DNA of 64,000 bases, taken from Myxococcus dinghuensis (GTDB taxonomy: Bacteria > Myxococcota > Myxococcia > Myxococcales > Myxococcaceae). The stretch is from the NCBI RefSeq assembly GCF_024198235.1, contig NZ_JAKCFB010000005.1, positions 1 through 64,000 on the forward strand, written 5' to 3'. Positions within the stretch are counted from its first letter, which is position 1; the number at the start of each line of letters is the position of its first letter. The notes under the pieces were generated by a model. It searched no databases, was not told the DNA's origin, and saw only the letters and a program-made list of their open reading frames with translations. The translations under genes and the position numbers were made by a program. Shown here one piece after another: positions 1 through 64,000 of the stretch.

Positions 1-712
1 AGGCATTCTTCGTGAAGCGCGCCGCGTGCTCGTCCGTGTCGACCTCGTCGCCGAGCGCGTAGGCGATGCCGATGCCGCGGCCGAGCGGGTCGGCGGGGTT
101 CAACCGCTTCACGTAGACGACGCTCACAGCGGGCAGTGAGAACAGGCGCCCACCGGCCGTCACCGTGAAGGTCCGTTCCGCCTTCGGCTTGCTCAGGTCC
201 GGCAGTGCGAGCACGCAATCGGGCGGCACCGGCCACAGGCCCACGGGGACGCCAGCCACCTCCTCGAGGACGGCGAAGAACTCGCCCGTCAGGTCGTAGT
301 GCAGGCAGAACAGCTTCGCGAAGTCGCGGCCCGTCATGAAGTCGTTCGGGTCCGCGAGCAGTCGCAACAGCGGATGGTCCGGCAGCTCCGCCGCGCCACC
401 CAGGTCGACGAGCGACTTCAACCGCTCCCGCCGCACGTCACCGCAGGCCCGCCGTAGCGACACGTCTACAAGCGCCTTCCGCGTCCCCGGGTCCTGCCGG
501 ATGAATGCTCGCCACATCACGTCCGCGAACGCGTCGCCCACCGTGTCGACGATGGTCCCCAGCCACGGCATTTCGGCGTAGGCCGCAAGCAGCGCGGGCA
601 CCTCCCGGCGCGGCGGGGCGGACGTCCACCGGCTCAGCTCCAGCCCCGTCCCCTTGCGCTTGCTGCCACCGCCGAGGGCGGCGCGCATCCTGTCGAGCAT
701 CCCCATACCCAT
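1..712 (-). CDS. phage portal protein, HK97 type (partial, C-terminus outside window)
   Basis: Forms the dodecameric portal ring at the capsid vertex through which DNA is packaged. I translated the minus strand from an ATG at 712: the product starts MGMGMLDRMRAALGG and stays open to the window edge (about 237 residues). Family-typical pieces are an ALADPNDFMTGRDF-like stretch after about residue 100 and, near the edge, NPADPLGRGIG followed by DTDEHAARFTKNA, the signature of HK97-type portals. The ATG lies 4 bp after the terminase stop, with GAGGTG just upstream, so the gene is the next member of the minus-strand packaging operon. Capsid, protease and tail genes are expected to the left but are not visible. 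Identification rests on remembered family motifs and gene order. Confidence 0.85.
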   Translation of the reverse strand, partial: MGMGMLDRMRAALGGGSKRKGTGLELSRWTSAPPRREVPALLAAYAEMPWLGTIVDTVGDAFADVMWRAFIRQDPGTRKALVDVSLRRACGDVRRERLKSLVDLGGAAELPDHPLLRLLADPNDFMTGRDFAKLFCLHYDLTGEFFAVLEEVAGVPVGLWPVPPDCVLALPDLSKPKAERTFTVTAGGRLFSLPAVSVVYVKRLNPADPLGRGIGIAYALGDEVDTDEHAARFTKNA

Positions 713-716
713 CACC

Positions 717-2129
717 TCAGACGGCGAAGAACTGTTCGGAGAACACGAGGTCGTGGACGCCCCAGCAGAAGGCGTCAGCCCTGTCATCTCGACGGCCCGC
801 GATGCCCGCGAACTTGCTGAGCTGAGCCTCCAGCTTGGGGAACGTGCCCACGAACTCGACGCGACCCGCTTCGGCCAGCGCGGACACGGGCTCAGCGCGC
901 TTGCTCTTCGCGCTCGTCGCCCGGACGGGCTTCACGTTGACGCTCACGCCCATCTCGCCCGCCACCGTGGAGATCAGCGTCTCCACCATCTCCCCACCCG
1001 TGTTCACCTCCACCACGAGCGCATCGCATCCCCACTCCAGATAGGCGCGGATGGCCTTCGTCGCCCACTCACGGGGACTCGCCCGGCACGACAGGTCGGC
1101 GAGCACGGACACCCGCTTCAACGGCACGTTGTCGGGGCCAAAGAGCGCGCTCGACTTGCACCCTTCGACGATGATTCCCGTTTCGTCCGAGCCCGTTTCG
1201 CTGGTGGGGCTCGGGTCCACGCTGACGATTCTGCGGTCGAGCTGCTGGGCGTACTCGTGCGGGTCCGTGTCGACGCGCCGCCACTTCGCAGAACCGAAGA
1301 TGGCGCCGGGCACGTCGAAGAGCAGGCGTCCGAGCACCTCTTGCTGACCCCATCGGGTGTTCGCCAGCGCCCGCATGTTGGCAATCGCCGTGGGCGCCAG
1401 GTTCGCGACGTTGCTGAGCGACGAGCCCGAGCGCAGCACCACTCCCGGCTTGAGAATCTGCTTCTCCGAGTCGGCGAAGAGCAGCTCTTCAATCTTCTTC
1501 AGCGGGCGCGGCGTCCCCGTCAGGAGGAGCTGCGGCGGGTCCTCGCGCGAGCCGATGCGAAGCACGAGGGGAAGCTGGTCGACCGCGGCCATGTCGTGTT
1601 TCCACGAAGCCGGCTCGTCGCCCCAGCCCCATCCGGCATTCGGGCCGCGCAGTCGGTCGGGCTTATCCGCCGAGTAGCAGATGGCATAGACGCCGTTCGG
1701 CCACGTCACGCGCCGCTTGCTGGGCTCGTACTTCGGCGTGAACCACGGGGGCGACAGGGCGAGGATGCCGGACGCGCCGCGAATCATCGTGTCGCGCACG
1801 TCCGCCGCCGTCGGTCCAACCAGGGCCCCGACGCTCTTCGCCTGCCACGCTTTCTTGATGACCCACCGCGCGCCGCACCACGTCTTGCCGAAGCCCCGCC
1901 CGGCCATGACGAAGCACGTTGAGAACTTGTCCGGCGGCACCTGCTCACGCCGCGCCCAGAAGTCGAGGTCGTAGACGAGCAGCTCGATTTCCTTGTCGTC
2001 GAGGCCGCCGAAGAGCTTCGCGAGCTGCGCGCGGGAGCCCGCCGTCTGGACCATGCGCGACGCGGGCGACTCGTGGGGCCCGAGGTTCTCTGCGAACTTC
2101 CCCCAGGCCCCCGTCAGAAGGCTACGCAT
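717..2129 (-). CDS. phage terminase large subunit (packaging ATPase/nuclease)
   Basis: ATP-driven motor that cuts and packages phage DNA, docking on the portal. The 470 residues carry a Walker A motif AGRGFGKT (residues 76-83), a Walker B-type GWGWGDEPA, a coupling motif TGTPRP, and a C-terminal RNase H-like nuclease domain with acidic residues in VSVDPSPT, VVEVNTGGEM and DDRADAF. Length and motif order fit the Terminase_6 group. It overlaps the small subunit by 8 bp and is followed after 4 bp by the portal gene, the standard TerS-TerL-portal order. No truncation or missing motif is seen. Confidence 0.95.
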   Translation of the reverse strand: MRSLLTGAWGKFAENLGPHESPASRMVQTAGSRAQLAKLFGGLDDKEIELLVYDLDFWARREQVPPDKFSTCFVMAGRGFGKTWCGARWVIKKAWQAKSVGALVGPTAADVRDTMIRGASGILALSPPWFTPKYEPSKRRVTWPNGVYAICYSADKPDRLRGPNAGWGWGDEPASWKHDMAAVDQLPLVLRIGSREDPPQLLLTGTPRPLKKIEELLFADSEKQILKPGVVLRSGSSLSNVANLAPTAIANMRALANTRWGQQEVLGRLLFDVPGAIFGSAKWRRVDTDPHEYAQQLDRRIVSVDPSPTSETGSDETGIIVEGCKSSALFGPDNVPLKRVSVLADLSCRASPREWATKAIRAYLEWGCDALVVEVNTGGEMVETLISTVAGEMGVSVNVKPVRATSAKSKRAEPVSALAEAGRVEFVGTFPKLEAQLSKFAGIAGRRDDRADAFCWGVHDLVFSEQFFAV

Positions 2130-2592
2130 CGGTGGCCCCCTTGTCGTCGAGCTGCTCGGGCGTGGCGGCTTCGGCAGGTGCCGGCAGTTCGTCGGGCAGG
2201 AACTTCCCGAGGCGGTCGATCAGCAGCTCGCGCAGGGCGGCAGTGTCGGCGGCTTGGTCCTCGGGGCTCTTCGCCTCGACGTTGTCGCGCCGGCCGTACA
2301 GCTCCGGGAAGCGGCGGGACAGCAGCCATTGGACGTGCTTGGGGTTCGTCGTGGACGCGGCCTGGAGCGTCTCTGTCGCGCCCTGCATGAACTCGGCTTC
2401 CGCCTTGTTCACCGCGACGAAGAACTCGCGGTAGAGCCCGCGCGTCTCGCTCGCGCCACGGTGATACCACCTGGAAACGGAGTGCTCTTCGACGCCGCAG
2501 AGTCCCGCCGCAGCTCGACGAAAGAGCCCATTTCTCAGGTGCTCGCAGAATGTCTTAATCAGCTCGTGCGTGAGCTTTGTATGGGCAGGCAC
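2122..2592 (-). CDS. phage terminase small subunit
   Basis: DNA-recognition partner of the large terminase subunit. The 156-residue product begins with a helix-turn-helix-like segment (KLTHELIKTFCEHLRNG, then AAAGLCGVEEHSVSRWYHRG, about residues 6-47), typical of phage TerS proteins, followed by a helical oligomerisation region and an acidic Pro/Ala-rich tail. It overlaps the large subunit by 8 bp. The start is GTG at 2592, only 6 nt downstream of the CATTTA end of the repeated phage element (2599-2628). The purine run GAGGGA abuts the start codon with no spacer, so either the mRNA is leaderless or initiation is unusual. Confidence 0.85.
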   Translation of the reverse strand: MPAHTKLTHELIKTFCEHLRNGLFRRAAAGLCGVEEHSVSRWYHRGASETRGLYREFFVAVNKAEAEFMQGATETLQAASTTNPKHVQWLLSRRFPELYGRRDNVEAKSPEDQAADTAALRELLIDRLGKFLPDELPAPAEAATPEQLDDKGATDA

Positions 2593-2598
2593 TCCCTC

Positions 2599-2628
2599 TA
2601 AATGGGTGTGACTTCCGCGAGCGGTTCA
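2599..2628 (-). promoter_or_regulatory. repeated phage promoter-like element, copy A (packaging operon)
   Basis: On the minus strand it reads TGAACC, 18 bp, CATTTA, with GAA at spacer positions 8-10 and CACC at the spacer end. Six copies with identical spacing occur in the prophage, each directly before a transcription unit in the same orientation. This copy precedes the small terminase, whose GTG begins 6 nt after CATTTA. By position TGARCC behaves like a -35 and CATTTA like a -10. A binding site for a phage repressor or activator is the alternative. Confidence 0.7.
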
Positions 2629-2884
2629 CGAACCCTTCAGATTTATCGGGGCCCCACTGAACACATCAGCGAGTTTGGCCGGAATTTCTCAAAAGTGGTG
2701 CGCGCCGAGCAAGCCAGAATTCGGCCCACAGAAAGGAATTCCTTCCCGGGGGCCTCGCAGGAGCCCCCACACCTGAACACACCTACACACCTCAACAAGA
2801 TCACGATTCAGCGGCTTGCAACTCTCGGACTACAAAATGGATCAAGGTCATGCCCAGGCATATTAGGCTCTCGAACGAACTTCG

Positions 2885-2896
2885 GTGTCCTGACAC
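2885..2896. promoter_or_regulatory. short inverted repeat before the TIR gene
   Basis: GTGTC-CT-GACAC, a perfect 5-bp dyad ending 11 bp before the TIR start codon. It could be a repressor operator or part of a small 5' hairpin that hides the poorly matched ribosome binding site. Short palindromes occur by chance, so this is only a candidate. Confidence 0.25.
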
Positions 2897-2907
2897 GACA
2901 TTAGGCG

Positions 2908-3921
2908 ATGCCCAAAAATCCAATCACACGCCCCAGCACTCGGCCCCTCTTCATTAGCCACGCCGCCGCAGACAAAGACCTCGTAAACTTCTTCATTGAC
3001 ACGATACTAATCAGAGGGATTGGGGTTTCCCAAGAAGCCATCTTCAACACATCCGCAACATCAGGCCCGATTGCCCCGGGCTCGAACTTCACCGAAGACA
3101 TCAGGCACGCGCTACGCGAAGCCGAATTCATAATCGCGGTCATTACGCCACTGTATTTCCAGCGCGCATTTACAATGGCCGAACTGGGCGCGGCATGGGC
3201 ATTCGAACGACTCATTCCAATCCTCGTGCCTCCTCTTGATTTTGCTGATGCAGAAGGCATCCTCAAGGGAACCCAATGCCTAAAAATCGACAACAAGTCG
3301 AACCTATCATCAATATACGATCAACTCGCAAAGGCAGCACATCGGAGGAAAAGCTGGATATCACCATCAGGCCACGGAACCTTCGAAGAACAACGTGACA
3401 CATTTTTGAATGGCCTCCAGGCGCGAATCAATACCACGACAAATCCACCTCCCCCTACCTCCACACCTCAGATCGCCACAAAGACAGCATCAAAACCTCA
3501 AACACCGGAAGAAGCCAGACAGGAATTCAAAGCTCGAATACTAGATCTCAAAGCAGCCCTAGCACTACTGCCACCGATTGTTCGTCAGGCATTCTTCTGC
3601 AAAACCACTGCGACAGGCGGACTCAAGCTCCCGTCAGGCGACGTCGAATTGGCGGACGCATTGCATCGCGGGCTCGTGACCACAAGTCAATACAGCAACG
3701 GATTCATCATCACCAAGGAGGTCTTGGTCTATCCTTCCGAGAACAGTCAGCTCAACAAAGATGTCGACGACCTCCTCATTAAGCTCACCGTCTTCATTGG
3801 ACGCGCCCCACCCGCATTTCGCCGTGACTACGAAAACAGCCACGGCCACCCGGCGGACCTTCGGGTTGCTCGGTTCTGGAATACACACAATCTTCGCGGC
3901 CTTGCGCCCCAAACCCCTTAG
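2908..3921 (+). CDS. TIR-domain protein, prophage passenger (putative anti-phage effector)
   Basis: The 337-residue protein has an N-terminal TIR-like domain (about residues 11-130): a first strand RPLFISHAAADKDLV, later REAEFIIAVITPLYF, and MAELGAAWAFE, where Glu92 sits at the position of the catalytic glutamate of NAD-consuming TIR domains. A Pro/Thr linker (about 165-200) leads to a C-terminal domain of about 135 residues that I do not recognise. Many bacterial TIR proteins are abortive-infection effectors that deplete NAD+, so this may protect the lysogen against other phages; that role is inferred. The gene is markedly more A/T-rich than its neighbours and stands alone between two minus-strand phage genes, as morons do. 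The start is fixed by an in-frame TAG two codons upstream; no Shine-Dalgarno is evident. Confidence 0.75.
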   Translation: MPKNPITRPSTRPLFISHAAADKDLVNFFIDTILIRGIGVSQEAIFNTSATSGPIAPGSNFTEDIRHALREAEFIIAVITPLYFQRAFTMAELGAAWAFERLIPILVPPLDFADAEGILKGTQCLKIDNKSNLSSIYDQLAKAAHRRKSWISPSGHGTFEEQRDTFLNGLQARINTTTNPPPPTSTPQIATKTASKPQTPEEARQEFKARILDLKAALALLPPIVRQAFFCKTTATGGLKLPSGDVELADALHRGLVTTSQYSNGFIITKEVLVYPSENSQLNKDVDDLLIKLTVFIGRAPPAFRRDYENSHGHPADLRVARFWNTHNLRGLAPQTP

Positions 3922-3957
3922 GCTTCAAGTCGAGACCACCCCTCCCAAAGAGCAGCC

Positions 3958-4827
3958 CTATGTCTGCTCTCTCTCCAGAAGCAAGAGACGCAACTCATCC
4001 AATACACGCACAAGCATCCTATCGACGCGGCTCTTCGGCGCGCCCCATGCTTCTGCGACGGAGCGCACCGACTGCGCGGGGCAGCCGAGCCCGAACACGC
4101 GGGAGACGAGGTCGAGCTGCTCGGGGGACAGTCGTCGCACGGCATCGAGCACGAGGGCTCGACGCTCAGCCGCCAGCAGCATCGCCTCGGGCGTCTCGTC
4201 GTCGACCTCGCGCCCCGAACGCTCCCGCAGTGAGGTTTCCAGGGCCTCGATGAAAGGCTCATTGCCCAGGACACCGTCCGAAAAATGAGACGGTATGTCT
4301 ATGCATTGGACGCGTGTGGCGTCGCTGCCGGTGTCCTGAGCTGAACGCAGAGTCCGGCCCTTGTGAGCCCCATCGCTCAGGTGAACGTCGCTGGCGTGCA
4401 TGCGCGCGTACTGTTCGCAGGCCGTGCGCGCGCGGAAGTAGGCCACGTCGGCGAACGACTGGCGGCCCCTCGTGGGGTCGAACTTGTCGACGGTGCGAAG
4501 CACGGCCATCGAGGCGACCTGCGCGAGGTCTTCAGGGGACACCGTGCCCGCGAAGGACAGGCAGCACCCGACGGCGCGGCGGATGACGGGGCTCACGGAC
4601 ACGAGCAGCTCGGCGGACAGCACGCGCTCAAGCTCGGCGTCCCTGTCCTCTCGGGCCTGAACGATTCGCGCCACGAGGACAGTCTGCTGCGCTGCCTCGG
4701 TGGCGTACCTGTAGCGTGCAATGGCCCTCCCTGCGGCGGCCCTGAAACATTTGGGCTCGTGATACATCGCCCCGCGCGAAGCACGCCGCGTGCCGACCCC
4801 ATCCCATTCACACACAGTCTCAGCCAC
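3958..4827 (-). CDS. phage-encoded sigma-70 family RNA polymerase sigma factor
   Basis: The 289 residues carry a region 2 (about residues 85-150: SPEDLAQVASMAVLRTVDKF, then FADVAYFRARTACEQYARMH) and a region 4 with helix-turn-helix (about 205-285: RRALVLDAVRRLSPEQLDLV, then SVRSVAEAWGAPKSRVDRML). It probably redirects host RNA polymerase to phage promoters. GTG at 4827 follows an in-frame TGA six codons upstream, so a longer product is impossible. A copy of the repeated 30-bp element lies about 72 bp upstream in the same orientation, suggesting autoregulation. It is convergent with the TIR gene. The family is clear; its promoter specificity is inferred from co-occurrence with the repeated element. 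Confidence 0.8.
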   Translation of the reverse strand: MAETVCEWDGVGTRRASRGAMYHEPKCFRAAAGRAIARYRYATEAAQQTVLVARIVQAREDRDAELERVLSAELLVSVSPVIRRAVGCCLSFAGTVSPEDLAQVASMAVLRTVDKFDPTRGRQSFADVAYFRARTACEQYARMHASDVHLSDGAHKGRTLRSAQDTGSDATRVQCIDIPSHFSDGVLGNEPFIEALETSLRERSGREVDDETPEAMLLAAERRALVLDAVRRLSPEQLDLVSRVFGLGCPAQSVRSVAEAWGAPKSRVDRMLVRVLDELRLLLLEREQT

Positions 4828-4899
4828 GGTGTATCGCCACCCTCACCCGGACTCGGCCGCATGAAGCCGGCCCAGCGGCAGGAGTGCCGCTTCACCGTG

Positions 4900-4929
4900 T
4901 AAATGGGTGTGACTTCCGCGAGTGGCTCA
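4900..4929 (-). promoter_or_regulatory. repeated phage promoter-like element, copy B (sigma factor gene)
   Basis: On the minus strand: TGAGCC, 18 bp, CATTTA. Its spacer matches copy A at 17 of 18 positions. It lies about 72 bp upstream of the sigma-factor start, so unlike copies A, C and D it would give a conventional 5' leader. Confidence 0.7.
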
Positions 4930-5122
4930 GCGCGAGAGTCCCCGGCAGTGCGTCAGCCTCAACAAGGGTCCAAAGGGGTACGCGTAATATCCATAGAGCA
5001 CGCTCACCTCATCTATGTACGTATCCCCCTTGTTCTTACTCCTACATCTTCTTTGGCTTAGGGAGTTATACAGAGTGGTTCTGCCAGCTTGATGATTGCC
5101 ACCGCGAAGAAAAATCGCCGTG

Positions 5123-5152
5123 TGAGCCACCGCCAGAATCCACACCCATTTA
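5123..5152 (+). promoter_or_regulatory. repeated phage promoter-like element, copy C (replication arm)
   Basis: TGAGCC, 18 bp, CATTTA, with the shared GAA and CACC inside the spacer. The GTG start of the primase-helicase lies exactly 6 nt after CATTTA, as for copies A and D. If CATTTA is a -10 element, transcription would begin at or next to the start codon, giving a leaderless message. Confidence 0.7.
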
Positions 5153-5158
5153 CGCAGG

Positions 5159-7504
5159 GTGACCACACCATCTTCAGTTGCCCCTGCCGCCCCTCCTGTC
5201 CACCCCGGCGCCCCTGTGCGAGTCGCGCTCTACGCGTCCGCTCAGGACAACGTGCCGCAAGTCGTCGACCTGTCATGGCCCGAGCTGTCAGCAAAGCTCG
5301 TCGCCCACCGTCGCAGTCAGTGCCCTACGTTGCCGTGTCCGCGCGGGTGCCCTGCGAAGAACGGCCCCGCTTGGAGCCCCGTCGACATCGTCGAGCGACG
5401 ACGCACCGAGAACGTGCGCGCCGTCACCGTGGCCGTCTTCGACCTGGACCACCTCAACGCGCCGCAGCTCTCGTTCCTCGATGCCGTCGAGCGCCACGGA
5501 CTGGCCTACGCCCTCCACTCGACGCACAGCAACCGCCCGCCCGACGACTACTGCCTGCGGCTCGCCATGCCGTTGTCTCGGCCCGTCCTGCCCCGGGAGT
5601 GGCCCGCCGTGCGTGAGGCCGCAATTCGGATGCTCGGGCTTCCCGCCGACCCCGCCACGAAGGACTTGGCGCGCATCTACTACCTGCCCGACGTGGCCAC
5701 AGGTGCCGAACCCTTCGCGGCGAGTGGCGAGGGGGCGCCCCTGGACGTCGACGCGCTGCTCGCCATGGCACCTTCGGGCCTCCCCACGGCGGCCCCGGTG
5801 CCTACGGCTACCCCCGAGGCGCCCGCCGACCTGTACGAGCTGCGGGCCCTCTTGCGCCGTATCCGCAAGCCCGAGCACGTCGTCATCGTGCGACGGGTCC
5901 TCGCGGGCGAGCCCCTGGCCCCCATTGGCGGGCAAGACACGGCCCTGAACGCCCTCATGTCGTGCGCGGCCTTCGTCCTGCCGCTCAGCACGCCCGAATC
6001 GGCCATCGTCGAGCTGTTCCGCGCGTCGTTCGCGGCAACGGACTGGCGGGAGGGCACCGAGCACCTGTGCGAGCAGGCCCTCTTGAAGCTGCGACGCCAC
6101 CGGGAGAGGCGCCGGGCTAGGGATGCCGGGCGGCTCGCGGAGAACGACGCCATTTGGAAGGCACTGGGCGGCTCGGCCCCGGAGGCCCCCTCACAGGACG
6201 CGTCAGGCGGAGAGGAAGACACCCCATCCCCCGACAACTGGATGAGCAAGCTCACGCTCGACCCGGGCAAGGACGGCACGAACAAGATTCGCAACAGTGA
6301 GGCGAACGTCTTCGCGGTGCTGCTCAACTCCCCCGAGTGGCGCGGCGTGCTCCGCTTCAACGAGAGCACCAAGCAGCTTGAGGTTGATGGCGGGCCGCTC
6401 GGGATGAATCCGGACCTGGAGACGCTGGACGTCCTCGTGGCCAACTGGATTCAGCAAAGCACCTATGGCCAGCTCGGCCTGCGCCCCAAGGCGCTGACCG
6501 TCTCGCAGCAGATTCTCGGAGTCGCGAAGCGGAACAGCTACGACCCCGTCGCCGAGTACCTGGGGGGACTGGTCTGGGACGGCACGCCGCGGCTCGACGA
6601 GCTGCTCGTGACGTACTTCGGCGCCCGAGGGGATGCCCGATACCTGCGGGCCGTCGGCGCGAAGTTCGCCATCTCCGCTGTCGCGCGCGCCCTGCGCCCC
6701 GGGTGCAAGGTCGACACGGTCATGATTCTGGAGGGGCCCCAGGGCCTCCGGAAGTCGACCGCGTTCCGCATCCTCGGCGGGCGCTACTTCACCGACGCGT
6801 ACATCGACGTGACGAACAAGGACAGTGCGATGCTGGCCTCTCAGTATTGGCTCATCGAACTGGCCGAGCTGACCACGTTCCGGAAGTCAGAAGACCAGGC
6901 CCTCAAGGCGTTCCTCACCAGGACGGAAGACACCTACCGGCCGCCCTACGGACGCACCAACGTGAAGTCCCCGCGCCGTTGCGTGTTCGTCGGAACCACC
7001 AACGAGGACGACTACCTGCGGGACCCCACGGGCCATCGGCGCTTCTGGCCGGTGAAGTGCAGCCACATCGACACCGACGCCCTCGCGCGCGACCGTGACC
7101 AAATCTGGGCCGAAGCCGTCGCGCGCTTCAACCAGGGGGAGTCGTGGTGGCTCACGTCCGAGGAAGCGGCGGGCGCCGAGCAGCAAGCCGCCCTGCGCGC
7201 CGAGAACTACGGGGACAGCCGCAAGGAAGTCATCCTGAAGTGGCTGCTGGAGATGCCGGCCGACAAGCGCCCCAACGACGTGACGATTCTCCACGTCGGC
7301 GTCGAAGCCTTCTCACTCCACCCTGCCCAGGTCGACCCGCGCATCTCCCGCGAAATCGGCGCGGCCCTGAAGGCGCTGAACTTCACCCGTGGCCAGCGTC
7401 GAATGGGCGATGGGACACGGCCGCTCGTCTACTACATCCCGGACGAACTCCGGAACGCGCCCATGGAGAAGCGTGACCATGCTGGGGCGAATATGCGGGG
7501 TTGA
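5159..7504 (+). CDS. phage primase-helicase (VapE/VirE-type superfamily 3 helicase with N-terminal primase-like domain)
   Basis: The 781-residue N-terminal part (about 1-200) resembles archaeo-eukaryotic primase-type domains: FDLDHL acidic pair, HSTHS, and ARIYYLP. After an acidic linker, the C-terminal part (about 460-720) is a VirE/VapE-like helicase: GLVWDGTPRLDELL, Walker A GPQGLRKST (about 524-532), WLIELAEL as Walker B, GTTNEDDYLRDPTGHRRFWP as sensor region. It probably primes and unwinds phage DNA at initiation. It is the first gene of the rightward replication arm and starts with GTG 6 nt after the repeated element. Family assignment of the helicase is firm; the primase activity is an inference from short motifs. 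Confidence 0.85.
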   Translation: MTTPSSVAPAAPPVHPGAPVRVALYASAQDNVPQVVDLSWPELSAKLVAHRRSQCPTLPCPRGCPAKNGPAWSPVDIVERRRTENVRAVTVAVFDLDHLNAPQLSFLDAVERHGLAYALHSTHSNRPPDDYCLRLAMPLSRPVLPREWPAVREAAIRMLGLPADPATKDLARIYYLPDVATGAEPFAASGEGAPLDVDALLAMAPSGLPTAAPVPTATPEAPADLYELRALLRRIRKPEHVVIVRRVLAGEPLAPIGGQDTALNALMSCAAFVLPLSTPESAIVELFRASFAATDWREGTEHLCEQALLKLRRHRERRRARDAGRLAENDAIWKALGGSAPEAPSQDASGGEEDTPSPDNWMSKLTLDPGKDGTNKIRNSEANVFAVLLNSPEWRGVLRFNESTKQLEVDGGPLGMNPDLETLDVLVANWIQQSTYGQLGLRPKALTVSQQILGVAKRNSYDPVAEYLGGLVWDGTPRLDELLVTYFGARGDARYLRAVGAKFAISAVARALRPGCKVDTVMILEGPQGLRKSTAFRILGGRYFTDAYIDVTNKDSAMLASQYWLIELAELTTFRKSEDQALKAFLTRTEDTYRPPYGRTNVKSPRRCVFVGTTNEDDYLRDPTGHRRFWPVKCSHIDTDALARDRDQIWAEAVARFNQGESWWLTSEEAAGAEQQAALRAENYGDSRKEVILKWLLEMPADKRPNDVTILHVGVEAFSLHPAQVDPRISREIGAALKALNFTRGQRRMGDGTRPLVYYIPDELRNAPMEKRDHAGANMRG

Positions 7505-7679
7505 TTTCACCGCCCGGCATTCGAGCGTCTGCGCGAGCGAACCACTCAGACACACCCAAGCGCAACAAGGTGGCACGAGCTGACGCTTGGTGTTCACTGA
7601 TGGCTAATCCAGAAGGCGTGACTTGCCAACCATTCAGTCCTCCATCTATCAAACGGCAAGCCAATCAAGGAGGCTGTTC

Positions 7680-8561
7680 ATGCAAGGCAAAATGATGGAC
7701 TTTCGCCCATTCGTCCTGGTCGTCGCAGTCGCGTGCTTCGCTGGGACATGGGGAGGCAGCGTCGCATTCGCCGCGCCGATCAACAACACCAGCTCAAGAG
7801 GCGAGCTAGTCATTCACGTCGACGACAACGAGTTCCACTCAGGCCAGACAGTCGTGTTCACTCACACATTCACTCATCAGAGGGCGCAAGACGTATCCTC
7901 GATGTCCGTAGAATACTCTCTAGCAGGACTCCTGGCGCTAGACCGGTGCGAACCCGCAGCCGCTTGTAGTTCCGCGTCAAACAGCTTCACAGCGGTAGTC
8001 GCCCCGCCAGACCTCCCAGCCAATCAAACTCGTGTGGTCACGGCATACTTCACCGTGTTGCCGCTTTCGAGCCCGGTGAGTGCCGCTACGCGACCGCTCT
8101 TCATCATTCAGGAAAGAGGAGGGACAGCATCAAGCGAGCGCATGCCATTCATGAGCTATACCGTCTACCCTGGCGAAGCTGACTTGGCCGTTGGGCTGAC
8201 TGCCCAGGCGCCACTCTTGGGGGCGAACGTGCTCTACACCTTGACGGTGACAAACAATGGTCCCCACGCTGCGTCATCCGCAACAGTGACGACAACTCTA
8301 CCTGCTTCAGCGACATCCATCACTTCGACGGATTGCACCTTTGATGCGACTGCTGGTGAGGTCACGTGTCCGGTGGGCGCACTGGCGAACGGATCGTCCT
8401 CAATCAAGACCTTCCGCGCGAACTACGGGCTGCTGGCGCTGGGGCAGTTGAATGCAACGGCAACGCGAGTCGCGAGCAGCCCGGCCGACCCTAACGCGCA
8501 GAACGACAGCGCCACAGCGTCTTGCACCGCCCTTACGTCGTTGCTCATTACCTGCCCGTAG
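7680..8561 (+). CDS. secreted DUF11-repeat protein, prophage passenger
   Basis: The 293-residue product has a signal peptide (MQGKMMDFRPF, hydrophobic VLVVAVACFAG, then VAFAAPI) and a C-terminal DUF11-like beta domain (ADLAVGLTAQAPLLGANVLY, TLTVTNNGPHAASSATVTTT), common in bacterial surface proteins. The N-terminal half is a beta-rich domain I do not recognise. ATG at 7680 is chosen because AAGGAGG lies 6-7 nt upstream and the signal peptide starts there; the frame is open upstream to 7623 but without an RBS. It sits between two replication genes and is less GC-rich than either, so it looks like a lysogenic-conversion moron. A new promoter-like element starts 10 bp after its stop. Confidence 0.7.
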   Translation: MQGKMMDFRPFVLVVAVACFAGTWGGSVAFAAPINNTSSRGELVIHVDDNEFHSGQTVVFTHTFTHQRAQDVSSMSVEYSLAGLLALDRCEPAAACSSASNSFTAVVAPPDLPANQTRVVTAYFTVLPLSSPVSAATRPLFIIQERGGTASSERMPFMSYTVYPGEADLAVGLTAQAPLLGANVLYTLTVTNNGPHAASSATVTTTLPASATSITSTDCTFDATAGEVTCPVGALANGSSSIKTFRANYGLLALGQLNATATRVASSPADPNAQNDSATASCTALTSLLITCP

Positions 8562-8571
8562 GTGAATCACA

Positions 8572-8601
8572 TGAGCCACTCTTAGAAACCGCACCCATTT
8601 A
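8572..8601 (+). promoter_or_regulatory. repeated phage promoter-like element, copy D (nuclease gene)
   Basis: TGAGCC, 18 bp, CATTTA; spacer keeps GAA at positions 8-10 and ends GCACC. GTG of the nuclease follows 6 nt later. It re-starts transcription of the replication arm after the DUF11 passenger gene. Confidence 0.7.
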
Positions 8602-8607
8602 GGAAGG

Positions 8608-9915
8608 GTGACGCCCTCCTGCAAAGCTCCCACGAACAGCCCCTCCGTCGTTGCAGGGGTCATCCAGCGGTTGAGCGTCTCGCAGCTCAAGCGCCACAAG
8701 CAGTGCCCCCGCGCGTGGTACTTCGCCAAGGTGCTACGCGTCCCCGAGCCCACCACGGGGGCGCAGCAGGTCGGCACCGAAGGCCACGCGCAGCTTGAGC
8801 ACTTCCTGTCGACGGGCGAGGACGTGCTGGGCGCGTTCGCGAAGTCGGGCGCCCACCTCCTGCCGACGCCCGGCGCGGACCTGCTCGTCGAACAACCCCT
8901 CGACGGTGAACCGCCACTGACGGCGGGCGGCATCCCCTTCACCGGGTTCATCGACCTTGTCGACGCGCGACAGCTCGCCTCCGACGGCGTGCTGCGCATC
9001 ACCGACCACAAGTTCACCAGCAACATCGCAAGGAACGCCGCGACGCGCGAGCAGCTCGCCGACGCTGACACCGAGCCGGGCTTGCAGATGCTCGGCTATG
9101 CCGCGTGGGCGCTCCGCCAGGTCGAGCGCTTCCCGGGCCTGCGCGAACTGGAACTCGAACACCTCTACTACCAGACCCGAGGCCAGCGCCTTGCCGCGTC
9201 CGTCCTCGCCTCCGTGCCCGTTGAGCACGTCGAGCGCGAGTGGAGGACGAGGGTCGAGCCCCAGGTCGAACAGATGAAGGCGCACGCGCAAGCCGCCCGA
9301 GCTTCCGACGTGCCCGCGAACTACGGCCCCGCCTGCACCAAGTACGGCGGGTGTCCGTTCATGGCGAAGTGCCTCACAGGAGGAAGCAAGACGATGTCTC
9401 TACGCGACAAGCTGCTCAACAAGTCCGACCTGCCCGCCGTCCTGCCGCCCGATGCGCCCCAGCCCACGCCCGTCCAGGTGGCGCCCGAAGTCACCGAGCA
9501 GCCCGCCCCCGAGGCCGAGCAGCCCGCGCCGAAGCGTCGTGGACGGCCGAAGACCACGAAGCCCGAGCAGCCCAAGAGCGACCTCCGCGTCCTGTTCATC
9601 GACTGCATCCCGACGAAGCACGACGGGCCGCGCGCCGAGTCCCTCGGGCCGCGCGCCGAGTCCCTCACGGCGTACGTGGACGAGCTGCATCGCAAGGTCG
9701 CCGAAGCGGGCGGTGTCGACGACGTGCGCTTCGCGGGCCCGGACTCGCCGCTGGGCTTCGGGAAGTGGCGCGGGGCGCTGGCCATGGCGGCGCGTGCCGA
9801 GCTGCCCCCTCCCGGGAACTACGTCGCGCTGGGGGCCGCCCAGTCCGAGCTGATGCAGGTCATCGTCGAAGCGCTGGAGCCTTCCTTCGACGTGGTCGTT
9901 CGCGGGGTCCGCTAG
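8608..9915 (+). CDS. PD-(D/E)XK nuclease (RecB/Cas4-like) with C-terminal extension
   Basis: The 435-residue protein opens with LSVSQLKRHKQCPRAWYFAK, then GTEGHAQLE, a GFIDLVD acidic motif and ITDHKF, the order of RecB/Cas4-like PD-(D/E)XK nucleases. One Cys near residue 29 and three in the CTKYGGCPFMAKC segment (about 249-261) are arranged like the iron-sulfur cluster ligands of that family. A Pro/Glu linker with an AT-hook-like KRRGRPK (about 310) leads to a C-terminal domain of about 120 residues that I do not recognise. It contains a 7-residue tandem duplication GPRAESL. Such nucleases usually resect DNA ends during phage recombination-dependent replication. The GTG start is 6 nt after copy D of the repeated element. 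Confidence 0.8.
   Translation: MTPSCKAPTNSPSVVAGVIQRLSVSQLKRHKQCPRAWYFAKVLRVPEPTTGAQQVGTEGHAQLEHFLSTGEDVLGAFAKSGAHLLPTPGADLLVEQPLDGEPPLTAGGIPFTGFIDLVDARQLASDGVLRITDHKFTSNIARNAATREQLADADTEPGLQMLGYAAWALRQVERFPGLRELELEHLYYQTRGQRLAASVLASVPVEHVEREWRTRVEPQVEQMKAHAQAARASDVPANYGPACTKYGGCPFMAKCLTGGSKTMSLRDKLLNKSDLPAVLPPDAPQPTPVQVAPEVTEQPAPEAEQPAPKRRGRPKTTKPEQPKSDLRVLFIDCIPTKHDGPRAESLGPRAESLTAYVDELHRKVAEAGGVDDVRFAGPDSPLGFGKWRGALAMAARAELPPPGNYVALGAAQSELMQVIVEALEPSFDVVVRGVR
9625..9666 (+). repeat. perfect 21-bp tandem duplication inside the nuclease gene
   Basis: Two head-to-tail perfect copies of a 21-bp unit encode GPRAESL twice. The perfect identity suggests a recent slippage event that keeps the frame, at the start of the C-terminal domain. 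Confidence 0.9.
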
Positions 9916-10019
9916 ACAAGGCCCTTACGCGCCTACGGCACCGAGTGATTGGCATCCCATCTCGTCCAAAGAACCCTCTCAAGAACAGAAATGCCTCAAC
10001 CCCAGAAAACATCGCCACC

Positions 10020-10457
10020 TCACGGCATTGATTCAGCAAGATATCTAACGAACTCCCTCAAATCCTCCCGACGAATAACCGGGTCTCCGATGCTAATTGG
10101 CCGGCGAGCAGGATTTCCCATTACATCCTTCTCAGAAACAGCTAACGGCCTTCGAACCAACACTGTCTTTGTTCTTTCTTTGCCACCCAAAACGGCCATC
10201 AGATTGGAAGACTCGTATGTTGTCTCTTCCTCTTGCGGCGAAGAGGCTACAATGTAGCCACCGGCATGTGTCGTAACCATTACACTGGCTTTCCTGACAA
10301 CAAGAGGCACATTTCCGATTTCTTCAATTTTCGGACCAACCGCAAGCACCGCCAAGATTTCTCCCTCACGGATCTTGTCGATTTCAGACCCAACGAGAAT
10401 CAAGTTCCTGTCATCCAAAATCCTAACGACGTTAAGGATCGGAATCTGAGACGACAT
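10020..10457 (-). CDS. small beta-rich protein of unknown function, prophage passenger pair gene 2
   Basis: A 145-residue soluble protein. The first half, VVRILDDRNLILVGSEIDKI then REGEILAVLAVG, resembles a small beta-barrel module found in many uncharacterised bacterial proteins (V-x-x-I/V-D-x-x-x-V/L-x-x-x-G-s). The second half is charged and has no recognised motif. It starts at ATG 10457 with AAAGGAG 9 nt upstream and overlaps the preceding membrane-protein gene by 26 bp, so the two are coupled. Both are less GC-rich than the flanking phage replication genes and run against them, which marks them as passengers. A paired defence or superinfection-exclusion function is possible but unsupported. 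Confidence 0.65.
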   Translation of the reverse strand: MSSQIPILNVVRILDDRNLILVGSEIDKIREGEILAVLAVGPKIEEIGNVPLVVRKASVMVTTHAGGYIVASSPQEEETTYESSNLMAVLGGKERTKTVLVRRPLAVSEKDVMGNPARRPISIGDPVIRREDLREFVRYLAESMP

Positions 10458-10977
10458 TCCTATCTACTCCTTTCAAAGATCTGCGCTTGGTCTTCACAGG
10501 CGATTGAGGAGGCTGCGCCATCTGCTCCTGCACGACAGCAACAAGCTTGGCAGCCTCCGCCTGGAAGATTGATTTGGTCTCAATGGCGATGCGCTCATTT
10601 ACTGCCTGGTCGCGTTCAGTCCGAGTGTCTCGGAGGAGGTCTTCGTAATTCTTCTCCGTCTTCAATACGCTCTCCAGCGCTCGTCGACACTCACTCAGGC
10701 GCTTGAGTTCAAAAAAGAAGAATCCGCCAAACCAAGCGGAGATCAACGCCAAGAGCATCGCAATCAGTATTGAGGCAGTTAACTGATGAAGAGCAATCAG
10801 CCCAGTCAATACAATAGCCAGAAATGGCAAGGCACTAGCAGAAACCTTAAATGCGCTACCTACTGAATCAACAATGCGCCCCTTTAGTGCCGCCTCGGCA
10901 TCGTCGCGCGCTTTGGTTCCTGCTGATGAGGTGGATCCTGGGTCCATAGGCTCGCCAAGGCTGAACTTCTCGACCAT
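10432..10977 (-). CDS. two-helix membrane protein with coiled-coil tail, prophage passenger pair gene 1
   Basis: The 181-residue protein has a charged N-terminus (about 1-45), two adjacent hydrophobic segments (about 46-95: ALPFLAIVLTGLIALHQL and ASILIAMLLALISAWFGGFF), and then a long charged helix with heptad character (about 96-150) ending in a basic tail. It should be an inner-membrane protein with a cytoplasmic coiled coil. It overlaps the downstream 145-codon gene and is transcribed against the phage replication arm. Composition is A/T-richer than the neighbours. Function unknown; membrane-plus-soluble pairs carried by prophages are often exclusion or toxin-type systems, but no catalytic motif is seen. 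Confidence 0.65.
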   Translation of the reverse strand: MVEKFSLGEPMDPGSTSSAGTKARDDAEAALKGRIVDSVGSAFKVSASALPFLAIVLTGLIALHQLTASILIAMLLALISAWFGGFFFFELKRLSECRRALESVLKTEKNYEDLLRDTRTERDQAVNERIAIETKSIFQAEAAKLVAVVQEQMAQPPQSPVKTKRRSLKGVDRNVVSDSDP

Positions 10978-11021
10978 CCCGACTTACAGCCTCATAGCGC
11001 GGCAGCCCTCTCACATCAAGC

Positions 11022-12950
11022 ATGAGACTCCTTCACCGCATCCACCCGGGCGCGGCGCCGCATGCCGAGCACCCCATCACCGTTGCGCCCGTTGTCGTCG
11101 CGAAGCTCACAGGCGACCGCGCCACCTTCACGAAGGGGCAGCCCGTCGGATGGTCCCCGGACCTCGCTCGGGTGCTCGACCTCCCACGCCGGGACCTCGC
11201 GGGGAGCTACAGCCGTGCGGACTTCGCCACGCTGGAAGCCTCGCTGCGGGCCCCTCCTGGAACGCCCTGCACCTGCGCGACGCTCGGGAAGCGGTGCCCG
11301 TCGTCGTTGCTCCCCATCCAGCGCCTTGCCTTGCTGGAAGCCGCGCGCACGGGTGGCGGGCTCTTCCCCATCGGAGTGGGCCACGGGAAGACGCTGGTCG
11401 ACCTCCTGCTTCCCCTGGTCATGCCCGGCTGCAAGGTCGCCGTGCTCCTCTTGCCGTCCAACCTGCGCGCGCAGCTCGTCGACGTGGACTGGCACTTCTA
11501 CGGTGGGCACTGGCGCCTGCCCAATCTCGCGGGCGGCAGGTGGTTTCGACCTGGCTTGCCGGTCCTCCACGTCATCACCTACGAGAAGTTCAGCACCCAG
11601 GAAGGCACCGACCTCCTGACGCGCATCCGCCCCGACCTCATCGTCTGCGACGAAGCCCACAAGCTGAAGGACCGCAAGAGCGCTCGGACGGGCCGGTTCC
11701 TGCGCTACCTGGAACAGCACCTCGAGACGCGCCTTGTGGCCCAGTCGGGCACCCTGGCGACGCGAACGGTGAAGGACTACGCCCACCTCGCGGAGTACGC
11801 GCTACGCGACGGGAGCCCGCTCCCACTCAATCGCCATGTCGTCGAGGAGTGGGCCGCGGCATTGGACCCAGGCCATGCCGTTGCGCCTCCGGGCGAGCTG
11901 CTCAGGCTCGTTGACCCGTCACACCCACTCGACCCGCTCGAAGGGGAGAACGAGACCGAGCGCGAGCGTCGACGAGTACGAGACGCCTATCGACGGCGGC
12001 GCAACGCGACCCCGGGTGTCGTGGCCACGGACGAGAGTGCCGTCGGCATGCCCCTGGTCATCCGCACCCGCGACCCAGGCAAGGTCCCCGACGAGCTGCT
12101 CGCGCACATTCAAACGGCGCTCGGCGGACAACGCCCCGACGGCGAGGAGTTCGTCGACGAGCTGCAACGCGTGGCGTGTGCCCGGCAGCTCGCGAGCGGC
12201 TTCTTCCACCGCTGGCGCTACCCGGCCATCCAGGGAGTGCCGCAGGACGTCGAGCTGATTGCCCGGTGGTTCTCACGCCGGCAGGAGTTCAACCGGGAGC
12301 TGCGCGAGCGCCTCAAGCGGCCCGCCGAGCACCTGGACTCCCCGGGGCTACTCGTGCGCGCCGCGATTCGCGCTCACCAATCCCCACCCTACGACGGGGA
12401 GCTTCCAACGTGGCGCGCGGCGTCCTGGCCCGCCTGGGGCGAGATTCACAAGCGCGTCGTCCACGTCACGGAGGCCGTGTGGCTGTCAGACTTCATCGTG
12501 AAGGACGCGGCGAAGTGGGCGCTGCGCAAGGGACAGCCGGGAATCGTCTGGGTTGAGTTCCCCGAGCTAGGCGAGCGCATCGCGAAGGAGGCGGGCGTGC
12601 CGTTCTACGGCGGCGGGCCGGAAGCATCGGCGACCATCATCCGGGAGAGTGGGAGGCGCTCCATCGTCGCGTCACTGCGCGCCCACGGGACGGGCAAGAA
12701 CCTGACGATGTTCTCGCGGATGCTGTTCGTGAACCCGCCCGCCGACGGCGCCGCATGGGAGCAGGCCATCGGCCGATGCCACCGACAGGGGCAGCTTGCG
12801 GACGAAGTCGAGGTGGAGCTGTACCAGCACACCGCCGAGCTGACGGGCGCATTCGAGAAGGCCCGCGACTTCGCTCGGTTCATCGAACAGACGGAGGGCA
12901 CGACGCAGAAGCTGAACCTCGCGAGCTACAACGCGGCGTCATGGCCCTAA
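11022..12950 (+). CDS. phage superfamily 2 (SNF2-like) DNA helicase/translocase
   Basis: The 642-residue protein has motif I GVGHGKT (118-124), motif II DEAH (210-213), an SGT motif III after strand SQSG-like AQSGT, and in the C-terminal lobe SIVASLRAHGTGKNL and motif VI QAIGRCHRQGQ, the pattern of SNF2/SWI2-like phage helicases. A Cys pair/triad near residues 83-92 (CTCATLGKRC) could bind a metal. It probably unwinds or remodels DNA during phage replication or recombination. It follows the passenger pair in the opposite orientation and has no copy of the repeated element in front, so it may be read through from upstream or from an unrecognised promoter. Confidence 0.85.
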   Translation: MRLLHRIHPGAAPHAEHPITVAPVVVAKLTGDRATFTKGQPVGWSPDLARVLDLPRRDLAGSYSRADFATLEASLRAPPGTPCTCATLGKRCPSSLLPIQRLALLEAARTGGGLFPIGVGHGKTLVDLLLPLVMPGCKVAVLLLPSNLRAQLVDVDWHFYGGHWRLPNLAGGRWFRPGLPVLHVITYEKFSTQEGTDLLTRIRPDLIVCDEAHKLKDRKSARTGRFLRYLEQHLETRLVAQSGTLATRTVKDYAHLAEYALRDGSPLPLNRHVVEEWAAALDPGHAVAPPGELLRLVDPSHPLDPLEGENETERERRRVRDAYRRRRNATPGVVATDESAVGMPLVIRTRDPGKVPDELLAHIQTALGGQRPDGEEFVDELQRVACARQLASGFFHRWRYPAIQGVPQDVELIARWFSRRQEFNRELRERLKRPAEHLDSPGLLVRAAIRAHQSPPYDGELPTWRAASWPAWGEIHKRVVHVTEAVWLSDFIVKDAAKWALRKGQPGIVWVEFPELGERIAKEAGVPFYGGGPEASATIIRESGRRSIVASLRAHGTGKNLTMFSRMLFVNPPADGAAWEQAIGRCHRQGQLADEVEVELYQHTAELTGAFEKARDFARFIEQTEGTTQKLNLASYNAASWP

Positions 12951-13271
12951 CTACACACCTCTCAGTTCAACATCCACGATGCGATAACGACGGCGCTCGC
13001 TCAACTCTGCGGACCATCGGACCTCACTTTCCGCCCTCTCCATGAGCAGGGAGACCTCTTCGTTCACGCTCGCGGGCGACGACAGCCATTTCGTCCCGAA
13101 GGGCTGGTAGGACTGAATCTCTTGCGTTCCGTCGCGCTGCTCAAGAAGGACAGGATCGCCTGACTTCGTCAGGGCCCAAACAAGCAAGGTCCCTCGCTCC
13201 AAGTCGAGGTCCACCATCGTAACGAACTCGTGAGTCCCCACCTTGAATGTTCTCTTGGCGACCGCACCCAT
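12951..13271 (-). CDS. small protein of unknown function in phage replication arm
   Basis: A 106-residue charged protein (MGAVAKRTFKVGTHEF..., ending RYRIVDVELRGV) that looks globular and beta-rich. I do not recognise it. Support for a real gene: GAGGG lies 5 nt before the ATG, amino-acid composition is protein-like, and the region is less GC-rich than its neighbours like the other passengers. It is convergent with the helicase gene, whose stop it nearly touches. Confidence 0.55.
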   Translation of the reverse strand: MGAVAKRTFKVGTHEFVTMVDLDLERGTLLVWALTKSGDPVLLEQRDGTQEIQSYQPFGTKWLSSPASVNEEVSLLMERAESEVRWSAELSERRRYRIVDVELRGV

Positions 13272-13375
13272 TGAGTCCCTCGCTTTCCAAGTCAGCTTGC
13301 CAGTCGATTCTACGCCAAACTGAGCAGTCCTTCTTCGAGGTCACGATAGCCCCAGCCCAAATGAATTTCAGGCAC

Positions 13376-13405
13376 TGAACCATTCCCAGAATCCGCACCC
13401 ATTTA
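13376..13405 (+). promoter_or_regulatory. repeated phage promoter-like element, copy E (ssDNA-binding-type gene and polymerase)
   Basis: TGAACC, 18 bp, CATTTA. The sequence 6 nt after CATTTA is GTC rather than GTG, and the first plausible start is ATG at 13457, so this unit would have a leader of about 45 nt. It stands before the 176-codon gene and the DNA polymerase. Confidence 0.7.
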
Positions 13406-13456
13406 CGTGGGGTCAGCGCACTTCGCTGCTGACGCAACCCAAGGACCCACGTAGCT

Positions 13457-13987
13457 ATGAACAACGCACTGACGAAGATTGCCACCGCCCAGGCCGCCAC
13501 CGGAGGCCGCTACCCCCGCTTCGGGGACTACCTGTTCGAAGTCGCGGTCATCCGCATGAAGGAGGGGTTCAAGGGCGACTCGGCCATTGCTGAGCTGAAG
13601 GTCCGCGAGTCCTCCCCCTTGCCGGGTGGCGAGTCCCCCAACCGCGTGGGCGAGACGGTCGACTACGTCGAGAACCTGTCCGACCAGAAGAAGGGCGGCG
13701 GCGGACGTTTCAAGTCCTTCCTGATGACGCTGGTGGGCGCCGAAGAGCACGAGTTCGCCAACCCGGCCGTCCTGAAGAAGTTCTTCGACGAGCGGCAAGC
13801 CGGCACGCACCTCCTGATTCGGTGCGAGGTCTTCCCCAAGCAGCTCCCCGTGAAGGACGGCCACGCCGGCAAGGTCATCACCGGCTTCCGCTGGTCCCAC
13901 GTCGAGCTGAACGACGAGCAGCTCGCCCAGGCCGAGCAGTCGCGCAAGGCGAGCAAGCTGCCCGCGCTCTCCGACGCCCTCGCCTGA
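13457..13987 (+). CDS. phage replication protein, probable ssDNA-binding-type
   Basis: A 176-residue protein directly upstream of the phage DNA polymerase. It contains alternating beta-type segments (YLFEVAVIRMKEGFKGD, AELKVRES, FKSFLMTLVG, THLLIRCEVFPK) compatible with an OB-like fold, a Lys/Gly-rich loop and an acidic C-terminal end. Phage replication modules often place an ssDNA-binding protein here, and I infer that role from context and strand pattern only. A copy of the repeated promoter-like element lies 51 bp upstream. Confidence 0.55.
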   Translation: MNNALTKIATAQAATGGRYPRFGDYLFEVAVIRMKEGFKGDSAIAELKVRESSPLPGGESPNRVGETVDYVENLSDQKKGGGGRFKSFLMTLVGAEEHEFANPAVLKKFFDERQAGTHLLIRCEVFPKQLPVKDGHAGKVITGFRWSHVELNDEQLAQAEQSRKASKLPALSDALA

Positions 13988-14071
13988 TGCCGGACGGCGA
14001 CTGACGGCGCGCTTTTCCGTCGGCGGCTGGCCCACGACACGGGCCGCTCTCCCTCCCACACAAGGCATCCC

Positions 14072-16081
14072 ATGAACCTCTGGTCCTTCGACACGGAGAC
14101 GTGGCTGATTCAGCCCGGATTGCTTGCGCCCCCTCTTGTCTGCGGGAGCATCGCGACTCGGGCCCCAGGCAGCGAACGGCTGCTCGACAAGGCCCAGGCT
14201 CGGGAGTTCTTCCGCGAGGCCATCGCCGCGCCGGACACGCACCTTGTCGGGGCCAATCTCGTCTACGACCTGGGCGTCATGGCGGCGGATGACCCGCGAC
14301 TCGTGGCGCCCATCTTCGCGGCGCTCCAAGCGGGCCGCCTGCATTGCGTCCAGGTCCGCGAGGCGCTCATCGACATCGCGCGGGGCGTCTACGGCGTTCA
14401 TCCGTTGACGGGTCGAAGGCTCGACGACGACGAAGGCGCCCGCTACCCGCTCGCGCTCCTCGTTCAGCGTCACCTGGGGCTCGACATCAGCGCGGACAAG
14501 CATGCCCCGGACGCGTGGCGCCTTCGCTACGCGGAACTCGACGGCGTCCCTGTCGAGCGCTGGCCCGCCGCGGCTGTCGAGTACCCGAAGCGCGATGCTC
14601 GCTACACGCTCGACGTCTACTTCTGCCAGGAGACCCTCGCCCGCGAGGTGTCCAACGGCGGCAACCTGCATTCCGAAGCCGACCAGATGCGCGCCGCCTT
14701 CGCGCTCCACCTCGCATCCATCTGGGGATTGCGCACGAATGGTGTTGCCGTGGCGCAGCTCCGGGAGCGCGTCGAGCGGGAGTGGAACGAGAACCGCGCG
14801 AAGTTCCAGGCGGCGGGCATCTTCCGGGCGGACGGCACGAAGGACTCGAAGCGCCTCGCCGCGCTCGTGACTGCCGCGTATGACAGTCAGCCGCCCATCA
14901 CTTCCCCCAGCGACCGATTCCCCGACGGTCAGGTCGCGACCGACCGTGACACGTTGCTGGGCTCAGGCGACCCCATTCTGGAGGAATTGGGGCGAAGTGG
15001 ACGCGTCGACAAGTACAAGTCCACCTACCTGGATGTCGTCGAGGCCGGCACCACGCACCCCATCAACCCGCGCTTCAACGTGCTGGTGTCCACGACGCGC
15101 GTCAGCTCCGACTACCAGCAGCTCCCTCAGAAGGGCGGCATTCGCGAGGTCCACGAAGCGCGGCCTGGGTTCGTCTTCTGCTCGGTCGATTATGGCGGCC
15201 TGGAGCTGCGCACCATGGCTCAGCGGGCCATCTGGGAACTGGGCTACTCGAAGATGGCCGACGCCCTCAACAGCGGGCTCGACGTCCACACCCTTGCCGC
15301 GGCCGAGTTCCTCGGGACGAGCTACGCCGAGCTGCTGCCGTTGGTGAAGGCGAAGGACCCCGTTGCCGTCTCCTACCGGCAGCTCGCGAAGATTCTCAAC
15401 TTCGGCAAGGGCGGCGGGATGCGAGCGGGAACCCTCGTCTACAACGCGCGCGCCAAGGACCGCGTCTCGTTCTGCCTTCTCGCCAAGCGAGCCGAAGAGT
15501 GCGGTGTCACGCGCGAGGAAGTCACCGTCCAACGCAAGCCGAAGCGAGTTTGCCGGGGCTGCCTCCTGGTCGCGAAGGAACTGGACGAGCTGTGGATGCG
15601 GGCATGGCCCGAGCAGCGCGAGCTACAGGAGAAGGCACAGGCACTCTCCTACGGCGGTGGCTTCGCGGACGTCATGATTCCGGGCGTCAACATCCTGCGC
15701 GGCATGTGCGGCTACACCCAGATTCTGAACACGCCGTTTCAGGGCTTGGGCGCCGTCGGGTGCAAGCTGGCCATGTGGCGCGTCAGTCGCGAGATGTACG
15801 TCGACCGCCGCTCACCCCTCTACGGCTCGCGAATCGTCCTCAACATGCACGACGAGCTGCTGAGCGAACTACTCGCCGACGACGCGCAGCGGTTGCACGA
15901 CGCGGCCGAGCGCAAGGCGTACCTCATGCGTGAAGCGATGAAGGAGACGACTCCCGACCTGGCGCCGGCAATCGAAGCCGAGCCCGCGCTGTCTCGGATT
16001 CTCTCGAAGGATGCCGCCACCGTGCGCGACAGCTCGGGGCGTCTGCTGGTCTGGGAGCCCTCCGCGAAGCGCGCGGCCTGA
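14072..16081 (+). CDS. phage DNA polymerase, family A
   Basis: The 669-residue replicative polymerase has an N-terminal 3'-5' exonuclease domain (FDTET with Asp7 and Glu9; NLVYDLGV; YPKRDARYTLDVY) and a C-terminal polymerase domain: motif A SVDYGGLELRTMAQ, motif B QLAKILNFGKGGGMRAG, motif C LNMHDELLSE. Length matches phage family A enzymes, which lack the 5' nuclease of bacterial Pol I. Three CXXC-like cysteines in the region around KRVCRGCLL may bind metal. Its stop codon TGA is the first three bases of copy F of the repeated element. Confidence 0.92.
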   Translation: MNLWSFDTETWLIQPGLLAPPLVCGSIATRAPGSERLLDKAQAREFFREAIAAPDTHLVGANLVYDLGVMAADDPRLVAPIFAALQAGRLHCVQVREALIDIARGVYGVHPLTGRRLDDDEGARYPLALLVQRHLGLDISADKHAPDAWRLRYAELDGVPVERWPAAAVEYPKRDARYTLDVYFCQETLAREVSNGGNLHSEADQMRAAFALHLASIWGLRTNGVAVAQLRERVEREWNENRAKFQAAGIFRADGTKDSKRLAALVTAAYDSQPPITSPSDRFPDGQVATDRDTLLGSGDPILEELGRSGRVDKYKSTYLDVVEAGTTHPINPRFNVLVSTTRVSSDYQQLPQKGGIREVHEARPGFVFCSVDYGGLELRTMAQRAIWELGYSKMADALNSGLDVHTLAAAEFLGTSYAELLPLVKAKDPVAVSYRQLAKILNFGKGGGMRAGTLVYNARAKDRVSFCLLAKRAEECGVTREEVTVQRKPKRVCRGCLLVAKELDELWMRAWPEQRELQEKAQALSYGGGFADVMIPGVNILRGMCGYTQILNTPFQGLGAVGCKLAMWRVSREMYVDRRSPLYGSRIVLNMHDELLSELLADDAQRLHDAAERKAYLMREAMKETTPDLAPAIEAEPALSRILSKDAATVRDSSGRLLVWEPSAKRAA

Positions 16082-16108
16082 ACCACTCGCGGAATCCGCA
16101 CCCATTTA
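16079..16108 (+). promoter_or_regulatory. repeated phage promoter-like element, copy F (resolvase-integrase unit)
   Basis: TGAACC, 18 bp, CATTTA, identical to copy B over the ACTCGCGGAA half of the spacer and to copy E over the ATCCGCACC half. Its first three bases are the polymerase stop codon. It precedes the 56-codon gene, resolvase, excisionase and integrase, with 29 nt between CATTTA and the first ATG. Confidence 0.7.
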
Positions 16109-16137
16109 GGGAGCACACGCCCTGAGAGGTGCAACGC

Positions 16138-16308
16138 ATGGCCACGCGAACCAACGCGTCCGAGCTGCTTCCGCTCCCGTCCCCCTACCTCGAAGACGAC
16201 ATCGACGACGCGGTCGCCTTCGATGTCGCCGACTTCGATGAACTGCGGCTGCTGTCCGCGCTCGACGGCGAGCCTGTCGCGCTCCACTTCCAGGTGGCCG
16301 AGCTGTGA
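16138..16308 (+). CDS. small acidic phage protein
   Basis: A 56-residue ORF (MATRTNASELLPLPSPYLED... ending HFQVAEL), strongly acidic in the middle (EDDIDDAVAFDVADFDE). GAGAGG lies 8 nt before the ATG, and its TGA overlaps the GTG start of the resolvase (GTGA), so the two are translationally coupled. Function not recognised; small acidic phage proteins sometimes act as DNA mimics or regulators, but nothing here proves that. Confidence 0.65.
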   Translation: MATRTNASELLPLPSPYLEDDIDDAVAFDVADFDELRLLSALDGEPVALHFQVAEL

Positions 16309-16853
16309 GGCTCCTCGTAGCGCTCGACCCTGGGCTTCGCGAGTGCGGCGTCGCGCTCTTCGACCTCGACACGGGCGAGCTGCTCGTCGCGGGCATGCCG
16401 ACCAATCCCGAGTCCAAGGCCCGTGGGCTGGCGGCATGGGCGGGCATGGCCACAGCCGCAGCCGCGTTCGTTTCGTCGTTCCTGGAGCCGCTCAGGGCCG
16501 CTGGTGAGGCCGTCGCTGTCGTCGTCGTGAGCGAGTGCCCCCAGGTCTACACGGCCGGGAAGAGCAAGGGCGACCCGAACGACCTCATCGAACTTGCCGG
16601 TGTCGTCGGTCGCGTCGCGGGTGCGTTGGGGGCCACGTCGGAACGGAGCGTCTTGCCCCGCGAATGGAAGGGGACGCTGGATGCCGACGTGATGGTCGAG
16701 CGCATCAAGACGCGACTGGACAAGCGGCCCTGCGAACACCTCCGCGTCCAGCTCCCTCGCGCCCAGGACAAGCAGCACAACGTTTGGGACGCGGTCGGCA
16801 TCGGGCTCTACGCCCTCGGTCGCCTCGCACCCCGGAAGGTCTTCCCCAGGTGA
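16305..16853 (+). CDS. RuvC-like Holliday junction resolvase (phage)
   Basis: The 182-residue protein has the RuvC/RNase H-fold order: VALDPGLRECGVAL (Asp8), VVVVSECPQVY (Glu77), and a C-terminal QDKQHNVWDAVGIGL with Asp155, His158 and Asp162 at the catalytic end. It likely resolves branched DNA before packaging. It starts at GTG overlapping the stop of the 56-codon gene and is followed 5 bp later by the excisionase. Confidence 0.75.
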   Translation: MRLLVALDPGLRECGVALFDLDTGELLVAGMPTNPESKARGLAAWAGMATAAAAFVSSFLEPLRAAGEAVAVVVVSECPQVYTAGKSKGDPNDLIELAGVVGRVAGALGATSERSVLPREWKGTLDADVMVERIKTRLDKRPCEHLRVQLPRAQDKQHNVWDAVGIGLYALGRLAPRKVFPR

Positions 16854-16858
16854 GCGCC

Positions 16859-17059
16859 ATGCATCCTCCTGAGTTCCTCACCGTCGACGAAGCCGCGGCG
16901 ATCCTCCGGGTGAACCGAAAGACGCTCTACGAGTCGATTCGCCTGGGGCAGATGCCGGGGGTTGTTCGCATCGGGAAAGCACTGCGCATCCGTCGCGCGG
17001 CACTGGTAGAGTCCACCCCCGGGAAGGGCCGCGATTCTGCGCTTAGAGGTCGAGAATGA
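16859..17059 (+). CDS. xis: excisionase / MerR-like helix-turn-helix DNA-binding protein
   Basis: A 66-residue protein with the HTH_17 excisionase pattern FLTVDEAAAILRVNRKTLYE, IRLGQMPGVVRIGKALRIRR. Such proteins bend attachment-site DNA and steer the integrase towards excision. Its TGA overlaps the integrase ATG (ATGA), which couples their translation. Gene size and partner make the excisionase role likely; a purely regulatory role is the alternative. Confidence 0.8.
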   Translation: MHPPEFLTVDEAAAILRVNRKTLYESIRLGQMPGVVRIGKALRIRRAALVESTPGKGRDSALRGRE

Positions 17060-18276
17060 GCGTCAGATTGCGGACGTGGACAACGAAGAGCGGGAAGTCA
17101 GAGGAGACGTGGCAAGTGGACTTCGTGTTCCAGCATGCGGACGGACGGAAACAGCGAGTCGTGAAGTTCTCGCCTGTTCAGACCCGTCGGGGTGCTGAGC
17201 AATACGAACGCGAACTGCGCAACGCCCTTCTCAACGGGACTTTCGGAAAGGAGAAGTGCGGCGAGGAGAGCGCCATCACGCTCGCGGAGTTCACCCCGCG
17301 TTTCCTCGTCTACAGCGAGAACAACAACAAACACTCAAGCGTCGACAGTAAGAAGATGATTCTTGCGCTTCACATCCTTCCCTTCTTTGGGAAGTCGCCA
17401 CTCGCGAGCATCGGCCCTGCCGAGGTCGAGGACTTCAAGGCGCACATGCGCAAGAAGAAGTCGGCAGCGCGCGCCCACAAACAAGCTTCTCTAAAAGCCA
17501 GCACGAGGGAGCGGCAGAACGTCGAGCCCAAGAACCTGAGCTTGAAGACCATCAACAACGTCCTGACGGTGCTTCACAAGCTGCTGGCCATCGCGGAGGA
17601 GCAGCGAGTCATCCAGCAGGCTCCGCGTGTGAAGCTCTTCGGGAAGCTGCCGAAGCCGCCCTACGACTTCCTGACCTTCGAGGAAGCCGAGAGGCTTGTC
17701 GCCGTCGCTGAGCCCGAGTGGCGTCCTATTTTGCTCGTCGCCCTCAAGACTGGGCTACGGCAGGGGGAGCTAATCGGTCTCCAGTGGAGTGACCTGGACT
17801 TGCCGCGCCGCACGCTGCACGTCCGCCGGTCTATCTGGCGTGGTCTAGAGGGCTTGCCGAAGGGCGGGCGTGAACGGGCTGTCGAACTGCCCGCATCGGT
17901 GGTTGATGCCCTCAAGGCCCATCGGCACCTTCGGGGCCGGTTCGTCTTCTGCCAAGAGGACGGGCAGCTCCTTACGAGAGGAAAGATGGAATCTCCTCTT
18001 CGTCGCGTCCTCCACGCGGCAGGCATCACCCGTGAGCAGGGGAAGATTGGCTGGCACGACCTGCGGCACACCTACGGCAGCCACCTCGCCATGAGGGGTG
18101 TTCCGCTGAAGGTGATTCAGGAGCTGATGGGGCACGCCACCATCGAGATGACGATGCGCTACGCCCACCTGAGCCCCGACACTCGAAGAGATGCGGTCAG
18201 CGTCTTGGACCGCGCTGTTGCTCCGGCATGCGACATACGTGCAACACGAGAGGAGGAGGCCGCTAACCACCCGTAA
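17056..18276 (+). CDS. int: phage tyrosine recombinase (integrase)
   Basis: The 406-residue site-specific recombinase has an N-terminal arm-binding-type domain (about 1-70), a SAM-like core-binding domain (about 75-190) and a catalytic domain with Arg235 (TGLRQGEL), His334 and Arg337 (HDLRHTYGSHLA), His360 (LMGHATIEMTMRYAHL) and the nucleophile Tyr369. All catalytic residues are present, so it should be active. It is the last gene of the phage and ends 16 bp from the 3' end of a tRNA gene, the usual position for a tRNA-targeting integrase. It overlaps the excisionase by 4 bp. Confidence 0.93.
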   Translation: MSVRLRTWTTKSGKSEETWQVDFVFQHADGRKQRVVKFSPVQTRRGAEQYERELRNALLNGTFGKEKCGEESAITLAEFTPRFLVYSENNNKHSSVDSKKMILALHILPFFGKSPLASIGPAEVEDFKAHMRKKKSAARAHKQASLKASTRERQNVEPKNLSLKTINNVLTVLHKLLAIAEEQRVIQQAPRVKLFGKLPKPPYDFLTFEEAERLVAVAEPEWRPILLVALKTGLRQGELIGLQWSDLDLPRRTLHVRRSIWRGLEGLPKGGRERAVELPASVVDALKAHRHLRGRFVFCQEDGQLLTRGKMESPLRRVLHAAGITREQGKIGWHDLRHTYGSHLAMRGVPLKVIQELMGHATIEMTMRYAHLSPDTRRDAVSVLDRAVAPACDIRATREEEAANHP

Positions 18277-18292
18277 CTACTGCACCCTAAAG

Positions 18293-18330
18293 CGCTCCGA
18301 CAGGGAATCGAACCCTGTTCACACGGTAGA
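18293..18330. other. probable phage attachment site (tRNA 3' half)
   Basis: The integrase stop is at 18276 and the 3' end of the adjacent tRNA at 18293. Tyrosine integrases of this layout recombine in the T-arm/acceptor end of a tRNA, and the phage copy restores the tRNA. The core is therefore expected within the 3' half of this tRNA. The other att copy would lie beyond the left edge, so the exact core cannot be defined here. Confidence 0.6.
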
Positions 18331-18363
18331 CGGCCGTGCTGCGATCCAATCGCATCCCGGAGC
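18293..18363 (-). tRNA. tRNA-like gene, anticodon GTC (Asp?), non-canonical
   Basis: A cloverleaf can be folded: acceptor GCTCCGG/TCGGAGC, D stem GCGA/TCGC with only a 5-nt loop TTGGA, anticodon stem CACGG/CCGTG, T arm CAGGG-TTCGATT-CCCTG, discriminator G. The 7-nt anticodon loop CCGTCTA gives GTC (Asp) and the discriminator G fits Asp, but position 33 is C instead of the near-universal T, and the D loop is unusually short. CCA is not encoded. It is the last gene of the cluster and the apparent phage target; part of its 3' half may be phage-derived. Confidence 0.6.
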
Positions 18364-18379
18364 ATGAAACGACGACACA

Positions 18380-18454
18380 TCTGGATGACAGGATTTGAAC
18401 CTGCGACCTCACGGATCCGAACCGTGCGCTCTGGCCAGACTGAGCTACATCCAG
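18380..18454 (-). tRNA. tRNA-Pro (CGG)
   Basis: Canonical cloverleaf: acceptor CTGGATG/CATCCAG with the C1-G72 pair typical of tRNA-Pro, discriminator A, D stem GCTC/GAGC, anticodon loop TTCGGAT in stem CACGG/CCGTG (anticodon CGG), T loop TTCAAAT. Reads CCG codons. Confidence 0.92.
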
Positions 18455-18479
18455 GAGACATCCACTGCTTCACCACGAG

Positions 18480-18555
18480 TCGGGACGACTGGATTCGAAC
18501 CAGCGACCTCGCGCACCCCAAGCGCGCGCTCTCTTCCAAGCTGAGCTACGTCCCG
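18480..18555 (-). tRNA. tRNA-Pro (GGG)
   Basis: Canonical cloverleaf: acceptor CGGGACG/CGTCCCG with C1-G72, discriminator A, anticodon loop TTGGGGT in stem CGCGC/GCGCG (anticodon GGG), T loop TTCGAAT. Reads CCC and CCT. Confidence 0.92.
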
Positions 18556-18568
18556 TACTGGACCACCA

Positions 18569-18642
18569 TGCCGCGAGCGGGATTCGAACCCGCAACCTCT
18601 GCATTCTGAGTGCAGCGCCTCTACCCGTTGGGCCACCGCGGC
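18569..18642 (-). tRNA. tRNA with anticodon CAG (Leu) but short variable loop
   Basis: Acceptor GCCGCGG/TCGCGGC, discriminator A, anticodon stem CTGCA/TGCAG with loop CTCAGAA (anticodon CAG, Leu CUG codon), T arm GCGGG-TTCGAAT-CCCGC. The variable loop is only about 5 nt (AGGTT), whereas bacterial tRNA-Leu genes normally have a long variable arm, and the D arm (GCC/GGC) looks more like tRNA-Gln. Either charging is unusual or this is a specialised tRNA. The fold itself is solid. Confidence 0.8.
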
Positions 18643-18683
18643 GTTCAAGACAGACATCGAGACAACGACTGCGTTTGCTGAAG

Positions 18684-18755
18684 TGGAGCCGCCGGGGATT
18701 GAACCCGGGACCTCTCGGATGCGAGCCGAGCGCTCTCCCGCTGAGCTACGACCCC
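18684..18755 (-). tRNA. tRNA-Ala (CGC)
   Basis: Acceptor GGGGTCG/CGGCTCC contains the G3-U70 wobble pair that identifies tRNA-Ala, with discriminator A. Anticodon loop CTCGCAT in stem CTCGG/CCGAG gives CGC, reading GCG codons. T loop TTCAATC-type. Confidence 0.92.
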
Positions 18756-18780
18756 ATGAATCACGTCGGGAACGACAGGA

Positions 18781-18852
18781 AGCAGCCAGCGGGAGTCGAA
18801 CCCGCGTCGTCCTGAGTGGCGCTCAGGTGCCTTGCCTCTCGGCCACGGCTGC
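18781..18852 (-). tRNA. tRNA-like gene, anticodon GCC (Gly), non-canonical C33
   Basis: Acceptor GCAGCCG/TGGCTGC, discriminator T as in bacterial tRNA-Gly, D arm GCC/GGC, anticodon stem CCTGA/TCAGG with loop GCGCCAC (anticodon GCC), T arm GCGGG-TTCGACT-CCCGC. Position 33 is C, as in the Asp-like gene at the other end of the cluster. It is the first tRNA after the terminator at 18871-18910. Confidence 0.75.
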
Positions 18853-18870
18853 GTGTGGTGCTGCCCGGTG

Positions 18871-18910
18871 GAAAAGCGAAGGGCCGGGACCCCTTTCGGG
18901 AGCCCGGCCC
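18871..18910 (-). terminator. intrinsic terminator / candidate attenuator before the tRNA cluster
   Basis: On the minus strand GGGCCGGG pairs with CCCGGCCC around an inner TCCC/GGGG and a GAAA loop, followed by TTCGCTTTTC. It lies 40 nt after the stop of the 55-codon ORF and only 18 bp before the first tRNA, which leaves no room for a separate tRNA promoter downstream of it. Read-through or regulated antitermination would be needed for the tRNAs to be made. Confidence 0.75.
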
Positions 18911-18949
18911 CTGGCATGCCGCGCCACGTTCGAGAACGGGCGCGTCAGG

Positions 18950-19117
18950 TCAGGCTCCGGGCGGAGGACCGCCACCGGCGATATCTCCCAGCAGGGCCGG
19001 GGCAAGCGCGGGGGCAGGGGCGGCGGCCAGCGCGACGGGCGCGAGCGCATCGATGCCGCTGACAAGATCGTTCAGGTTCTCAGGATTCATCGGGCTCAGC
19101 AGGTTCGTCGTGTTCAT
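18950..19117 (-). CDS. 55-residue Ala/Pro/Leu/Gly-rich peptide, candidate leader peptide of the tRNA operon
   Basis: ATG at 19117 has an ideal AAAGGAGG about 8 nt upstream. The first 22 residues (MNTTNLLSPMNPENLNDLVS then GI) are Asn-rich. Of the last 33 residues, 31 are Ala, Pro, Leu, Gly or Asp, with runs such as ALAAAPAPALAPALL and AGGGPPPGA. The six downstream tRNA genes on the same strand carry anticodons for exactly Gly, Ala, Leu, Pro, Pro and Asp. A terminator separates the two. It could be a leader peptide acting by attenuation, or an unrelated small secreted or regulatory peptide. No known family is recognised. Confidence 0.6.
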   Translation of the reverse strand: MNTTNLLSPMNPENLNDLVSGIDALAPVALAAAPAPALAPALLGDIAGGGPPPGA

Positions 19118-19368
19118 GGTCACCGCCTCCTTTCAGCGGAAAATGACGCGCCCTCAATCACAGCCCTGACACGCTCGAATATCCGCGTCTGTTTTTCGGG
19201 CGCATGTCACATGTCGGGCCGGGGGGACGGCCGGCCAGGCATCCATGAGCCGACACCCGCTGCCATCGGGGGCTGACCGGGCCCCCCGGTTGGGAGTAAG
19301 AGGCGGGTGAAGGCCCGTACCGCCGAGCGCCCTTGCCGGAGGGGCTCGGAGGTCAGGGATGACCGCCG

Positions 19369-20748
19369 ATGAAGACCGCTCGCCCCCTCCTCATCCTGGC
19401 CCCCCTGGCCGCGCTCCTCGCCTGTGCCTCCGACGAGCTGCCGCCGTTGTGTGGCGTGGACACAGGGCTGACACCTCGGCTCGACATCCCCGTGTTCCCC
19501 GTCCATAGCGAGGTCTCGGTCCGGGTGGATGTCGCCTCGAGCCTGCTGACCTGCGACAGCGGGCGCACGGTGCAGTCGCCCGACACCGCCCGGGTGGAGG
19601 TGTACGACCCGGACAACCACCTGGTGGACGCCGACGTCACCATGGACGTGGCCAGTCAGGTCGCCACCGTCCGGTTCAAGCCGGCCCTGGTGGGACGGCA
19701 CCATGTCCTCCTCGCATTCTCCCCGGTGGGCGGCATCCAGCAGTTCGGCCTCTACGCGTCGGAGCCCTGGAGTGGCACGGAGACGCCCGTCACCCTGTCG
19801 CTGCCCCGGTGCACCCAATTGGACCGCACCGCGCGCGGGCTGTGGCTGTGTGACGGTGTCGCCCTGCGCGAGCCCACGGGCCGGGCCCAGAAGCTGGGGT
19901 CCTCCAGCGTCCCGCCGGACGTGGCGGTGGCAGGGGACATCGTCTGGGTGGTGGGGGACGGGCGCGTGCGGCGCTTCAAGGACACGGGCACCGGCACCGA
20001 CCTCGAGTTGACGGGGTCCGTGCTGCAGAGTCCCCAGGCCCCGCTCGACAACATCCAGGCCCGGCTCGCCACCGAGACCGAGCTGGTCGTCCTGACCACC
20101 GACATGCTCGTCCGCTTCGTGTTCACCGCCGACGGCGTGCTCACCATGTCCCCTCCGACGCCGTGGCAGCAGCCCACGGGGGCGGCGGGCACCTTCGGCG
20201 CCGACAACGCCCGGGGCCTGCTGGTGCGCGCGTCCGAGCGACGGGTGTTGACGGTCAGCCTCTCCTCGGGGGACCGCAGCGATATCTGTCCCTTCGAGCT
20301 CGACGCACAGGGGGCGTACGCCTTCGCACAGGAGACCTGCCAGTCCCTCAGGGGCCGGCCGGCCGGCCTCGAGGAGGGCATCCTCTGGACCCAGGTGGGC
20401 ACCCGACTGGGCTCGTCCCTGGAGGGGCGGATGCTCCACCGCTGGGGCCTCGAGGATGGCTGGCTCGTGGAGTACGGCTCGCTCATCCTCGACCCCTCGC
20501 TCGAGGTGCCCGACGCCCCCCTGCGCGCGGGCTTCGTCGTGCCCACCGTGCTGACGTTCCCCCGCAACCTCGCCACGGCCTCGCTGCCGCGCCAGTTGCC
20601 CGGACGCCTCGCGCTGGGGCTGGAGCTGTTGCCCCCCACCCTTCCTCCGTCCGAGGGCGCCCGCGTCACCTCCACCCGCTTCTACTGGGGCGGCGACGCC
20701 CGACAGAACGGCGGGTCCACGGTCGTGTATACGCAGACACCCCACTGA
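19369..20748 (+). CDS. lipoprotein of unknown function
   Basis: The 459-residue protein begins with a lipoprotein signal peptide (MKTARPLLILAPLAALLAC, Cys19), so it is probably anchored in the outer membrane. The mature part starts with a beta-sandwich-like segment (about 45-130: VHSEVSVRVDVASSLLTC, TARVEVYDPDNHLV) and continues into a repetitive beta-rich region that may form a propeller (WVVGDGRVRRF, LVVLTTDMLVRF). No enzymatic motif seen. It is a single gene between the tRNA leader region and mgtE. Confidence 0.75.
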   Translation: MKTARPLLILAPLAALLACASDELPPLCGVDTGLTPRLDIPVFPVHSEVSVRVDVASSLLTCDSGRTVQSPDTARVEVYDPDNHLVDADVTMDVASQVATVRFKPALVGRHHVLLAFSPVGGIQQFGLYASEPWSGTETPVTLSLPRCTQLDRTARGLWLCDGVALREPTGRAQKLGSSSVPPDVAVAGDIVWVVGDGRVRRFKDTGTGTDLELTGSVLQSPQAPLDNIQARLATETELVVLTTDMLVRFVFTADGVLTMSPPTPWQQPTGAAGTFGADNARGLLVRASERRVLTVSLSSGDRSDICPFELDAQGAYAFAQETCQSLRGRPAGLEEGILWTQVGTRLGSSLEGRMLHRWGLEDGWLVEYGSLILDPSLEVPDAPLRAGFVVPTVLTFPRNLATASLPRQLPGRLALGLELLPPTLPPSEGARVTSTRFYWGGDARQNGGSTVVYTQTPH

Positions 20749-20936
20749 CGACCTCGGGCGCCGGGCCTGGGACACTCTCTTGGAGCCCACACGGCCAGTG
20801 CGCGAGCCCGAGCGCGGTGACCGCTTCGGAAAAAGCGCGGGGCGGTGGTTGCCTGCCTCTCGCCGTGTCCATCGCGCGGGTGTAGAGAGGCCCGCGCCCC
20901 AAGACGCGTCGACCCCAGCCCGCCCGAGGTGAGCCG

Positions 20937-22262
20937 ATGATGGACAGCCCTCCCAGCGCCTCGCTTTCCATGGAAGAACTCCATGAAGCGTGGCCGGTGC
21001 TCTCCATCGACGAGCGCCTGGAGGGCTTCCGGCTCCTGCCATCCGCGGTGGCGGACGACTTCTTCCTCGGCCTGTCCGCGCGCGAGCAGGCCGAGCTCAT
21101 CCTCCACCTGCCTCCCGCCGAGCGCCGGACGTGGGTGCGGCTGTTGCCGCCGGACGACCTGGCGGACCTGGTGCAGGCGGTGGAGCCCGAGCAGGCCGAG
21201 CCCATCCTGGCCCAGTTGGACGATGCCAGCCGGCGCGAGGTCAACGTGCTGCTGGCCTACGCGGAGGACGACGCGGGCGGCCTGATGAACCCGCGCTTCG
21301 CGCGCGTGCGGCCGGACATGACCATCGACGAGGCCATCGGCTATCTGCGCAAGCAGGCGCGCGAGCGGGTGGAGACCGTCTACTACGCGTACGCGCTGGA
21401 CGCGGAGCAGCGCCTGCAGGGCGTGCTCTCCCTGCGCCAGTTGTTCCAGGCCGCCAGCGACAAGCGGGTGGCGGACGTCATGCAACACGACGTCATCACC
21501 GTGGCGGAGAACACGGACCAGGAGATCGTCAGCCAGCTCTTCACCGAGCATGGCTTCATGGCCCTGCCCGTGCTCGACGAGGCGGGGCGGATGAAGGGCA
21601 TCGTCACGGTGGACGACATCGTCGACGTCGTCCAGGAGGAGGCCACCGAGGACATCCAGAAGGTCGGCGGCATGGAGGCCCTGGAGGCGCCCTACTTCGA
21701 GGTGGGCTTCTTCGGCATGCTCAAGAAGCGCATCGGCTGGCTGCTGGTGCTCTTCCTCGGGCAGATGCTCACCGCCACCGCCATGGGCAGCTTCGAGGGC
21801 GCCATCGAGCGCGCGGTGGTGCTCAGCCTCTTCGTGCCGCTCATCATCTCTTCGGGTGGCAACTCCGGGAGCCAGGCCTCCACGCTCATCATCCGCGCGC
21901 TGGCCCTGGGCGAGATGCGGCTGAAGGACTGGTGGCGCGTGGCCCGGCGCGAGGTGGCGTCCGGGCTGGTGCTGGGCATCGTGCTGGGCGTGGTGGGCCT
22001 GGGGCGCATCCTGGTGTGGCAGTCCGTCTCCGGCGCCTACGGGGAGCACGCCTTCCTGCTGGGCGTCGCGGTGGCGCTGTCCGTGGTGGGCGTGGTGACG
22101 TTCGGCACCCTGGCCGGCTCCATGCTGCCCCTGGTGCTGCGGCGCTTCGGCTTCGACCCCGCGAGCGCGTCCGCGCCCTTCGTGGCCACGCTGGTGGATG
22201 TCAGCGGCGTGGTCATCTACTTCACCGTCGCCAGCTTGTTGTTGCAGGGGACGCTGCTCTGA
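20937..22262 (+). CDS. mgtE: magnesium transporter MgtE
   Basis: Inner-membrane Mg2+ channel. The 441 residues have the MgtE order: N-terminal superhelical domain (about 20-125: LSAREQAELILHLPPAERRT, LPPDDLADLVQ), tandem CBS domains (about 130-250: DVMQHDVITVAENTDQEIV, GFMALPVLDEAGRMKGIVTV), a connecting helix, and about five membrane helices including LFVPLIISSGGNSGSQASTL, the conserved pore segment. The length is normal. GAGGTGAG precedes the ATG. Confidence 0.95.
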   Translation: MMDSPPSASLSMEELHEAWPVLSIDERLEGFRLLPSAVADDFFLGLSAREQAELILHLPPAERRTWVRLLPPDDLADLVQAVEPEQAEPILAQLDDASRREVNVLLAYAEDDAGGLMNPRFARVRPDMTIDEAIGYLRKQARERVETVYYAYALDAEQRLQGVLSLRQLFQAASDKRVADVMQHDVITVAENTDQEIVSQLFTEHGFMALPVLDEAGRMKGIVTVDDIVDVVQEEATEDIQKVGGMEALEAPYFEVGFFGMLKKRIGWLLVLFLGQMLTATAMGSFEGAIERAVVLSLFVPLIISSGGNSGSQASTLIIRALALGEMRLKDWWRVARREVASGLVLGIVLGVVGLGRILVWQSVSGAYGEHAFLLGVAVALSVVGVVTFGTLAGSMLPLVLRRFGFDPASASAPFVATLVDVSGVVIYFTVASLLLQGTLL

Positions 22263-22308
22263 GGCGGAAGGCCCCGCGCCCGCCGCGTCCCACTCGGGAG
22301 GTCCGGCC

Positions 22309-23232
22309 ATGATTCGCACCACCCTTCGGCGCACCCTCACCCTGGAGGCTCCGGAAGCCCCCGGACGTCCCGCGCACGTCTCCGCCGCCAGCGGGCTGGT
22401 GCGCGCCGGGGACTGGCTCTACGTCGTCGCGGACGACTCGCTGCACCTGGCGGTGTTCCCCGCGCGCGGCGACGCCCCGGGACGGCAGGTGCGGCTGTTC
22501 CCGGGCGAGCTGCCGGAGGAGGCCTCGGCTCGCAAGGCGGCCAAGCCGGATCTGGAGGTGCTGTGTCTCCTGGGCCCACTGGGCGGAGCCCCCCATGGCG
22601 CGTTGCTCGCGCTGCCCTCCGGCTCCACGCCGACGCGGATGCGGGGCGCGCTGCTCCCGCTGGACGCGTCCGGGACACTCTCCGGTCCCGCCCGCACGGT
22701 GGATTGCTCGGCGCTGTACCTCCAGCTCGCGCGCGAGTTCGGCTCGCTGAACATCGAGGGCGCGGCGGTGGTGGGCGGCCGGCTGCGGCTGCTCCAGCGC
22801 GGCAACGGTGACGCGGGCGTGGACGCGCTCGTGGACCTGGACCGCGAGCGGGTGCTGCGCGCGGTGGAGGTGGGCGCGCTGGGGCCGGAGGTGCTGCGCA
22901 CCACGCGACGCTGGGAGCTGGGACGGGCCGGCGGAATACGCCTGTCCTTCACGGATGCCTCGCCCCTGCCGGATGGCCGGCTCGTGTTCACCGCGGCGGC
23001 CGAGGACACGCGCGACGCGTACGCGGACGGCGCGGTGGCGGGCTCGGCCATCGGCGTGCTGGCGCCGGATGGCACGCCCATGTTCCTCGACGGAGTGGAC
23101 GCGAAGGTGAAGCTGGAAGGCGTGGACGCCTGGGTGGAGCAGGGCCGCGTCCACGTGCTGCTGGTGGCGGACGCGGATGACCCGACGGTGGCCGCGCCGC
23201 TGATGGAGGCGGCGCTGGACGTGGCCGGTTAG
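22309..23232 (+). CDS. conserved protein with repeated beta structure (DUF6929-like)
   Basis: A 307-residue cytoplasmic-looking protein with no signal peptide. It starts MIRTTLRRTLTLEAPEAP and shows repeated strand patterns (GDWLYVVADDSLHLAVFP, LVFTAAAEDTRDAY, GSAIGVLAPDGTPMFLDGVD, VKLEGVDAW), suggesting a beta-propeller. I recall similar proteins annotated only as a domain of unknown function. ATG 22309 is preferred over longer frames because CGGGAGG lies 7 nt upstream and longer starts overlap mgtE. Confidence 0.7.
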   Translation: MIRTTLRRTLTLEAPEAPGRPAHVSAASGLVRAGDWLYVVADDSLHLAVFPARGDAPGRQVRLFPGELPEEASARKAAKPDLEVLCLLGPLGGAPHGALLALPSGSTPTRMRGALLPLDASGTLSGPARTVDCSALYLQLAREFGSLNIEGAAVVGGRLRLLQRGNGDAGVDALVDLDRERVLRAVEVGALGPEVLRTTRRWELGRAGGIRLSFTDASPLPDGRLVFTAAAEDTRDAYADGAVAGSAIGVLAPDGTPMFLDGVDAKVKLEGVDAWVEQGRVHVLLVADADDPTVAAPLMEAALDVAG

Positions 23233-23247
23233 GCCGGGCGACGACGG

Positions 23248-24153
23248 TCAGTCGTGCTCGTGCGCGGCTTCCTCGGGACGGCCACCCACGGCCTCCAGCG
23301 AGGAGCGCGCGGGGCGGGCACGGTCGAACGCCACCTCGCGCTGGCCCACACCCTCCGCCGTGGTGTTGGCGATGCGCTTGCGCGCGCGGGCGATGTAGTC
23401 CTGGACCAGCGACGGGTCCGGGTGTGTCTTCAGCGTCTCGACCCAGGTCTCGATGGCCTTCTCGTGCTCACCGGCGTCGGAGCGCAGCTTGCCCATCTCG
23501 AAGAGGGCGTAGGGCGCCAGCTCGGAGTCCGGGAAGCGGGCGCGCAGGTCGGCGTAGGTGCGCGAGGCCTCCTGGCGGCGGCCTTCGATCATCGAGATGG
23601 CCTGGGCCTGGAGGAACAGGCTGTCGTCCACGTAGGAGCTGGTGGCGAAGCGCTCGATGAGGCGGCGCGTCTCCAGCTCGCACTGCTGATAGTCGCCCAG
23701 CTCGAAGTACAGCTTGGCCACCTGGTAGTGCAGCTCCGCGCCCTGGGGCGGGTTGCGCTGGAGGGCGGCGGTGAGCTGGTCGATGGAGCCGCGCAGGTCG
23801 CGGTAGTACACGCGCAACAGCTCCGCGAGGATGATGCGGGCCTCGAGCGCCTCGGGGGACTCGGGGCACTGCTGGATGAGCTCGCGGTAGACGCCCACGG
23901 CCTCCTTCACCTTGCGCTGCTCCAGCCAGTACACGTCGGCGGCGCCCTTGAGCGCGCGGGCCCGGAGCACGAGCGCCTCCGGCGTGCTGTCGTGCCGGAG
24001 CATGTCGAAGGCCTTGCGGTACTCGACGAGCGCCTCGTCGGGCCGCTTCTCGAAGGTGGCGTCACGGGCGCGCTGGAGGTGGTCCACCGGCTTGTCGCGG
24101 CAACCCGCGCCAGCCAGGGCCAGCGCGACGAGCGCGAACCGGAGGGCCCTCAC
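23248..24153 (-). CDS. TPR-repeat lipoprotein
   Basis: The 301-residue protein opens with a lipoprotein signal (VRALRFALVALALAGAGC). The mature part is a chain of tetratricopeptide-like helical pairs (DATFEKRPDEALVEYRKAF, EAVGVYRELIQQCPESPEA, KLYFELGDYQQCELETRRLI, EKAIETWVETLKTHPDPS). Such proteins scaffold envelope complexes in myxobacteria. The GTG start at 24153 overlaps the TAG stop of the upstream gene by one base, and longer forms would lose the signal peptide. Confidence 0.8.
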   Translation of the reverse strand: MRALRFALVALALAGAGCRDKPVDHLQRARDATFEKRPDEALVEYRKAFDMLRHDSTPEALVLRARALKGAADVYWLEQRKVKEAVGVYRELIQQCPESPEALEARIILAELLRVYYRDLRGSIDQLTAALQRNPPQGAELHYQVAKLYFELGDYQQCELETRRLIERFATSSYVDDSLFLQAQAISMIEGRRQEASRTYADLRARFPDSELAPYALFEMGKLRSDAGEHEKAIETWVETLKTHPDPSLVQDYIARARKRIANTTAEGVGQREVAFDRARPARSSLEAVGGRPEEAAHEHD

Positions 24154-24428
24154 TAGCACTGCTCCGGAATGACGGTGATGCAGCGAGAGTCCTCGCAGCT
24201 CACGCACTCGGCGATGGGCGAGACGTCCGTCACGCACACGTTGACCCGCGCGGTGCGCGGACAGTCCTCGGCGGTGACACACCGGTACACGCTCCCATCG
24301 CCCTGGGTGATGTCCTTGGACGTGGAGCCGCAGACCTCCAGGTCGTTGCAGCCCAGAAGACCCGCCCCGACGGCGGCGAGCATGGCGTGCGCGGTGCGTC
24401 TCACGACGGCGGTTCTACCTGGATTCAT
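24153..24428 (-). CDS. small Cys-rich lipoprotein
   Basis: A 91-residue protein with a lipoprotein-type leader (RTAHAMLAAVGAGLLGC) and eight further cysteines, in EVCG, YRCVTAEDC, NVCV, AECVSCEDSRC and the C-terminal EQC, suggesting a disulfide-stabilised exported domain. The start is taken at ATG 24428 just before the basic N-region; an internal Met (residue 16) is possible. It is translationally coupled to the TPR lipoprotein. Not recognised as a known family. Confidence 0.65.
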   Translation of the reverse strand: MNPGRTAVVRRTAHAMLAAVGAGLLGCNDLEVCGSTSKDITQGDGSVYRCVTAEDCPRTARVNVCVTDVSPIAECVSCEDSRCITVIPEQC

Positions 24429-24631
24429 CCAGGACGTCACGGAACGGTGAGCATGCCCGCCTGCCCAGTCCCACCCTCGGGACGCGCCACGAGCACCACC
24501 AAAGCAGGAAAGCAAGCGTGTCATGAAGTACCCGCCGCACCCCACGTGAGGGGACCGCGCCGGGGGACACAGCGCGTCAGCGAGCCCCCTCGGCCGCGTC
24601 ACCCAGCGACCTCTCCCTTCGCGAGCCGCCG

Positions 24632-25087
24632 ATGCCACCCGACGTCATCACGTTCTACAGCGTCACCGACGACCACGGCTGGTGCTCGAACTTCGCGCCC
24701 TACCCCATCCGGTTGGAGGGGCGGACGTGGCCCACGAGCGAGCACTACTTCCAGGCGAAGAAGTTCGAGGACCGACGCGACCAGGAGGAGGTGCGCCGGG
24801 CGCGAACGCCCATGCTCGCGGCGCGCCTGGGACGGGACCGGCGGCGCAAGCTCCGACGCGATTGGGACTCCATCAAGGTCTCCGTCATGCGCGAGGCGGT
24901 CCACGCGAAGTTCGCGCAGCACCTGGACCTCGCGCGCCTCCTGCTCGCGACGGGCGAGGCACGGCTCGTCGAGCACACCGCGAATGACGACTTCTGGGGT
25001 GACGGTGGCGACGGCCGGGGCGCGAACAGGCTCGGCCGCATCCTCATGGAGGTCCGACAGGCGCTGCGCCACCAGGAGGCGACCTGA
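24632..25087 (+). CDS. NADAR-family protein (YbiA-like N-glycosidase)
   Basis: The 151-residue protein has the family hallmarks FYSVTDDHGWCSNFAPYPI, TWPTSEHYFQAKKF and NDDFWGDGGDGRGANRLG. YbiA-type members cleave N-glycosidic bonds of damaged riboflavin intermediates, and other NADAR proteins remove ADP-ribose from guanine in DNA as partners of DarT-like toxins. No toxin gene is adjacent, so the housekeeping role is more likely. Confidence 0.88.
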   Translation: MPPDVITFYSVTDDHGWCSNFAPYPIRLEGRTWPTSEHYFQAKKFEDRRDQEEVRRARTPMLAARLGRDRRRKLRRDWDSIKVSVMREAVHAKFAQHLDLARLLLATGEARLVEHTANDDFWGDGGDGRGANRLGRILMEVRQALRHQEAT

Positions 25088-25224
25088 CTCGCCGGCGCGC
25101 CGCTCATCCCGTCCACGGACCGCTCATGGAGTATCCGGGGTGCGCTCGCGCGGGCCCCGTACCTTGTCCCTCGCTCGTCCAGGCCTCGCCATCCCGGTGA
25201 GGCCTCTTTCCGAGGGAGTCCTCC

Positions 25225-26133
25225 ATGCGTCGCGTTCCCCTGCTCGCCGCGCTCGTCGCCCTGGCGCTCGTCACCGGCTGCGCCACCACCTCCGCCGGCG
25301 CGAATGCCTCCACCCCCACGCGCCCGTTCCAGGTGAAGCGCTCCGGCCAGGGGCGCCCGGTGCTGTTCATCCCCGGCCTCGCCTCGTCCGGCGAGGTGTG
25401 GGACGAGACGCTCGCCCACCTCCAGGGCCACTACGACTGCCATGTCTTCACGCTCGCGGGCTTCGCCGGGCAGCCCGCCATCCCCGCCCCCTTCCTGCCC
25501 ACCGTGCGCCGCGCGCTCGCGGACTACATCCGCGAGCAGGGCCTGGAGAAGCCCATCATCGTCGGGCACAGCCTGGGCGGCGTGGTGGCGCTCGGGCTCG
25601 CGGCCGACGCACCGGAGCTGGTGGGCGGCCTGTTCATCGTGGACAGCCTGCCCTTCCTGCCCGCGTCCATGGACCCCAGCGCCACCGCCGAGAGCGCGCG
25701 CCCCCAGGCCGAGCAGTTCCGCACGATGCTGCGCATGCAGACCGTGGAGCAGCGCGCCCTCCAGTCCCGCAACTACCTGCGCGGCGCCATCACCGACTCC
25801 GACAAGGTGGACATCGCCGCGCGCTGGGGCGCGGACTCGGACCCGGAGACCCTGGCCCAGGCCTACTACGAGCTGAGCACCACCGACCTGCGTCCGGAGC
25901 TGTCGCGCATCACCGCGCCCACCTTCGTGGTCGGCTCGTGGTCCGGCCTCAAGGGTCGCGTTCCCCGTGAAGCGGTGGAGGCCGTCTACCGCGGCCAGTA
26001 CCAGCGGCTGTCCACCGCGCGCGTCGAGCTCCACGACACGGCCCGGCACTTCATCATGTGGGACGCGCCCCAGGACTTCTTCCGGATGCTCGACACCTTC
26101 CTCGCCAGCCCCCCCGTGGAGCCGCAGCGCTGA
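25225..26133 (+). CDS. alpha/beta hydrolase lipoprotein
   Basis: The 302-residue protein begins with MRRVPLLAALVALALVTGC (lipobox Cys19). The alpha/beta-hydrolase fold shows VLFIPGLASSGEVWD (oxyanion region) and nucleophile elbow GHSLGG with Ser116, and a late His in DTARHFIMWDAP; the acid residue is not certain. It is probably an envelope esterase or lipase-like enzyme; the substrate is unknown. GAGGGAGTCCTCC precedes the ATG. Confidence 0.82.
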   Translation: MRRVPLLAALVALALVTGCATTSAGANASTPTRPFQVKRSGQGRPVLFIPGLASSGEVWDETLAHLQGHYDCHVFTLAGFAGQPAIPAPFLPTVRRALADYIREQGLEKPIIVGHSLGGVVALGLAADAPELVGGLFIVDSLPFLPASMDPSATAESARPQAEQFRTMLRMQTVEQRALQSRNYLRGAITDSDKVDIAARWGADSDPETLAQAYYELSTTDLRPELSRITAPTFVVGSWSGLKGRVPREAVEAVYRGQYQRLSTARVELHDTARHFIMWDAPQDFFRMLDTFLASPPVEPQR

Positions 26134-26174
26134 CTGTGCTGGACTCGCGTGGCGCATCGAGCGCCGGAGCCCCG

Positions 26175-27233
26175 ATGACGTCACGACACACCTGGGTCTA
26201 CGCGGCCTGTCAGTGGGGAGGGTGGTCGTTCTATGCCCTGACGAACCTCCTCCTCTTCCTGGTGAACCCCGGCATGAGCGGAGGGGCGCCACTCCTGGCG
26301 GTCGCCGTCTGGGCCTGCTTCGCCTCTCTGTGCGGGCTGCTCGTCACCCACGGCGCCCGCGCGTGGCTGAAGCCTCGCGAGTGGGTGCGCCTGCCTCCGC
26401 GCGCCCTCGGCGCACACATCCTCGGCGCGTCGCTGGGGCTGGGCGCCCTGCAGACCCTCCTGGCCTTCCTGCCCCCCTACCTGCTCGCGCCCACGCGTCC
26501 GCCCATCCGGCTCCTGGGGTTCGTCTATCCCTTCATCATCTGGGCGCTGGTGATGCTCATCTGGCTGCTCATCTACTGCACCGTGCACTCCCTCCGGCAC
26601 ACGCGGACCGTGGAGCTGGAGCGCTGGAAGCTGGAGGCCGCCGCACAGTCCGCGGAGCTGCGCTTCCTCAAGGCCCAGCTCCAGCCCCACTTCCTCTTCA
26701 ACTGCCTCAACAGCACCCGCGCCCTCATCACCGAGGACCCCCTGCGCGCGCAGGAGGTCGTGACCCGCCTGTCCTCGCTCCTGCGCTACGCGCTCGCCTC
26801 CCGCGGTCCGGAGACGGTGCCGCTCGAGCACGAGCTGCAGGTGGTGCGCGACTACCTCAGCCTCGAGGGCGTGCGCCTCGATGAACGCCTGCGGGTGCGC
26901 GAGGACGTGGCCCCCGACACGCTCGGCGTCCCCGTGCCCGCGATGCTGGTGCAGACGCTGGTGGAGAACGCCATCAAGCACGGCATCGCGCGCATGCCCG
27001 AGGGCGGCGAGGTGTCGCTCTCCGCCCAGGTGCGCGAGGGCATCCTCTGCCTGGAGGTCGCCAACACGGCCGCGCCCACCTCCACGCCTCCCGCCCCCCA
27101 CTCCGGCGGCGTGGGGCTCCACAACGCGAGCGAGCGGCTGCGCCTGCTGTGCGGCGCGAACGCCTCCCTCCAGCTCGACCAGACCCAGGCCGCGACGACC
27201 ACCGCGCGCGTCCGCATCCCCCTGCCCCCATGA
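26175..27233 (+). CDS. LytS/YehU-type sensor histidine kinase
   Basis: The 352-residue kinase has four membrane helices (about 8-145), then the His_kinase box with LKAQLQPHFLFNCLNS (phospho-acceptor His) and an ATPase domain with ENAIKHGIARMPEGG and a late SGGVGLHNASERLRLL. This arrangement is typical of kinases paired with LytTR response regulators. ATG 26175 starts directly before the first membrane helix. Its TGA overlaps the ATG of the regulator. Confidence 0.9.
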   Translation: MTSRHTWVYAACQWGGWSFYALTNLLLFLVNPGMSGGAPLLAVAVWACFASLCGLLVTHGARAWLKPREWVRLPPRALGAHILGASLGLGALQTLLAFLPPYLLAPTRPPIRLLGFVYPFIIWALVMLIWLLIYCTVHSLRHTRTVELERWKLEAAAQSAELRFLKAQLQPHFLFNCLNSTRALITEDPLRAQEVVTRLSSLLRYALASRGPETVPLEHELQVVRDYLSLEGVRLDERLRVREDVAPDTLGVPVPAMLVQTLVENAIKHGIARMPEGGEVSLSAQVREGILCLEVANTAAPTSTPPAPHSGGVGLHNASERLRLLCGANASLQLDQTQAATTTARVRIPLPP

Positions 27234-27943
27234 GAGTCCTCATCGTCGACGACGAGCGGCTGGCCCGCGCCGAGCTCCGCCGCCTGCTCGCGGCCCACCC
27301 GGACGTGGACATCGTCGGAGAGGCCACCCACGTGGACGACGCCTGTCGCCAGGTGGAGGCGCTCGGCCCGGACCTGCTGCTGCTCGACATCCAGATGCCC
27401 GGAGGCAGCGGCTTCGACGTGCTCACGCGGCTCGACGAGCCCCCCGACGTCATCTTCACCACGGCCTACGACGCGCATGCCGTGCGCGCCTTCGCGGTGA
27501 ACGCGCTCGACTACCTGCTCAAGCCCATCGAGCCGCCCCGCCTGGCCGAGGCCCTGGAGCGCGTCCGCCAGCGCAACCCCGCCACGCGAGCGCCCACGGC
27601 CACGACGGGCGCGCCCCTGGAGCGCGTCTTCGTGCGCGACGGCGAGCGCTGCTGGTTGGTGAACCTGTCCCAGGTGCCGCTCATCAGCTCCGAGGGCAAC
27701 TACGCGCGGCTGCACCTGGAGGGACACCAGCCGCTGCTGCTGCGCTCGCTGAGCCAACTGGAGGAGAAGCTGGACCCGACGCGCTTCTTCCGCGCCAGCC
27801 GTCAGCACCTCCTCAACCTCGACTTCGTCGAGTCCCTGGAGCCCGGCCCCGGCGGCACGCTGGTGGCGCGCCTGCGCGGAGGCCAGGAGGTGGAGATGTC
27901 GCGCCGTCAGTCCCAGCGCTTCCGGGAGCGCATGAGCGTGTGA
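27230..27943 (+). CDS. LytTR-family response regulator
   Basis: The 237-residue partner of the upstream kinase has a receiver domain (VLIVDDERLAR; phospho-acceptor Asp in LLLLDIQMPGGSGFD; Lys in YLLKPI) and a C-terminal LytTR DNA-binding domain (LISSEGNYARLHL, FFRASRQHLLNLDFVESLEP). The 4-bp overlap couples it to the kinase. Its target genes are not indicated by the sequence. Confidence 0.93.
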   Translation: MRVLIVDDERLARAELRRLLAAHPDVDIVGEATHVDDACRQVEALGPDLLLLDIQMPGGSGFDVLTRLDEPPDVIFTTAYDAHAVRAFAVNALDYLLKPIEPPRLAEALERVRQRNPATRAPTATTGAPLERVFVRDGERCWLVNLSQVPLISSEGNYARLHLEGHQPLLLRSLSQLEEKLDPTRFFRASRQHLLNLDFVESLEPGPGGTLVARLRGGQEVEMSRRQSQRFRERMSV

Positions 27944-27950
27944 CGCCGCG

Positions 27951-28337
27951 TCAGTTCGCGCCCTGCGGGTGCTTGGGCGACTTGCCGGAGGTGAGCACCG
28001 TGGAGTCCACCGCGGCCACGCTGCTGCGGCGGCGAAGCTGGCGCCCGCGCTCCTCCATCTTCTCGTAGTGCTTCATGCGCGCGAGCATGTGCGCGTCCGA
28101 CGACTGGCAATGCAGCTCCGTCACCTGCTGGTGACGACGCCCCAGCTCCTGCCACGTCTGGAGCATGGCCTGGCTGCCGAGGAGCCGCTCCTCGACGGAG
28201 TCCAGCGCGGCGTCCATCTGCTGGGCCTCCGCCTCCAACGCCGCGAGCCGCTCCTGGTACTCGTCCGAGGGCGTCGAGCACCCCGTGCCCAACGAGAGGC
28301 CCACCACCACCACCGACAGCCCGAGCCACCTCTGCAT
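27951..28337 (-). CDS. coiled-coil lipoprotein of unknown function
   Basis: A 128-residue protein with a lipoprotein signal (MQRWLGLSVVVVGLSLGTGC) and a mature part that is mostly helical with heptad character (EYQERLAALEAEAQQMDAAL, then SVEERLLGSQAMLQTWQEL). It is convergent with the LytTR gene, with 7 bp between stops. Function unknown. Confidence 0.75.
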   Translation of the reverse strand: MQRWLGLSVVVVGLSLGTGCSTPSDEYQERLAALEAEAQQMDAALDSVEERLLGSQAMLQTWQELGRRHQQVTELHCQSSDAHMLARMKHYEKMEERGRQLRRRSSVAAVDSTVLTSGKSPKHPQGAN

Positions 28338-28701
28338 CCCCACGTCGCCTCCCGCGTGTCTCGCGCCGTCCGACGGACCGCTGCGCGAACCCCAAGCTAG
28401 GGAGGCCCCCACCACGCGACAACCCGTGCGGGGAACCCCCCAGGTCGACTTTTCAGGAGGCAACGCTTCGCGGCGTCCACGGCCGCGCCTCCCCCGAGAA
28501 ATCCGAGTCGCGCCATGTGGTTGCGCCGCGTCCCGCCACGGCGCTCCGGATGCGCCCTCCCACGCGTGCCCCCCTCCTGCCACCGCCCCCACCACCCTCC
28601 AGGGTCACCTGGACCTCCGTGGAGGTCACCCACCAGGTCACCCCACCCACGCCGGACAGGCACCACCCCTGTCCGGCGCGAGCAGGTCACGCCAGAGCGA
28701 C
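28338..28701. other. intergenic region between two minus-strand secreted-protein genes
   Basis: A 364-bp gap with no supported gene. It holds a stem-loop at 28651-28677 shortly after the stop of the I36-like gene, and presumably the promoter of the coiled-coil lipoprotein near its left edge. Open frames here are GC-rich shadows without ribosome binding sites. Confidence 0.5.
28651..28677 (-). terminator. stem-loop after the I36-like gene
   Basis: GCCGGACAG pairs perfectly with CTGTCCGGC around a 9-nt loop, 24 bp after the stop of the I36-like gene. There is no T-run, so it may be a stability hairpin or weak terminator. Confidence 0.5.
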
Positions 28702-29100
28702 TCAGTAGACGTAGACGCTCCGCGGCGCGAACGGGAGCGGGCTCACCGAACCTCCGGCGCCGATGAGCAGCGGCTCCCCCGAGCAACTGTCGCCCGGGTA
28801 CAGCGCCGCGACCTGCGCGCCCCGGTTGATGGCGGAGACGGCACGGTCCGCCCAGCCATGCTCCGGAAGCCCCACGCACGTCGAAGTGCCCGGCGGCCAC
28901 GCCATGACGTTCCAGACCGCACCGGTGTAGTCCGGCCCGTCGAACAGGCACAGCACTCCGGTGAAGGGACAGGGGTTCGCCTCCTGGGCCTCGGCCTGGG
29001 CGGGCAGCAACAGCGCCACCGCGAACCCCAGACACACGACGACACTCAGACCGAGAACAGCGGAGCGGGTGAAGCGGTATCCAAACGCGAGCCAGTGCAT
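28702..29100 (-). CDS. secreted peptidase-inhibitor-family I36-like protein
   Basis: A 132-residue protein with a signal peptide (SAVLGLSVVVCLGFAVALLL then PAQAEAQ). The mature domain, CPFTGVLCLFDGPDYTGAVW and later NRGAQVAALYPG, resembles peptidase inhibitor I36 / beta-gamma crystallin-like modules. GAGGAGA lies 8 nt before ATG 29100. A protease-inhibitor activity is inferred from the family only. Confidence 0.75.
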   Translation of the reverse strand: MHWLAFGYRFTRSAVLGLSVVVCLGFAVALLLPAQAEAQEANPCPFTGVLCLFDGPDYTGAVWNVMAWPPGTSTCVGLPEHGWADRAVSAINRGAQVAALYPGDSCSGEPLLIGAGGSVSPLPFAPRSVYVY

Positions 29101-29533
29101 GCAGGTGTCTCCTCGCCCGTCATGGGCATGTACCGCACGCCTTCGCTGCCTCCACGCGGGCGCGTCCGCTCGGCCGTTTTCCCCGATTTCGGCGCCCCAT
29201 CGCGTGGTGAACAGTGAGGGTCCCGGGCACTCGGAATTTTCCACGACGCCGGCCCCGGCTCGAGGACTCGCGCCGCGGCATGCCGCGCGACAACACACGC
29301 CCCCACGCGTTCTCCGGGTGACGCAGCACCGCAGTACTCGGCCACGGCCCGGGTCCCCTCCGCTCCTCCCCCAGGAACGTCCCCTCTCCGTGTCCCGCGG
29401 CACCCGCCATCTCAAGTCATGAGCAACTGAGTTTCAATTTTCGTCGAATTCCCCCGCCCCCCTCACGGCGCACCCCCGCCGAGCCATCCCCCGGTCCGCC
29501 CCGAAGGGCGCTCCGGTGAGGAGCCCTCACGAC
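29101..29533. other. intergenic region between I36-like gene and large surface protein
   Basis: A 433-bp divergent region. It should carry both promoters, but I see no clear consensus match. A short A/T-rich patch near 29420-29450 is the best place for a promoter of the large plus-strand gene. No gene or RNA is recognised. Confidence 0.45.
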
Positions 29534-32500
29534 ATGGCCCCCCTTGGTCTGCTTCCGCTCCTGGCGCTGCTCACCGCCAGCACTCCCGCGCCCACGCCCG
29601 CTCCAGCGAACCCACTGCCCTTCACGCCGCGGGAGGTCATCGAGAAGGTCCAGTACTCGTTCCGTCCCGAGGGCGACGGGTTCTCGGGCGGGCACCGGAC
29701 CTACCGGGTGCACCATGACGACGGGCGGCTCACCGTCACCCCGTTGGCCTATCGCGTCGCGCCCGCGGACGCGCACCGGGGCTCGCTGACGCTCGGCGCG
29801 CCGATCCTCCAGCGAGGCCCGCGCGCGATGCGCCTCGCCGCGCCCCAGAGCGCCGTGTCCCCTGACGGCACCCTCCGCGTCCAGCGCGGCGTGGTGGAGG
29901 AGCACTTCCAGAACAGCGCCGCGGGCGTGGAGCAGTCCTGGCATTTCTCCGCGCCGCCCCCCGGCAGCGGGCCGCTCACCGTGCGGATCCCCGTGCGGGG
30001 TCTGGCATACCAGGCGGCGACGAGCACCGGCCTCCACTTCACCGACGAGCGGCTGGGCGCGAGCCTGCGCTACGGCCTGGGCACGTGGATCGACGCGACG
30101 GGGAAGCGGACCCGGGTGGTCCCGAGGTTCCAGGACGGCGCCATCGTGCTCACCGTGTCGGAGGACACGTTGAACGAGAGCGCCTTCCCGGCCGTGCTCG
30201 ACCCCGTGCTCTCCCCGGAGTTCGGCATCGACCAGCCCGTGGTGTCGGTGGAGCCGGCGGACCAGCACTCGCCCATCGTCGCCACCGACGGGACGAACTT
30301 CCTCGTGGTGTGGTTCGACACGCGCAGCGGCTTCACGGAGAACATCGCGACGCGGGTGTCCGCCCAGGGCACGGTGCTGGATGTCGGCGGCTTCAAGATT
30401 CCGACGAGCCGATGCAGCGCCCACGTGGCGAGCTTCGGCGGGGGCAACTACGTCCTCGCGTGCCCGGACGGCATGGTGCGGGTCTCTCCGGAAGGCGTCG
30501 TCCTGGACACCACGCCCATCGCGTTCCCCAGCGCGCCCCGGGGCGGGCAGCGCGTTCCCGACCTCGCCTTCAACGGGACGAACTTCCTGCTGACGTGGAC
30601 GGCGCCCGGCGTCGGCCCCGACTCCGCTGGCGCGCTCTTCGGGCTGGTGTTCTCGCCCACGGGCACCGTGGTGATGGCCCCGAAGCTGCTGTCGGAGAAC
30701 TCCGTCTCCGTCCTGGAGGCCGCCGTCACCGCCGTGGGCGGCTCGTTCCGCGTGGTCTACACCCAGGCGGCGGACGACATGCGGTCCATGCTGCTGGACG
30801 CGAACGGTGAGCTGGTGGGCACGCGCACCCGACTGGTCTCCGGCAACATGGACAACCAGCCACGCTATCCGGCGGTCGCGACCCACGGCGACCAGTACGC
30901 GCTCGTGTACCAGTACGGCACGAACTACGGAAAGGACAGCGAGCGCATCAGCGGCCTCATCCAGCACGCGGACGGCGGCACCACCTATTACACCGTGACC
31001 AGCAGCAAGGCGCAGGAGCACCCCGACATCACCTGGGTGCCCAGCCAGGGTGCCTATGGCGTCGTCTGGTCGAACACGCGCAACCACAGCACGGTCTACA
31101 CGGACGTGGTGGGCGCGTGGGTGCAGCCCGCCGACGGAGGCGTCAGCGCCATCAAGACGCTCTCCTCGTCGCAGACCGGCCAGTTCCACGACACGCCCCG
31201 CATCGCCGCCAACGAGACCGGGAGCATGGTGGTGTGGACCCGCAAGCTGACCCAGGGCGGGCGCGACGCGCTCGGCCGCCCCCTGGAGAGCAACACGGTG
31301 GCGAGGGAGCTGGGCCTCAGCGCCAACTCGCAACTGGAGCCCTCCGTGGCGGCCAACGCCGACGGCTATTTCCTCACGTGGCGCGACACCCGCAAGCACG
31401 TGAGCAACCTCACCGACCTGTACGGCGCGCGGCTCAGCAAGACGGGCGAGGTGCTGGACCCGACGGGCATCGTCATCGCCTCGGCCGTGTCCGACGAGCA
31501 CTACCCCACCGTGTCCTGGAACGGCACGGACTGGATGGTCGCGTGGGTGGAGTACACCACCAGCAACGGCGCCGTGGTGCGGGCACGCCGCGTCTCCTCG
31601 TCCGGACAGTGGGTGGACTCCGTCCCGCTCACCCTCGGGAACACGGGGAACAAGCTGGCGTCGTCCGGCTCCCTCGTCGCCTGGGCCACGGGCTCGTACG
31701 TCGGCGTCCAGGCGCGGCTGGTCCAGGGTGACGGCGGCGTGGTGACGCTCGGCTCGCTGCCGTCGGACGCCGGCACCCACGTCACCGTCACGAACACCCC
31801 GTCCCAGTACCTGGTGGCGTGGGAGGAGGATGGCGGCGTGCGCGCGCAGCGCTTCGACACGCAGGGGGCCGCGCAGGGCAGCCGCATCGACGTGGCGGGC
31901 TCGGGGAACCACCCGAAGGTGGCCAGCAACGGCGTGGACTTCCTCGCCCTCTATTCGCAGGGGACGTCGGTGCCGTTGGACATCCGCGCGGTCGCCATCT
32001 CGTCCACGGGTCAGGTCGCGAGCACGACGCCGCTCCTCGGGAAGGCCTCGAGCGAGCCGCGCACCGCCCTCGCGTGGGACGGCACCGTCTACACGGCCGC
32101 CTGGAAATCCTTCAAGTCGTCGACGGAGTTGCCGGACGTCGTGGTGAGCCGCGTCACCCGCGCGGGTGGCGTGTTCGATGCGTCGCCCTTCAGGCTCTTC
32201 GCCTCGCGACCCGCCCAGGAGTACCACCGCGACGACTTCAGCGCGGTGGGGCTGGCGTCGACCGGAGACGGGTCCTTCCTCGGCGTGACGTCCTATCTGG
32301 ACGCGAGCCCGGGCATCAGCGCGCAACGCCTGCGGGCCCGGAAGGTGGTGACGGCGGAGCCGCCCCGCGCGAACGACGCCACGGTTCCGACGCCCGAGGA
32401 CACGCCCATCTCCTTCCAGCTCACCGCGACGGACTTCAGCGGCACGACGCCCACGTTCTCGCTCGTCACCCTGCCGCCCGCGTCCAGCGGGACGGTGCAG

Positions 32501-33859
32501 TCGTCCGGCAGCACCGCCGTCTTCACGCCAGTCGCGGACTGGAACGGGACGACCACGTTCACCTTCCTCGCGCTGACACAGGTGGGCACGTCCCTGCCCG
32601 CCACCATCACCCTGCGCGTGGAGCCGGTGAACGACCCGCCGACGATGACCACGCCCGAGCAACTGACGTTCGACGAGGACGACTCGGTGCAGACCTCCTC
32701 CATCACGGGCGTGGCGGCGGGGCCGGCGAACGAGTCGACCCAGACGCTGACCCTGACCGGCACCTCCAACAACACGGACGTGGTGGAGAGCGTCTCCCAC
32801 GGCGGCATCGCGAACGGACGGGCGGTGGTCCGCTTCAACCTCAAGCGCAACGCCCACGGGACGGCGGAGGTCATCCTCACGCTGAAGGACGACGGGACGC
32901 CGTCCCTGTCGGTGTCGCGGAGCATCTTCGTGACGGTGCGTCCGGTGAATGACGCGCCCGTCGCCCTGGGCCAGAGCGTGACGCTCGGCCTGGGCGGTGG
33001 TGCCATCACCCTCCAGGGGACGGACGCGGACGGGGACGACCTCGAGTACCGCATCGTCCAGGCACCCGCGAACGGCACCCTCGTCGGCACTCCGCCTCAC
33101 CTCGTCTTCGTCCCGACGGCGGGCTTCACCGGTGAGACGTCCTTCACCTTCGACGTCCGTGACGGACAGGTCGCATCCAAGACGGCCACGGTGCGAATCA
33201 CCGTGTCGAGCGCGGTGCCGTCCGTGCGCTGGACGGGCACGCTGGAGGGTGACGAGGGCGCGCCGGTGAAGTTCGAGACCACCGTGACGGGCGAGGGCGC
33301 GGGGACCGTCGCCTACCAGTGGGACTTCGGAGATGGGACCACGTCCACCGAGGCGCAGCCGTCCCACGTCTTCGCGGACAGCGGTGAGTACACCGTGACG
33401 TTGACCGCCACCCACGCCACCGGACTGAACACGAAGCAGCAGAAGCGCTATCACATCCGCAACCTGCCGCCCGTCATCGCCCCGGTGCCCCGTCAGCAGG
33501 TGTCCGCCGGCAAGGTGCTGGAGCTGAAGCTCACCGCCACCGACCCGGCGGGAGCGCGCGACCCGCTGACGTGGAGCCTGCGCTCCGGGCCGGGCGTCGT
33601 CTCCGCCGCGGGTGTGTACTCGCTCGACCCCAAGGACCTGGGCACGGGCAATCACGAAGTGAAGGTCCAGGTGGCGGACGACGACGGCGGCAAGGCGGAG
33701 ACCCCGTTCACCGTGTCCCTCGAGGGACTTCGCGGCGACGACGGCAACGAGGGGAGCCAGGGCAACGGCGGCTGCGGTGTGGCGGGTGGACTCGGCGCGC
33801 CGGGGCTCGTGCTCGCGGTGCTGGGCCTCGCCCGTCGTCGACGCGCCCGCGCCCTCTGA
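29534..33859 (+). CDS. large MYXO-CTERM-type surface protein with PKD and cadherin-like domains
   Basis: The 1441-residue exported protein starts with a signal peptide (MAPLGLLPLLALLTAS). Residues about 230-930 are repeats of the type TDGTNFLVVWFDTRSG / NGTDWMVAWVEY, a beta-propeller-like array. There follow two or three cadherin-like/Ig-like modules (NDATVPTPEDTPISFQLT, NDAPVALGQSVTLG), a PKD domain (YQWDFGDGTTSTEAQPSHVF) and a C-terminal Gly-Cys turn, hydrophobic helix and RRRRAR tail, the myxobacterial C-terminal sorting signal. It is likely displayed on or released from the cell surface, perhaps in adhesion or predation. ATG 29534 is preferred over GTG 29516 because GAGGAG lies between them. 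Confidence 0.82.
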   Translation: MAPLGLLPLLALLTASTPAPTPAPANPLPFTPREVIEKVQYSFRPEGDGFSGGHRTYRVHHDDGRLTVTPLAYRVAPADAHRGSLTLGAPILQRGPRAMRLAAPQSAVSPDGTLRVQRGVVEEHFQNSAAGVEQSWHFSAPPPGSGPLTVRIPVRGLAYQAATSTGLHFTDERLGASLRYGLGTWIDATGKRTRVVPRFQDGAIVLTVSEDTLNESAFPAVLDPVLSPEFGIDQPVVSVEPADQHSPIVATDGTNFLVVWFDTRSGFTENIATRVSAQGTVLDVGGFKIPTSRCSAHVASFGGGNYVLACPDGMVRVSPEGVVLDTTPIAFPSAPRGGQRVPDLAFNGTNFLLTWTAPGVGPDSAGALFGLVFSPTGTVVMAPKLLSENSVSVLEAAVTAVGGSFRVVYTQAADDMRSMLLDANGELVGTRTRLVSGNMDNQPRYPAVATHGDQYALVYQYGTNYGKDSERISGLIQHADGGTTYYTVTSSKAQEHPDITWVPSQGAYGVVWSNTRNHSTVYTDVVGAWVQPADGGVSAIKTLSSSQTGQFHDTPRIAANETGSMVVWTRKLTQGGRDALGRPLESNTVARELGLSANSQLEPSVAANADGYFLTWRDTRKHVSNLTDLYGARLSKTGEVLDPTGIVIASAVSDEHYPTVSWNGTDWMVAWVEYTTSNGAVVRARRVSSSGQWVDSVPLTLGNTGNKLASSGSLVAWATGSYVGVQARLVQGDGGVVTLGSLPSDAGTHVTVTNTPSQYLVAWEEDGGVRAQRFDTQGAAQGSRIDVAGSGNHPKVASNGVDFLALYSQGTSVPLDIRAVAISSTGQVASTTPLLGKASSEPRTALAWDGTVYTAAWKSFKSSTELPDVVVSRVTRAGGVFDASPFRLFASRPAQEYHRDDFSAVGLASTGDGSFLGVTSYLDASPGISAQRLRARKVVTAEPPRANDATVPTPEDTPISFQLTATDFSGTTPTFSLVTLPPASSGTVQSSGSTAVFTPVADWNGTTTFTFLALTQVGTSLPATITLRVEPVNDPPTMTTPEQLTFDEDDSVQTSSITGVAAGPANESTQTLTLTGTSNNTDVVESVSHGGIANGRAVVRFNLKRNAHGTAEVILTLKDDGTPSLSVSRSIFVTVRPVNDAPVALGQSVTLGLGGGAITLQGTDADGDDLEYRIVQAPANGTLVGTPPHLVFVPTAGFTGETSFTFDVRDGQVASKTATVRITVSSAVPSVRWTGTLEGDEGAPVKFETTVTGEGAGTVAYQWDFGDGTTSTEAQPSHVFADSGEYTVTLTATHATGLNTKQQKRYHIRNLPPVIAPVPRQQVSAGKVLELKLTATDPAGARDPLTWSLRSGPGVVSAAGVYSLDPKDLGTGNHEVKVQVADDDGGKAETPFTVSLEGLRGDDGNEGSQGNGGCGVAGGLGAPGLVLAVLGLARRRRARAL

Positions 33860-34012
33860 GACGCCCCTGTGTGTCGAACGCCAGGTCCTGGCTCGAGACA
33901 GATGGACCTGGCGCTCCTGCGAGGAGGTCACCGACGCGCGAGCAGCCCCTGTCTCCGGGAGGAGGGCCCTCGCGCGTCCGCGTCGGACAGCGCGCCTGAG
34001 GTCATCCGCGCG

Positions 34013-34516
34013 CTACCGCCGGTGACGCAGGATGAACTCACACACCTCGCGCGCGGCGCCGAAACCCGCGGCCTTCTGCGCGACGTAGTGGACCTGGGCA
34101 CGCACCTCGTCGGGTGCTTCCGGCGGCGCGGCCGAGAAGCCCACGGCCTTCAGCAAGGGCAGGTCCACGACCTCGTCCCCCATGTAGCCGCAATTCTCCG
34201 CGGACACGTTCAGCAGCGTCAGCAGGCGCTCGAAGTGCGCCACCTTGTCCTGGCTGCCGAAGTGCACGTGCTTGATGCCCAGCGACTGCATCCGCATCTG
34301 CGCGGACAGGCTGTCACCCCCGGAGATGGCGGCCACCTCGAGGCCCGCCTCCTGGAGGCGCTTGATGCCCATGCCGTCGCGCACGCTGTACATCTGCGTC
34401 CAGCCGGAGCCAGGCACCCAGAAGATGCGCCCGTCCGTGAGCGTCCCGTCGATGTCGAAAATCATCACCGACAGCCGCGCCACCCGCGCCTCGAGTGACT
34501 TCAGGTCGTGATTCAT
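34013..34516 (-). CDS. kdsC: 3-deoxy-manno-octulosonate-8-phosphatase (KdsC-like HAD phosphatase)
   Basis: The 167-residue C0-type HAD enzyme has VMIFDIDGTLTDGRIFW (nucleophile and acid/base Asp), AAISGGDS (motif II), a Lys-region and GYMGDEVVDLPLL (motif IV). It removes phosphate from KDO-8-phosphate in lipopolysaccharide core synthesis. It follows the Pro-rich protein gene by 7 bp on the same strand. Confidence 0.88.
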   Translation of the reverse strand: MNHDLKSLEARVARLSVMIFDIDGTLTDGRIFWVPGSGWTQMYSVRDGMGIKRLQEAGLEVAAISGGDSLSAQMRMQSLGIKHVHFGSQDKVAHFERLLTLLNVSAENCGYMGDEVVDLPLLKAVGFSAAPPEAPDEVRAQVHYVAQKAAGFGAAREVCEFILRHRR

Positions 34517-34523
34517 GCCGCGC

Positions 34524-35606
34524 CTACTTCGGCACGGCCTTGAGCGAGGCCTTGCCGTCCTTGATGACGACCTTGAACTCCACCGCCTTCGCGTTGTGCT
34601 GCTTGAGCAGCTCCGGCACCTGCTTGCGCAGCGTGGCGGCCACCGACTCGTAGGACATCTTCGACGTGTCCTCCTGGCAGCGCCGCTTCGCGGTGACGTA
34701 GGCGTCGTACACGGCCCGCAGCTTGTCGTCGGACATGCCGCTGTTCCCGGTGGCGGGAGGCTTGGGCGCCGACGCGGCCACTGGCGGCACGGAGGCGGGG
34801 CGCGCGGGAGGCACCGTCGACGCGGCCGGCTTCGCCACGCTCACCGGAGGCACCGCGGGGCGCGAGGGCGCGGCCCCCGCCAGGGGCGGAGTCACCGTGG
34901 GCAAGCCCTTCGAGGGCGTCCCCGGCACCGGCGCCACCGCGGGCCCCCCCGCGCGCGGCGCCACTCCCGGCGGAACCACGGGCGCGATGCCCGGGACACC
35001 CGTGGACGCGGGCTTCACGGCGGGCGCCACGGCCGCCGGCACGGGCGTGACGGCGGGCGTGCTCCGGGGGGCCTGCGGCGACTGCGTCGAGGACGGAGCG
35101 CCCGCGGCCAGCGGCGGCTCGTTGACCGGACGGGGGCGGACCATCTCCTCCACCTCCTCGAAGTCCATGTCGGAGATGTCCTCCGGCAGCTCCACCACGC
35201 CCTTCTTGCCGTCCTTGCTCGAGGGGCCGCGCACCTCCGCGCGACGACGGGCCTTGAACAGGTCGCGCTTGTAGGTGCCCGCTTCGATCTCCTGCAGCGT
35301 GCGCGCCCACAGCCGCTCGTACGTGAGGTACTTGCTGTGGATGCTGCCGACGCGGAACTTCGCGGCGGTGCTGCGGATGAACGAGCTCTTGAGCCGGTTC
35401 ACCCGCTTCTTGAAGTCGTCATGGGCCTTGGAGGGCGGGTGCCGCTCGTTGCCCAGGAAGTACTGCTCGAAGAGGTTGCGGAGGACGGCGAGGTCCGCCT
35501 CCAGCGACTCGCATTCCTGGAGGACGGCCTCGCTGGAGCTGGCATCCCCTTGCGGCTTTCCTGCGGAGGACCTTGCGGCGGACTGTCGGGCGTCGGGGGG
35601 CGGCAT
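34524..35606 (-). CDS. Pro/Ala-linker protein with conserved N- and C-terminal domains, unknown function
   Basis: The 360-residue protein has an N-terminal helical domain (about 25-110: ESLEADLAVLRNLFEQYFLG, DDFKKRVNRLKSSFIRST), a long Pro/Ala/Val-rich linker (about 155-270) and a C-terminal helical domain (about 280-360: KLRAVYDAYVTAKRRCQEDT, LRKQVPELLKQHNAKAVEFK). I recognise the pattern from uncharacterised myxobacterial proteins but cannot assign a function. There is no signal peptide, so it is probably cytoplasmic. It precedes kdsC in an operon. Confidence 0.7.
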   Translation of the reverse strand: MPPPDARQSAARSSAGKPQGDASSSEAVLQECESLEADLAVLRNLFEQYFLGNERHPPSKAHDDFKKRVNRLKSSFIRSTAAKFRVGSIHSKYLTYERLWARTLQEIEAGTYKRDLFKARRRAEVRGPSSKDGKKGVVELPEDISDMDFEEVEEMVRPRPVNEPPLAAGAPSSTQSPQAPRSTPAVTPVPAAVAPAVKPASTGVPGIAPVVPPGVAPRAGGPAVAPVPGTPSKGLPTVTPPLAGAAPSRPAVPPVSVAKPAASTVPPARPASVPPVAASAPKPPATGNSGMSDDKLRAVYDAYVTAKRRCQEDTSKMSYESVAATLRKQVPELLKQHNAKAVEFKVVIKDGKASLKAVPK

Positions 35607-35647
35607 GACACCTCAGAGTGTCCCCAACCCGCGCGCGGGGATCAACC

Positions 35648-36964
35648 TCACGCCGCCGTCGGTGTGGGCCCCAGGCCGCCCGCCACCTCGCCCGCCCCCC
35701 TGCGACCCTTCTGGTAGAGCAGCACCGCTCCAATGGTGAACATGCACAGGGAGATGAACTGGCTGGTGGACACGTTGAACCAGGCCTCCATCGGCACCGA
35801 CTCCGCTAGCCGGGAGCCCCCCAGCGTCTCGAGCAGGCCGTGCAGGGTGCCCCGCTCGTTGTCGCCACGGAACAATTCCACCGTGCTGCGCAGCACCGCG
35901 TAGGCCATCAGCCACAGGGCGAGGATGTGGCCGTGGAAGCGGCGGTAGCGGCGCGCGTACAGGAGCCCCAGGAAGAGGGCCATCTGACCCAGGGACTCGA
36001 AGAGCTGGGTGGGGTAGACCCCCAGGGTGTGCCCGTGCTGCAGCACCCAGTCCGACATGCGCACCGCGCCCGGGACGGCCTGGCTGAACACCTCGCCGGT
36101 GGCCTCCACCACGTAGCGCGCCGGGTTCAGGAGGTCCGCCTGCGAGGCGTACGCGGCGCTCGGGCCCGCCCCCGCCCGGCCCAGCAGGTCCTGCGACAGG
36201 CCGGGGCCCGGGAAGTGGACGGCCAGCCCCGAGTCCGCCGGGGCCACGTCCCCCCAGCAGCAGCCCGCACTGAAGCACCCCAGCCGGCCCAGGCATTGCC
36301 CCAGGGACACGGTGGGGATGCACACATCCGCCAGGCGCCAGAAGTCGATGTGCTGGCTGCGCGCGAACAGCCACGCCGCCACCGCGGCGCCGACGAGGCC
36401 TCCGTAGAAGACGAGCCCGCCGGCCAGCGAGAACACCTGCGTCCAGTCCTTCGCGTAGTCCTTCCAGTTGACGACCACGAACAGGAACCTGCTGCCGAGG
36501 ATGCCGCCCACGAGCGCCCAGAAGGCCAGGTCCATCACCTGCTCGCGCTTGCGGGGCCCCTCCGTGTCCACCCACTGGCCCTCCACCCACGCAAGCTTGC
36601 GCCACTCGTCCTGCGCCAGCCGGGACGCCACCGTCACCGCGGAGATGAAGCCCCCCGCGAGCAGCACGCCGTAGGTGTGCAGGGGGAAGCCCTCGCCCTT
36701 GCCACCGGGGAACACGTCCGGAGGGAGCGCGTACCACATGCCGAAGGCCGCGAGCGCCAGGCCGCTGGCGCCGTAGTAGGCCGCGCGCCACAGCCGGTCC
36801 TGCCGGGACACCGCCCGCCGCACGCCCGTCTTCGGGTCCTTCTCCCCCACGGCCGTGCGCCAGCCGTTGAAGGTGATGTAGCCCACCAGCCCTCCCATGA
36901 GGACGAACAGCAGGAGCTGCGTCCAGAGGGTGGTGAAGGTGAAGCGGAAGAGGATGGGGAGCAT
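35648..36964 (-). CDS. lgt: prolipoprotein diacylglyceryl transferase family protein (Lgt)
   Basis: Transfers diacylglycerol to the lipobox Cys of prolipoproteins at the inner membrane. The 438 residues carry FPLHTYGVLLAGGF (the substrate-site His-Xaa-Tyr segment), SRFLFVVVNW, GRLGCFSAGCCWG in the Lgt signature position, and YPTQLFESLGQM. It is longer than E. coli Lgt because of about 90 extra N-terminal residues with membrane helices and a hydrophilic insert near residues 255-320. Two signal peptidase II genes lie immediately upstream, so the window clusters most of the lipoprotein maturation pathway. Confidence 0.88.
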   Translation of the reverse strand: MLPILFRFTFTTLWTQLLLFVLMGGLVGYITFNGWRTAVGEKDPKTGVRRAVSRQDRLWRAAYYGASGLALAAFGMWYALPPDVFPGGKGEGFPLHTYGVLLAGGFISAVTVASRLAQDEWRKLAWVEGQWVDTEGPRKREQVMDLAFWALVGGILGSRFLFVVVNWKDYAKDWTQVFSLAGGLVFYGGLVGAAVAAWLFARSQHIDFWRLADVCIPTVSLGQCLGRLGCFSAGCCWGDVAPADSGLAVHFPGPGLSQDLLGRAGAGPSAAYASQADLLNPARYVVEATGEVFSQAVPGAVRMSDWVLQHGHTLGVYPTQLFESLGQMALFLGLLYARRYRRFHGHILALWLMAYAVLRSTVELFRGDNERGTLHGLLETLGGSRLAESVPMEAWFNVSTSQFISLCMFTIGAVLLYQKGRRGAGEVAGGLGPTPTAA

Positions 36965-37095
36965 GGGGACCTGCCGGACGGAGACGGGAGGGGCTGCGCC
37001 ACGCGAAGGCTACCCGCGCCGCGCGGCGGGACAAGCCGCGGAGGCCTCCACGCGGACCCTGGCATCCGCCCGGCGGGCCTCCAGGAGGACGAGCG

Positions 37096-37719
37096 TCAGC
37101 CCTTGGTGGCGTCCTGCGCCGCGGGCTTCTCCACCGGCTTCTCCTTGCGGACGAAGGCGTCGATGACGAGCAGGCCCACGCCGACACAGATGGCCGAGTC
37201 CGCGATGTTGAAGGACGGCCACGTCGCCTTGTCGAACCAGTGCGCCTCGATGAAGTCGATGACGAAGCCGCGCGCCAGCCGGTCGATGTAGTTGCCCAGC
37301 GCGCCACCGAGCACCAGCGGCAGGCCCCACAGCGCCCACTTCTCCGCCGGGTCGGAGCCGGACAGCTTGCGGAAGTAGAAGACGATGAGGAGCACCGCGC
37401 CCAGGCTCACGACGTGGAACAGGGGCCCCCGCGTCTCGGGGGAGAGGCTCCGGAACAGGCCCCAGGCGGCGCCCGGGTTCTCCGCGTAGCGCAGGCGGAG
37501 GAAGGAGTCGGCGACCTCGATGTGGCGGCGCGGGCGGTAGTGCAGCCCGTCGAAGCCCTGGGCGGGAGGCTCCCCCACCATGGCGCCGATGCGGCCGCCC
37601 AGCGTCTCCTGGCCATCCATCTGCGTGGTCAGCTCGCGGACGACGAGGTACTTCGTCCACTGGTCCAGGGCGATGACGGCCAGGGCGACGGCGACGAGGA
37701 TGACGTATTTGCGAGGCAC
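37096..37719 (-). CDS. lspA: lipoprotein signal peptidase II, copy 1
   Basis: The 207-residue inner-membrane aspartyl protease removes signal peptides from diacylated prolipoproteins. LspA motifs are DQWTKYLVV, RYAENPGAAWGLF, GGALGNYIDRL and FNIADSAICVG, with both catalytic Asp residues. A periplasmic insert (about 35-70: QETLGGRIGAMVGEPPAQ) lengthens it relative to E. coli LspA. GTG 37719 begins right before the first membrane helix; a longer GTG start at 37749 is possible. It lies 33 bp downstream of a second lspA. Confidence 0.92.
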   Translation of the reverse strand: MPRKYVILVAVALAVIALDQWTKYLVVRELTTQMDGQETLGGRIGAMVGEPPAQGFDGLHYRPRRHIEVADSFLRLRYAENPGAAWGLFRSLSPETRGPLFHVVSLGAVLLIVFYFRKLSGSDPAEKWALWGLPLVLGGALGNYIDRLARGFVIDFIEAHWFDKATWPSFNIADSAICVGVGLLVIDAFVRKEKPVEKPAAQDATKG

Positions 37720-37752
37720 GGCTCGGGGCTTACACCACGAGCCCCCCACCCG

Positions 37753-38379
37753 TCACGGATTGGGGCTCTCCTTGAGGGGCGCCGGAACGGGGTCCGGGCG
37801 GCGCACCTTGAGGGAGTCCAGCAGCATGAAGGCCACGCCCACGCAGATGGCCGCGTCGGCCACGTTGAAGGTGGGCCAGCGCATGCCCGGCTGGTTGCGC
37901 CAGTGCCAGTCGATGAAGTCGATGACGTAGCCGCGGATGAGCCGATCCGTGAAGTTGCCCAGCGCCCCGCCGGTGATGAGCGCGAGCGCCACGCGCACCA
38001 GCTTCTGGCCGGGCTCCGTGCGGCGGTACATGAAGAAGATGAAGCCCAGCGCCGCCAGGCTGACGACGTGGAAGAAGGCGCGGCGCACGCTCTCCGGCAG
38101 GTCCGCGAAGAGGCCCCAGGCGGCGCCCGGGTTCTCCACGTAGCGGAAGTGCCAGTAGTCCTCGATGAAGCGATGCGGCCGGGTCACGCGACGCGTGTTG
38201 CCCTCCGTCATCGGGTCATTGTCCAGATTCTGTTCGGAGAAGTAGCCCGTCACCCGCGACAGGCCCTCCCTGCCGTCCAGGGCATCCGTCAACCGGGACA
38301 CAGCCAGATATTTGGTCACCTGGTCGGCGAGGAGCACCGTGGTGGCCACGAGGACGAGGAGGCGAATGGAGGCTTTCAT
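37753..38379 (-). CDS. lspA: lipoprotein signal peptidase II, copy 2
   Basis: The 208-residue paralogue of the adjacent gene has DQVTKYLAV, RYVENPGAAWGLF, GGALGNFTDRL and FNVADAAICVG, so both catalytic Asp residues are intact. It has its own insert (about 40-72: YFSEQNLDNDPMTEGNTRR). M. xanthus is known to hold several lspA paralogues, including an adjacent pair, and LspA is the target of its own antibiotic TA (myxovirescin). ATG 38379 starts the first membrane helix (MKASIRLLVLVATTVLLA). Confidence 0.92.
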   Translation of the reverse strand: MKASIRLLVLVATTVLLADQVTKYLAVSRLTDALDGREGLSRVTGYFSEQNLDNDPMTEGNTRRVTRPHRFIEDYWHFRYVENPGAAWGLFADLPESVRRAFFHVVSLAALGFIFFMYRRTEPGQKLVRVALALITGGALGNFTDRLIRGYVIDFIDWHWRNQPGMRWPTFNVADAAICVGVAFMLLDSLKVRRPDPVPAPLKESPNP

Positions 38380-38500
38380 GACGCGTCCGTGTCCTCTAAC
38401 CCGCCCCCCCGAGGCCTGACAACCCGGAGAGCCCACCCGGCGGTGAACCGCATGGCCGCTCTGTCTCCCGGCCAGCGCTCGTTTGGGGCATGGTGCGGAC

Positions 38501-38878
38501 ATGCCGCCTGTTGAGCCGGACGTGAATCCTTCTGTCTCCGACACGCCCCCACCCGCCCCGACCTCCACCGCGAAGGCCGAGAAGCCGTCGTTGATGGCGC
38601 GCTTCAAGAACCTGCTGCTGGAGTACGGCCCGCTGGCGTTCGTGGTGCACTACGCCATCTTCGGGCTGGTGCTGGGTGGCTTCTACGTGGCCATCAAGCT
38701 CGGCTTCCGGCCGGAGAGCACGGGTGCCCAGGCAGGGACGTGGGCCGCGGCCTACGCGCTGACCCAGGTGGTCAAGCCCCTGCGGCTGGCCGCGGTGTTC
38801 CTGCTCACGCCACTGGTGGCCCGGATTCCTCCGATCCACCGCTTCATCGAGCGCAACAAGCACAAGTGGAGCATGTGA
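38501..38878 (+). CDS. DUF1279 / FAM210-like membrane protein
   Basis: A 125-residue protein with a Pro/Thr-rich N-terminus and a C-terminal DUF1279-like domain (about 40-110: FKNLLLEYGPLAFVVHYAIF, GLVLGGFYVAIKLG, LRLAAVFLLTPLVARIP) with two hydrophobic helices. FAM210-type proteins are poorly understood. ATG 38501 is preferred; an upstream TTG at 38483 is possible. Confidence 0.75.
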   Translation: MPPVEPDVNPSVSDTPPPAPTSTAKAEKPSLMARFKNLLLEYGPLAFVVHYAIFGLVLGGFYVAIKLGFRPESTGAQAGTWAAAYALTQVVKPLRLAAVFLLTPLVARIPPIHRFIERNKHKWSM

Positions 38879-38885
38879 GCACCGC

Positions 38886-38910
38886 GGCGGCCCGACCCAT
38901 CCGGGCCGCC
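38886..38910. terminator. bidirectional hairpin between convergent genes
   Basis: GGCGGCCCG pairs perfectly with CGGGCCGCC around a 7-nt loop, directly after the DUF1279 gene and facing the convergent endonuclease-family lipoprotein. No clear T-run on either side. Confidence 0.6.
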
Positions 38911-38935
38911 ACGGGGTGAAGCACGACGCCCGACC

Positions 38936-40756
38936 TCAGAAGGCCGGGACGCGGAAGTCCTTCACGATGCCCATGTGCTGCATCTGGGAGGCGCCGCTGT
39001 CGTTCGTCTGGGCCGGGGAGATCTCCGAGATGGGCGTGTACACGCGGCTGTCGAGCACCAGGCCGCCCGGGAACGTGCTGTTCCCGATGACGGTGGACTG
39101 CCGGTACTGGTTCAGGTCCTCGTCCACCAGCACATGGTCGTAGGGCTTGTTGCGGCCGGCGTTGGTGTTGACGTTGCCGTTCTTGTCCGCCGGGTACGGC
39201 GCGGTGGTGACGACCACGTTCTTGAAGGTGTTGAAGCAGCTCTCCGTGCGGCTGTCCGTGTTGAAGTCGCCGCCGATGACCAGGTAGTCGCCCTCGGGGA
39301 CCTGCGCGCGGATGTAGTTGAGGATGGCGTTCGCCTCGGTGTTGCGCGTGGACGCGTTGCGGGTGAGCAGGTGCACGCTCACGGCCCAGAGGTCACGCGG
39401 CCCGGGGATGTCGATGCGCGCCCAGGCGAAGTCGCGGTTGTCGACCTCCGGGTCCTTCCACTCACCGGACTGGATGATGGGCCAGCGGCTGATGATGCCG
39501 TTGGGGATCTGCGCGCCCGACTCGCGGTAGTACGAGAAGCCCTGGCCAACCTGGTTGACCATCGAGCCGATGTCCGACGCGGAGTTGTTCAGGTAGTTGA
39601 ACTCCTGGACGAGCACCACGTCGGGCTTCACGCCCTGCATCAGGCGGATGCCGTGGCCCAGGTCGTAGTCCTGGCCATTCCCGCTGGAGAGGTTGGCCGC
39701 CATGATGCGGATGTTCGTGTAGCTGCCCGTGCCGGTGCCACCGTCCGTGCCGGCATCCGTGCCCGCGTCGGTCCCGGCGTCGGTCTGCGAGCCACCGTCC
39801 GTCGTGCCGCCGTCCGTCGTGCCACCGTCCGTCGTGCTCCCACCATCGGTCGTCGTGCCACCGTCGGTCGTCGTGCCACCATCGGTCGTCGTGCCACCAT
39901 CGGTCGTCGAACCACCGTCCGTGACGACGCCACCATCCGTCGTCGTGCCGCCGTCCGTCGTCGTGCCACCGTCCGTGACGACGCCACCGTCTGTCGTCGT
40001 GCCACCGTCCGTCGTCGTGCCGCCGTCCGTCGTCGTGCCACCGTCCGTGACGACGCCACCGTCCGTCGTCGTGCCGCCGTCCGTCGTCGTGCCGCCGTCC
40101 GTCGTGCTCCCACCATCGGTCGTCGAACCACCGTCCGTCGTGGAGCCGCCGTCCGTCGTGGAGCCGCCGTCCGTCGTGGAGCCGCCGTCCGTCGTGCTCC
40201 CACCATCGGTCGTCGAACCGCCGTCGGTCGTCGTGCCACCGTCCGTGACGACGCCACCATCCGTCGTCGAACCGCCGTCCGTGACGACACCACCGTCGTC
40301 GGTCGTCGAGCCACCGTCATCCGTCGTCGAGCCACCGTCGTCGGTCGTCGAGCCACCGTCAGTCGTGGAGCCACCGTCGGTGACCTCGCCGCCGTCGGAC
40401 TCGCCGCCATCCGCGCCGCCGTCCGCGCGGGCGCAGGTGCCCACCGGGATGCAGTAGTTGGCCACCCCGCCGTCCGAGTCACCGAACGGGCAGCACTCCG
40501 CCTCGGGGTGCCCGCACTCGCCCTTCGCGTCGCACGCCCACACGCAGACGGAGTGCTCGTAGGCCTCGATGTGGACGCACGTCTCCGCGGCCCCGCACCC
40601 ACCCGCGTCGCTCGCCGGATCACACTCCGCCCAGAGGACACCACCGTCATCCTGCGGTGACGGAATGGGCGGCGGCGAGTCCGAGTCGCCACACGCGAGG
40701 ACGAGGATCATGAGAGCCGACAACGCCCCCACGAGGTAGGAAAGGGTCTTCTTCAT
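38936..40756 (-). CDS. lipoprotein with TDGG-repeat linker and endonuclease/exonuclease/phosphatase domain
   Basis: The 606-residue protein begins with a lipoprotein signal (LVGALSALMILVLAC), then a Cys-rich module (about 40-110) of the kind seen in myxobacterial surface proteins, a low-complexity linker of about 200 residues made of TTDGGS/VTDGG units, and a C-terminal endonuclease/exonuclease/phosphatase fold (about 355-606: IRIMAANLSSGNGQDYD, VVLVQEFNYL, WAVSVHLLTRN, YLVIGGDFNTDS, KPYDHVLVDED). The catalytic Glu, Asp-Asn and late His are present, so it may be a surface nuclease or phosphodiesterase. The linker is Asp-rich and may bind calcium or span the outer surface. Confidence 0.85.
   Translation of the reverse strand: MKKTLSYLVGALSALMILVLACGDSDSPPPIPSPQDDGGVLWAECDPASDAGGCGAAETCVHIEAYEHSVCVWACDAKGECGHPEAECCPFGDSDGGVANYCIPVGTCARADGGADGGESDGGEVTDGGSTTDGGSTTDDGGSTTDDGGSTTDDGGVVTDGGSTTDGGVVTDGGTTTDGGSTTDGGSTTDGGSTTDGGSTTDGGSTTDGGSTTDGGSTTDGGTTTDGGTTTDGGVVTDGGTTTDGGTTTDGGTTTDGGVVTDGGTTTDGGTTTDGGVVTDGGSTTDGGTTTDGGTTTDGGTTTDGGSTTDGGTTDGGTTDGGSQTDAGTDAGTDAGTDGGTGTGSYTNIRIMAANLSSGNGQDYDLGHGIRLMQGVKPDVVLVQEFNYLNNSASDIGSMVNQVGQGFSYYRESGAQIPNGIISRWPIIQSGEWKDPEVDNRDFAWARIDIPGPRDLWAVSVHLLTRNASTRNTEANAILNYIRAQVPEGDYLVIGGDFNTDSRTESCFNTFKNVVVTTAPYPADKNGNVNTNAGRNKPYDHVLVDEDLNQYRQSTVIGNSTFPGGLVLDSRVYTPISEISPAQTNDSGASQMQHMGIVKDFRVPAF
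39778..40392 (-). repeat. in-frame minisatellite encoding TDGG-type repeats
   Basis: About 600 bp of degenerate 15- to 18-bp units (minus strand, encoding GGSTTD, GGTTTD, GGVVTD and DDGGSTTD) form the linker of the nuclease-family lipoprotein. Long internal stretches are identical, so copy number is prone to change and assembly may be inexact here. Confidence 0.9.
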
Positions 40757-40975
40757 ACGCGCAGGCCTGAGTCCTTGCTTCCGTAGGAGTCGATTCAGAG
40801 GGAGATGTCCGCCAGCGCCGGTACGCCGAAGACCGCGCGAGTATAGGCTGCAAGATTGAAACAGTCCTGTGACTTGCCGCTGAATCGTATGTTTACAGCT
40901 GTGAAGGATTGGTGACGCAGTGCCACAACCGCGTAACGCGCATCGTCACGCGGACCAGGGATGCGGAGGAACGTG

Positions 40976-41749
40976 GTGAGCCGGGAGCGGGGGCACGACG
41001 CGGTGGTGACGGTCCAGTTGCATGGCGCACTGAACGACTTCCTCCCGCCCCGCGAGCGCGGCGCTCCGTTGGTGGTTCCGCTCCAGGGGACACCTTCCGT
41101 GAAGGACCTCCTCGAGTCGGTGGGTCCCCCACATCCGGAGCTCGACGTGGTCCAGGTGGACGGCCACGCGGTGGGCTTCGCCCATCGGGTCCACCCGGGT
41201 TCCCGAGTGGACGCGTATCCGGCCCGTCATCCGTTCGAGGAAGACCCAACGGTACGAGTCGGTCCGCCCTTGCCCGACATGCCGCGTTTCGTCCTCGACG
41301 TGGGGTTGGGGCGACTCGCTGGCTTCCTCCGGATGCTCGGCTTCGACACCTTGTGGCGCAACGACTTCGCGGACGCGGAGCTGGCCCGGCTGTCCTCCAC
41401 GGAGGAGCGCGTGGTGCTCTCGCGGGACCTGGGCGTGCTCAAGCGGGGCGAGGTCGTCCACGGCTACTTCCCTCGGGAGACGGACCCCGCGGAGCAGTTG
41501 GTCGAGCTGGTGCGCCGCTACGCGCTGACGTCTCGCATGCGCCCCTTCTCCCGCTGCATCGCCTGCAACGCCCCGCTGACCACCGCCACCCCGCAGGAGG
41601 TGGTGGACCGCGTGCCCGCGGGCGTCACGGAGCGCCACTCCCGCTTCCAGCAGTGCCCGGATTGCCGACGTGTCTTCTGGGCCGGCTCGCATCACCAGCG
41701 CATGCAGGCCCTGGTGGACCGCCTGCGGGAACACGAACACGCACGGTGA
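40976..41749 (+). CDS. Mut7-C RNase-domain protein with ubiquitin-like N-terminal domain
   Basis: The 257-residue protein has an N-terminal ubiquitin-like fold (about 8-80: VTVQLHGALNDFLPP, GTPSVKDLLESVG) and a C-terminal Mut7-C domain (about 90-250): FVLDVGLGRLAGFLRMLGFD, VVLSRDLGVL with acidic residues of a PIN-like nuclease, and a zinc ribbon (RCIACNAPL, QCPDCRRVFW). It is predicted to be an RNase. GTG 40976 is chosen because GGAGG lies 6 nt upstream; an ATG at 40961 precedes that ribosome binding site. Confidence 0.82.
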   Translation: MSRERGHDAVVTVQLHGALNDFLPPRERGAPLVVPLQGTPSVKDLLESVGPPHPELDVVQVDGHAVGFAHRVHPGSRVDAYPARHPFEEDPTVRVGPPLPDMPRFVLDVGLGRLAGFLRMLGFDTLWRNDFADAELARLSSTEERVVLSRDLGVLKRGEVVHGYFPRETDPAEQLVELVRRYALTSRMRPFSRCIACNAPLTTATPQEVVDRVPAGVTERHSRFQQCPDCRRVFWAGSHHQRMQALVDRLREHEHAR

Positions 41750-41929
41750 GGGTGTCCCGACGCGCTCGAGGCGCGACGACACCTCGCATCATCCCACCCG
41801 CGCGTGGTCATTCCTGAACCCCGCAAGAAACTGCACCCCGCACTGTTTGCGAGGTAGAACCCACCCCACCCCTGGAACTTCGCGAGCCCGCACCGCTGGG
41901 ATTCTCGGGGTTTACCTGCCTGTCGCTGC

Positions 41930-41945
41930 GGGCACAGGCATTGCT
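41930..41945 (+). promoter_or_regulatory. sigma-54 promoter of the minor pilin operon
   Basis: GGGCACAGGCATTGCT matches the sigma-54 consensus TGGCAC-N5-TTGCW in all but the first base, with the -24 GG and -12 GC at the required spacing (GG 41931-41932, GC 41943-41944). It lies 55 bp upstream of pilX. Sigma-54-dependent expression fits known control of type IV pilus genes in this group. Confidence 0.8.
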
Positions 41946-42000
41946 GATTGCACGACAGTTCCATCCCTCCCCGGGGTGGGGGTGCTCACAGGAGTTCGAG

Positions 42001-42714
42001 ATGCGTCGACCCACAACCCGGAAGAGGGCGGACCAAGGCTTCACCCTCCTCGTCGCACTGGGAGTCGTAGCCGTCGTGACGATGGCGGTCCTCCTGAGCT
42101 ACCGCGTGGTGAGCCGCGAGGCGGACACGCAATCCGATGTGCGCCGGCAGAAGGAGGCGTTCTTCGCGGCGGAGGCGGGACTGGCGGAGGGGCGCGAGGC
42201 ATTGCGGCTGCGACGCGGGTTGGGTGACTCCACGTACACCGCGACGCTCGCCGCCCTCTCCGGCGCGGCCGCCGCGGACGTGGGCCTGGCGGGCGCCAAC
42301 CCGCCCTGGCTGGAGGTCCTCCCCGGCACGGGCGCGGGCGGCTGGAACTACCTGAGCCTGACGCCGGGCGCGATGCCCGCGTCGGAGAAGGCCGCCGCGG
42401 ACAACGACCCCTACGTCGAGTACCCGCTGCAGAACAACGTCCGCTACCGCGTCTTCGTGCGCGACGACAACGACGACGCGCTCGGCAACGCGCAGGACAG
42501 CAACAACCAGGTCTGGGTCATCGCCATCGGCGAGGTGGTGAACCCGAAGGGCCGCCCCACGCGCGCCGTCATCCAGGCGCTCGTCACCAACCAGAGCGCC
42601 GCGACGGCCAACGGCCCCGGCTGCGCCAGCCGCGGCTGCGGCCCGGACAACACCTTCAACAACACCCAGGACACCGAATCTCCCGACACGACCGTCGTGC
42701 GGACCATCCCCTAG
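42001..42714 (+). CDS. pilX: type IVa pilus minor pilin PilX
   Basis: The 237-residue minor pilin has the prepilin peptidase site QG/FTLLVALGVVAVVTMAVLL; as in other PilX/GspK-type pilins the +5 residue is not Glu (here Val). The globular domain is helical then beta (NNVRYRVFVRDDNDDALGNA, VWVIAIGEVV). With PilV, PilW, FimU and PilY1 it forms the priming and tip complex of the pilus. AGGAG lies 6 nt before ATG 42001. First gene of the operon. Confidence 0.88.
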   Translation: MRRPTTRKRADQGFTLLVALGVVAVVTMAVLLSYRVVSREADTQSDVRRQKEAFFAAEAGLAEGREALRLRRGLGDSTYTATLAALSGAAAADVGLAGANPPWLEVLPGTGAGGWNYLSLTPGAMPASEKAAADNDPYVEYPLQNNVRYRVFVRDDNDDALGNAQDSNNQVWVIAIGEVVNPKGRPTRAVIQALVTNQSAATANGPGCASRGCGPDNTFNNTQDTESPDTTVVRTIP

Positions 42715-42737
42715 CCCCGCCGTCACGCGAGCCTCCC

Positions 42738-43226
42738 ATGAGACAACTCTCCCTCCTCGCGCTCCTGCTCCTGCCCGGCCTCGCTGGCGCGGAAGACCTG
42801 GGCGAGCGCGCCTTCGTCCGGCAGTGCGCTGGCTGCCACACCCTCAACCCGCCGCCCGCGCAGCTCGCCCAGTTCAACAAGATGGGCGCGCGCCGCGCCA
42901 CGCGGATCACCTCCGACGCCGAGCGCCGCGTGGAGCTCGGAGAGGTCATCCACCAGCGCACCGTCGAGCAACTCGAGGCCTGGCTGAAGAATCCCAGCCT
43001 GGTCAAGAAGAAGGCGCGCTGTGACACCCAGGGCCTGCTCGAGGCGGAGCGGCACCCGCTGATGGCCTACCTGGCGCTCAGCGTGAAGCCGCCGCCGAAG
43101 ACGCGCGAGCAGCTCCTCCAGGAGCAGCTCGAGAAGGACATCGCCGAGCAGCGCAGCGCGAAGAAGTCTCCCAAGCCCACCGCCCCGTCTTCGTCTCCGA
43201 CCCGCCCAGCCCAGGGGAAGAAGTGA
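42738..43226 (+). CDS. tfcP: non-canonical cytochrome c TfcP, pilus accessory factor
   Basis: A 162-residue exported protein: signal peptide (MRQLSLLALLLLPGLAGA), one c-type heme site CAGCH (Cys30, Cys33, His34), and a basic Lys/Pro-rich C-terminal extension. Work in M. xanthus described TfcP as a cytochrome c with His/Cys heme ligation that helps PilY1.1 bind calcium rather than carrying electrons. Here Cys95 (KKARCDTQG) is the plausible distal ligand; no Met suits that role. Its stop overlaps the pilY1 ATG by one base, matching functional coupling. Confidence 0.85.
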   Translation: MRQLSLLALLLLPGLAGAEDLGERAFVRQCAGCHTLNPPPAQLAQFNKMGARRATRITSDAERRVELGEVIHQRTVEQLEAWLKNPSLVKKKARCDTQGLLEAERHPLMAYLALSVKPPPKTREQLLQEQLEKDIAEQRSAKKSPKPTAPSSSPTRPAQGKK

Positions 43227-46200
43227 TGCGTACCCTCGCCCAAAGCCTCGCAGTGCTCCTCCTGCTGGCGACGACCACCGCGCGCGCCCAGCTCGGCAAC
43301 CTCTGTGAATCCCACCTGGACCAGGACAAGCAGGCCGGCTTCAAGTCCGCCAATGGTCCCTCCGGCAGCGCCGACCCGGACGCGCTGGAGACCGGTGGCG
43401 CGCCGGAGGACACCATCCAAGTCCGCAACCCGGGCCCCAACGGCTACCTCCAGCTCAGCACGAACCTGAAGCCGCTGGACGTGGAGAACATCTCCTTCCC
43501 GTTCGACCAGCGCGTCACCATCAGCTACGTGTTCGAGTCCGCCGGCGCGTCCCACGCGCTGGGCTTCCTGTACCTGAAGGACGCCATCGCCGCGGGCTAC
43601 GTGAACGCCAACGGCGACCTGCTGGACACAAACAACAACGGCATCCTCGACCTGCACGAGGCCCTCTACAACCTGTCGCCGCCCGAGCAGCCGGAGCGCT
43701 GGGTCGGCCGGTACTCCGCAGGTGGCGCGCCCATCCGGCGCTGCAACGTCGCCTTCACGGACAGCAAGGGCGTGAAGTATTCCGAGCCCGAGATCGCGAT
43801 GAAGTCGAGCTGCAACGCGACCTATCAGTACCTGACGGGAGCCAACCGCATCGGCGACGCGCGCCCGGGCCACACCACCGAGCTGATGGTGACCGACGCG
43901 GTGGGCACGCTGCACAAGGACGGCGACAACGTCCACGCGGCGGCGGACTCATTCAACGACCGCGGCCTGTTCGCGCGCATCCCCAACCTGCTGGAGCCCC
44001 GGGACGAGGCCAACGGCAACAAGGGCATCGGGCAGATGGTGTTCCTGCTCGCGGACGACGACGGCCAGAAGGAGACCTTCGGCAACCTGGCGCCCGTCCG
44101 CGACATCGACGAGTGGGGTGACGACGGCATCCCCGACTACGACGTGTCCAACTACGACTACCGGGGCATCGTGCGCGCCAACAACCCGGACCCCGGATTG
44201 TCCATCCAGGACCGCACGGTGGACCTGGGTGAGATCAAGGGTGGCGAGCAGATCGTCTTCTTCCTCATCGTCTACTACGACTCGAACCACGACCCGGACG
44301 ACCGGGGCACCGGCAACGTCTTCCCCTGCCTCAAGCAGGAGTCCGCCCCAGGCCCCGACCAGGGCAAGTGCCTGCTGCACATCCGCTCGCCCATCTCCGT
44401 CTTCTTCTCCAAGGCGGCGTGGAACCTGGACCAGAACTCGGACTCCAACCCGGTGGTCGCCAAGCGCAACATCGGCTGCGCGTACAACGCGGGCTGCAAC
44501 AAGAACAGCCCCGCGGCCAACTCGTGCACGGTGGCGGCCACCGGCGAGAAGCTGTGCGGCTGGCTGGACGGCCCGAAGACGCTGGCGGGCACGGCCCTCC
44601 ACCGCCTGAAGAACGAGGCCTCCTACAACTACCTGGACATGCCCATGGAGGCGGTGCAGGTGAACCGCCCGGCCGGCTTCCGCAACCCCATGCCGCACGT
44701 CATCGTGGGCGCGCCGACCACGGACCAGTACCGGTGGATCCTCGGCTTCGAAGACATCCCCGGCGGCGGTGACCGCGACTTCAACGACGTGGTGTTCGTC
44801 ATCAACAAGCAGAACGGTGGCACGGTCCGCTCCGGGCACATGTCCGGCGACATCTCTCCCGACGTCGCGGAGGACTTCGTCATCACCCGCGTACGCTTCA
44901 CCCGGGAAGACGACATGGTGCCTCCCTCCAGCAGGAGTTGCGGTACTCCTCCCTGCTGGACGGAGCAGCGGGCCAACGCCTGTACCCGTCCAGGGATGCC
45001 CACCCCCACCATCAACTACTTCGTGGCGGTGGACTGCAAGCTGTGCGCAGGCAACGTCTGCTCCAAGAACCCCAATCCCACCTGGATTCCGGTGGAGTTC
45101 CCGAGCCCCTCCGACAAGACGGTGGAGCTGGACATGCTGGCGCTGGGCTTCACCGGCTCGCAGCTGTGCTGGAAGGCGACCATCACCAGCCCGCATGACG
45201 AGTGCACGCCGCGCATCGACAACATCAACGTGGGCTACCAGGCCGTGAAGTCCGGCGAGTACTCGCGTTCGTCTCCGTCGACGGTGGGCAACGCCATCCT
45301 CTGGGGTGTGAACGAGACGCCGGGCAAGCTGTGGAACGACTCGAACTGGCCGGGCTCGGGCCAGCCCAGCCCCACCGTGCGCGCCTACGACAACCGCAAG
45401 GACTACACCGTCCGCGGTCGCCTCTACTTCCGGTCCCTGTACGACCCGGAGAAGCCCAACGTCACCAACATCGTCGAGCGCTGGGACGCGGGCCGGGTGA
45501 TGGCCATGTCCTTCCGCGGCGGGAACAATCCGTCGGACCGCAAGCTCTACACGATGAGCTCCACGGGCACCCGCACCACCATCGCGGACGAGATGGAGAA
45601 CAACGACAACAACAGCCCGCTGTTCCCCGACTCGCTCTGCGACACCAACATCGGTGGCAAGGACATCTACGACCTGAACAACGACGGCAAGTGCGGCACG
45701 CCGTCCATCGTCATCCCCGTGTCCAAGCGCATCACCGACCAGACGAACGACCGTACATTCCTGCGCGACTGGCTCTACGGTTGGGAGGACCGGCTGGCGC
45801 CGGGGCCCTCCAACGTGAGGAAGCCGTGGCAGATGGGTGGCATCAACCTGTCGACGGTCGCGGTGGCGGTGCCGCCGTACCTGGACAGCTGGGCCCAGAA
45901 CACCCGCCCGGCCGAGCGTGACGCGTACAAGAAGAACTTCATCGAGGAGCTCAAGACGCGTCCCTCCGTGGCCTACGTGGGCACGATGAACGGCGTGCTC
46001 CACGCGTTCGCCTCCGGCGAGTTCCGCAACGAGGCGGTGGATGACTGCGCGAGCGGCTTCCAGTTGCGCGGCTACTTCAAGCGCACGGGCTCGGGATGCT
46101 CGACGCCGGTCACCCCGCGCGAGTACGGCACGGGCGACGAGCTGTTCTCCTACATGCCGCGCCTGCTGCTGCAGCGCTACGTGAACAACTACGTCATCCA

Positions 46201-47524
46201 CCAGTCGCTGGCCAACGCGCCCAGGCCGTCCATGGACGCCTCGCCCACCATCGCCAACGTGGACTTCGGTGGCCTGGGCCAGCAGTGGCAGGTGTCGGGT
46301 TCGGCGGACAAGTCGAAGGGCGCCAAGACGGTGCTCGTGTCGGCATCCGGCCGCACCAGCCCCGCCATCTTCGCGCTGGACATCACCAAGCCGCAGGACT
46401 CGAGCTACCCGGTGACGCTGTGGGAGTTCAACCTGGCCACGCCTGCCATCACCACGGCCTTCGCGGCCAAGGCCGCGGATGACGCGGAGGTGCTGATTCC
46501 CGACTCGTCCGGTTCGCGCCACTCGCCCTCCGTCGCCCGCCTGAACTGGGACGGGAGCACCGACGGCGTCTGGGCCGCTGTCGTGGGCACCGACTACAAG
46601 CCCGCCGCGAATCGCAGTGGCGCGCTCTACATCCTGGACATGAAGACGGGCCAGCCGCTCAGCAAGGGCTCCACCACGGGCAAGTACGCGGGTGTCGTCA
46701 CGCTGGACGAGGGGTCCGGCGTGGCGGCGGAGACGGCGCTGGTGGACCTGGACCAGGACGGCAGCTACGACGTCATGTACGTGCCCACCACGGCCGGCAC
46801 CGTGTATCGCATCAACGTGAAATCGGTGGATTCGGGCGGGAAGCTGGGCAAGCAGGTGAAGGCCTGCCGCTTGGCGAGCGCACCGGCCGTGGCCGCCACG
46901 CACCCCGACGCCGCGAGCAACCCCTCGGGTACGGCCTGGATGCAGCAGATCTACTCCAACATCGCCGTGAAGGTGATTCGAGAGGGAGCCACGCCGACCG
47001 TGCGCTTCTACCTGGGCACCGCGGACAGCCCGGACGACTTCGGCGACGGCCCCAGCGCGGCCCAGCGGCCCTCGTTCCGCTACCACCTGATGGCGTTCGA
47101 GGATACGGCCCCGGATGGCTCTGGGACGTGCGCGCTGCTCGATCCGCTCTGGGTCAGGCCGCTGGACCCGGGCCAGGTGGTCTGGGGAGGCGTGTCCCTC
47201 AGCGCCGACAAGGTGTACGCCACCACGGCCGTGGGCACGACGGCGGACCTCTGCAACCTGAGCACGACGGACAGCGGTCGCTACTACGAGGCGTTGCAGA
47301 AGCCGGACGGCAGCGGGAACGTGGCCCTGAAGTCCACCTCGCTCCAGGGCCACGGCGTCAGCGCGCCGGTCGTGCATGACAACCACCTGTTCATCCTGAC
47401 CGCCACCGGCGAGATGAAGATGGTGGGCGACGACCACTGGAACAACGGCGCAGCCAACACGGGCGCGACGCGCTCGCGAGTCCTCGTCTACGACCCCATC
47501 CCGGATGGGAGGATTCCGCGATGA
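43226..47524 (+). CDS. pilY1: type IVa pilus tip adhesin/priming protein PilY1
   Basis: The 1432-residue secreted protein has a signal peptide (MRTLAQSLAVLLLLATTTAR), an N-terminal adhesin part with a DUF4114 segment (WILGFEDIPGGGDRDFNDVV), a Cys-rich middle, and a C-terminal PilY1 beta-propeller (about 900-1430) with Ser/Thr-rich blades such as VAYVGTMNGVLHAFASGE. The propeller contains the loop DLDQDGSYD (residues 1174-1182), an EF-hand-like calcium site of the type shown to be essential in M. xanthus PilY1.1. It overlaps the tfcP and pilV genes by 1 and 4 bp. It sits at the pilus tip with the minor pilins. Confidence 0.92.
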   Translation: MRTLAQSLAVLLLLATTTARAQLGNLCESHLDQDKQAGFKSANGPSGSADPDALETGGAPEDTIQVRNPGPNGYLQLSTNLKPLDVENISFPFDQRVTISYVFESAGASHALGFLYLKDAIAAGYVNANGDLLDTNNNGILDLHEALYNLSPPEQPERWVGRYSAGGAPIRRCNVAFTDSKGVKYSEPEIAMKSSCNATYQYLTGANRIGDARPGHTTELMVTDAVGTLHKDGDNVHAAADSFNDRGLFARIPNLLEPRDEANGNKGIGQMVFLLADDDGQKETFGNLAPVRDIDEWGDDGIPDYDVSNYDYRGIVRANNPDPGLSIQDRTVDLGEIKGGEQIVFFLIVYYDSNHDPDDRGTGNVFPCLKQESAPGPDQGKCLLHIRSPISVFFSKAAWNLDQNSDSNPVVAKRNIGCAYNAGCNKNSPAANSCTVAATGEKLCGWLDGPKTLAGTALHRLKNEASYNYLDMPMEAVQVNRPAGFRNPMPHVIVGAPTTDQYRWILGFEDIPGGGDRDFNDVVFVINKQNGGTVRSGHMSGDISPDVAEDFVITRVRFTREDDMVPPSSRSCGTPPCWTEQRANACTRPGMPTPTINYFVAVDCKLCAGNVCSKNPNPTWIPVEFPSPSDKTVELDMLALGFTGSQLCWKATITSPHDECTPRIDNINVGYQAVKSGEYSRSSPSTVGNAILWGVNETPGKLWNDSNWPGSGQPSPTVRAYDNRKDYTVRGRLYFRSLYDPEKPNVTNIVERWDAGRVMAMSFRGGNNPSDRKLYTMSSTGTRTTIADEMENNDNNSPLFPDSLCDTNIGGKDIYDLNNDGKCGTPSIVIPVSKRITDQTNDRTFLRDWLYGWEDRLAPGPSNVRKPWQMGGINLSTVAVAVPPYLDSWAQNTRPAERDAYKKNFIEELKTRPSVAYVGTMNGVLHAFASGEFRNEAVDDCASGFQLRGYFKRTGSGCSTPVTPREYGTGDELFSYMPRLLLQRYVNNYVIHQSLANAPRPSMDASPTIANVDFGGLGQQWQVSGSADKSKGAKTVLVSASGRTSPAIFALDITKPQDSSYPVTLWEFNLATPAITTAFAAKAADDAEVLIPDSSGSRHSPSVARLNWDGSTDGVWAAVVGTDYKPAANRSGALYILDMKTGQPLSKGSTTGKYAGVVTLDEGSGVAAETALVDLDQDGSYDVMYVPTTAGTVYRINVKSVDSGGKLGKQVKACRLASAPAVAATHPDAASNPSGTAWMQQIYSNIAVKVIREGATPTVRFYLGTADSPDDFGDGPSAAQRPSFRYHLMAFEDTAPDGSGTCALLDPLWVRPLDPGQVVWGGVSLSADKVYATTAVGTTADLCNLSTTDSGRYYEALQKPDGSGNVALKSTSLQGHGVSAPVVHDNHLFILTATGEMKMVGDDHWNNGAANTGATRSRVLVYDPIPDGRIPR

Positions 47525-48051
47525 AGTCCGTGCGGTCTCAGGCACCTCGAGGCGTCACCCTCATCGAGGTGCTGGCCACCATGGCGGTGATGTTGCTGGG
47601 CGTGGCGGCGGTGATGACGCTGGTCACGCAGATCAGCTATTCCAACCGCCGCACCCTCACGCAGACCCAGGCCCAGGTGCTCGCCGAGCGCACGCTGGAG
47701 AACATCGCGGCCATGGGGTGCTCGGTCCAGCCGCCGTGCAACAACCTGGCGACGCTGGACAACACGCGCACCACGGTGTGGCAGACGGCGTCGGGGGATG
47801 TGCTGACCAGCGCCCCGCCCGCCAACGTGACGGCGCGCGCGTATGAAATCGCCGTCGACGTGGACAGCCCAGTACTGCTGGGCTCCATCGAGGGCGGCGC
47901 GGTGGGCTCGCCGGCCATCAACCGGGACCTGCTGCCCGGGGTGAGCGGCACGGTGGGGAACGTGGCCAACGTGCGCGTGTCCGTGAGCTGGAAGGAGCCG
48001 TCCCGCAGGGGGCGGCAGGTGGTGGTCATGCAGACGCGGGTGGCTCCATGA
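47521..48051 (+). CDS. pilV: type IVa pilus minor pilin PilV
   Basis: The 176-residue minor pilin has the prepilin cleavage/methylation motif RG/VTLIEVLATMAVMLLGV (Glu5 present), a hydrophobic alpha-1 helix and a small globular head with a Cys pair (GCSVQPPC). ATGA overlaps join it to pilY1 upstream and pilW downstream. Assignment as PilV rests on size, motif and order. Confidence 0.88.
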   Translation: MKSVRSQAPRGVTLIEVLATMAVMLLGVAAVMTLVTQISYSNRRTLTQTQAQVLAERTLENIAAMGCSVQPPCNNLATLDNTRTTVWQTASGDVLTSAPPANVTARAYEIAVDVDSPVLLGSIEGGAVGSPAINRDLLPGVSGTVGNVANVRVSVSWKEPSRRGRQVVVMQTRVAP

Positions 48052-49265
48052 AGCGGGCAGTACATCCAGGACGGGGCTTCACGCTGCTGGAGGTGATGAT
48101 CGCCAGCGCGATTGGCGTCATCGTCCTGGGCGTGGGCCTGGTGGTGGGCATGCAGATGCAGCGTCGCGCGCTCTTCGAGGAGCAGACGATGCTGGCCCAG
48201 GTCACCGGGCGGGCGGTGAAGGACCTGCTGGTGGGCGACGTGCAGCGCGCCGGACTGGGTGTGGGCAACCTGCCCATCCAGTTCGGCAACGCCGACCGGC
48301 GATTCGCCGTGCAGACGTGGAAGGAGCCGAACATGCTGGCCGCGGTGGGCCCGTTCCCCGCGGACGCGACGTTCGCCCTTCCTCCGGCGGGCCCCTACGT
48401 CAACATGAAGTCCGACGTGCTCCAGCTCTTCTGGGGCGACCCCCGGGCGATGGCCACGATGGTGTCGTGCGCGGGCGCCTCTGGTCCGCTGCGCGCGGGC
48501 AATGATTTCTGCACGGGCTCGGCGCCAGTGGCGGGGCTGACGCCCGCCGCGGGGCAGAGCATCCAGACCATCATCGCGGACCCACTGCTCGGCGCGGTGG
48601 GCTGCGCGCTGAGGGTGACGGGCGTCAACGCGGCCATGGTGCCCCCGCGTCTCGTCGGCACGCCGGGGACCTCCGCGGGCAACATCACCACGGGCGATTG
48701 CTCGACGGCGGGCGCGCCCTTCTGGAACGTCTCCTTCTCCAGTCCGCCGACCGCGTGGGTCGCCATGCGCATGATGGGCGCGGCCTACCGGGTGAACTGG
48801 GCGGGCAACATCCCCACGTTGGAGTACCTCGCGCCAGACTCCGCGGTCTGGGTGCCTGTGAGCCGGGATGTGGAGCGCATCAAGATCCGCGCGGCGGTCA
48901 TCGACCTCGTCACGCCGAACCTGCCCTACCGTTGGTTCCCCAACACCGAGGCCGGCAACGTCCGCCCCTACATCGAGCAATGCACCAACGGAGGCGCGAA
49001 CCCCTGCACCGTGGACATCCCTCCAGGCACACCCGCCATCGTGAACGACGACGACCTGCGCAGCCGGCTCTGGCAGCGCGTGCGAGAGCTGGAGATCACC
49101 CTGGTCATCCGCACACGCCGGTCGGACGAGACCACCGCCAGCCCCAACCCCGCGGCGGTGGACGAGGAGAACTTCCCTCGGGACGGCTTCAAGCGGCGGA
49201 CGTTCACCTTCCGCGTGGCCCCCCGGAACTTCGGCTCCGCGGGCCTCCAGCCGCAGGGATCCTGA
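48048..49265 (+). CDS. pilW: type IVa pilus minor pilin PilW
   Basis: The 405-residue minor pilin has RG/FTLLEVMIASAIGVIVLGV (Glu5) and a large globular domain with several Cys pairs, the usual size range for PilW. It contributes to the tip complex. A 4-bp ATGA overlap links it to pilV, and fimU begins 2 bp after its stop. Confidence 0.88.
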   Translation: MKRAVHPGRGFTLLEVMIASAIGVIVLGVGLVVGMQMQRRALFEEQTMLAQVTGRAVKDLLVGDVQRAGLGVGNLPIQFGNADRRFAVQTWKEPNMLAAVGPFPADATFALPPAGPYVNMKSDVLQLFWGDPRAMATMVSCAGASGPLRAGNDFCTGSAPVAGLTPAAGQSIQTIIADPLLGAVGCALRVTGVNAAMVPPRLVGTPGTSAGNITTGDCSTAGAPFWNVSFSSPPTAWVAMRMMGAAYRVNWAGNIPTLEYLAPDSAVWVPVSRDVERIKIRAAVIDLVTPNLPYRWFPNTEAGNVRPYIEQCTNGGANPCTVDIPPGTPAIVNDDDLRSRLWQRVRELEITLVIRTRRSDETTASPNPAAVDEENFPRDGFKRRTFTFRVAPRNFGSAGLQPQGS

Positions 49266-49267
49266 GC

Positions 49268-49891
49268 ATGATGCGCACTCGAGGAATGACGTTGTTGGAG
49301 TTGATGGTCGCGCTGGCCGTGCTCAGCCTGATGGTCTCGCTGGCGCTGGTGGGCATCCAGAAGCCCATCGATCGGCAGAAGGAAGCCGCCGCGACGCGGG
49401 AGATCTGGTCCACCGCGCTCCGGGCCCGCCAATTGGCATTGTCCACCAACCAGCCGGTCCGCTTCGTCCGGGAGACCAACGTGGTGATGCCGGACGGCAG
49501 CAGACGGACGGTCGTCCGGTGGGAGCGGCTGAGGTGTGCCAACGACTGGGACAACAGCACCTGCCCCACGCCAGCCTGCGTGAACACCACCTGTCGCGCC
49601 AACTCCGCCTGTTGTGACGAGGTGGGGCCGGACATCGTCATCCCAGCGTCCATGAATGCCACCGCCATCCACGGCATGTGCTACCTGCCCGGGATGGGGC
49701 GGGCGGTGCAGCCCGGGAACCTGTCCTGCCTCCAGGGCTCGCCGGCCGCGGGCAACCTCCGGTTCGACTTCACGTCGGGCCGCAAGCGCAGCCTGCTCAT
49801 GGTGGAGCCGCTCACCGGCATCCCCAACCTGCTGGACTGCGACTCCAAGCTCGCCGACCAGCGCCCCGTGGCGGAGTGCACCGCGCCGTAG
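49268..49891 (+). CDS. fimU: type IVa pilus minor pilin FimU/GspH-type
   Basis: The 207-residue minor pilin has RG/MTLLELMVALAVLSLMVSL (Glu5), then a GspH-type core (TALRARQLALSTNQPVRFVR) and a Cys-rich insertion (CANDWDNSTCPTPACVNTTC). It is the last gene of the pilus operon, followed by a strong bidirectional terminator. A GspH-like core plus position supports FimU. Confidence 0.87.
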   Translation: MMRTRGMTLLELMVALAVLSLMVSLALVGIQKPIDRQKEAAATREIWSTALRARQLALSTNQPVRFVRETNVVMPDGSRRTVVRWERLRCANDWDNSTCPTPACVNTTCRANSACCDEVGPDIVIPASMNATAIHGMCYLPGMGRAVQPGNLSCLQGSPAAGNLRFDFTSGRKRSLLMVEPLTGIPNLLDCDSKLADQRPVAECTAP

Positions 49892-49921
49892 CGCGCGGCA
49901 GGCACCGCTCGCGGTGACGAA

Positions 49922-49953
49922 GGGCTCCGTGTCCGTTCCGGGACGCGGAGCCC
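49922..49953. terminator. bidirectional terminator between pilus operon and ileS
   Basis: GGGCTCCGTGTCC pairs with GGGACGCGGAGCCC (one internal mismatch) around GTTCC, followed by a TCGTCGTTT stretch on the plus strand. It lies between two convergent operons. Confidence 0.75.
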
Positions 49954-49969
49954 TCGTCGTTTCCAGGGC

Positions 49970-52870
49970 CTACGCCGCCAGCGCCTCGCGGCACTTCAGG
50001 CAGACCTCACCGCCCTGCCCCACCGCCTCCGCGTACGTCCAGCAGCGCGGGCACTTGTGGCCCCGGGCCGGCTGCACCTCGGCCAGCACCCGGGCGCCCT
50101 CGCCGAACGCCTGTGTCACGTCCAGCGCCTGGGCCTTCAGCCCCTCGGCGTCCACCAGCTCCACCTGGCTGGTGATGAAGAGCGACGGCAGCTCCTCCAG
50201 GTTCGCGCGCAGGAAGTCCCGCGTCGCGCCGTCCGCCATCAACAGCACGCGCGCCTCCAGCGAGGAGCCGATCTGCTTCTCCCGCCGCGCCGCCTCCAGC
50301 ACGCCCTGCACGGCGCCGCGCAGCGCGAACAGCTTCGCGTAGCGCTCCGCCAGCGCCGGCTCCAGCTTCGCGGACGGCTGGGGGAAGCCCGCCAGGAACA
50401 CGCTCTCCTCGGCGCGGCCGGGCAGGAAGCCCCAGGCCTCCTCCGCCGTGAAGCTCATCACCGGCGACAGCAGGCGCAGCAGCACGGAGGCCACCTCGTG
50501 CAGCACCGTCTGCGCGCTGCGCCGCGCGTGGCCGTCCGTCCGCGACGTGTAGAGCCGGTCCTTCAGGATGTCGAAGTACACCGCCGACAGGTCGCCCGCG
50601 CAGAAGTCCACCACCGTCGCGTAGACGAGGTGGAACTCGTAGTCCTCGTACGCCTGCCGTACCCGCGACACCACCTCCGACAGCCGGCCCCGCGCCCACT
50701 GGTCCAGGGGCAGCAGCTCCGCCACCGGCACCGCGTCCTTCGCCGGGTCGAAGTCGTACAGGTTGCTCAGCGCGTAGCGCAGGGTGTTGCGGATCTTCCG
50801 GTAGCCCTCCGACAGGCCCTTGAGGATCTGGTCCGACAGGCGCACGTCGTTGCGGTAGTCGCTCGCCGCCACCCACAGGCGCAGCACCTCCGCGCCGTAC
50901 TGCTGGATGATCTTCTCCGGCGCCACCACGTTGCCCAGGCTCTTCGACATCTTCTCGCCCTTGCCGTCCACCACGAAGCCGTGGGTGAGGCATGCCTTGT
51001 AGGGCGACACGTCGCGCGTGCCCACCGACACCAGCATGGACGAGTGGAACCAGCCGCGGTGCTGGTCGCTGCCCTCCAGGAACAGGTCCGCCGGGGTGCG
51101 CTGCCGGCGCTCCAGCACCGCGGAGAACATGGACGCCGAGTCGAACCACACGTCGAGGATGTCCGTCTCGCGGCGGAACTCACCCTTGCCGCACCGGGGG
51201 CAGGTGAAGCCCGCGGGCAGGAAGTCCTTCACCGGCGTGCGGTACCACACGCCCACGCCCTCCTGCTCCACCGCGGCGGCCACCTTCTCCATCAGCTCCG
51301 GCGACACCACCGCGTCCTCGCAGCCCTCGCAGTAGGCGATGCAGATGGGCACGCCCCACGTGCGCTGACGGCTGATGGTCCAGTCCGGCCGCGTCTCCAG
51401 CATGCCGCGGATGCGGCTGTGTCCCCACGAGGGCACCCAGCGCACCTGGTCCACCTGCTCCAGCACCACCTGACGGAACGTCTTCTGCCCCTGGAAGGGC
51501 GCGTCCATGGGGATGAACCACTGGTACGTCGCGCTGAGGATGACGGGGTTGTGGCAGCGCCAGCAGTGCGGATAGCTGTGCTTCACCGAGTCCTTCGCGT
51601 CGTTGAGCAGCGCGCCCTTCTCCACCAGCAGGGAGATGACGAGCGGGTTGGCCTCGAACACGCGCTTGCCCGCGAGCGCCTCGCCCACCGTGTCGTCGTA
51701 GCGGCCGTCCGGGCGCACCGGGTTGTAGATGTCCAGCCCGTAGCTCAGGCCGACCTCGTAGTCCTCCTGGCCGTGTCCCGGCGCCGTGTGCACCAGGCCC
51801 GTACCGGCGTCCAGCGTGACGTGCCCGCCCAGGACGATGCGCCCGCGCCGCTCGTAGAGCGGGTGGCGGTACGTCAGGTGCTCCAGCTCCTCGCCGCGCG
51901 CGTACGCGAGGATGCGCGACGGGTCCACCAGCGCCGCCGCGGACACCTCGCCGCCCGGCAGCTCCACGTGCTTGACGGCCAGCTCGTCCGCCTTCGTCTC
52001 CGCCAGCACGCGCGGCAGCAGCTCGCGCGCGACGACGATGACTCGCGCGCCCAGCTGGTAGAAGACGTACTCCAGCTCCGGGTTGACCGCGATGGCCAGG
52101 TTGGCCGGCAGCGTCCACGGCGTGGTCGTCCAGATGACGAAGTCCACGTCCTTGCCCTTCAGCGCGGGCACCCGCTCGGCGACCTCCGGGCCCGCGGGGA
52201 AGGCCACGTACACGGACGGAGACTCGTGCTCCGCGTACTCCACCTCCGCCTCGGCCAGCGCCGTCTGGTCCTGGAGACACCAGTACACCGGCTTCTTGCG
52301 CCGGTAGAGCATGCCCTTGCGCGCGAAGCCGGCCAGCTCGCGAATCTCCTGCGCCTCGTACGCGAAATCGAGCGTGCGGTAGGGCGCGTCCCACGAGCCG
52401 AAGACCCCCAGCCGCTGGAACTCCGCGCGCTGGATGTCGATGAACTCCAGCGCGTACGTCCGGCACTGCTCCAGGAAGGCGTCGCGCGGCAGGGTGCGCT
52501 TGTCCACCTTCTTGTCCTTCAACCGCTTCTCCACCGCCTGCTCGATGGGCAGCCCGTGCGTGTCCCAACCCGGGATGAAGTCGCACTGACGCCCCGTCAG
52601 GTTGCGGTACTTCACCACGATGTCCTTGAGGACCTTGTTGAGCGCGTGGCCGGCGTGCAGGTGGCCATTGGCATACGGCGGACCGTCCGCGATGACGAAG
52701 GGCTCACCCGCCGCGTTCTTCTGCTGAATCTTCCCCCAGATGCCCTTCTCCGCCCACCAGCCGAGCATCCTCGGCTCGAGCTGGGACAGGTTTCCCTTCA
52801 TCGGGAAGTCCGTGCGCGGGAGGTTGACCGAGTCCTTGTAATCCTTGTCCTTGGAGGGCGTGTCGCTCAT
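49970..52870 (-). CDS. ileS: isoleucyl-tRNA synthetase
   Basis: The 966-residue class I synthetase has the HIGH-type signature PYANGHLHAGHALNKVLKD, the CP1 editing domain (WTTTPWTLPANLAIA), KMSKSLGNVV, the anticodon-binding domain and a C-terminal zinc finger (CPRCWTYAEAVG, CLKCREAL). Charges tRNA-Ile and edits valine. ATG 52870 (MSDTPSKDKDYKDSVNLPRT) is chosen as the usual N-terminus; the frame stays open upstream to 52909. It is the last gene of the minus-strand run. Confidence 0.96.
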   Translation of the reverse strand: MSDTPSKDKDYKDSVNLPRTDFPMKGNLSQLEPRMLGWWAEKGIWGKIQQKNAAGEPFVIADGPPYANGHLHAGHALNKVLKDIVVKYRNLTGRQCDFIPGWDTHGLPIEQAVEKRLKDKKVDKRTLPRDAFLEQCRTYALEFIDIQRAEFQRLGVFGSWDAPYRTLDFAYEAQEIRELAGFARKGMLYRRKKPVYWCLQDQTALAEAEVEYAEHESPSVYVAFPAGPEVAERVPALKGKDVDFVIWTTTPWTLPANLAIAVNPELEYVFYQLGARVIVVARELLPRVLAETKADELAVKHVELPGGEVSAAALVDPSRILAYARGEELEHLTYRHPLYERRGRIVLGGHVTLDAGTGLVHTAPGHGQEDYEVGLSYGLDIYNPVRPDGRYDDTVGEALAGKRVFEANPLVISLLVEKGALLNDAKDSVKHSYPHCWRCHNPVILSATYQWFIPMDAPFQGQKTFRQVVLEQVDQVRWVPSWGHSRIRGMLETRPDWTISRQRTWGVPICIAYCEGCEDAVVSPELMEKVAAAVEQEGVGVWYRTPVKDFLPAGFTCPRCGKGEFRRETDILDVWFDSASMFSAVLERRQRTPADLFLEGSDQHRGWFHSSMLVSVGTRDVSPYKACLTHGFVVDGKGEKMSKSLGNVVAPEKIIQQYGAEVLRLWVAASDYRNDVRLSDQILKGLSEGYRKIRNTLRYALSNLYDFDPAKDAVPVAELLPLDQWARGRLSEVVSRVRQAYEDYEFHLVYATVVDFCAGDLSAVYFDILKDRLYTSRTDGHARRSAQTVLHEVASVLLRLLSPVMSFTAEEAWGFLPGRAEESVFLAGFPQPSAKLEPALAERYAKLFALRGAVQGVLEAARREKQIGSSLEARVLLMADGATRDFLRANLEELPSLFITSQVELVDAEGLKAQALDVTQAFGEGARVLAEVQPARGHKCPRCWTYAEAVGQGGEVCLKCREALAA

Positions 52871-52905
52871 GGGTACAGCGCCCGTAACACGCTCGGTGCG
52901 ATGCT

Positions 52906-53595
52906 TCAATCACCGACCGGCTTCACCAGCTCCTCCTCCGAGAGCGCGCGACGCACGACGACGACGGACAGCGCGCCGTCCTTCGCGGGCGTGAGCCGCA
53001 CCTGGAGGATGTCCTGGCTCGACTGGAAGACGAGCGGGTCGACCTCCTGGAACCCCGCCTCCGCCAATGTGTCGCGATAGAAGACCTCCACGTCCGCCGC
53101 CTTCGCCACGACGGAGTAGACGAGCGTCCGGGCTCCCTCCATCTGTGTCTGCAGCAATCCCTTTCCACCGGGATACACGGGCGCCAGCGAGGACGCGGCG
53201 CTCGGGCCCCGGGTGAAGTCCGCCTGTCCCAGGAACACCGTCGTCGTCCCGTCCGGGTTGGGCTGGAGGATGGCCGTATACGAGACGAAGGCGCGTGTAT
53301 CGATGGCGGTCACCATCGGCTCGCGCAGCAACTGCGGCTGCTTCGCCATGGGCGGCACGTACAGGCCCCAGACGAGGAAGCGGTCGACGAGGTGCTGGAG
53401 GATGACCTCCGTCCGCGCCTTGCTGCGCACCGCGCTCATCTTCACGGGGACGCCGTTGGCGACGATGGGCCCCGACACGTCCACCACGCCCACCACGTCT
53501 GGCACGTCCCAGGAGAAGGGCATGCGCTGCGCGACGGCCTCGCCGCCGCAAAGCACCAGGATGCCCGCCGCGAGCCCGCCGAGCGCCCGCCTCAC
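52906..53595 (-). CDS. secreted protein of unknown function in the TadE-like operon
   Basis: A 229-residue protein with a signal peptide (VRRALGGLAAGILVLCGGEA then VAQ). The mature part has strands such as SWDVPDVVGVVDVSGPIVAN, FVSYTAILQPNPDGTTTVFL and TLVYSVVAKAADVEVFY, and is otherwise unrecognised. GTG 53595 overlaps the stop of the upstream CX3C gene (GTGA), which decides the start. Fifth gene after tadE in a coupled operon, so it may act with the secreted TadE/TadG-like proteins. Confidence 0.7.
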   Translation of the reverse strand: MRRALGGLAAGILVLCGGEAVAQRMPFSWDVPDVVGVVDVSGPIVANGVPVKMSAVRSKARTEVILQHLVDRFLVWGLYVPPMAKQPQLLREPMVTAIDTRAFVSYTAILQPNPDGTTTVFLGQADFTRGPSAASSLAPVYPGGKGLLQTQMEGARTLVYSVVAKAADVEVFYRDTLAEAGFQEVDPLVFQSSQDILQVRLTPAKDGALSVVVVRRALSEEELVKPVGD

Positions 53596-53915
53596 CGCTG
53601 CCTCGGCTCGCCACCACCGCCGCGGCTCTTGCTCTTGCGCGGAGACTCCACGCCCTCGGGCTTCGCGCAGCGCTTGTCGCAGTCCGCGAAGCGCTCCTCC
53701 TGCCGCTCCTGGCAGCGCAAGGCGCACGAGCGCATGGGGCCGGGCTTCATCGGGTCCCCCTGCGTGGGACAGGAGCTCATGCACCGCTGGAGGACGGCGT
53801 CCGCCTTGGCGGTGCACTCCATGTTGCACTCAGCGCCGTCCGCCCACGCGGTCGACGCGACCAGCAACCCCATACCGAGGAGCCATCCCACTGCCTTCGC
53901 GAACCGTGCGCGCAT
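53592..53915 (-). CDS. secreted protein with four CX3C motifs
   Basis: A 107-residue protein with a signal peptide (MRARFAKAVGWLLGMGLLVA then STAWA). The mature part carries CNMEC, CMSSC, CALRC and CDKRC, four CX3C motifs in two pairs within helical segments, ideal for disulfide-clamped helical hairpins like those of CHCH-type proteins. The tail is Arg/Gly-rich. It starts 2 bp after the TadE-like gene and overlaps the next gene by 4 bp. Function unknown. Confidence 0.72.
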   Translation of the reverse strand: MRARFAKAVGWLLGMGLLVASTAWADGAECNMECTAKADAVLQRCMSSCPTQGDPMKPGPMRSCALRCQERQEERFADCDKRCAKPEGVESPRKSKSRGGGGEPRQR

Positions 53916-53917
53916 GC

Positions 53918-54946
53918 TCAATCACACTTCCTTCCGAGGAAGCAGCCGCCATTCAGGGCCCGCTTCCCGTGGGCCAGGAAGTACGGGAACGTGGACACGC
54001 CGATGACGGATCCGGGCGTGGTGGGCCAGAAGCGGGAGATGGGGTCCATGGGCACCGGCGTCTGGACGAAGTCGAGGAGGTCCTCGCCCGCCGCGCTCAT
54101 CCAGAACGTCTTCTCCTTCATGCCCAGCCCCACCATGGCGAGCGCCGTGGGCGGCAGCGGGTTCCAGAACAGCGCGGCCTCCGCCAGCCGGCTCGCCGAC
54201 CCCGGGATGGGCAGCGCGGTGGGCGCGTACGTGGACCACACCGCCGTGTGCAGCGGGACGTTGGTGCAGGGGATGAGCTGGTCCTGCATGAGGATGTTGC
54301 AGGTGGCGGACTCCAGCTCGCCCGCCAGGCCCCAGTCGTCCACGAGCATGGAGAAGCGCCCCGTACACACCCCGTTCAAGGCGCGCCCCACCGCGCAGAC
54401 GCGGGGGCTCGTGAGCCCGGGGTCCAGGTTGCGCTCCTTGTAGAGGGCACCGTCGGAGGGCCCGTCGAGGAACGAGGTGGGGATTCGCCACGCGCTCAAC
54501 GTCGCCTGCGCGCCGCAGGCGGTGCCGCCGTTGTCCCGGTAGACGAGCCGCGTGAGGAAGGCGCCGGGCCAGCCCACGCCCACGTCCATGTCGCAGCGCA
54601 CCTGGATGCCCGCGGCGCGCGTGAAGGCCTGGGTGATGCCGCCTCCCGCCACCGCCGACAGTCCGTTGAAGTCCGCGTAGCGGCCCTCGGCGCTCCGCGC
54701 GGCGTCCCGCATGGAGCCCTTCGCCTCGTCGTACGTGACGGGGATGTGGTGCATCCGCCCGTGGGTGCCGTCCCAGAGCGCGGAGACGGCCGCCTCCTGG
54801 ACCTTGAGCGACAGGAAGCCCACCTCCGCCAGGTGGATGCCCACCGCGATGATGGTCACGAAGAGCGTGGTGCCGATGGCCGCCTCCAGCAGCGCCTGGC
54901 CCCGCGCGGGACGTGCAACGGGTCGTCGGGTTCGCCGTGTCGTCAT
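53918..54946 (-). CDS. TadE-like pseudopilin/secreted protein
   Basis: The 342-residue protein has a basic N-terminus then GQALLEAAIGTTLFVTIIAV, a TadE-like segment with Glu as in pseudopilins, followed by a large exported domain containing several cysteines (IQVRCDMDVGVGW, ATCNILMQ, NGGCFLGRKC). ATG 54946 overlaps the stop of the upstream TadG-like gene. It is part of a three-gene TadE/TadG-like set without the tad ATPase or secretin in the window. Confidence 0.75.
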   Translation of the reverse strand: MTTRRTRRPVARPARGQALLEAAIGTTLFVTIIAVGIHLAEVGFLSLKVQEAAVSALWDGTHGRMHHIPVTYDEAKGSMRDAARSAEGRYADFNGLSAVAGGGITQAFTRAAGIQVRCDMDVGVGWPGAFLTRLVYRDNGGTACGAQATLSAWRIPTSFLDGPSDGALYKERNLDPGLTSPRVCAVGRALNGVCTGRFSMLVDDWGLAGELESATCNILMQDQLIPCTNVPLHTAVWSTYAPTALPIPGSASRLAEAALFWNPLPPTALAMVGLGMKEKTFWMSAAGEDLLDFVQTPVPMDPISRFWPTTPGSVIGVSTFPYFLAHGKRALNGGCFLGRKCD

Positions 54947-56592
54947 TGCATCCCCCGGAAGCCGGCGCCGCGCAGCTCCTGCAGCGTCCGGGCGGCGACC
55001 GGCGCGCTGAGGTTCAAGGTCCGGAGGGCATCCCCCACCCCGTCGTCGTCGATGTCGGCGCCGACGAGCGTGGCCCGCCAGTAGGGATTGAGCAGGTTGG
55101 GAGGCTCGTTCCAGTGGTTGAGGCTCAGGCTGCGCCCGCGGTGGTAGTAGGCGATGCCCGTGGAGAGCGCCGTCTGCGTGCCGTTGGGCGTCCCGTCCGC
55201 CAGCGTGAAGCTGCGCGCGTCGTAGGTGCTGCCCGAGCCGCCGGACTCGAAGCGGTAGCGGAAGGACAGGTCCCACGGGTCCGGCTTGCGCGCGGTGAGG
55301 TCGCGCTGGATGACGGCGAAGTTCTTCGGCTGTCCGAAGTTGTTCCCCTCGTCGTTGATGCGCACCAGGTTGTAGTCGAGGAACGGCGGCCAGATGCCCG
55401 GGCACGACGAGGGCCCGCCCAGGCAGGGCACCAGCATGTGGTTGAGCGGTCCGCCCAGGTCCCGCCCTCCCGTCCACGTGTGCTCGGGCCTGGGCATGAC
55501 GCCTCCGGAGGTGACCAGCGTCGCCTGCGTCGCCTGCGTGCCCGCGACGGACGCGGGGCACGCCACCGGGTCGCCGCCGTGCAGCAGGTGGTCGTACCGC
55601 CAGAAGACGGAGCCCAGGTCGTCGCCCACGAGCGCGGGGGCATAGGGCGGAATCATGGACACCTGGCGCTTCGGCTTGCCGAAGTACGTGGTGCCGTTCG
55701 TCCCCGGCATCACGATGACGTCGTCGGGGAACCAGATGACGAAGTCCAGGTTGGCCTGGTGCGCGGTGTAGTCCCCCAGCTCCAGCCGCCGGTGCGTGAC
55801 GAAGTGGAAGCCGCGGCTGCCCATGGCCGCGTTGACGGCGTGCGCGACGGTGAGCGGCAGGTCGCACACCGCGCCCTCGTCCGTGCACGCGAGCCCGCCG
55901 CCCAGCTCCCTCTTGTTGATGTCCCCGATGGAGGGGACGACCCACGCCGCGTCCAGGGGATTGCGGCCCCCGACCACGTCGCGCAGGAGCTTGTTGGCGA
56001 AGCCCTGGTCGCCGACGGTGCTCCGCAGCTCCTGGTAGTTCGCCTGCTGCGAGGCGTAGAAGGCCCCCTGCGCCACCTGGTGCGCGAGCATCTGGAGGTT
56101 GACCATGGGGTCCATCGCCTGGAACACCGCCTCCACGCGCTGCTGCTCGATTTCGAGCTGGGTCTGGAGCATCCCCAGGTCCGACACCCCCTGCCGTCCG
56201 CAGCGGCACTTCTGCGCGCACCAGGAGCTCTTCCAGGCGCAGGGGCATCCGCTGGCGATGCGCGCCTGATAGGGCGTCTTGCCGATGCCGAAGCCCTTCT
56301 TCGCCGCGTTGAGCTGGGCGCGGTAGAGGCTGGCCCAGCTCACCAGGCTGGTGGCGCCCGCCTGCGCGACCGCGTGGCCAATCTGCGCGCGGTTCATCAC
56401 CGCGATGTTGTTGAAGGTGCGCGCGGTGGCCACGGCGTTGGAGTACGCGGTGGCGTCCGTGACCGTCTGGAGTTCGATGCGCTCGCGCACCTTCAGGGTG
56501 AAGGACAGCGTGAGCGACACCATCAACACCAGGAGCAGCGTGCCGAGGGCGAACAGCACCAGCGTCTGACCACGGGCGGGGGCGTGTGTCAT
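54943..56592 (-). CDS. TadG-like Flp pilus-associated secreted protein
   Basis: The 549-residue protein has the TadE/G-like N-terminus ARGQTLVLFALGTLLLVLMV, one hydrophobic helix, then LQTVTDATAYSNAVATARTF, a hallmark of the putative Flp pilus-assembly TadG-like domain. The rest is a large exported domain with a Cys cluster (GCPCAWKSSWCAQKCRCG, about 116-133). Start and stop overlap both neighbours by 4 bp. Such proteins link the Tad system to the envelope; here the partner machinery is not adjacent. Confidence 0.8.
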   Translation of the reverse strand: MTHAPARGQTLVLFALGTLLLVLMVSLTLSFTLKVRERIELQTVTDATAYSNAVATARTFNNIAVMNRAQIGHAVAQAGATSLVSWASLYRAQLNAAKKGFGIGKTPYQARIASGCPCAWKSSWCAQKCRCGRQGVSDLGMLQTQLEIEQQRVEAVFQAMDPMVNLQMLAHQVAQGAFYASQQANYQELRSTVGDQGFANKLLRDVVGGRNPLDAAWVVPSIGDINKRELGGGLACTDEGAVCDLPLTVAHAVNAAMGSRGFHFVTHRRLELGDYTAHQANLDFVIWFPDDVIVMPGTNGTTYFGKPKRQVSMIPPYAPALVGDDLGSVFWRYDHLLHGGDPVACPASVAGTQATQATLVTSGGVMPRPEHTWTGGRDLGGPLNHMLVPCLGGPSSCPGIWPPFLDYNLVRINDEGNNFGQPKNFAVIQRDLTARKPDPWDLSFRYRFESGGSGSTYDARSFTLADGTPNGTQTALSTGIAYYHRGRSLSLNHWNEPPNLLNPYWRATLVGADIDDDGVGDALRTLNLSAPVAARTLQELRGAGFRGMQ

Positions 56593-57392
56593 CGGGGGCA
56601 CTCCATGGTGGCGAAGTGACGGGCCTTGGCCGGCGTCATCATCCGCATGGTGAAGTGGGTCTCGATGGGGAAGACGTACTGCTGACGCGCCGCCCGCTGC
56701 CGCAGCTCCTCGCGGATGGCGCCCACGAGCGTGAACGGGTCGGTGAACTCCCCCTGTCGCCAATTCGCGTTGCGCTCCGCCACCTGGAGCGGATTGGCCC
56801 CCGTGTAGTCCTGGATGCCGAACTGGGCCATCACCATGCGCGACAACACCCAGTTCGCGAACGGGATGCGCATGGGATACCAGTAGGTGAGCCGCACCTC
56901 GAGGCGACGCAGGTGCCCCGGCTCGTCGAAGTCACGGTCCTGCGGCCCGTCGATGCCGCCCCCCACCAGCGCCCGGTCGATCCAGACGATGCTGCCGGTG
57001 TGGACCCCGTCCAGCGCGGGCCCCGCCCCCAGCGGTCCTCCTCGATAGCGGTTGCCACGCCGCGCCGCGAACGCCGCCGCCAGCCGCGCGGGCGCTCCGG
57101 CCCCCCCACCGTGCCGCACCTCCGCCGCGCCCCCGGACAACCCCACGAACGAGTGGAACGAGGGCAGGAGCGCGAGGATGGCCGCGTGGGTCATCCGCTC
57201 GCACTCGCCATACCCCACGCTGCCCGCACGCGTGGCCTGGAACACCGCGTACTGCGCCAGCACCCGCGCCTGGAGCATCAGGAAGAGCTGCAACGTCCCC
57301 AGCAGCAGGAACACCACGAGCGGCAACGTGATGGCCGACTCGACCATGGCCTGTCCGGACTGACTCGTCTTCCTGGCATGGACGGATTTCAT
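56589..57392 (-). CDS. TadE-family pseudopilin-like protein
   Basis: The 267-residue protein begins with MKSVHARKTSQSGQAMVESA, then ITLPLVVFLLLGTLQLFLML, the TadE signature (GQAxVE followed by a hydrophobic helix). The exported domain has a Gly/Ala-rich loop and later LTYWYPMRIPFANWVLSRMV. ATG 57392 is the first start before the motif. It opens the five-gene coupled operon, downstream of a pair of inverted repeats. Confidence 0.82.
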   Translation of the reverse strand: MKSVHARKTSQSGQAMVESAITLPLVVFLLLGTLQLFLMLQARVLAQYAVFQATRAGSVGYGECERMTHAAILALLPSFHSFVGLSGGAAEVRHGGGAGAPARLAAAFAARRGNRYRGGPLGAGPALDGVHTGSIVWIDRALVGGGIDGPQDRDFDEPGHLRRLEVRLTYWYPMRIPFANWVLSRMVMAQFGIQDYTGANPLQVAERNANWRQGEFTDPFTLVGAIREELRQRAARQQYVFPIETHFTMRMMTPAKARHFATMECPR

Positions 57393-57422
57393 CGTGGAGC
57401 AGACCTTCCTGCTTCCGTCCCA

Positions 57423-57466
57423 ATGGCAACCATCCGTCAAGTTGCCATGTCATCACTGTGTGACAT
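57423..57466. promoter_or_regulatory. two adjacent inverted repeats upstream of the tadE-like operon
   Basis: ATGGCAAC and GTTGCCAT (57423-57430 and 57441-57448) form one dyad; ATGTCA and TGACAT (57447-57452 and 57461-57466) form a second that shares two bases with it. They lie 30-75 bp before the tadE-like ATG and 70-115 bp after the stop of the sigma-54 activator. They resemble activator or repressor sites. No sigma-54 -24/-12 match was found between them and the gene. Confidence 0.5.
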
Positions 57467-57537
57467 TTCAACGCACCCACCGCCACGCGTCATGTCTCGG
57501 CGCGCGTGGGGGTGGGGGTCGTGGGTTCCTCGCGGGG

Positions 57538-58971
<1,434 letters not shown>

Positions 58972-59047
58972 CTACGCCGAGATTAGCAAAGGCCCTCCAC
59001 GCGGCCCGCCTCTCCGGTGAGACGTGCTAGGCTGCCGCACTCCGCCC

Positions 59048-60058
59048 ATGTCTCCCCGAAAAAACCCGCCGAAGAAGGCCCTGGCTCCGCCTGGGTCCCC
59101 GGCACCCGAGTCTCCTGTGGCTCGTGGCGCCCGGCGTCCGCGCATCAAGCGGACGGTGGCCATCCTGTCCCGGAAGCGCTCGCTCTACTCCACGCGGCGG
59201 CTGGTGGCCGCCGTCCGTGAGCGGGGGCACCGGCCGCTGGTGCTGGACACGCTGCGTTGCTGCCTGCTGCTCGCCCAGGGCAAGCCGCGCATGACGTATC
59301 GCGGTGTGGAGATGCGCGGCGTGGACGTGGTGGTGCCGCGCATCGGCGCGTCCATCACCGCGTACGGGCTGGCGGTGGTGAACCACTTCGAGATGATGGG
59401 CGTGCCGGTGCTCAACCCGGCGACGTCCATCTCCCGCAGCCGGGACAAGCTGCGCGCGCTCCAGTTCCTGGCGCGTTCCGGGCTGGACATCCCGCGCACC
59501 GTCATGGCGCACGACCGCAGCAACGTGCGCCGGCTGGTGGAGGAGGTAGGGGGGCTGCCCGTCATCATCAAGCTCATCAAGGGCACCCAGGGCGTGGGCG
59601 TGATGATTGCGCACACGCTGCCGGAGGTGCAGACCATCCTCGACACGTTCTGGGACCTGGGACAGGAGATCGTCCTCCAGGAGTTCGTCGCGGAGAGCGA
59701 AGGGCGGGACGTGCGGGCCCTCGTGGTGGGCGACCGGGTGGTGGGGGCCATGCGGCGCAAGGCGAAGAAGGGCGAGTTCCGCTCCAACATCCACCGGGGT
59801 GGCGAAGGGCAGGCGATCGAGCTTCCGCCGGCGTACATGCAGGCGGCCGTGCAGGCCGCGCGCATCATCGGCCTGGAGGTGGCGGGGGTGGACATGCTGG
59901 AGGGCCATGCGGGTCCCCGGCTGATGGAGATCAACTCCAGCCCCGGCTTCGAGGGGCTGGAGGGCGCGACGGGGCGCGACATCGCGGGAGAAATCATCGA
60001 CCACGCGCTGGCTTACGCGGAGGCGAGGGCAGGCGGCGCGCGCGCGTCGGAGGGGTGA
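59048..60058 (+). CDS. rimK: RimK-family ATP-grasp ligase
   Basis: The 336-residue protein has a Lys/Pro/Ala-rich N-terminal extension (about 1-38), then RimK-like sequence: VAILSRKRSLYSTRRLVAAV, VVPRIGASITAYGLAVVNHF, SRDKLRALQFLARSG, KLIKGTQGVGVMIA (ATP loop), LMEINSSPGFEGLE. RimK adds glutamate to ribosomal protein S6 or related substrates. It is divergent from the sigma-54 activator, with 76 bp between them. The exact acceptor is not deducible. Confidence 0.9.
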   Translation: MSPRKNPPKKALAPPGSPAPESPVARGARRPRIKRTVAILSRKRSLYSTRRLVAAVRERGHRPLVLDTLRCCLLLAQGKPRMTYRGVEMRGVDVVVPRIGASITAYGLAVVNHFEMMGVPVLNPATSISRSRDKLRALQFLARSGLDIPRTVMAHDRSNVRRLVEEVGGLPVIIKLIKGTQGVGVMIAHTLPEVQTILDTFWDLGQEIVLQEFVAESEGRDVRALVVGDRVVGAMRRKAKKGEFRSNIHRGGEGQAIELPPAYMQAAVQAARIIGLEVAGVDMLEGHAGPRLMEINSSPGFEGLEGATGRDIAGEIIDHALAYAEARAGGARASEG

Positions 60059-60220
60059 GCGCGGCGTGGCGCGCGACGGTTGGTCGCATGCCGTGGAGCA
60101 GGCGGGCAGCCTGGGCAAGGCGCCTTGCATGCTCCTCAGGAACACAGGAATGCATCTCGCGGCCACGTGTCATGGGGAGTTGGCAGCGGCGCGGCGGGGC
60201 CTCTAATCTGGCGTCCCCCA

Positions 60221-60892
60221 ATGAAAACGCTGCACAAGCCGCTGCAGATCACCATCTACCAGGACGTGCTTTGCGCCTGGTGCTACCTCGCCGACACGCG
60301 CCTGGATGTCCTGCGCCAGGAGCTGGGCGAGACCGTCCGCTGGAGCGTGAGGCCCTATCCGCTTCGCGTGCACGACGTGCTGCCCACGGAGCGCGAGAAG
60401 CGCGGCCTCGTGGAGGAAGTGCAGCGCGCGCAACGCGAGCCGGACCTCGTGGCGCCGATGCTGTCGACGGACCTGTGGTTGGGGGGTGACCCTCCGCGCA
60501 GCAGCGTGCCGGCGTTGGCGGCGCTGGAGGCGGCGCGGTTGCAGGGGCCACAGGCGCGGGCGTTCCTCGCGCGGGCGATGCAGCGCGCGGCGCTGGAGCA
60601 GGGCGTCAACGTGACGCGCCCGGATGTGGTGTTCGAGCTGGCGTCGCGCGTGGGGCTGGCGATGAACGAGTTCTCCGCCGCGTTCCGCTCGGAGGAGACG
60701 CGGCGGCTCATCCTCGACGAGCACCGCGACGCGGCGGGCCGGGGCGTGCGCGGCGTGCCCACGCTGGTCATCGGCGGCCGGTGGATGTTGTGCGGCCTGC
60801 GCGAGCTGTCGGAGTACCGCGAGCACATCCTGGCCTGCATGGGCCGGGTGGCCACGCCCCGCTCGGGTTCGTCCGAGCGGATGTTCCACTGA
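60221..60892 (+). CDS. DsbA/FrnE-family thioredoxin-fold oxidoreductase
   Basis: A 223-residue cytoplasmic thioredoxin-fold protein of the DsbA/2-hydroxychromene isomerase group: IYQDVLCAWCYLADTRLDVL with the CAWC redox motif in the position of FrnE enzymes, a helical insertion, and VRGVPTLVIGGRWMLCGLRE with the cis-Pro loop. No signal peptide. FrnE-like members act in disulfide exchange under oxidative stress or in polyketide tailoring; no polyketide genes are nearby. Confidence 0.85.
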   Translation: MKTLHKPLQITIYQDVLCAWCYLADTRLDVLRQELGETVRWSVRPYPLRVHDVLPTEREKRGLVEEVQRAQREPDLVAPMLSTDLWLGGDPPRSSVPALAALEAARLQGPQARAFLARAMQRAALEQGVNVTRPDVVFELASRVGLAMNEFSAAFRSEETRRLILDEHRDAAGRGVRGVPTLVIGGRWMLCGLRELSEYREHILACMGRVATPRSGSSERMFH

Positions 60893-60908
60893 CGTCCCGC
60901 GCGACGCA

Positions 60909-60935
60909 GGGGCCCCCTTCGTCCTGGAGGGCCCC
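60909..60935. terminator. hairpin between convergent genes
   Basis: GGGGCCC and GGGCCCC form a perfect 7-bp stem around a 13-nt loop between the DsbA-like gene and the convergent zinc-finger membrane protein gene. No T-run. Confidence 0.5.
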
Positions 60936-60949
60936 GGCGGGAGCGGACC

Positions 60950-61930
60950 TCAGTCCTGGCCTTCCTCCTCCAGTCCGTTGACGAGCGCCATGTAGAGGCC
61001 CGCCAGCATCACGTAGAAGAGGGCCACGGCGGGCACGAGGCCCACGCAGCAGAGGATGAAACCCACGATGCTGAGGGCTGCGCCCAGCAGCAGCGTGACG
61101 ATGATGTTGATCCGGTGTCCCCGGGCCGCCGCGAAGCAGTGACGGAGGATCTCCATCACGCCCGCGTCGTTACGGAAGGCCAGCGCCGGCTGGGCCAACG
61201 CCAAGGGCGTCAGGAGCCAGGCCGCGGGGACGAGCATCACCACGGTGCCGACGGCAAGAGCGGCAGCCAGCGGCCCCGCGGACACGCCCGACAGGATCGC
61301 GAAGACATCCTCTCCCGAGTTCCAGGGGACACCCAGGATCGCCAGCGTCGCCACCACGCCCACGCCGCCCAGGATGATGAGGGGCACCGCGCACAGGATG
61401 CCGGCCAGTTGGATGAGCACGAAGCGGAAGGCCTTGGACATCTGGCTGAACAGGGTCGCGAGGTCCGCGCGCTGACCGCTGAGGGCGTCCATGCACATGC
61501 GCAGGAACCCCAGCGTGGCCACGCCCTGAACGAGGCTGGAGAGCAGCGTGCCCGCGATGGTGAACACGACGAAGGCCGTCATGCTGTCCATCACCCCCCC
61601 GATGAAGTTCAGGGCCTGGGACAGCAGTCCTCCCGCCATCGAGGCGGCGAAGACCAGGAACATGCCCAGCGAGAGCATCACCCAGTCGCGTTGGAAGGTG
61701 GTCCAACAGACGTCCAGCAGGTTGCCGAGGGTGAGGTCGGAGCGGTCCAGCAAGAAGGCGGGGCCGATTCCCTCGCGCTCCCGGCAGGTGGGACAGGCCC
61801 AGTGGGCCCCTCCCTCGCTGCAGGTCCCGCACATGAAGTTGCCGCAACGCTTGCAGGTGCGCAGCGCGTTGCGCCCCGGGTGGAGCGCACACTCCGCGCC
61901 TCCCGGCCGCCCCTCGTCCATCTCCGCCAT
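60950..61930 (-). CDS. membrane protein with N-terminal B-box-like zinc finger
   Basis: The 326-residue protein opens with a cytoplasmic Cys/His cluster (ECALHPGRNALRTCKRCGNF, MCGTC, HWACPTC; residues 13-49) resembling the B-box-type zinc finger common in bacterial membrane proteins. It then has about six membrane helices (about 80-320), with stretches like GVMDSMTAFVVFTIAGTLLS. Function unknown; the C-terminal half resembles DUF-type glycerophosphoryl-diesterase membrane domains. Confidence 0.78.
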   Translation of the reverse strand: MAEMDEGRPGGAECALHPGRNALRTCKRCGNFMCGTCSEGGAHWACPTCREREGIGPAFLLDRSDLTLGNLLDVCWTTFQRDWVMLSLGMFLVFAASMAGGLLSQALNFIGGVMDSMTAFVVFTIAGTLLSSLVQGVATLGFLRMCMDALSGQRADLATLFSQMSKAFRFVLIQLAGILCAVPLIILGGVGVVATLAILGVPWNSGEDVFAILSGVSAGPLAAALAVGTVVMLVPAAWLLTPLALAQPALAFRNDAGVMEILRHCFAAARGHRINIIVTLLLGAALSIVGFILCCVGLVPAVALFYVMLAGLYMALVNGLEEEGQD

Positions 61931-62157
61931 GACGCCTTCTCCATCGGGCGGGGGGTCCGAGCCACCCTCGCCCCGTGCACGTCATCCAGGCCTACATCAG
62001 CCCGCCCCGTGTCCACCAGGGTACACTCCCTTCTAGAGCGGGCAGGCAACCGGGAAAACCGGTGGGTGTGAATTTCCAGCGCCGAGTCCGCGTCAGGAGG
62101 CCCGTGGTTGCGAAGAAGGACAGGCTGGGAGTCCACTTCGCCCGGGAGATTCGTCAC

Positions 62158-63651
62158 ATGCGCCGATTGCTCGCCCTCACCGTCCCGTTCGCCCTGCTGA
62201 TGGGAACAGGTTGTTACGCCCACTACCACGGCCCCGCCACGCGGTACGGCTCGGTGGTGGTGGACTACAGCTACTCGGGCAACCACCCCATTCCGGACGA
62301 GGACGGCGGCGGCTGGTGCCCCTACTCCCACGTCCACTCGCACGGCTATCAGCCCGTGGCGGACGCGTACACGTACACCAACGACGTGTACTACTACTCG
62401 GGGCCGACGGTGGTCTGGTACTGGGACTACCACCTGGATCCGATCGGCGTCGCGTGCCACCTGCACGGGCGCCACTCCCACGACTACTACCCTTCGACCG
62501 GCCGGGCCTACCGCTGGGAGCGCAGCCGGGGCTACGTCTACGACCGCACCCACGCGGCGTCCGCGGGCTACAGCTACGTGCGGCCCTCCTCCCGGCCCCA
62601 GCAGGCCCCCTCGCGAGGCTACTCGCCGCGTGACGACGACAACCGTCCGGGCCGGGCGCCTCCGGGAGGCACCGGGTGGGGCACGCAGCCTCCGCGTGGC
62701 TCGCGCTACGACAACAACAACAACGGCGGCGGCTGGAGCGGTGGGAACAACAACGGCGGCGGCCGGGGCAACAACGGCGGCCCCCGCCCCCGTCCGGGCC
62801 GGGGCAACGACGACGACCAGGGCAACAACGGCGGCGGTTGGGGCAACTCCGGCGGAGGCTACGGCGGCACGCCCGGCGGCAGCGGCTCCGGCAACAACGG
62901 CGGCGGCAACAACGGCGGCGGCTACGGCAACAACGGTGGGCACGGCAACAACGGCGGCGGTTGGGGCAACCCCGGCGGAGGCTCCAGCGGTGGCGGCAAC
63001 TCCGGTGGCGGCTACGGCGGCACGCCCGGTGGCAGCGGCTCTGGCGGAAACAACGGCGGCGGCTACGGCAACTCCGGGGGCGGCAACTCCGGCGGCAACA
63101 GCGGCGGTGGCAACAGCGGCGGCGGCTGGGGCAACCCCGGTGGCGGCTCCAATGGTGGAGGCTCCAGTGGTGGCGGCAACTCCGGCGGTGGCTCCAGCGG
63201 TGGCGGCAACTCCGGTGGCGGCTACGGCGGCACGCCTGGCGGCAGCGGCTCCGGGGGTGGTTACGGCAGCGGCGGCTCCAGTGGCGGTGGCAGCTCCGGC
63301 GGCTGGGGCAACTCCAGCGGCGGTGGCTCCAGTGGTGGTGGCTCCAGTGGTGGTGGCTCCAGCGGCGGTGGCTCCAGTGGTGGTGGCTACGGGCGGGACC
63401 GGGACAGCGACGGAGGCGGACGGGGTGGCAGCCGCGGCGGCTCCAGCAACGGTGGTTGGGGCAGCGGCGGCAGCTCGGGTGGAAGCCGGGGCGACTCCAG
63501 CTCCAGCGGCGGGCGCAGCTCCAACAATGGCGGGTGGAGCAGCGGGGGTTCGTCGGGCTCCTCTTCGCCTCGCTCGAGCGGCGGCTCCTCTTCGGGCGGC
63601 AGCCGGGGTGGGCGCTCCAACTCGAAGGGCGGCAACAACGGCTGGCGTTGA
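62158..63651 (+). CDS. lipoprotein with Gly/Ser/Asn-rich low-complexity tail
   Basis: The 497-residue protein has a lipoprotein signal (MRRLLALTVPFALLMGTGC), a Tyr/His-rich N-terminal domain (about 20-150: ATRYGSVVVDYSYSGNHPIP, YTNDVYYYSGPTVVWYWDYH, CHLHGRHSHDYYP) that could bind metal, and about 300 residues of repeats such as GGGNSGGGYGGTPGGSGSG and GGGSSGGG. Surface-exposed flexible tails of this kind occur in adhesins and spore or matrix proteins. ATG 62158 is chosen for the signal peptide and a GGGAG upstream; longer frames lack these. Confidence 0.78.
   Translation: MRRLLALTVPFALLMGTGCYAHYHGPATRYGSVVVDYSYSGNHPIPDEDGGGWCPYSHVHSHGYQPVADAYTYTNDVYYYSGPTVVWYWDYHLDPIGVACHLHGRHSHDYYPSTGRAYRWERSRGYVYDRTHAASAGYSYVRPSSRPQQAPSRGYSPRDDDNRPGRAPPGGTGWGTQPPRGSRYDNNNNGGGWSGGNNNGGGRGNNGGPRPRPGRGNDDDQGNNGGGWGNSGGGYGGTPGGSGSGNNGGGNNGGGYGNNGGHGNNGGGWGNPGGGSSGGGNSGGGYGGTPGGSGSGGNNGGGYGNSGGGNSGGNSGGGNSGGGWGNPGGGSNGGGSSGGGNSGGGSSGGGNSGGGYGGTPGGSGSGGGYGSGGSSGGGSSGGWGNSSGGGSSGGGSSGGGSSGGGSSGGGYGRDRDSDGGGRGGSRGGSSNGGWGSGGSSGGSRGDSSSSGGRSSNNGGWSSGGSSGSSSPRSSGGSSSGGSRGGRSNSKGGNNGWR
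62713..63636 (+). repeat. glycine-rich coding minisatellite
   Basis: A tract of GGC/GGT-GGC-AAC/TCC-type codons with larger recurring blocks (GYGGTPGGSGSG occurs three times at about 62860, 63010 and 63220). It encodes the low-complexity tail of the lipoprotein. The repeats could recombine and change length. Confidence 0.85.
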
Positions 63652-63713
63652 TTGACGCCGCGCGCCCCCGACTCGGGTCGCGCGGAGTCTCGCAGGACGA
63701 TTGAAGGATTGCC

Positions 63714-63765
63714 GACACCGGGCTCCGCGCTCCGTCCGACACGGGCGGGCGGACGGCCCGGTGTC
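63714..63765 (+). terminator. large hairpin after the Gly-rich lipoprotein gene
   Basis: GACACCGGGC pairs with GCCCGGTGTC, enclosing a second stem CCGTCC/GGACGG, followed by GCGCTTTGC. It lies 63 bp after the stop of the lipoprotein gene. Confidence 0.65.
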
Positions 63766-63863
63766 GCGCTTTGCGGCACCTGTTCGCCAGAAGTCGAATG
63801 GGGGGCAGTGACCAGGCGACACTGGATTGCCTGCGCGACGGGGCATGGAGATGTTGCTCCCCG

Positions 63864-64000
63864 ATGAAGCGCCCATTCCTGTTCGTCACGTGTGTCGTGC
63901 TCGGGCTCGCGTCGTCAGCCTGCGGGTCGGGAGGAGCCACGCCGGACCCGGGGTTCCAGACCGAGGACGCGGAGGCCGTGGACCTCGAGAACCTCCGCAT
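63864..64000 (+). CDS. lipoprotein, start only (runs off the window)
   Basis: The first 45 residues are visible: MKRPFLFVTCVVLGLASSAC is a lipoprotein signal with Cys20, followed by GSGGATPDPGFQTEDAEAVD. The mature protein lies outside, so no family can be given. The ribosome binding site is weak (GGAG about 14 nt upstream). Confidence 0.7.
   Translation, partial: MKRPFLFVTCVVLGLASSACGSGGATPDPGFQTEDAEAVDLENLR

Follow-up and report, generated by a model that had tools for sequence, protein, structure and literature searches.

A prophage sigma factor of Myxococcaceae and the 30-bp element that it probably reads as a promoter

What reads a 30-bp sequence that recurs six times in a prophage of Myxococcus dinghuensis, and is it the sigma-family protein whose gene lies among the copies? 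A first-pass annotation of this DNA had proposed that it is, one of the copies being the promoter of the sigma gene itself. The window analyzed here, the whole stretch of 64,000 nucleotides, is part of contig 70 in a genome of 124 contigs and 10.4 Mb. Its first 18.3 kb are prophage, which extends past the contig start and contains terminase, helicase-primase, exonuclease, helicase, polymerase, and integrase genes. The sigma factor is encoded inside this phage genome, its gene being surrounded by those for terminase, helicase-primase, exonuclease, polymerase, and integrase. The features that matter here are the following, with element classes as defined below.

717..2129, minus strand: terminase large subunit (Terminase_6N, 6C; Pfam, PHROG)
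2122..2592, minus strand: terminase small subunit (phrog_4102, E 2.4e-18), first gene behind element A
2599..2628, minus strand: element A, class G1, followed after 6 nt by the GTG of the terminase small subunit
3958..4827, minus strand: phage sigma-70 family factor, 289 aa, GTG start (domain profiles, structure model)
4900..4929, minus strand: element B, class G1 (TGAGCCACTCGCGGAAGTCACACCCATTTA), its end 72 nt before the sigma start
4973..5031, no strand: imperfect inverted repeat of 59 bp in the gap between B and C, with 14-nt arms, 79% complementary, 31 nt apart
5123..5152, plus strand: element C, class G1, 6 nt before GTG 5159
5159..7504, plus strand: helicase-primase (VapE-like; Pfam, PHROG), first gene behind element C
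8572..8601, plus strand: element D, class G1, 6 nt before GTG 8608
8608..9915, plus strand: PD-(D/E)XK exonuclease (Pfam, PHROG), first gene behind element D
13376..13405, plus strand: element E, class G1 (1 mismatch), followed after 51 nt by the 176-aa ORF
13457..13987, plus strand: 176-aa conserved phage protein (without a PHROG match at E 0.1; other phages have homologues behind this element)
16079..16108, plus strand: element F, class G1, upstream of a 182-aa ORF at 16305 and the integrase (next gene assigned by position only)
17056..18276, plus strand: tyrosine integrase, 15 bp from tRNA-Asp 18292-18363

The sigma-family protein and the repeated element

The first-pass annotation described a 289-residue sigma-family protein with recognizable regions 2 and 4. 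The protein itself is borne out: its gene occupies 3958-4827 of the minus strand, the plus-strand reading of 3958-4929 is interrupted by stops, and NCBIfam TIGR02937 matches residues 96-281 with 46.4 bits, above the cut-off of 42.9. So are both regions. TIGR02937 extends to residue 281, but Pfam Sigma70_r2 falls slightly below its cut-off of 24 in the window protein (23.5 bits, E 4.8e-5) and Sigma70_r4 finds no match in it. Across the 31 family members, Sigma70_r2 is found in 28 at E 0.01 and Sigma70_r4 in 12. Two PHROG sigma families match the window sigma (E 1.8e-11 and 2.2e-6), and a profile built from the 31 relatives finds its best PDB sequence matches in RpoS, SigA, and FliA chains (E 3e-9 to 1e-7, spanning residues 58-282 or so).

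An AlphaFold model of the protein (mean pLDDT 73.7, pTM 0.42) contains two well-predicted helical domains, at about 41-145 (sigma2, high pLDDT) and 213-288 (sigma4), joined by a disordered linker at 147-191. All 50 Foldseek matches listed bear sigma or RNA polymerase holoenzyme titles, and from titles and chain letters we read the matched chains as sigma subunits. TM-scores by query are low (0.20-0.30), which we attribute to the free arrangement of the domains. Typical ECF (group 4) sigma factors consist of sigma2 and sigma4, lack sigma3, and are shorter than 289 aa; the window protein has this length, two ordered domains with a disordered linker, and RpoS, SigA, and FliA as its nearest PDB sequences. 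On profiles and model together, the protein is a member of the sigma-70 family with regions 2 and 4, and binding of core RNA polymerase followed by initiation is its predicted function.

The six element copies named at first pass are all present at the positions listed above, and copy B, which the annotated span of 3958-4929 includes, does lie 72 nt from the GTG of the sigma gene. Their 30-bp consensus is TGARCCRCNNNNNGRANNCNCACCCATTTA, an asymmetric, bipartite sequence with halves about 17-18 bp apart that points towards a gene. At up to 5 mismatches to the consensus the window holds no seventh element, and positions 20001-64000 yield none at a score of 0.80. A 23-base piece of copy B has three matches at up to 3 mismatches, against 0.00 in 100 shuffles. 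A degenerate 30-base pattern matches the 10.4 Mb genome exactly at 11 places, and its reversal at none; the idea that the element is chance sequence was rejected on the zero counts of both reversed-pattern and reversed-sequence controls.

Further single elements occur elsewhere in the same genome (C3:2574, C57:1968, C61:64748, C111:8378, C118:3094, C120:1643, C123:2297). The C61 element adjoins a satellite-like HTH gene, and a 42-aa fragment of phage polymerase on C111 shows 100% identity to the window polymerase. The variable base N of CACNCATTTA, the -10-like end of the element, is C in all 15 elements of the window and of L069 (the own-genome loci); in 17 other G1 loci it is G in 75, C in 34, and T in 20.

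Sigma class and element class in related phages

Relatives of the sigma were found at 15 viral loci on 14 contigs and on four further viral contigs (18 contigs, by hand count). Of 195 genomes of the phylum, 23 have members of the sigma family (E 1.5e-8 or better), some as fragments, and all 23 belong to the family of the window. This search scored the first 12 candidates per genome, and 28 of the 51 genomes with any sigma match were excluded, their matches (E 2e-7 to 9e-4, 22-40% identity) being taken as other sigmas. A viral-contig scan using a G2 sigma confirmed no relative, and the sole relative among phage records is a weak match in Synechococcus phage S-LBS1 (32% over 36% of the query). 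One 77-kb viral contig (IMGVR_UViG_2844571421_000002) holds two copies of the sigma locus (L017, L024), apparently two prophages in tandem.

A tree of 31 aligned sigmas has two deep branches, G1 and G2, with a G3 subgroup nested in G1 (support 100/100). G1 sigmas are 52-79% identical to the window sigma, and G2 sigmas 30-33%. The elements also form three classes, in which the -35-like half is common and the -10-like half different: the G1 element, the class of the window, ends CACNCATTTA; the G2 element ends GTCCCCAT plus three bases; and the G3 element ends CANCATCTA, with its halves one base closer. A variant of G2, GCCCCCAT, occurs in two phages of the sister genus g6 and in some elements of two g1 phages (L061, L065).

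When elements are scored with fixed weights at a threshold of 0.80, 210 of the 211 found at 32 sigma loci match the class of the resident sigma and reversed sequence gives none, with the qualification that the counts come from related, thus non-independent, loci and that the class consensuses were partly built from loci later scored. The 19 G1-sigma loci hold 154 G1, one G2, and no G3 elements; all 50 elements of the 11 G2-sigma loci are G2, and all six of the two G3-sigma loci, on which class G3 is based, are G3. The lone off-class element is G2-like and lies in a G1-sigma locus (L018). On the sigma tree, element class changes twice, the minimum. Left out of the class table are L028 (a short contig), L074 and L152-L162 (mostly duplicates of loci already included, with L156 a contig-end fragment), and L076 and L077, whose sigma genes are broken; L062, a near-copy of L063, is kept in the table and dropped from alignment A2. 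L077 has no element at 0.80, and L076 has kept three. The weighted score was adopted because an early G2 control by plain count (threshold 20 of 30) was unclean, giving 0-4 chance matches per locus in reversed sequence.

The promoter set switches everywhere together with the sigma, and a sigma-promoter pair predicts that. Between L015 (G1) and L073 (G3), the 176-aa, protease-like, and MPLK-type proteins are 81-88% identical, and the promoters found in L073 are G3. Between L015 and L060 (G2), the same three operon products are 47-59% identical and the promoters are of the resident class. The sigmas of L015 and L073 are 55% identical, and those of L020 and L073 63%. Start codons in this comparison follow a codon-bias rule, and the terminase match in L073 covers just 34 aa.

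The element is also recovered by a dyad search that counts spaced tetramer pairs, the motif not being supplied. Its TGAG...TTTA dyads are in the top list in all 14 G1 viral loci used (L014-L027, the short contig L028 being left out), and in the 11 G2 loci the element core GAAA-N6-CCAT ranks second, in seven of them. The first rank in the G2 loci (L058-L068) goes to a palindromic pair, GTTC-N17-GAAC, over-represented in 8 of 11.

The pattern occurs in 33 of the 195 genomes as G1, in 11 as G2, and in five as G3, and reversed patterns occur in none. All 23 sigma-positive genomes carry the element, against 17 of the other 172 (Fisher 1.9e-19); the co-occurrence of gene and motif is thus complete in one direction, and elements also occur where the sigma family does not. 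Within the 96 genomes of the family the association persists (Fisher 1.0e-11), and for G2 alone it is 10 of 10 sigma-positive genomes against one of 86. A profile search of the 17 genomes, scoring 111-143 candidates in each, yields weak matches of 23-29 bits (E 4e-6 to 1.3e-4), most in frames of 311-382 or 715-739 aa, whereas true family members reach 340-454 bits with the same profile. From these scores we take the weak matches to be host sigmas. Fetched loci cover nine of the 17; G066, G074, and G101 are left out.

The first-pass annotation had named the motif in phages lacking the gene as evidence against its proposal, and here the outcome is divided. By hand count, 23 viral contigs carry the exact motif; 17 of these, comprising all that are at least 24 kb long, carry the sigma gene, but six of 6.4-20.4 kb, which may be fragments, do not. 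In the stretches fetched from them, four of the six have a capsid gene of the window phage group, one of them also its terminase, and the other two match none of 14 probe proteins.

The position of the element before the sigma gene is conserved. In 17 of 19 G1 loci the sigma start is preceded, at 65-86 nt, by a same-strand element (L026 and L070 have none within 420 nt upstream), and in both G3 loci the distance is 72 nt. In the G2 loci it lies 263-288 nt upstream, with a high score in 8 of 11 and a weak one in L066. L060 has its element 410 nt upstream, and L067 has no sigma-strand element upstream and a single G2 element in the whole locus at 0.85. At that threshold, an ATG or GTG opening at least 60 codons follows 121 of 181 elements at 5-9 nt, against 6.2% of 3200 random positions. 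Bacterial transcription starts about 7 nt after the -10 box, so many transcripts would begin at the start codon, which suggests that the mRNAs from two thirds of the elements are leaderless. This is a tendency, because the elements before the sigma and 176-aa genes are exceptions; elements homologous to E lie about 55-57 nt before the homologues of the 176-aa protein. Leaderless phage transcripts are described as common in an earlier report (PMC5312081).

Because element class varies with sigma class, gene and element co-occur, and the element keeps its place before the sigma gene, we consider it very probable that a dedicated phage sigma captures the host core polymerase and uses the 30-bp element as its promoter, the one before its own gene included. 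The first-pass proposal is in this respect well supported, as far as comparison of sequences can carry it. In the mechanism that we propose, the phage sigma would redirect host core RNA polymerase to the element, the TGARCC half serving as the -35 contact for sigma4 and the CACNCATTTA half as the -10 contact for sigma2, and transcription would begin about 6-9 nt past the element, often on the start codon, producing a leaderless mRNA. Besides the operons for terminase, helicase-primase, exonuclease, and the integrase end, the sigma would activate itself in a positive feedback, since an element precedes its own gene. We infer binding, transcription, leaderless start, and feedback alike from sequence comparison. 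The predicted role of the sigma is wider than the first-pass annotation held, reaching the terminase, helicase-primase, exonuclease, 176-aa gene, and integrase end. The autoactivation proposed there fits the anatomy, with an element ahead of the sigma gene; the switch between silent and lytic states proposed with it is hypothetical.

Islands that carry the element away from a sigma gene

We chose 20 sigma-distant loci, 13 from genomes without the family and seven from genomes with a sigma elsewhere. Thirteen are satellite-like islands, five are prophage remnants or pieces, and two are unassigned; because these loci are mostly satellite-like islands or remnants, we do not count the motif without the gene as a refutation.

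Nine of the 20 are small islands headed by a 78-aa HTH protein (L132-L137, L142, L145, L148). Six of these are complete (L132-L134, L142, L145, L148) and encode, in constant order, the HTH protein, a primase, a D5-like helicase, an Xis-like protein, and a tyrosine integrase. L135 and L136, both short contigs, end before reaching the integrase; in L137 the primase-helicase is a different one. Four virion probes (two terminase subunits, capsid, protease) find no match in any of the nine, so that a PICI-like content of integrase, excisionase-like, and replication genes with no virion-probe match is complete in six of nine. A tRNA or tmRNA gene lies within about 70 bp of the integrase in six of the seven HTH islands scanned; L134 has none. 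General Pfam and PHROG scans of four L134 proteins returned no psu, sid, or delta. Beside the L134 array lie two ORFs that, by their letters alone, look kinase-like and lipoprotein-like.

A second kind of island (L138, L139, L140, L150) contains integrase, Xis, and protease genes, with G1 elements 6 and 9 nt before the xis and protease starts. An HK97-type capsid gene accompanies them in three of the four; the exception is L140, which has a partial protease and in which a capsid was not found. The viral contig of L097 is of the same recurring type, with an HK97-type capsid match. These five are candidate capsid-bearing satellites or reduced prophages. Among the remaining loci, L141, L143, L144, L146, and L147 are set among homologues of window phage genes (remnants or partial prophages), and L149 and L151 match integrase or integrase-Xis alone.

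In the HTH islands the elements are stacked ahead of the HTH gene. Three copies in genome G131 (L133 is the third) and one in G130 have the tandem order G3, G3, G1, G2; the arrays of G120 read G3, G1, G2 in one copy and G1, G1, G2 in the other; and other islands have G1 with a G2, G1 alone, or one degenerate G2 (L165). Three islands in the sister genus g6 have the GCCCCCATTGA variant, as do g6 phages. We examined 30 HTH loci among 35 places listed. At least one element is present in 27 of the 30, all three classes in four, and two classes in five, with 50 matches in total against none in the reversed control. Weak HTH homologues at L186-L189 lie within about 1.1 kb of a sigma-family match and are therefore phage-borne; excluding these four, 23 of 26 loci have an element. 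The genome of the window has one HTH locus (C61), with two G1 elements.

Could the elements outside sigma-bearing phages be no more than the residue of decayed prophages, with no satellite biology behind them? Five of the 20 loci do lie among window-phage homologues, the primase of L137 is different, and the capsid-bearing islands share 84-95% capsid identity with four viral contigs, among them one whose terminase is 94% identical to that of the window. Against decay stand a gene order that is fixed in six of nine HTH islands with no virion-probe match in any of the nine, a tRNA or tmRNA beside the integrase in six of seven, recognizable elements kept in 27 of 30 HTH loci, and the three islands of G131, each with four tandem promoters in a genome that has no member of the sigma family. 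We regard decay as the unlikely explanation, while giving it real weight.

The reading that we prefer is that the HTH islands are satellites transcribed once a helper brings its sigma, and that their arrays would cover more than one helper. The integrase-primase and capsid-bearing islands have no sigma, and therefore we propose that they are transcribed only when a phage supplies one. It is further possible, with a probability somewhat below even, that phage sigma-promoter pairs diverge faster than the remaining phage and that satellites stack one promoter per class for several helpers. The basis for faster divergence is the L015-L073 pair, with sigmas at 55% and three operon products at 81-88%. 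Such sigma changes would be driven by conflict between prophages and satellites, or by avoidance of cross-talk among prophages that share a cell.

Rival readings of the element and known systems

The main rival to the promoter reading is a second regulator linked to the sigma, since it predicts the same co-variation. The element would then be the operator of that regulator, a host sigma would transcribe the genes, and the phage sigma would read something else. Linkage alone would indeed give the observed co-variation, and further DNA-binding proteins are likely in any prophage; yet the element is asymmetric, bipartite, and gene-oriented with a promoter-like geometry, two thirds of its copies standing 5-9 nt from a start codon. 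The operator-like sequence of this region is the inverted repeat at 4973-5031, a candidate operator for a repressor judging from its symmetry, which lends the rival some substance. The single TTGACA/TATAAT-type match in 2400-5400 (shuffles give 0.8) falls at 2890-2919, away from the elements, and no such promoter lies near the sigma gene, with the host promoter class represented by that consensus alone, which Myxococcus promoters may not fit. The element differs from the same consensus, in agreement with the first-pass statement that it is unlike the host -35 and -10 boxes. Satellite-like islands, moreover, set several classes in tandem. We consider an operator improbable.

That the element is an RNA signal, a translation enhancer or processing site before start codons, is highly improbable: the near-constant spacing of 121 of the 181 elements, 5-9 nt from a start codon, would suit it, but the full sequence is kept 65-86 nt upstream of the sigma in 17 of 19 G1 loci and 51-57 nt upstream at element E, the conserved -35-like half would be left without a role, and element class is predicted by sigma class.

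Read as a promoter, the element joins a known theme. SPO1 gp28 and gp33/34 and T4 gp55 are phage-encoded sigma factors. As with these, a virus-supplied sigma would redirect host RNA polymerase to phage promoters. Unlike them, the present system belongs to Myxococcaceae prophages, a single sigma seems to drive the majority of operons, its own among them, three promoter classes are separable, and most promoters look leaderless. Phage sigmas have long been known, as one account notes for SPO1, SP10, and the sporulation-like sigmas of Bacillus phages (PMC9429907). In a review of myxophages the words sigma, promoter, and transcription are absent from the main text by word search (PMC6070905), and a word search of a review of mobilizable elements finds no mention of sigma or promoter (PMC11389934). 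Searches of the open-licence literature, by title and abstract start, found no report of this element, this sigma family, its promoters, or sigma-borrowing satellites.

Gene expression of satellite P4 depends on the activator ogr of its helper P2 (PMC8628076). P4 resembles the islands in having an integrase, a small DNA-binding regulator, and a primase-helicase, and differs in carrying delta, its own homologue of the helper's activator. No sigma was found in the islands, which would borrow that of the helper, and several carry promoters for different helpers. Like PICIs and their capsid-forming relatives, they are small integrated islands with integrase, excisionase-like, regulator, and primase genes near a tRNA or tmRNA; like the capsid-forming relatives, some have capsid and protease genes and no terminase match. 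Known PICIs are induced by derepression or by their own activators. The islands described here, known from sequence, differ in that their first operon carries promoters of the phage-sigma classes.

The phages offer a natural series of sigma-promoter pairs for the evolution of sigma2 specificity, in which the -35-like half is constant while the -10-like half and spacing switch with the protein. If the islands are satellites, copying the sigma-specific promoter of each helper would be a simple means of sensing several helpers. The 30-bp element is also a readable tag for phages, remnants, and hangers-on in Myxococcaceae genomes.

Two observations concern the remainder of the window. A TIR-domain protein (PF13676, E 2.5e-11) is encoded at 2908-3921 on the plus strand, between the late operon and the sigma gene, and is possibly defence cargo. 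Long arrays of 18-nt and 15-nt repeat units, at 39734-40381 and 62700-63400, probably fall within host genes.
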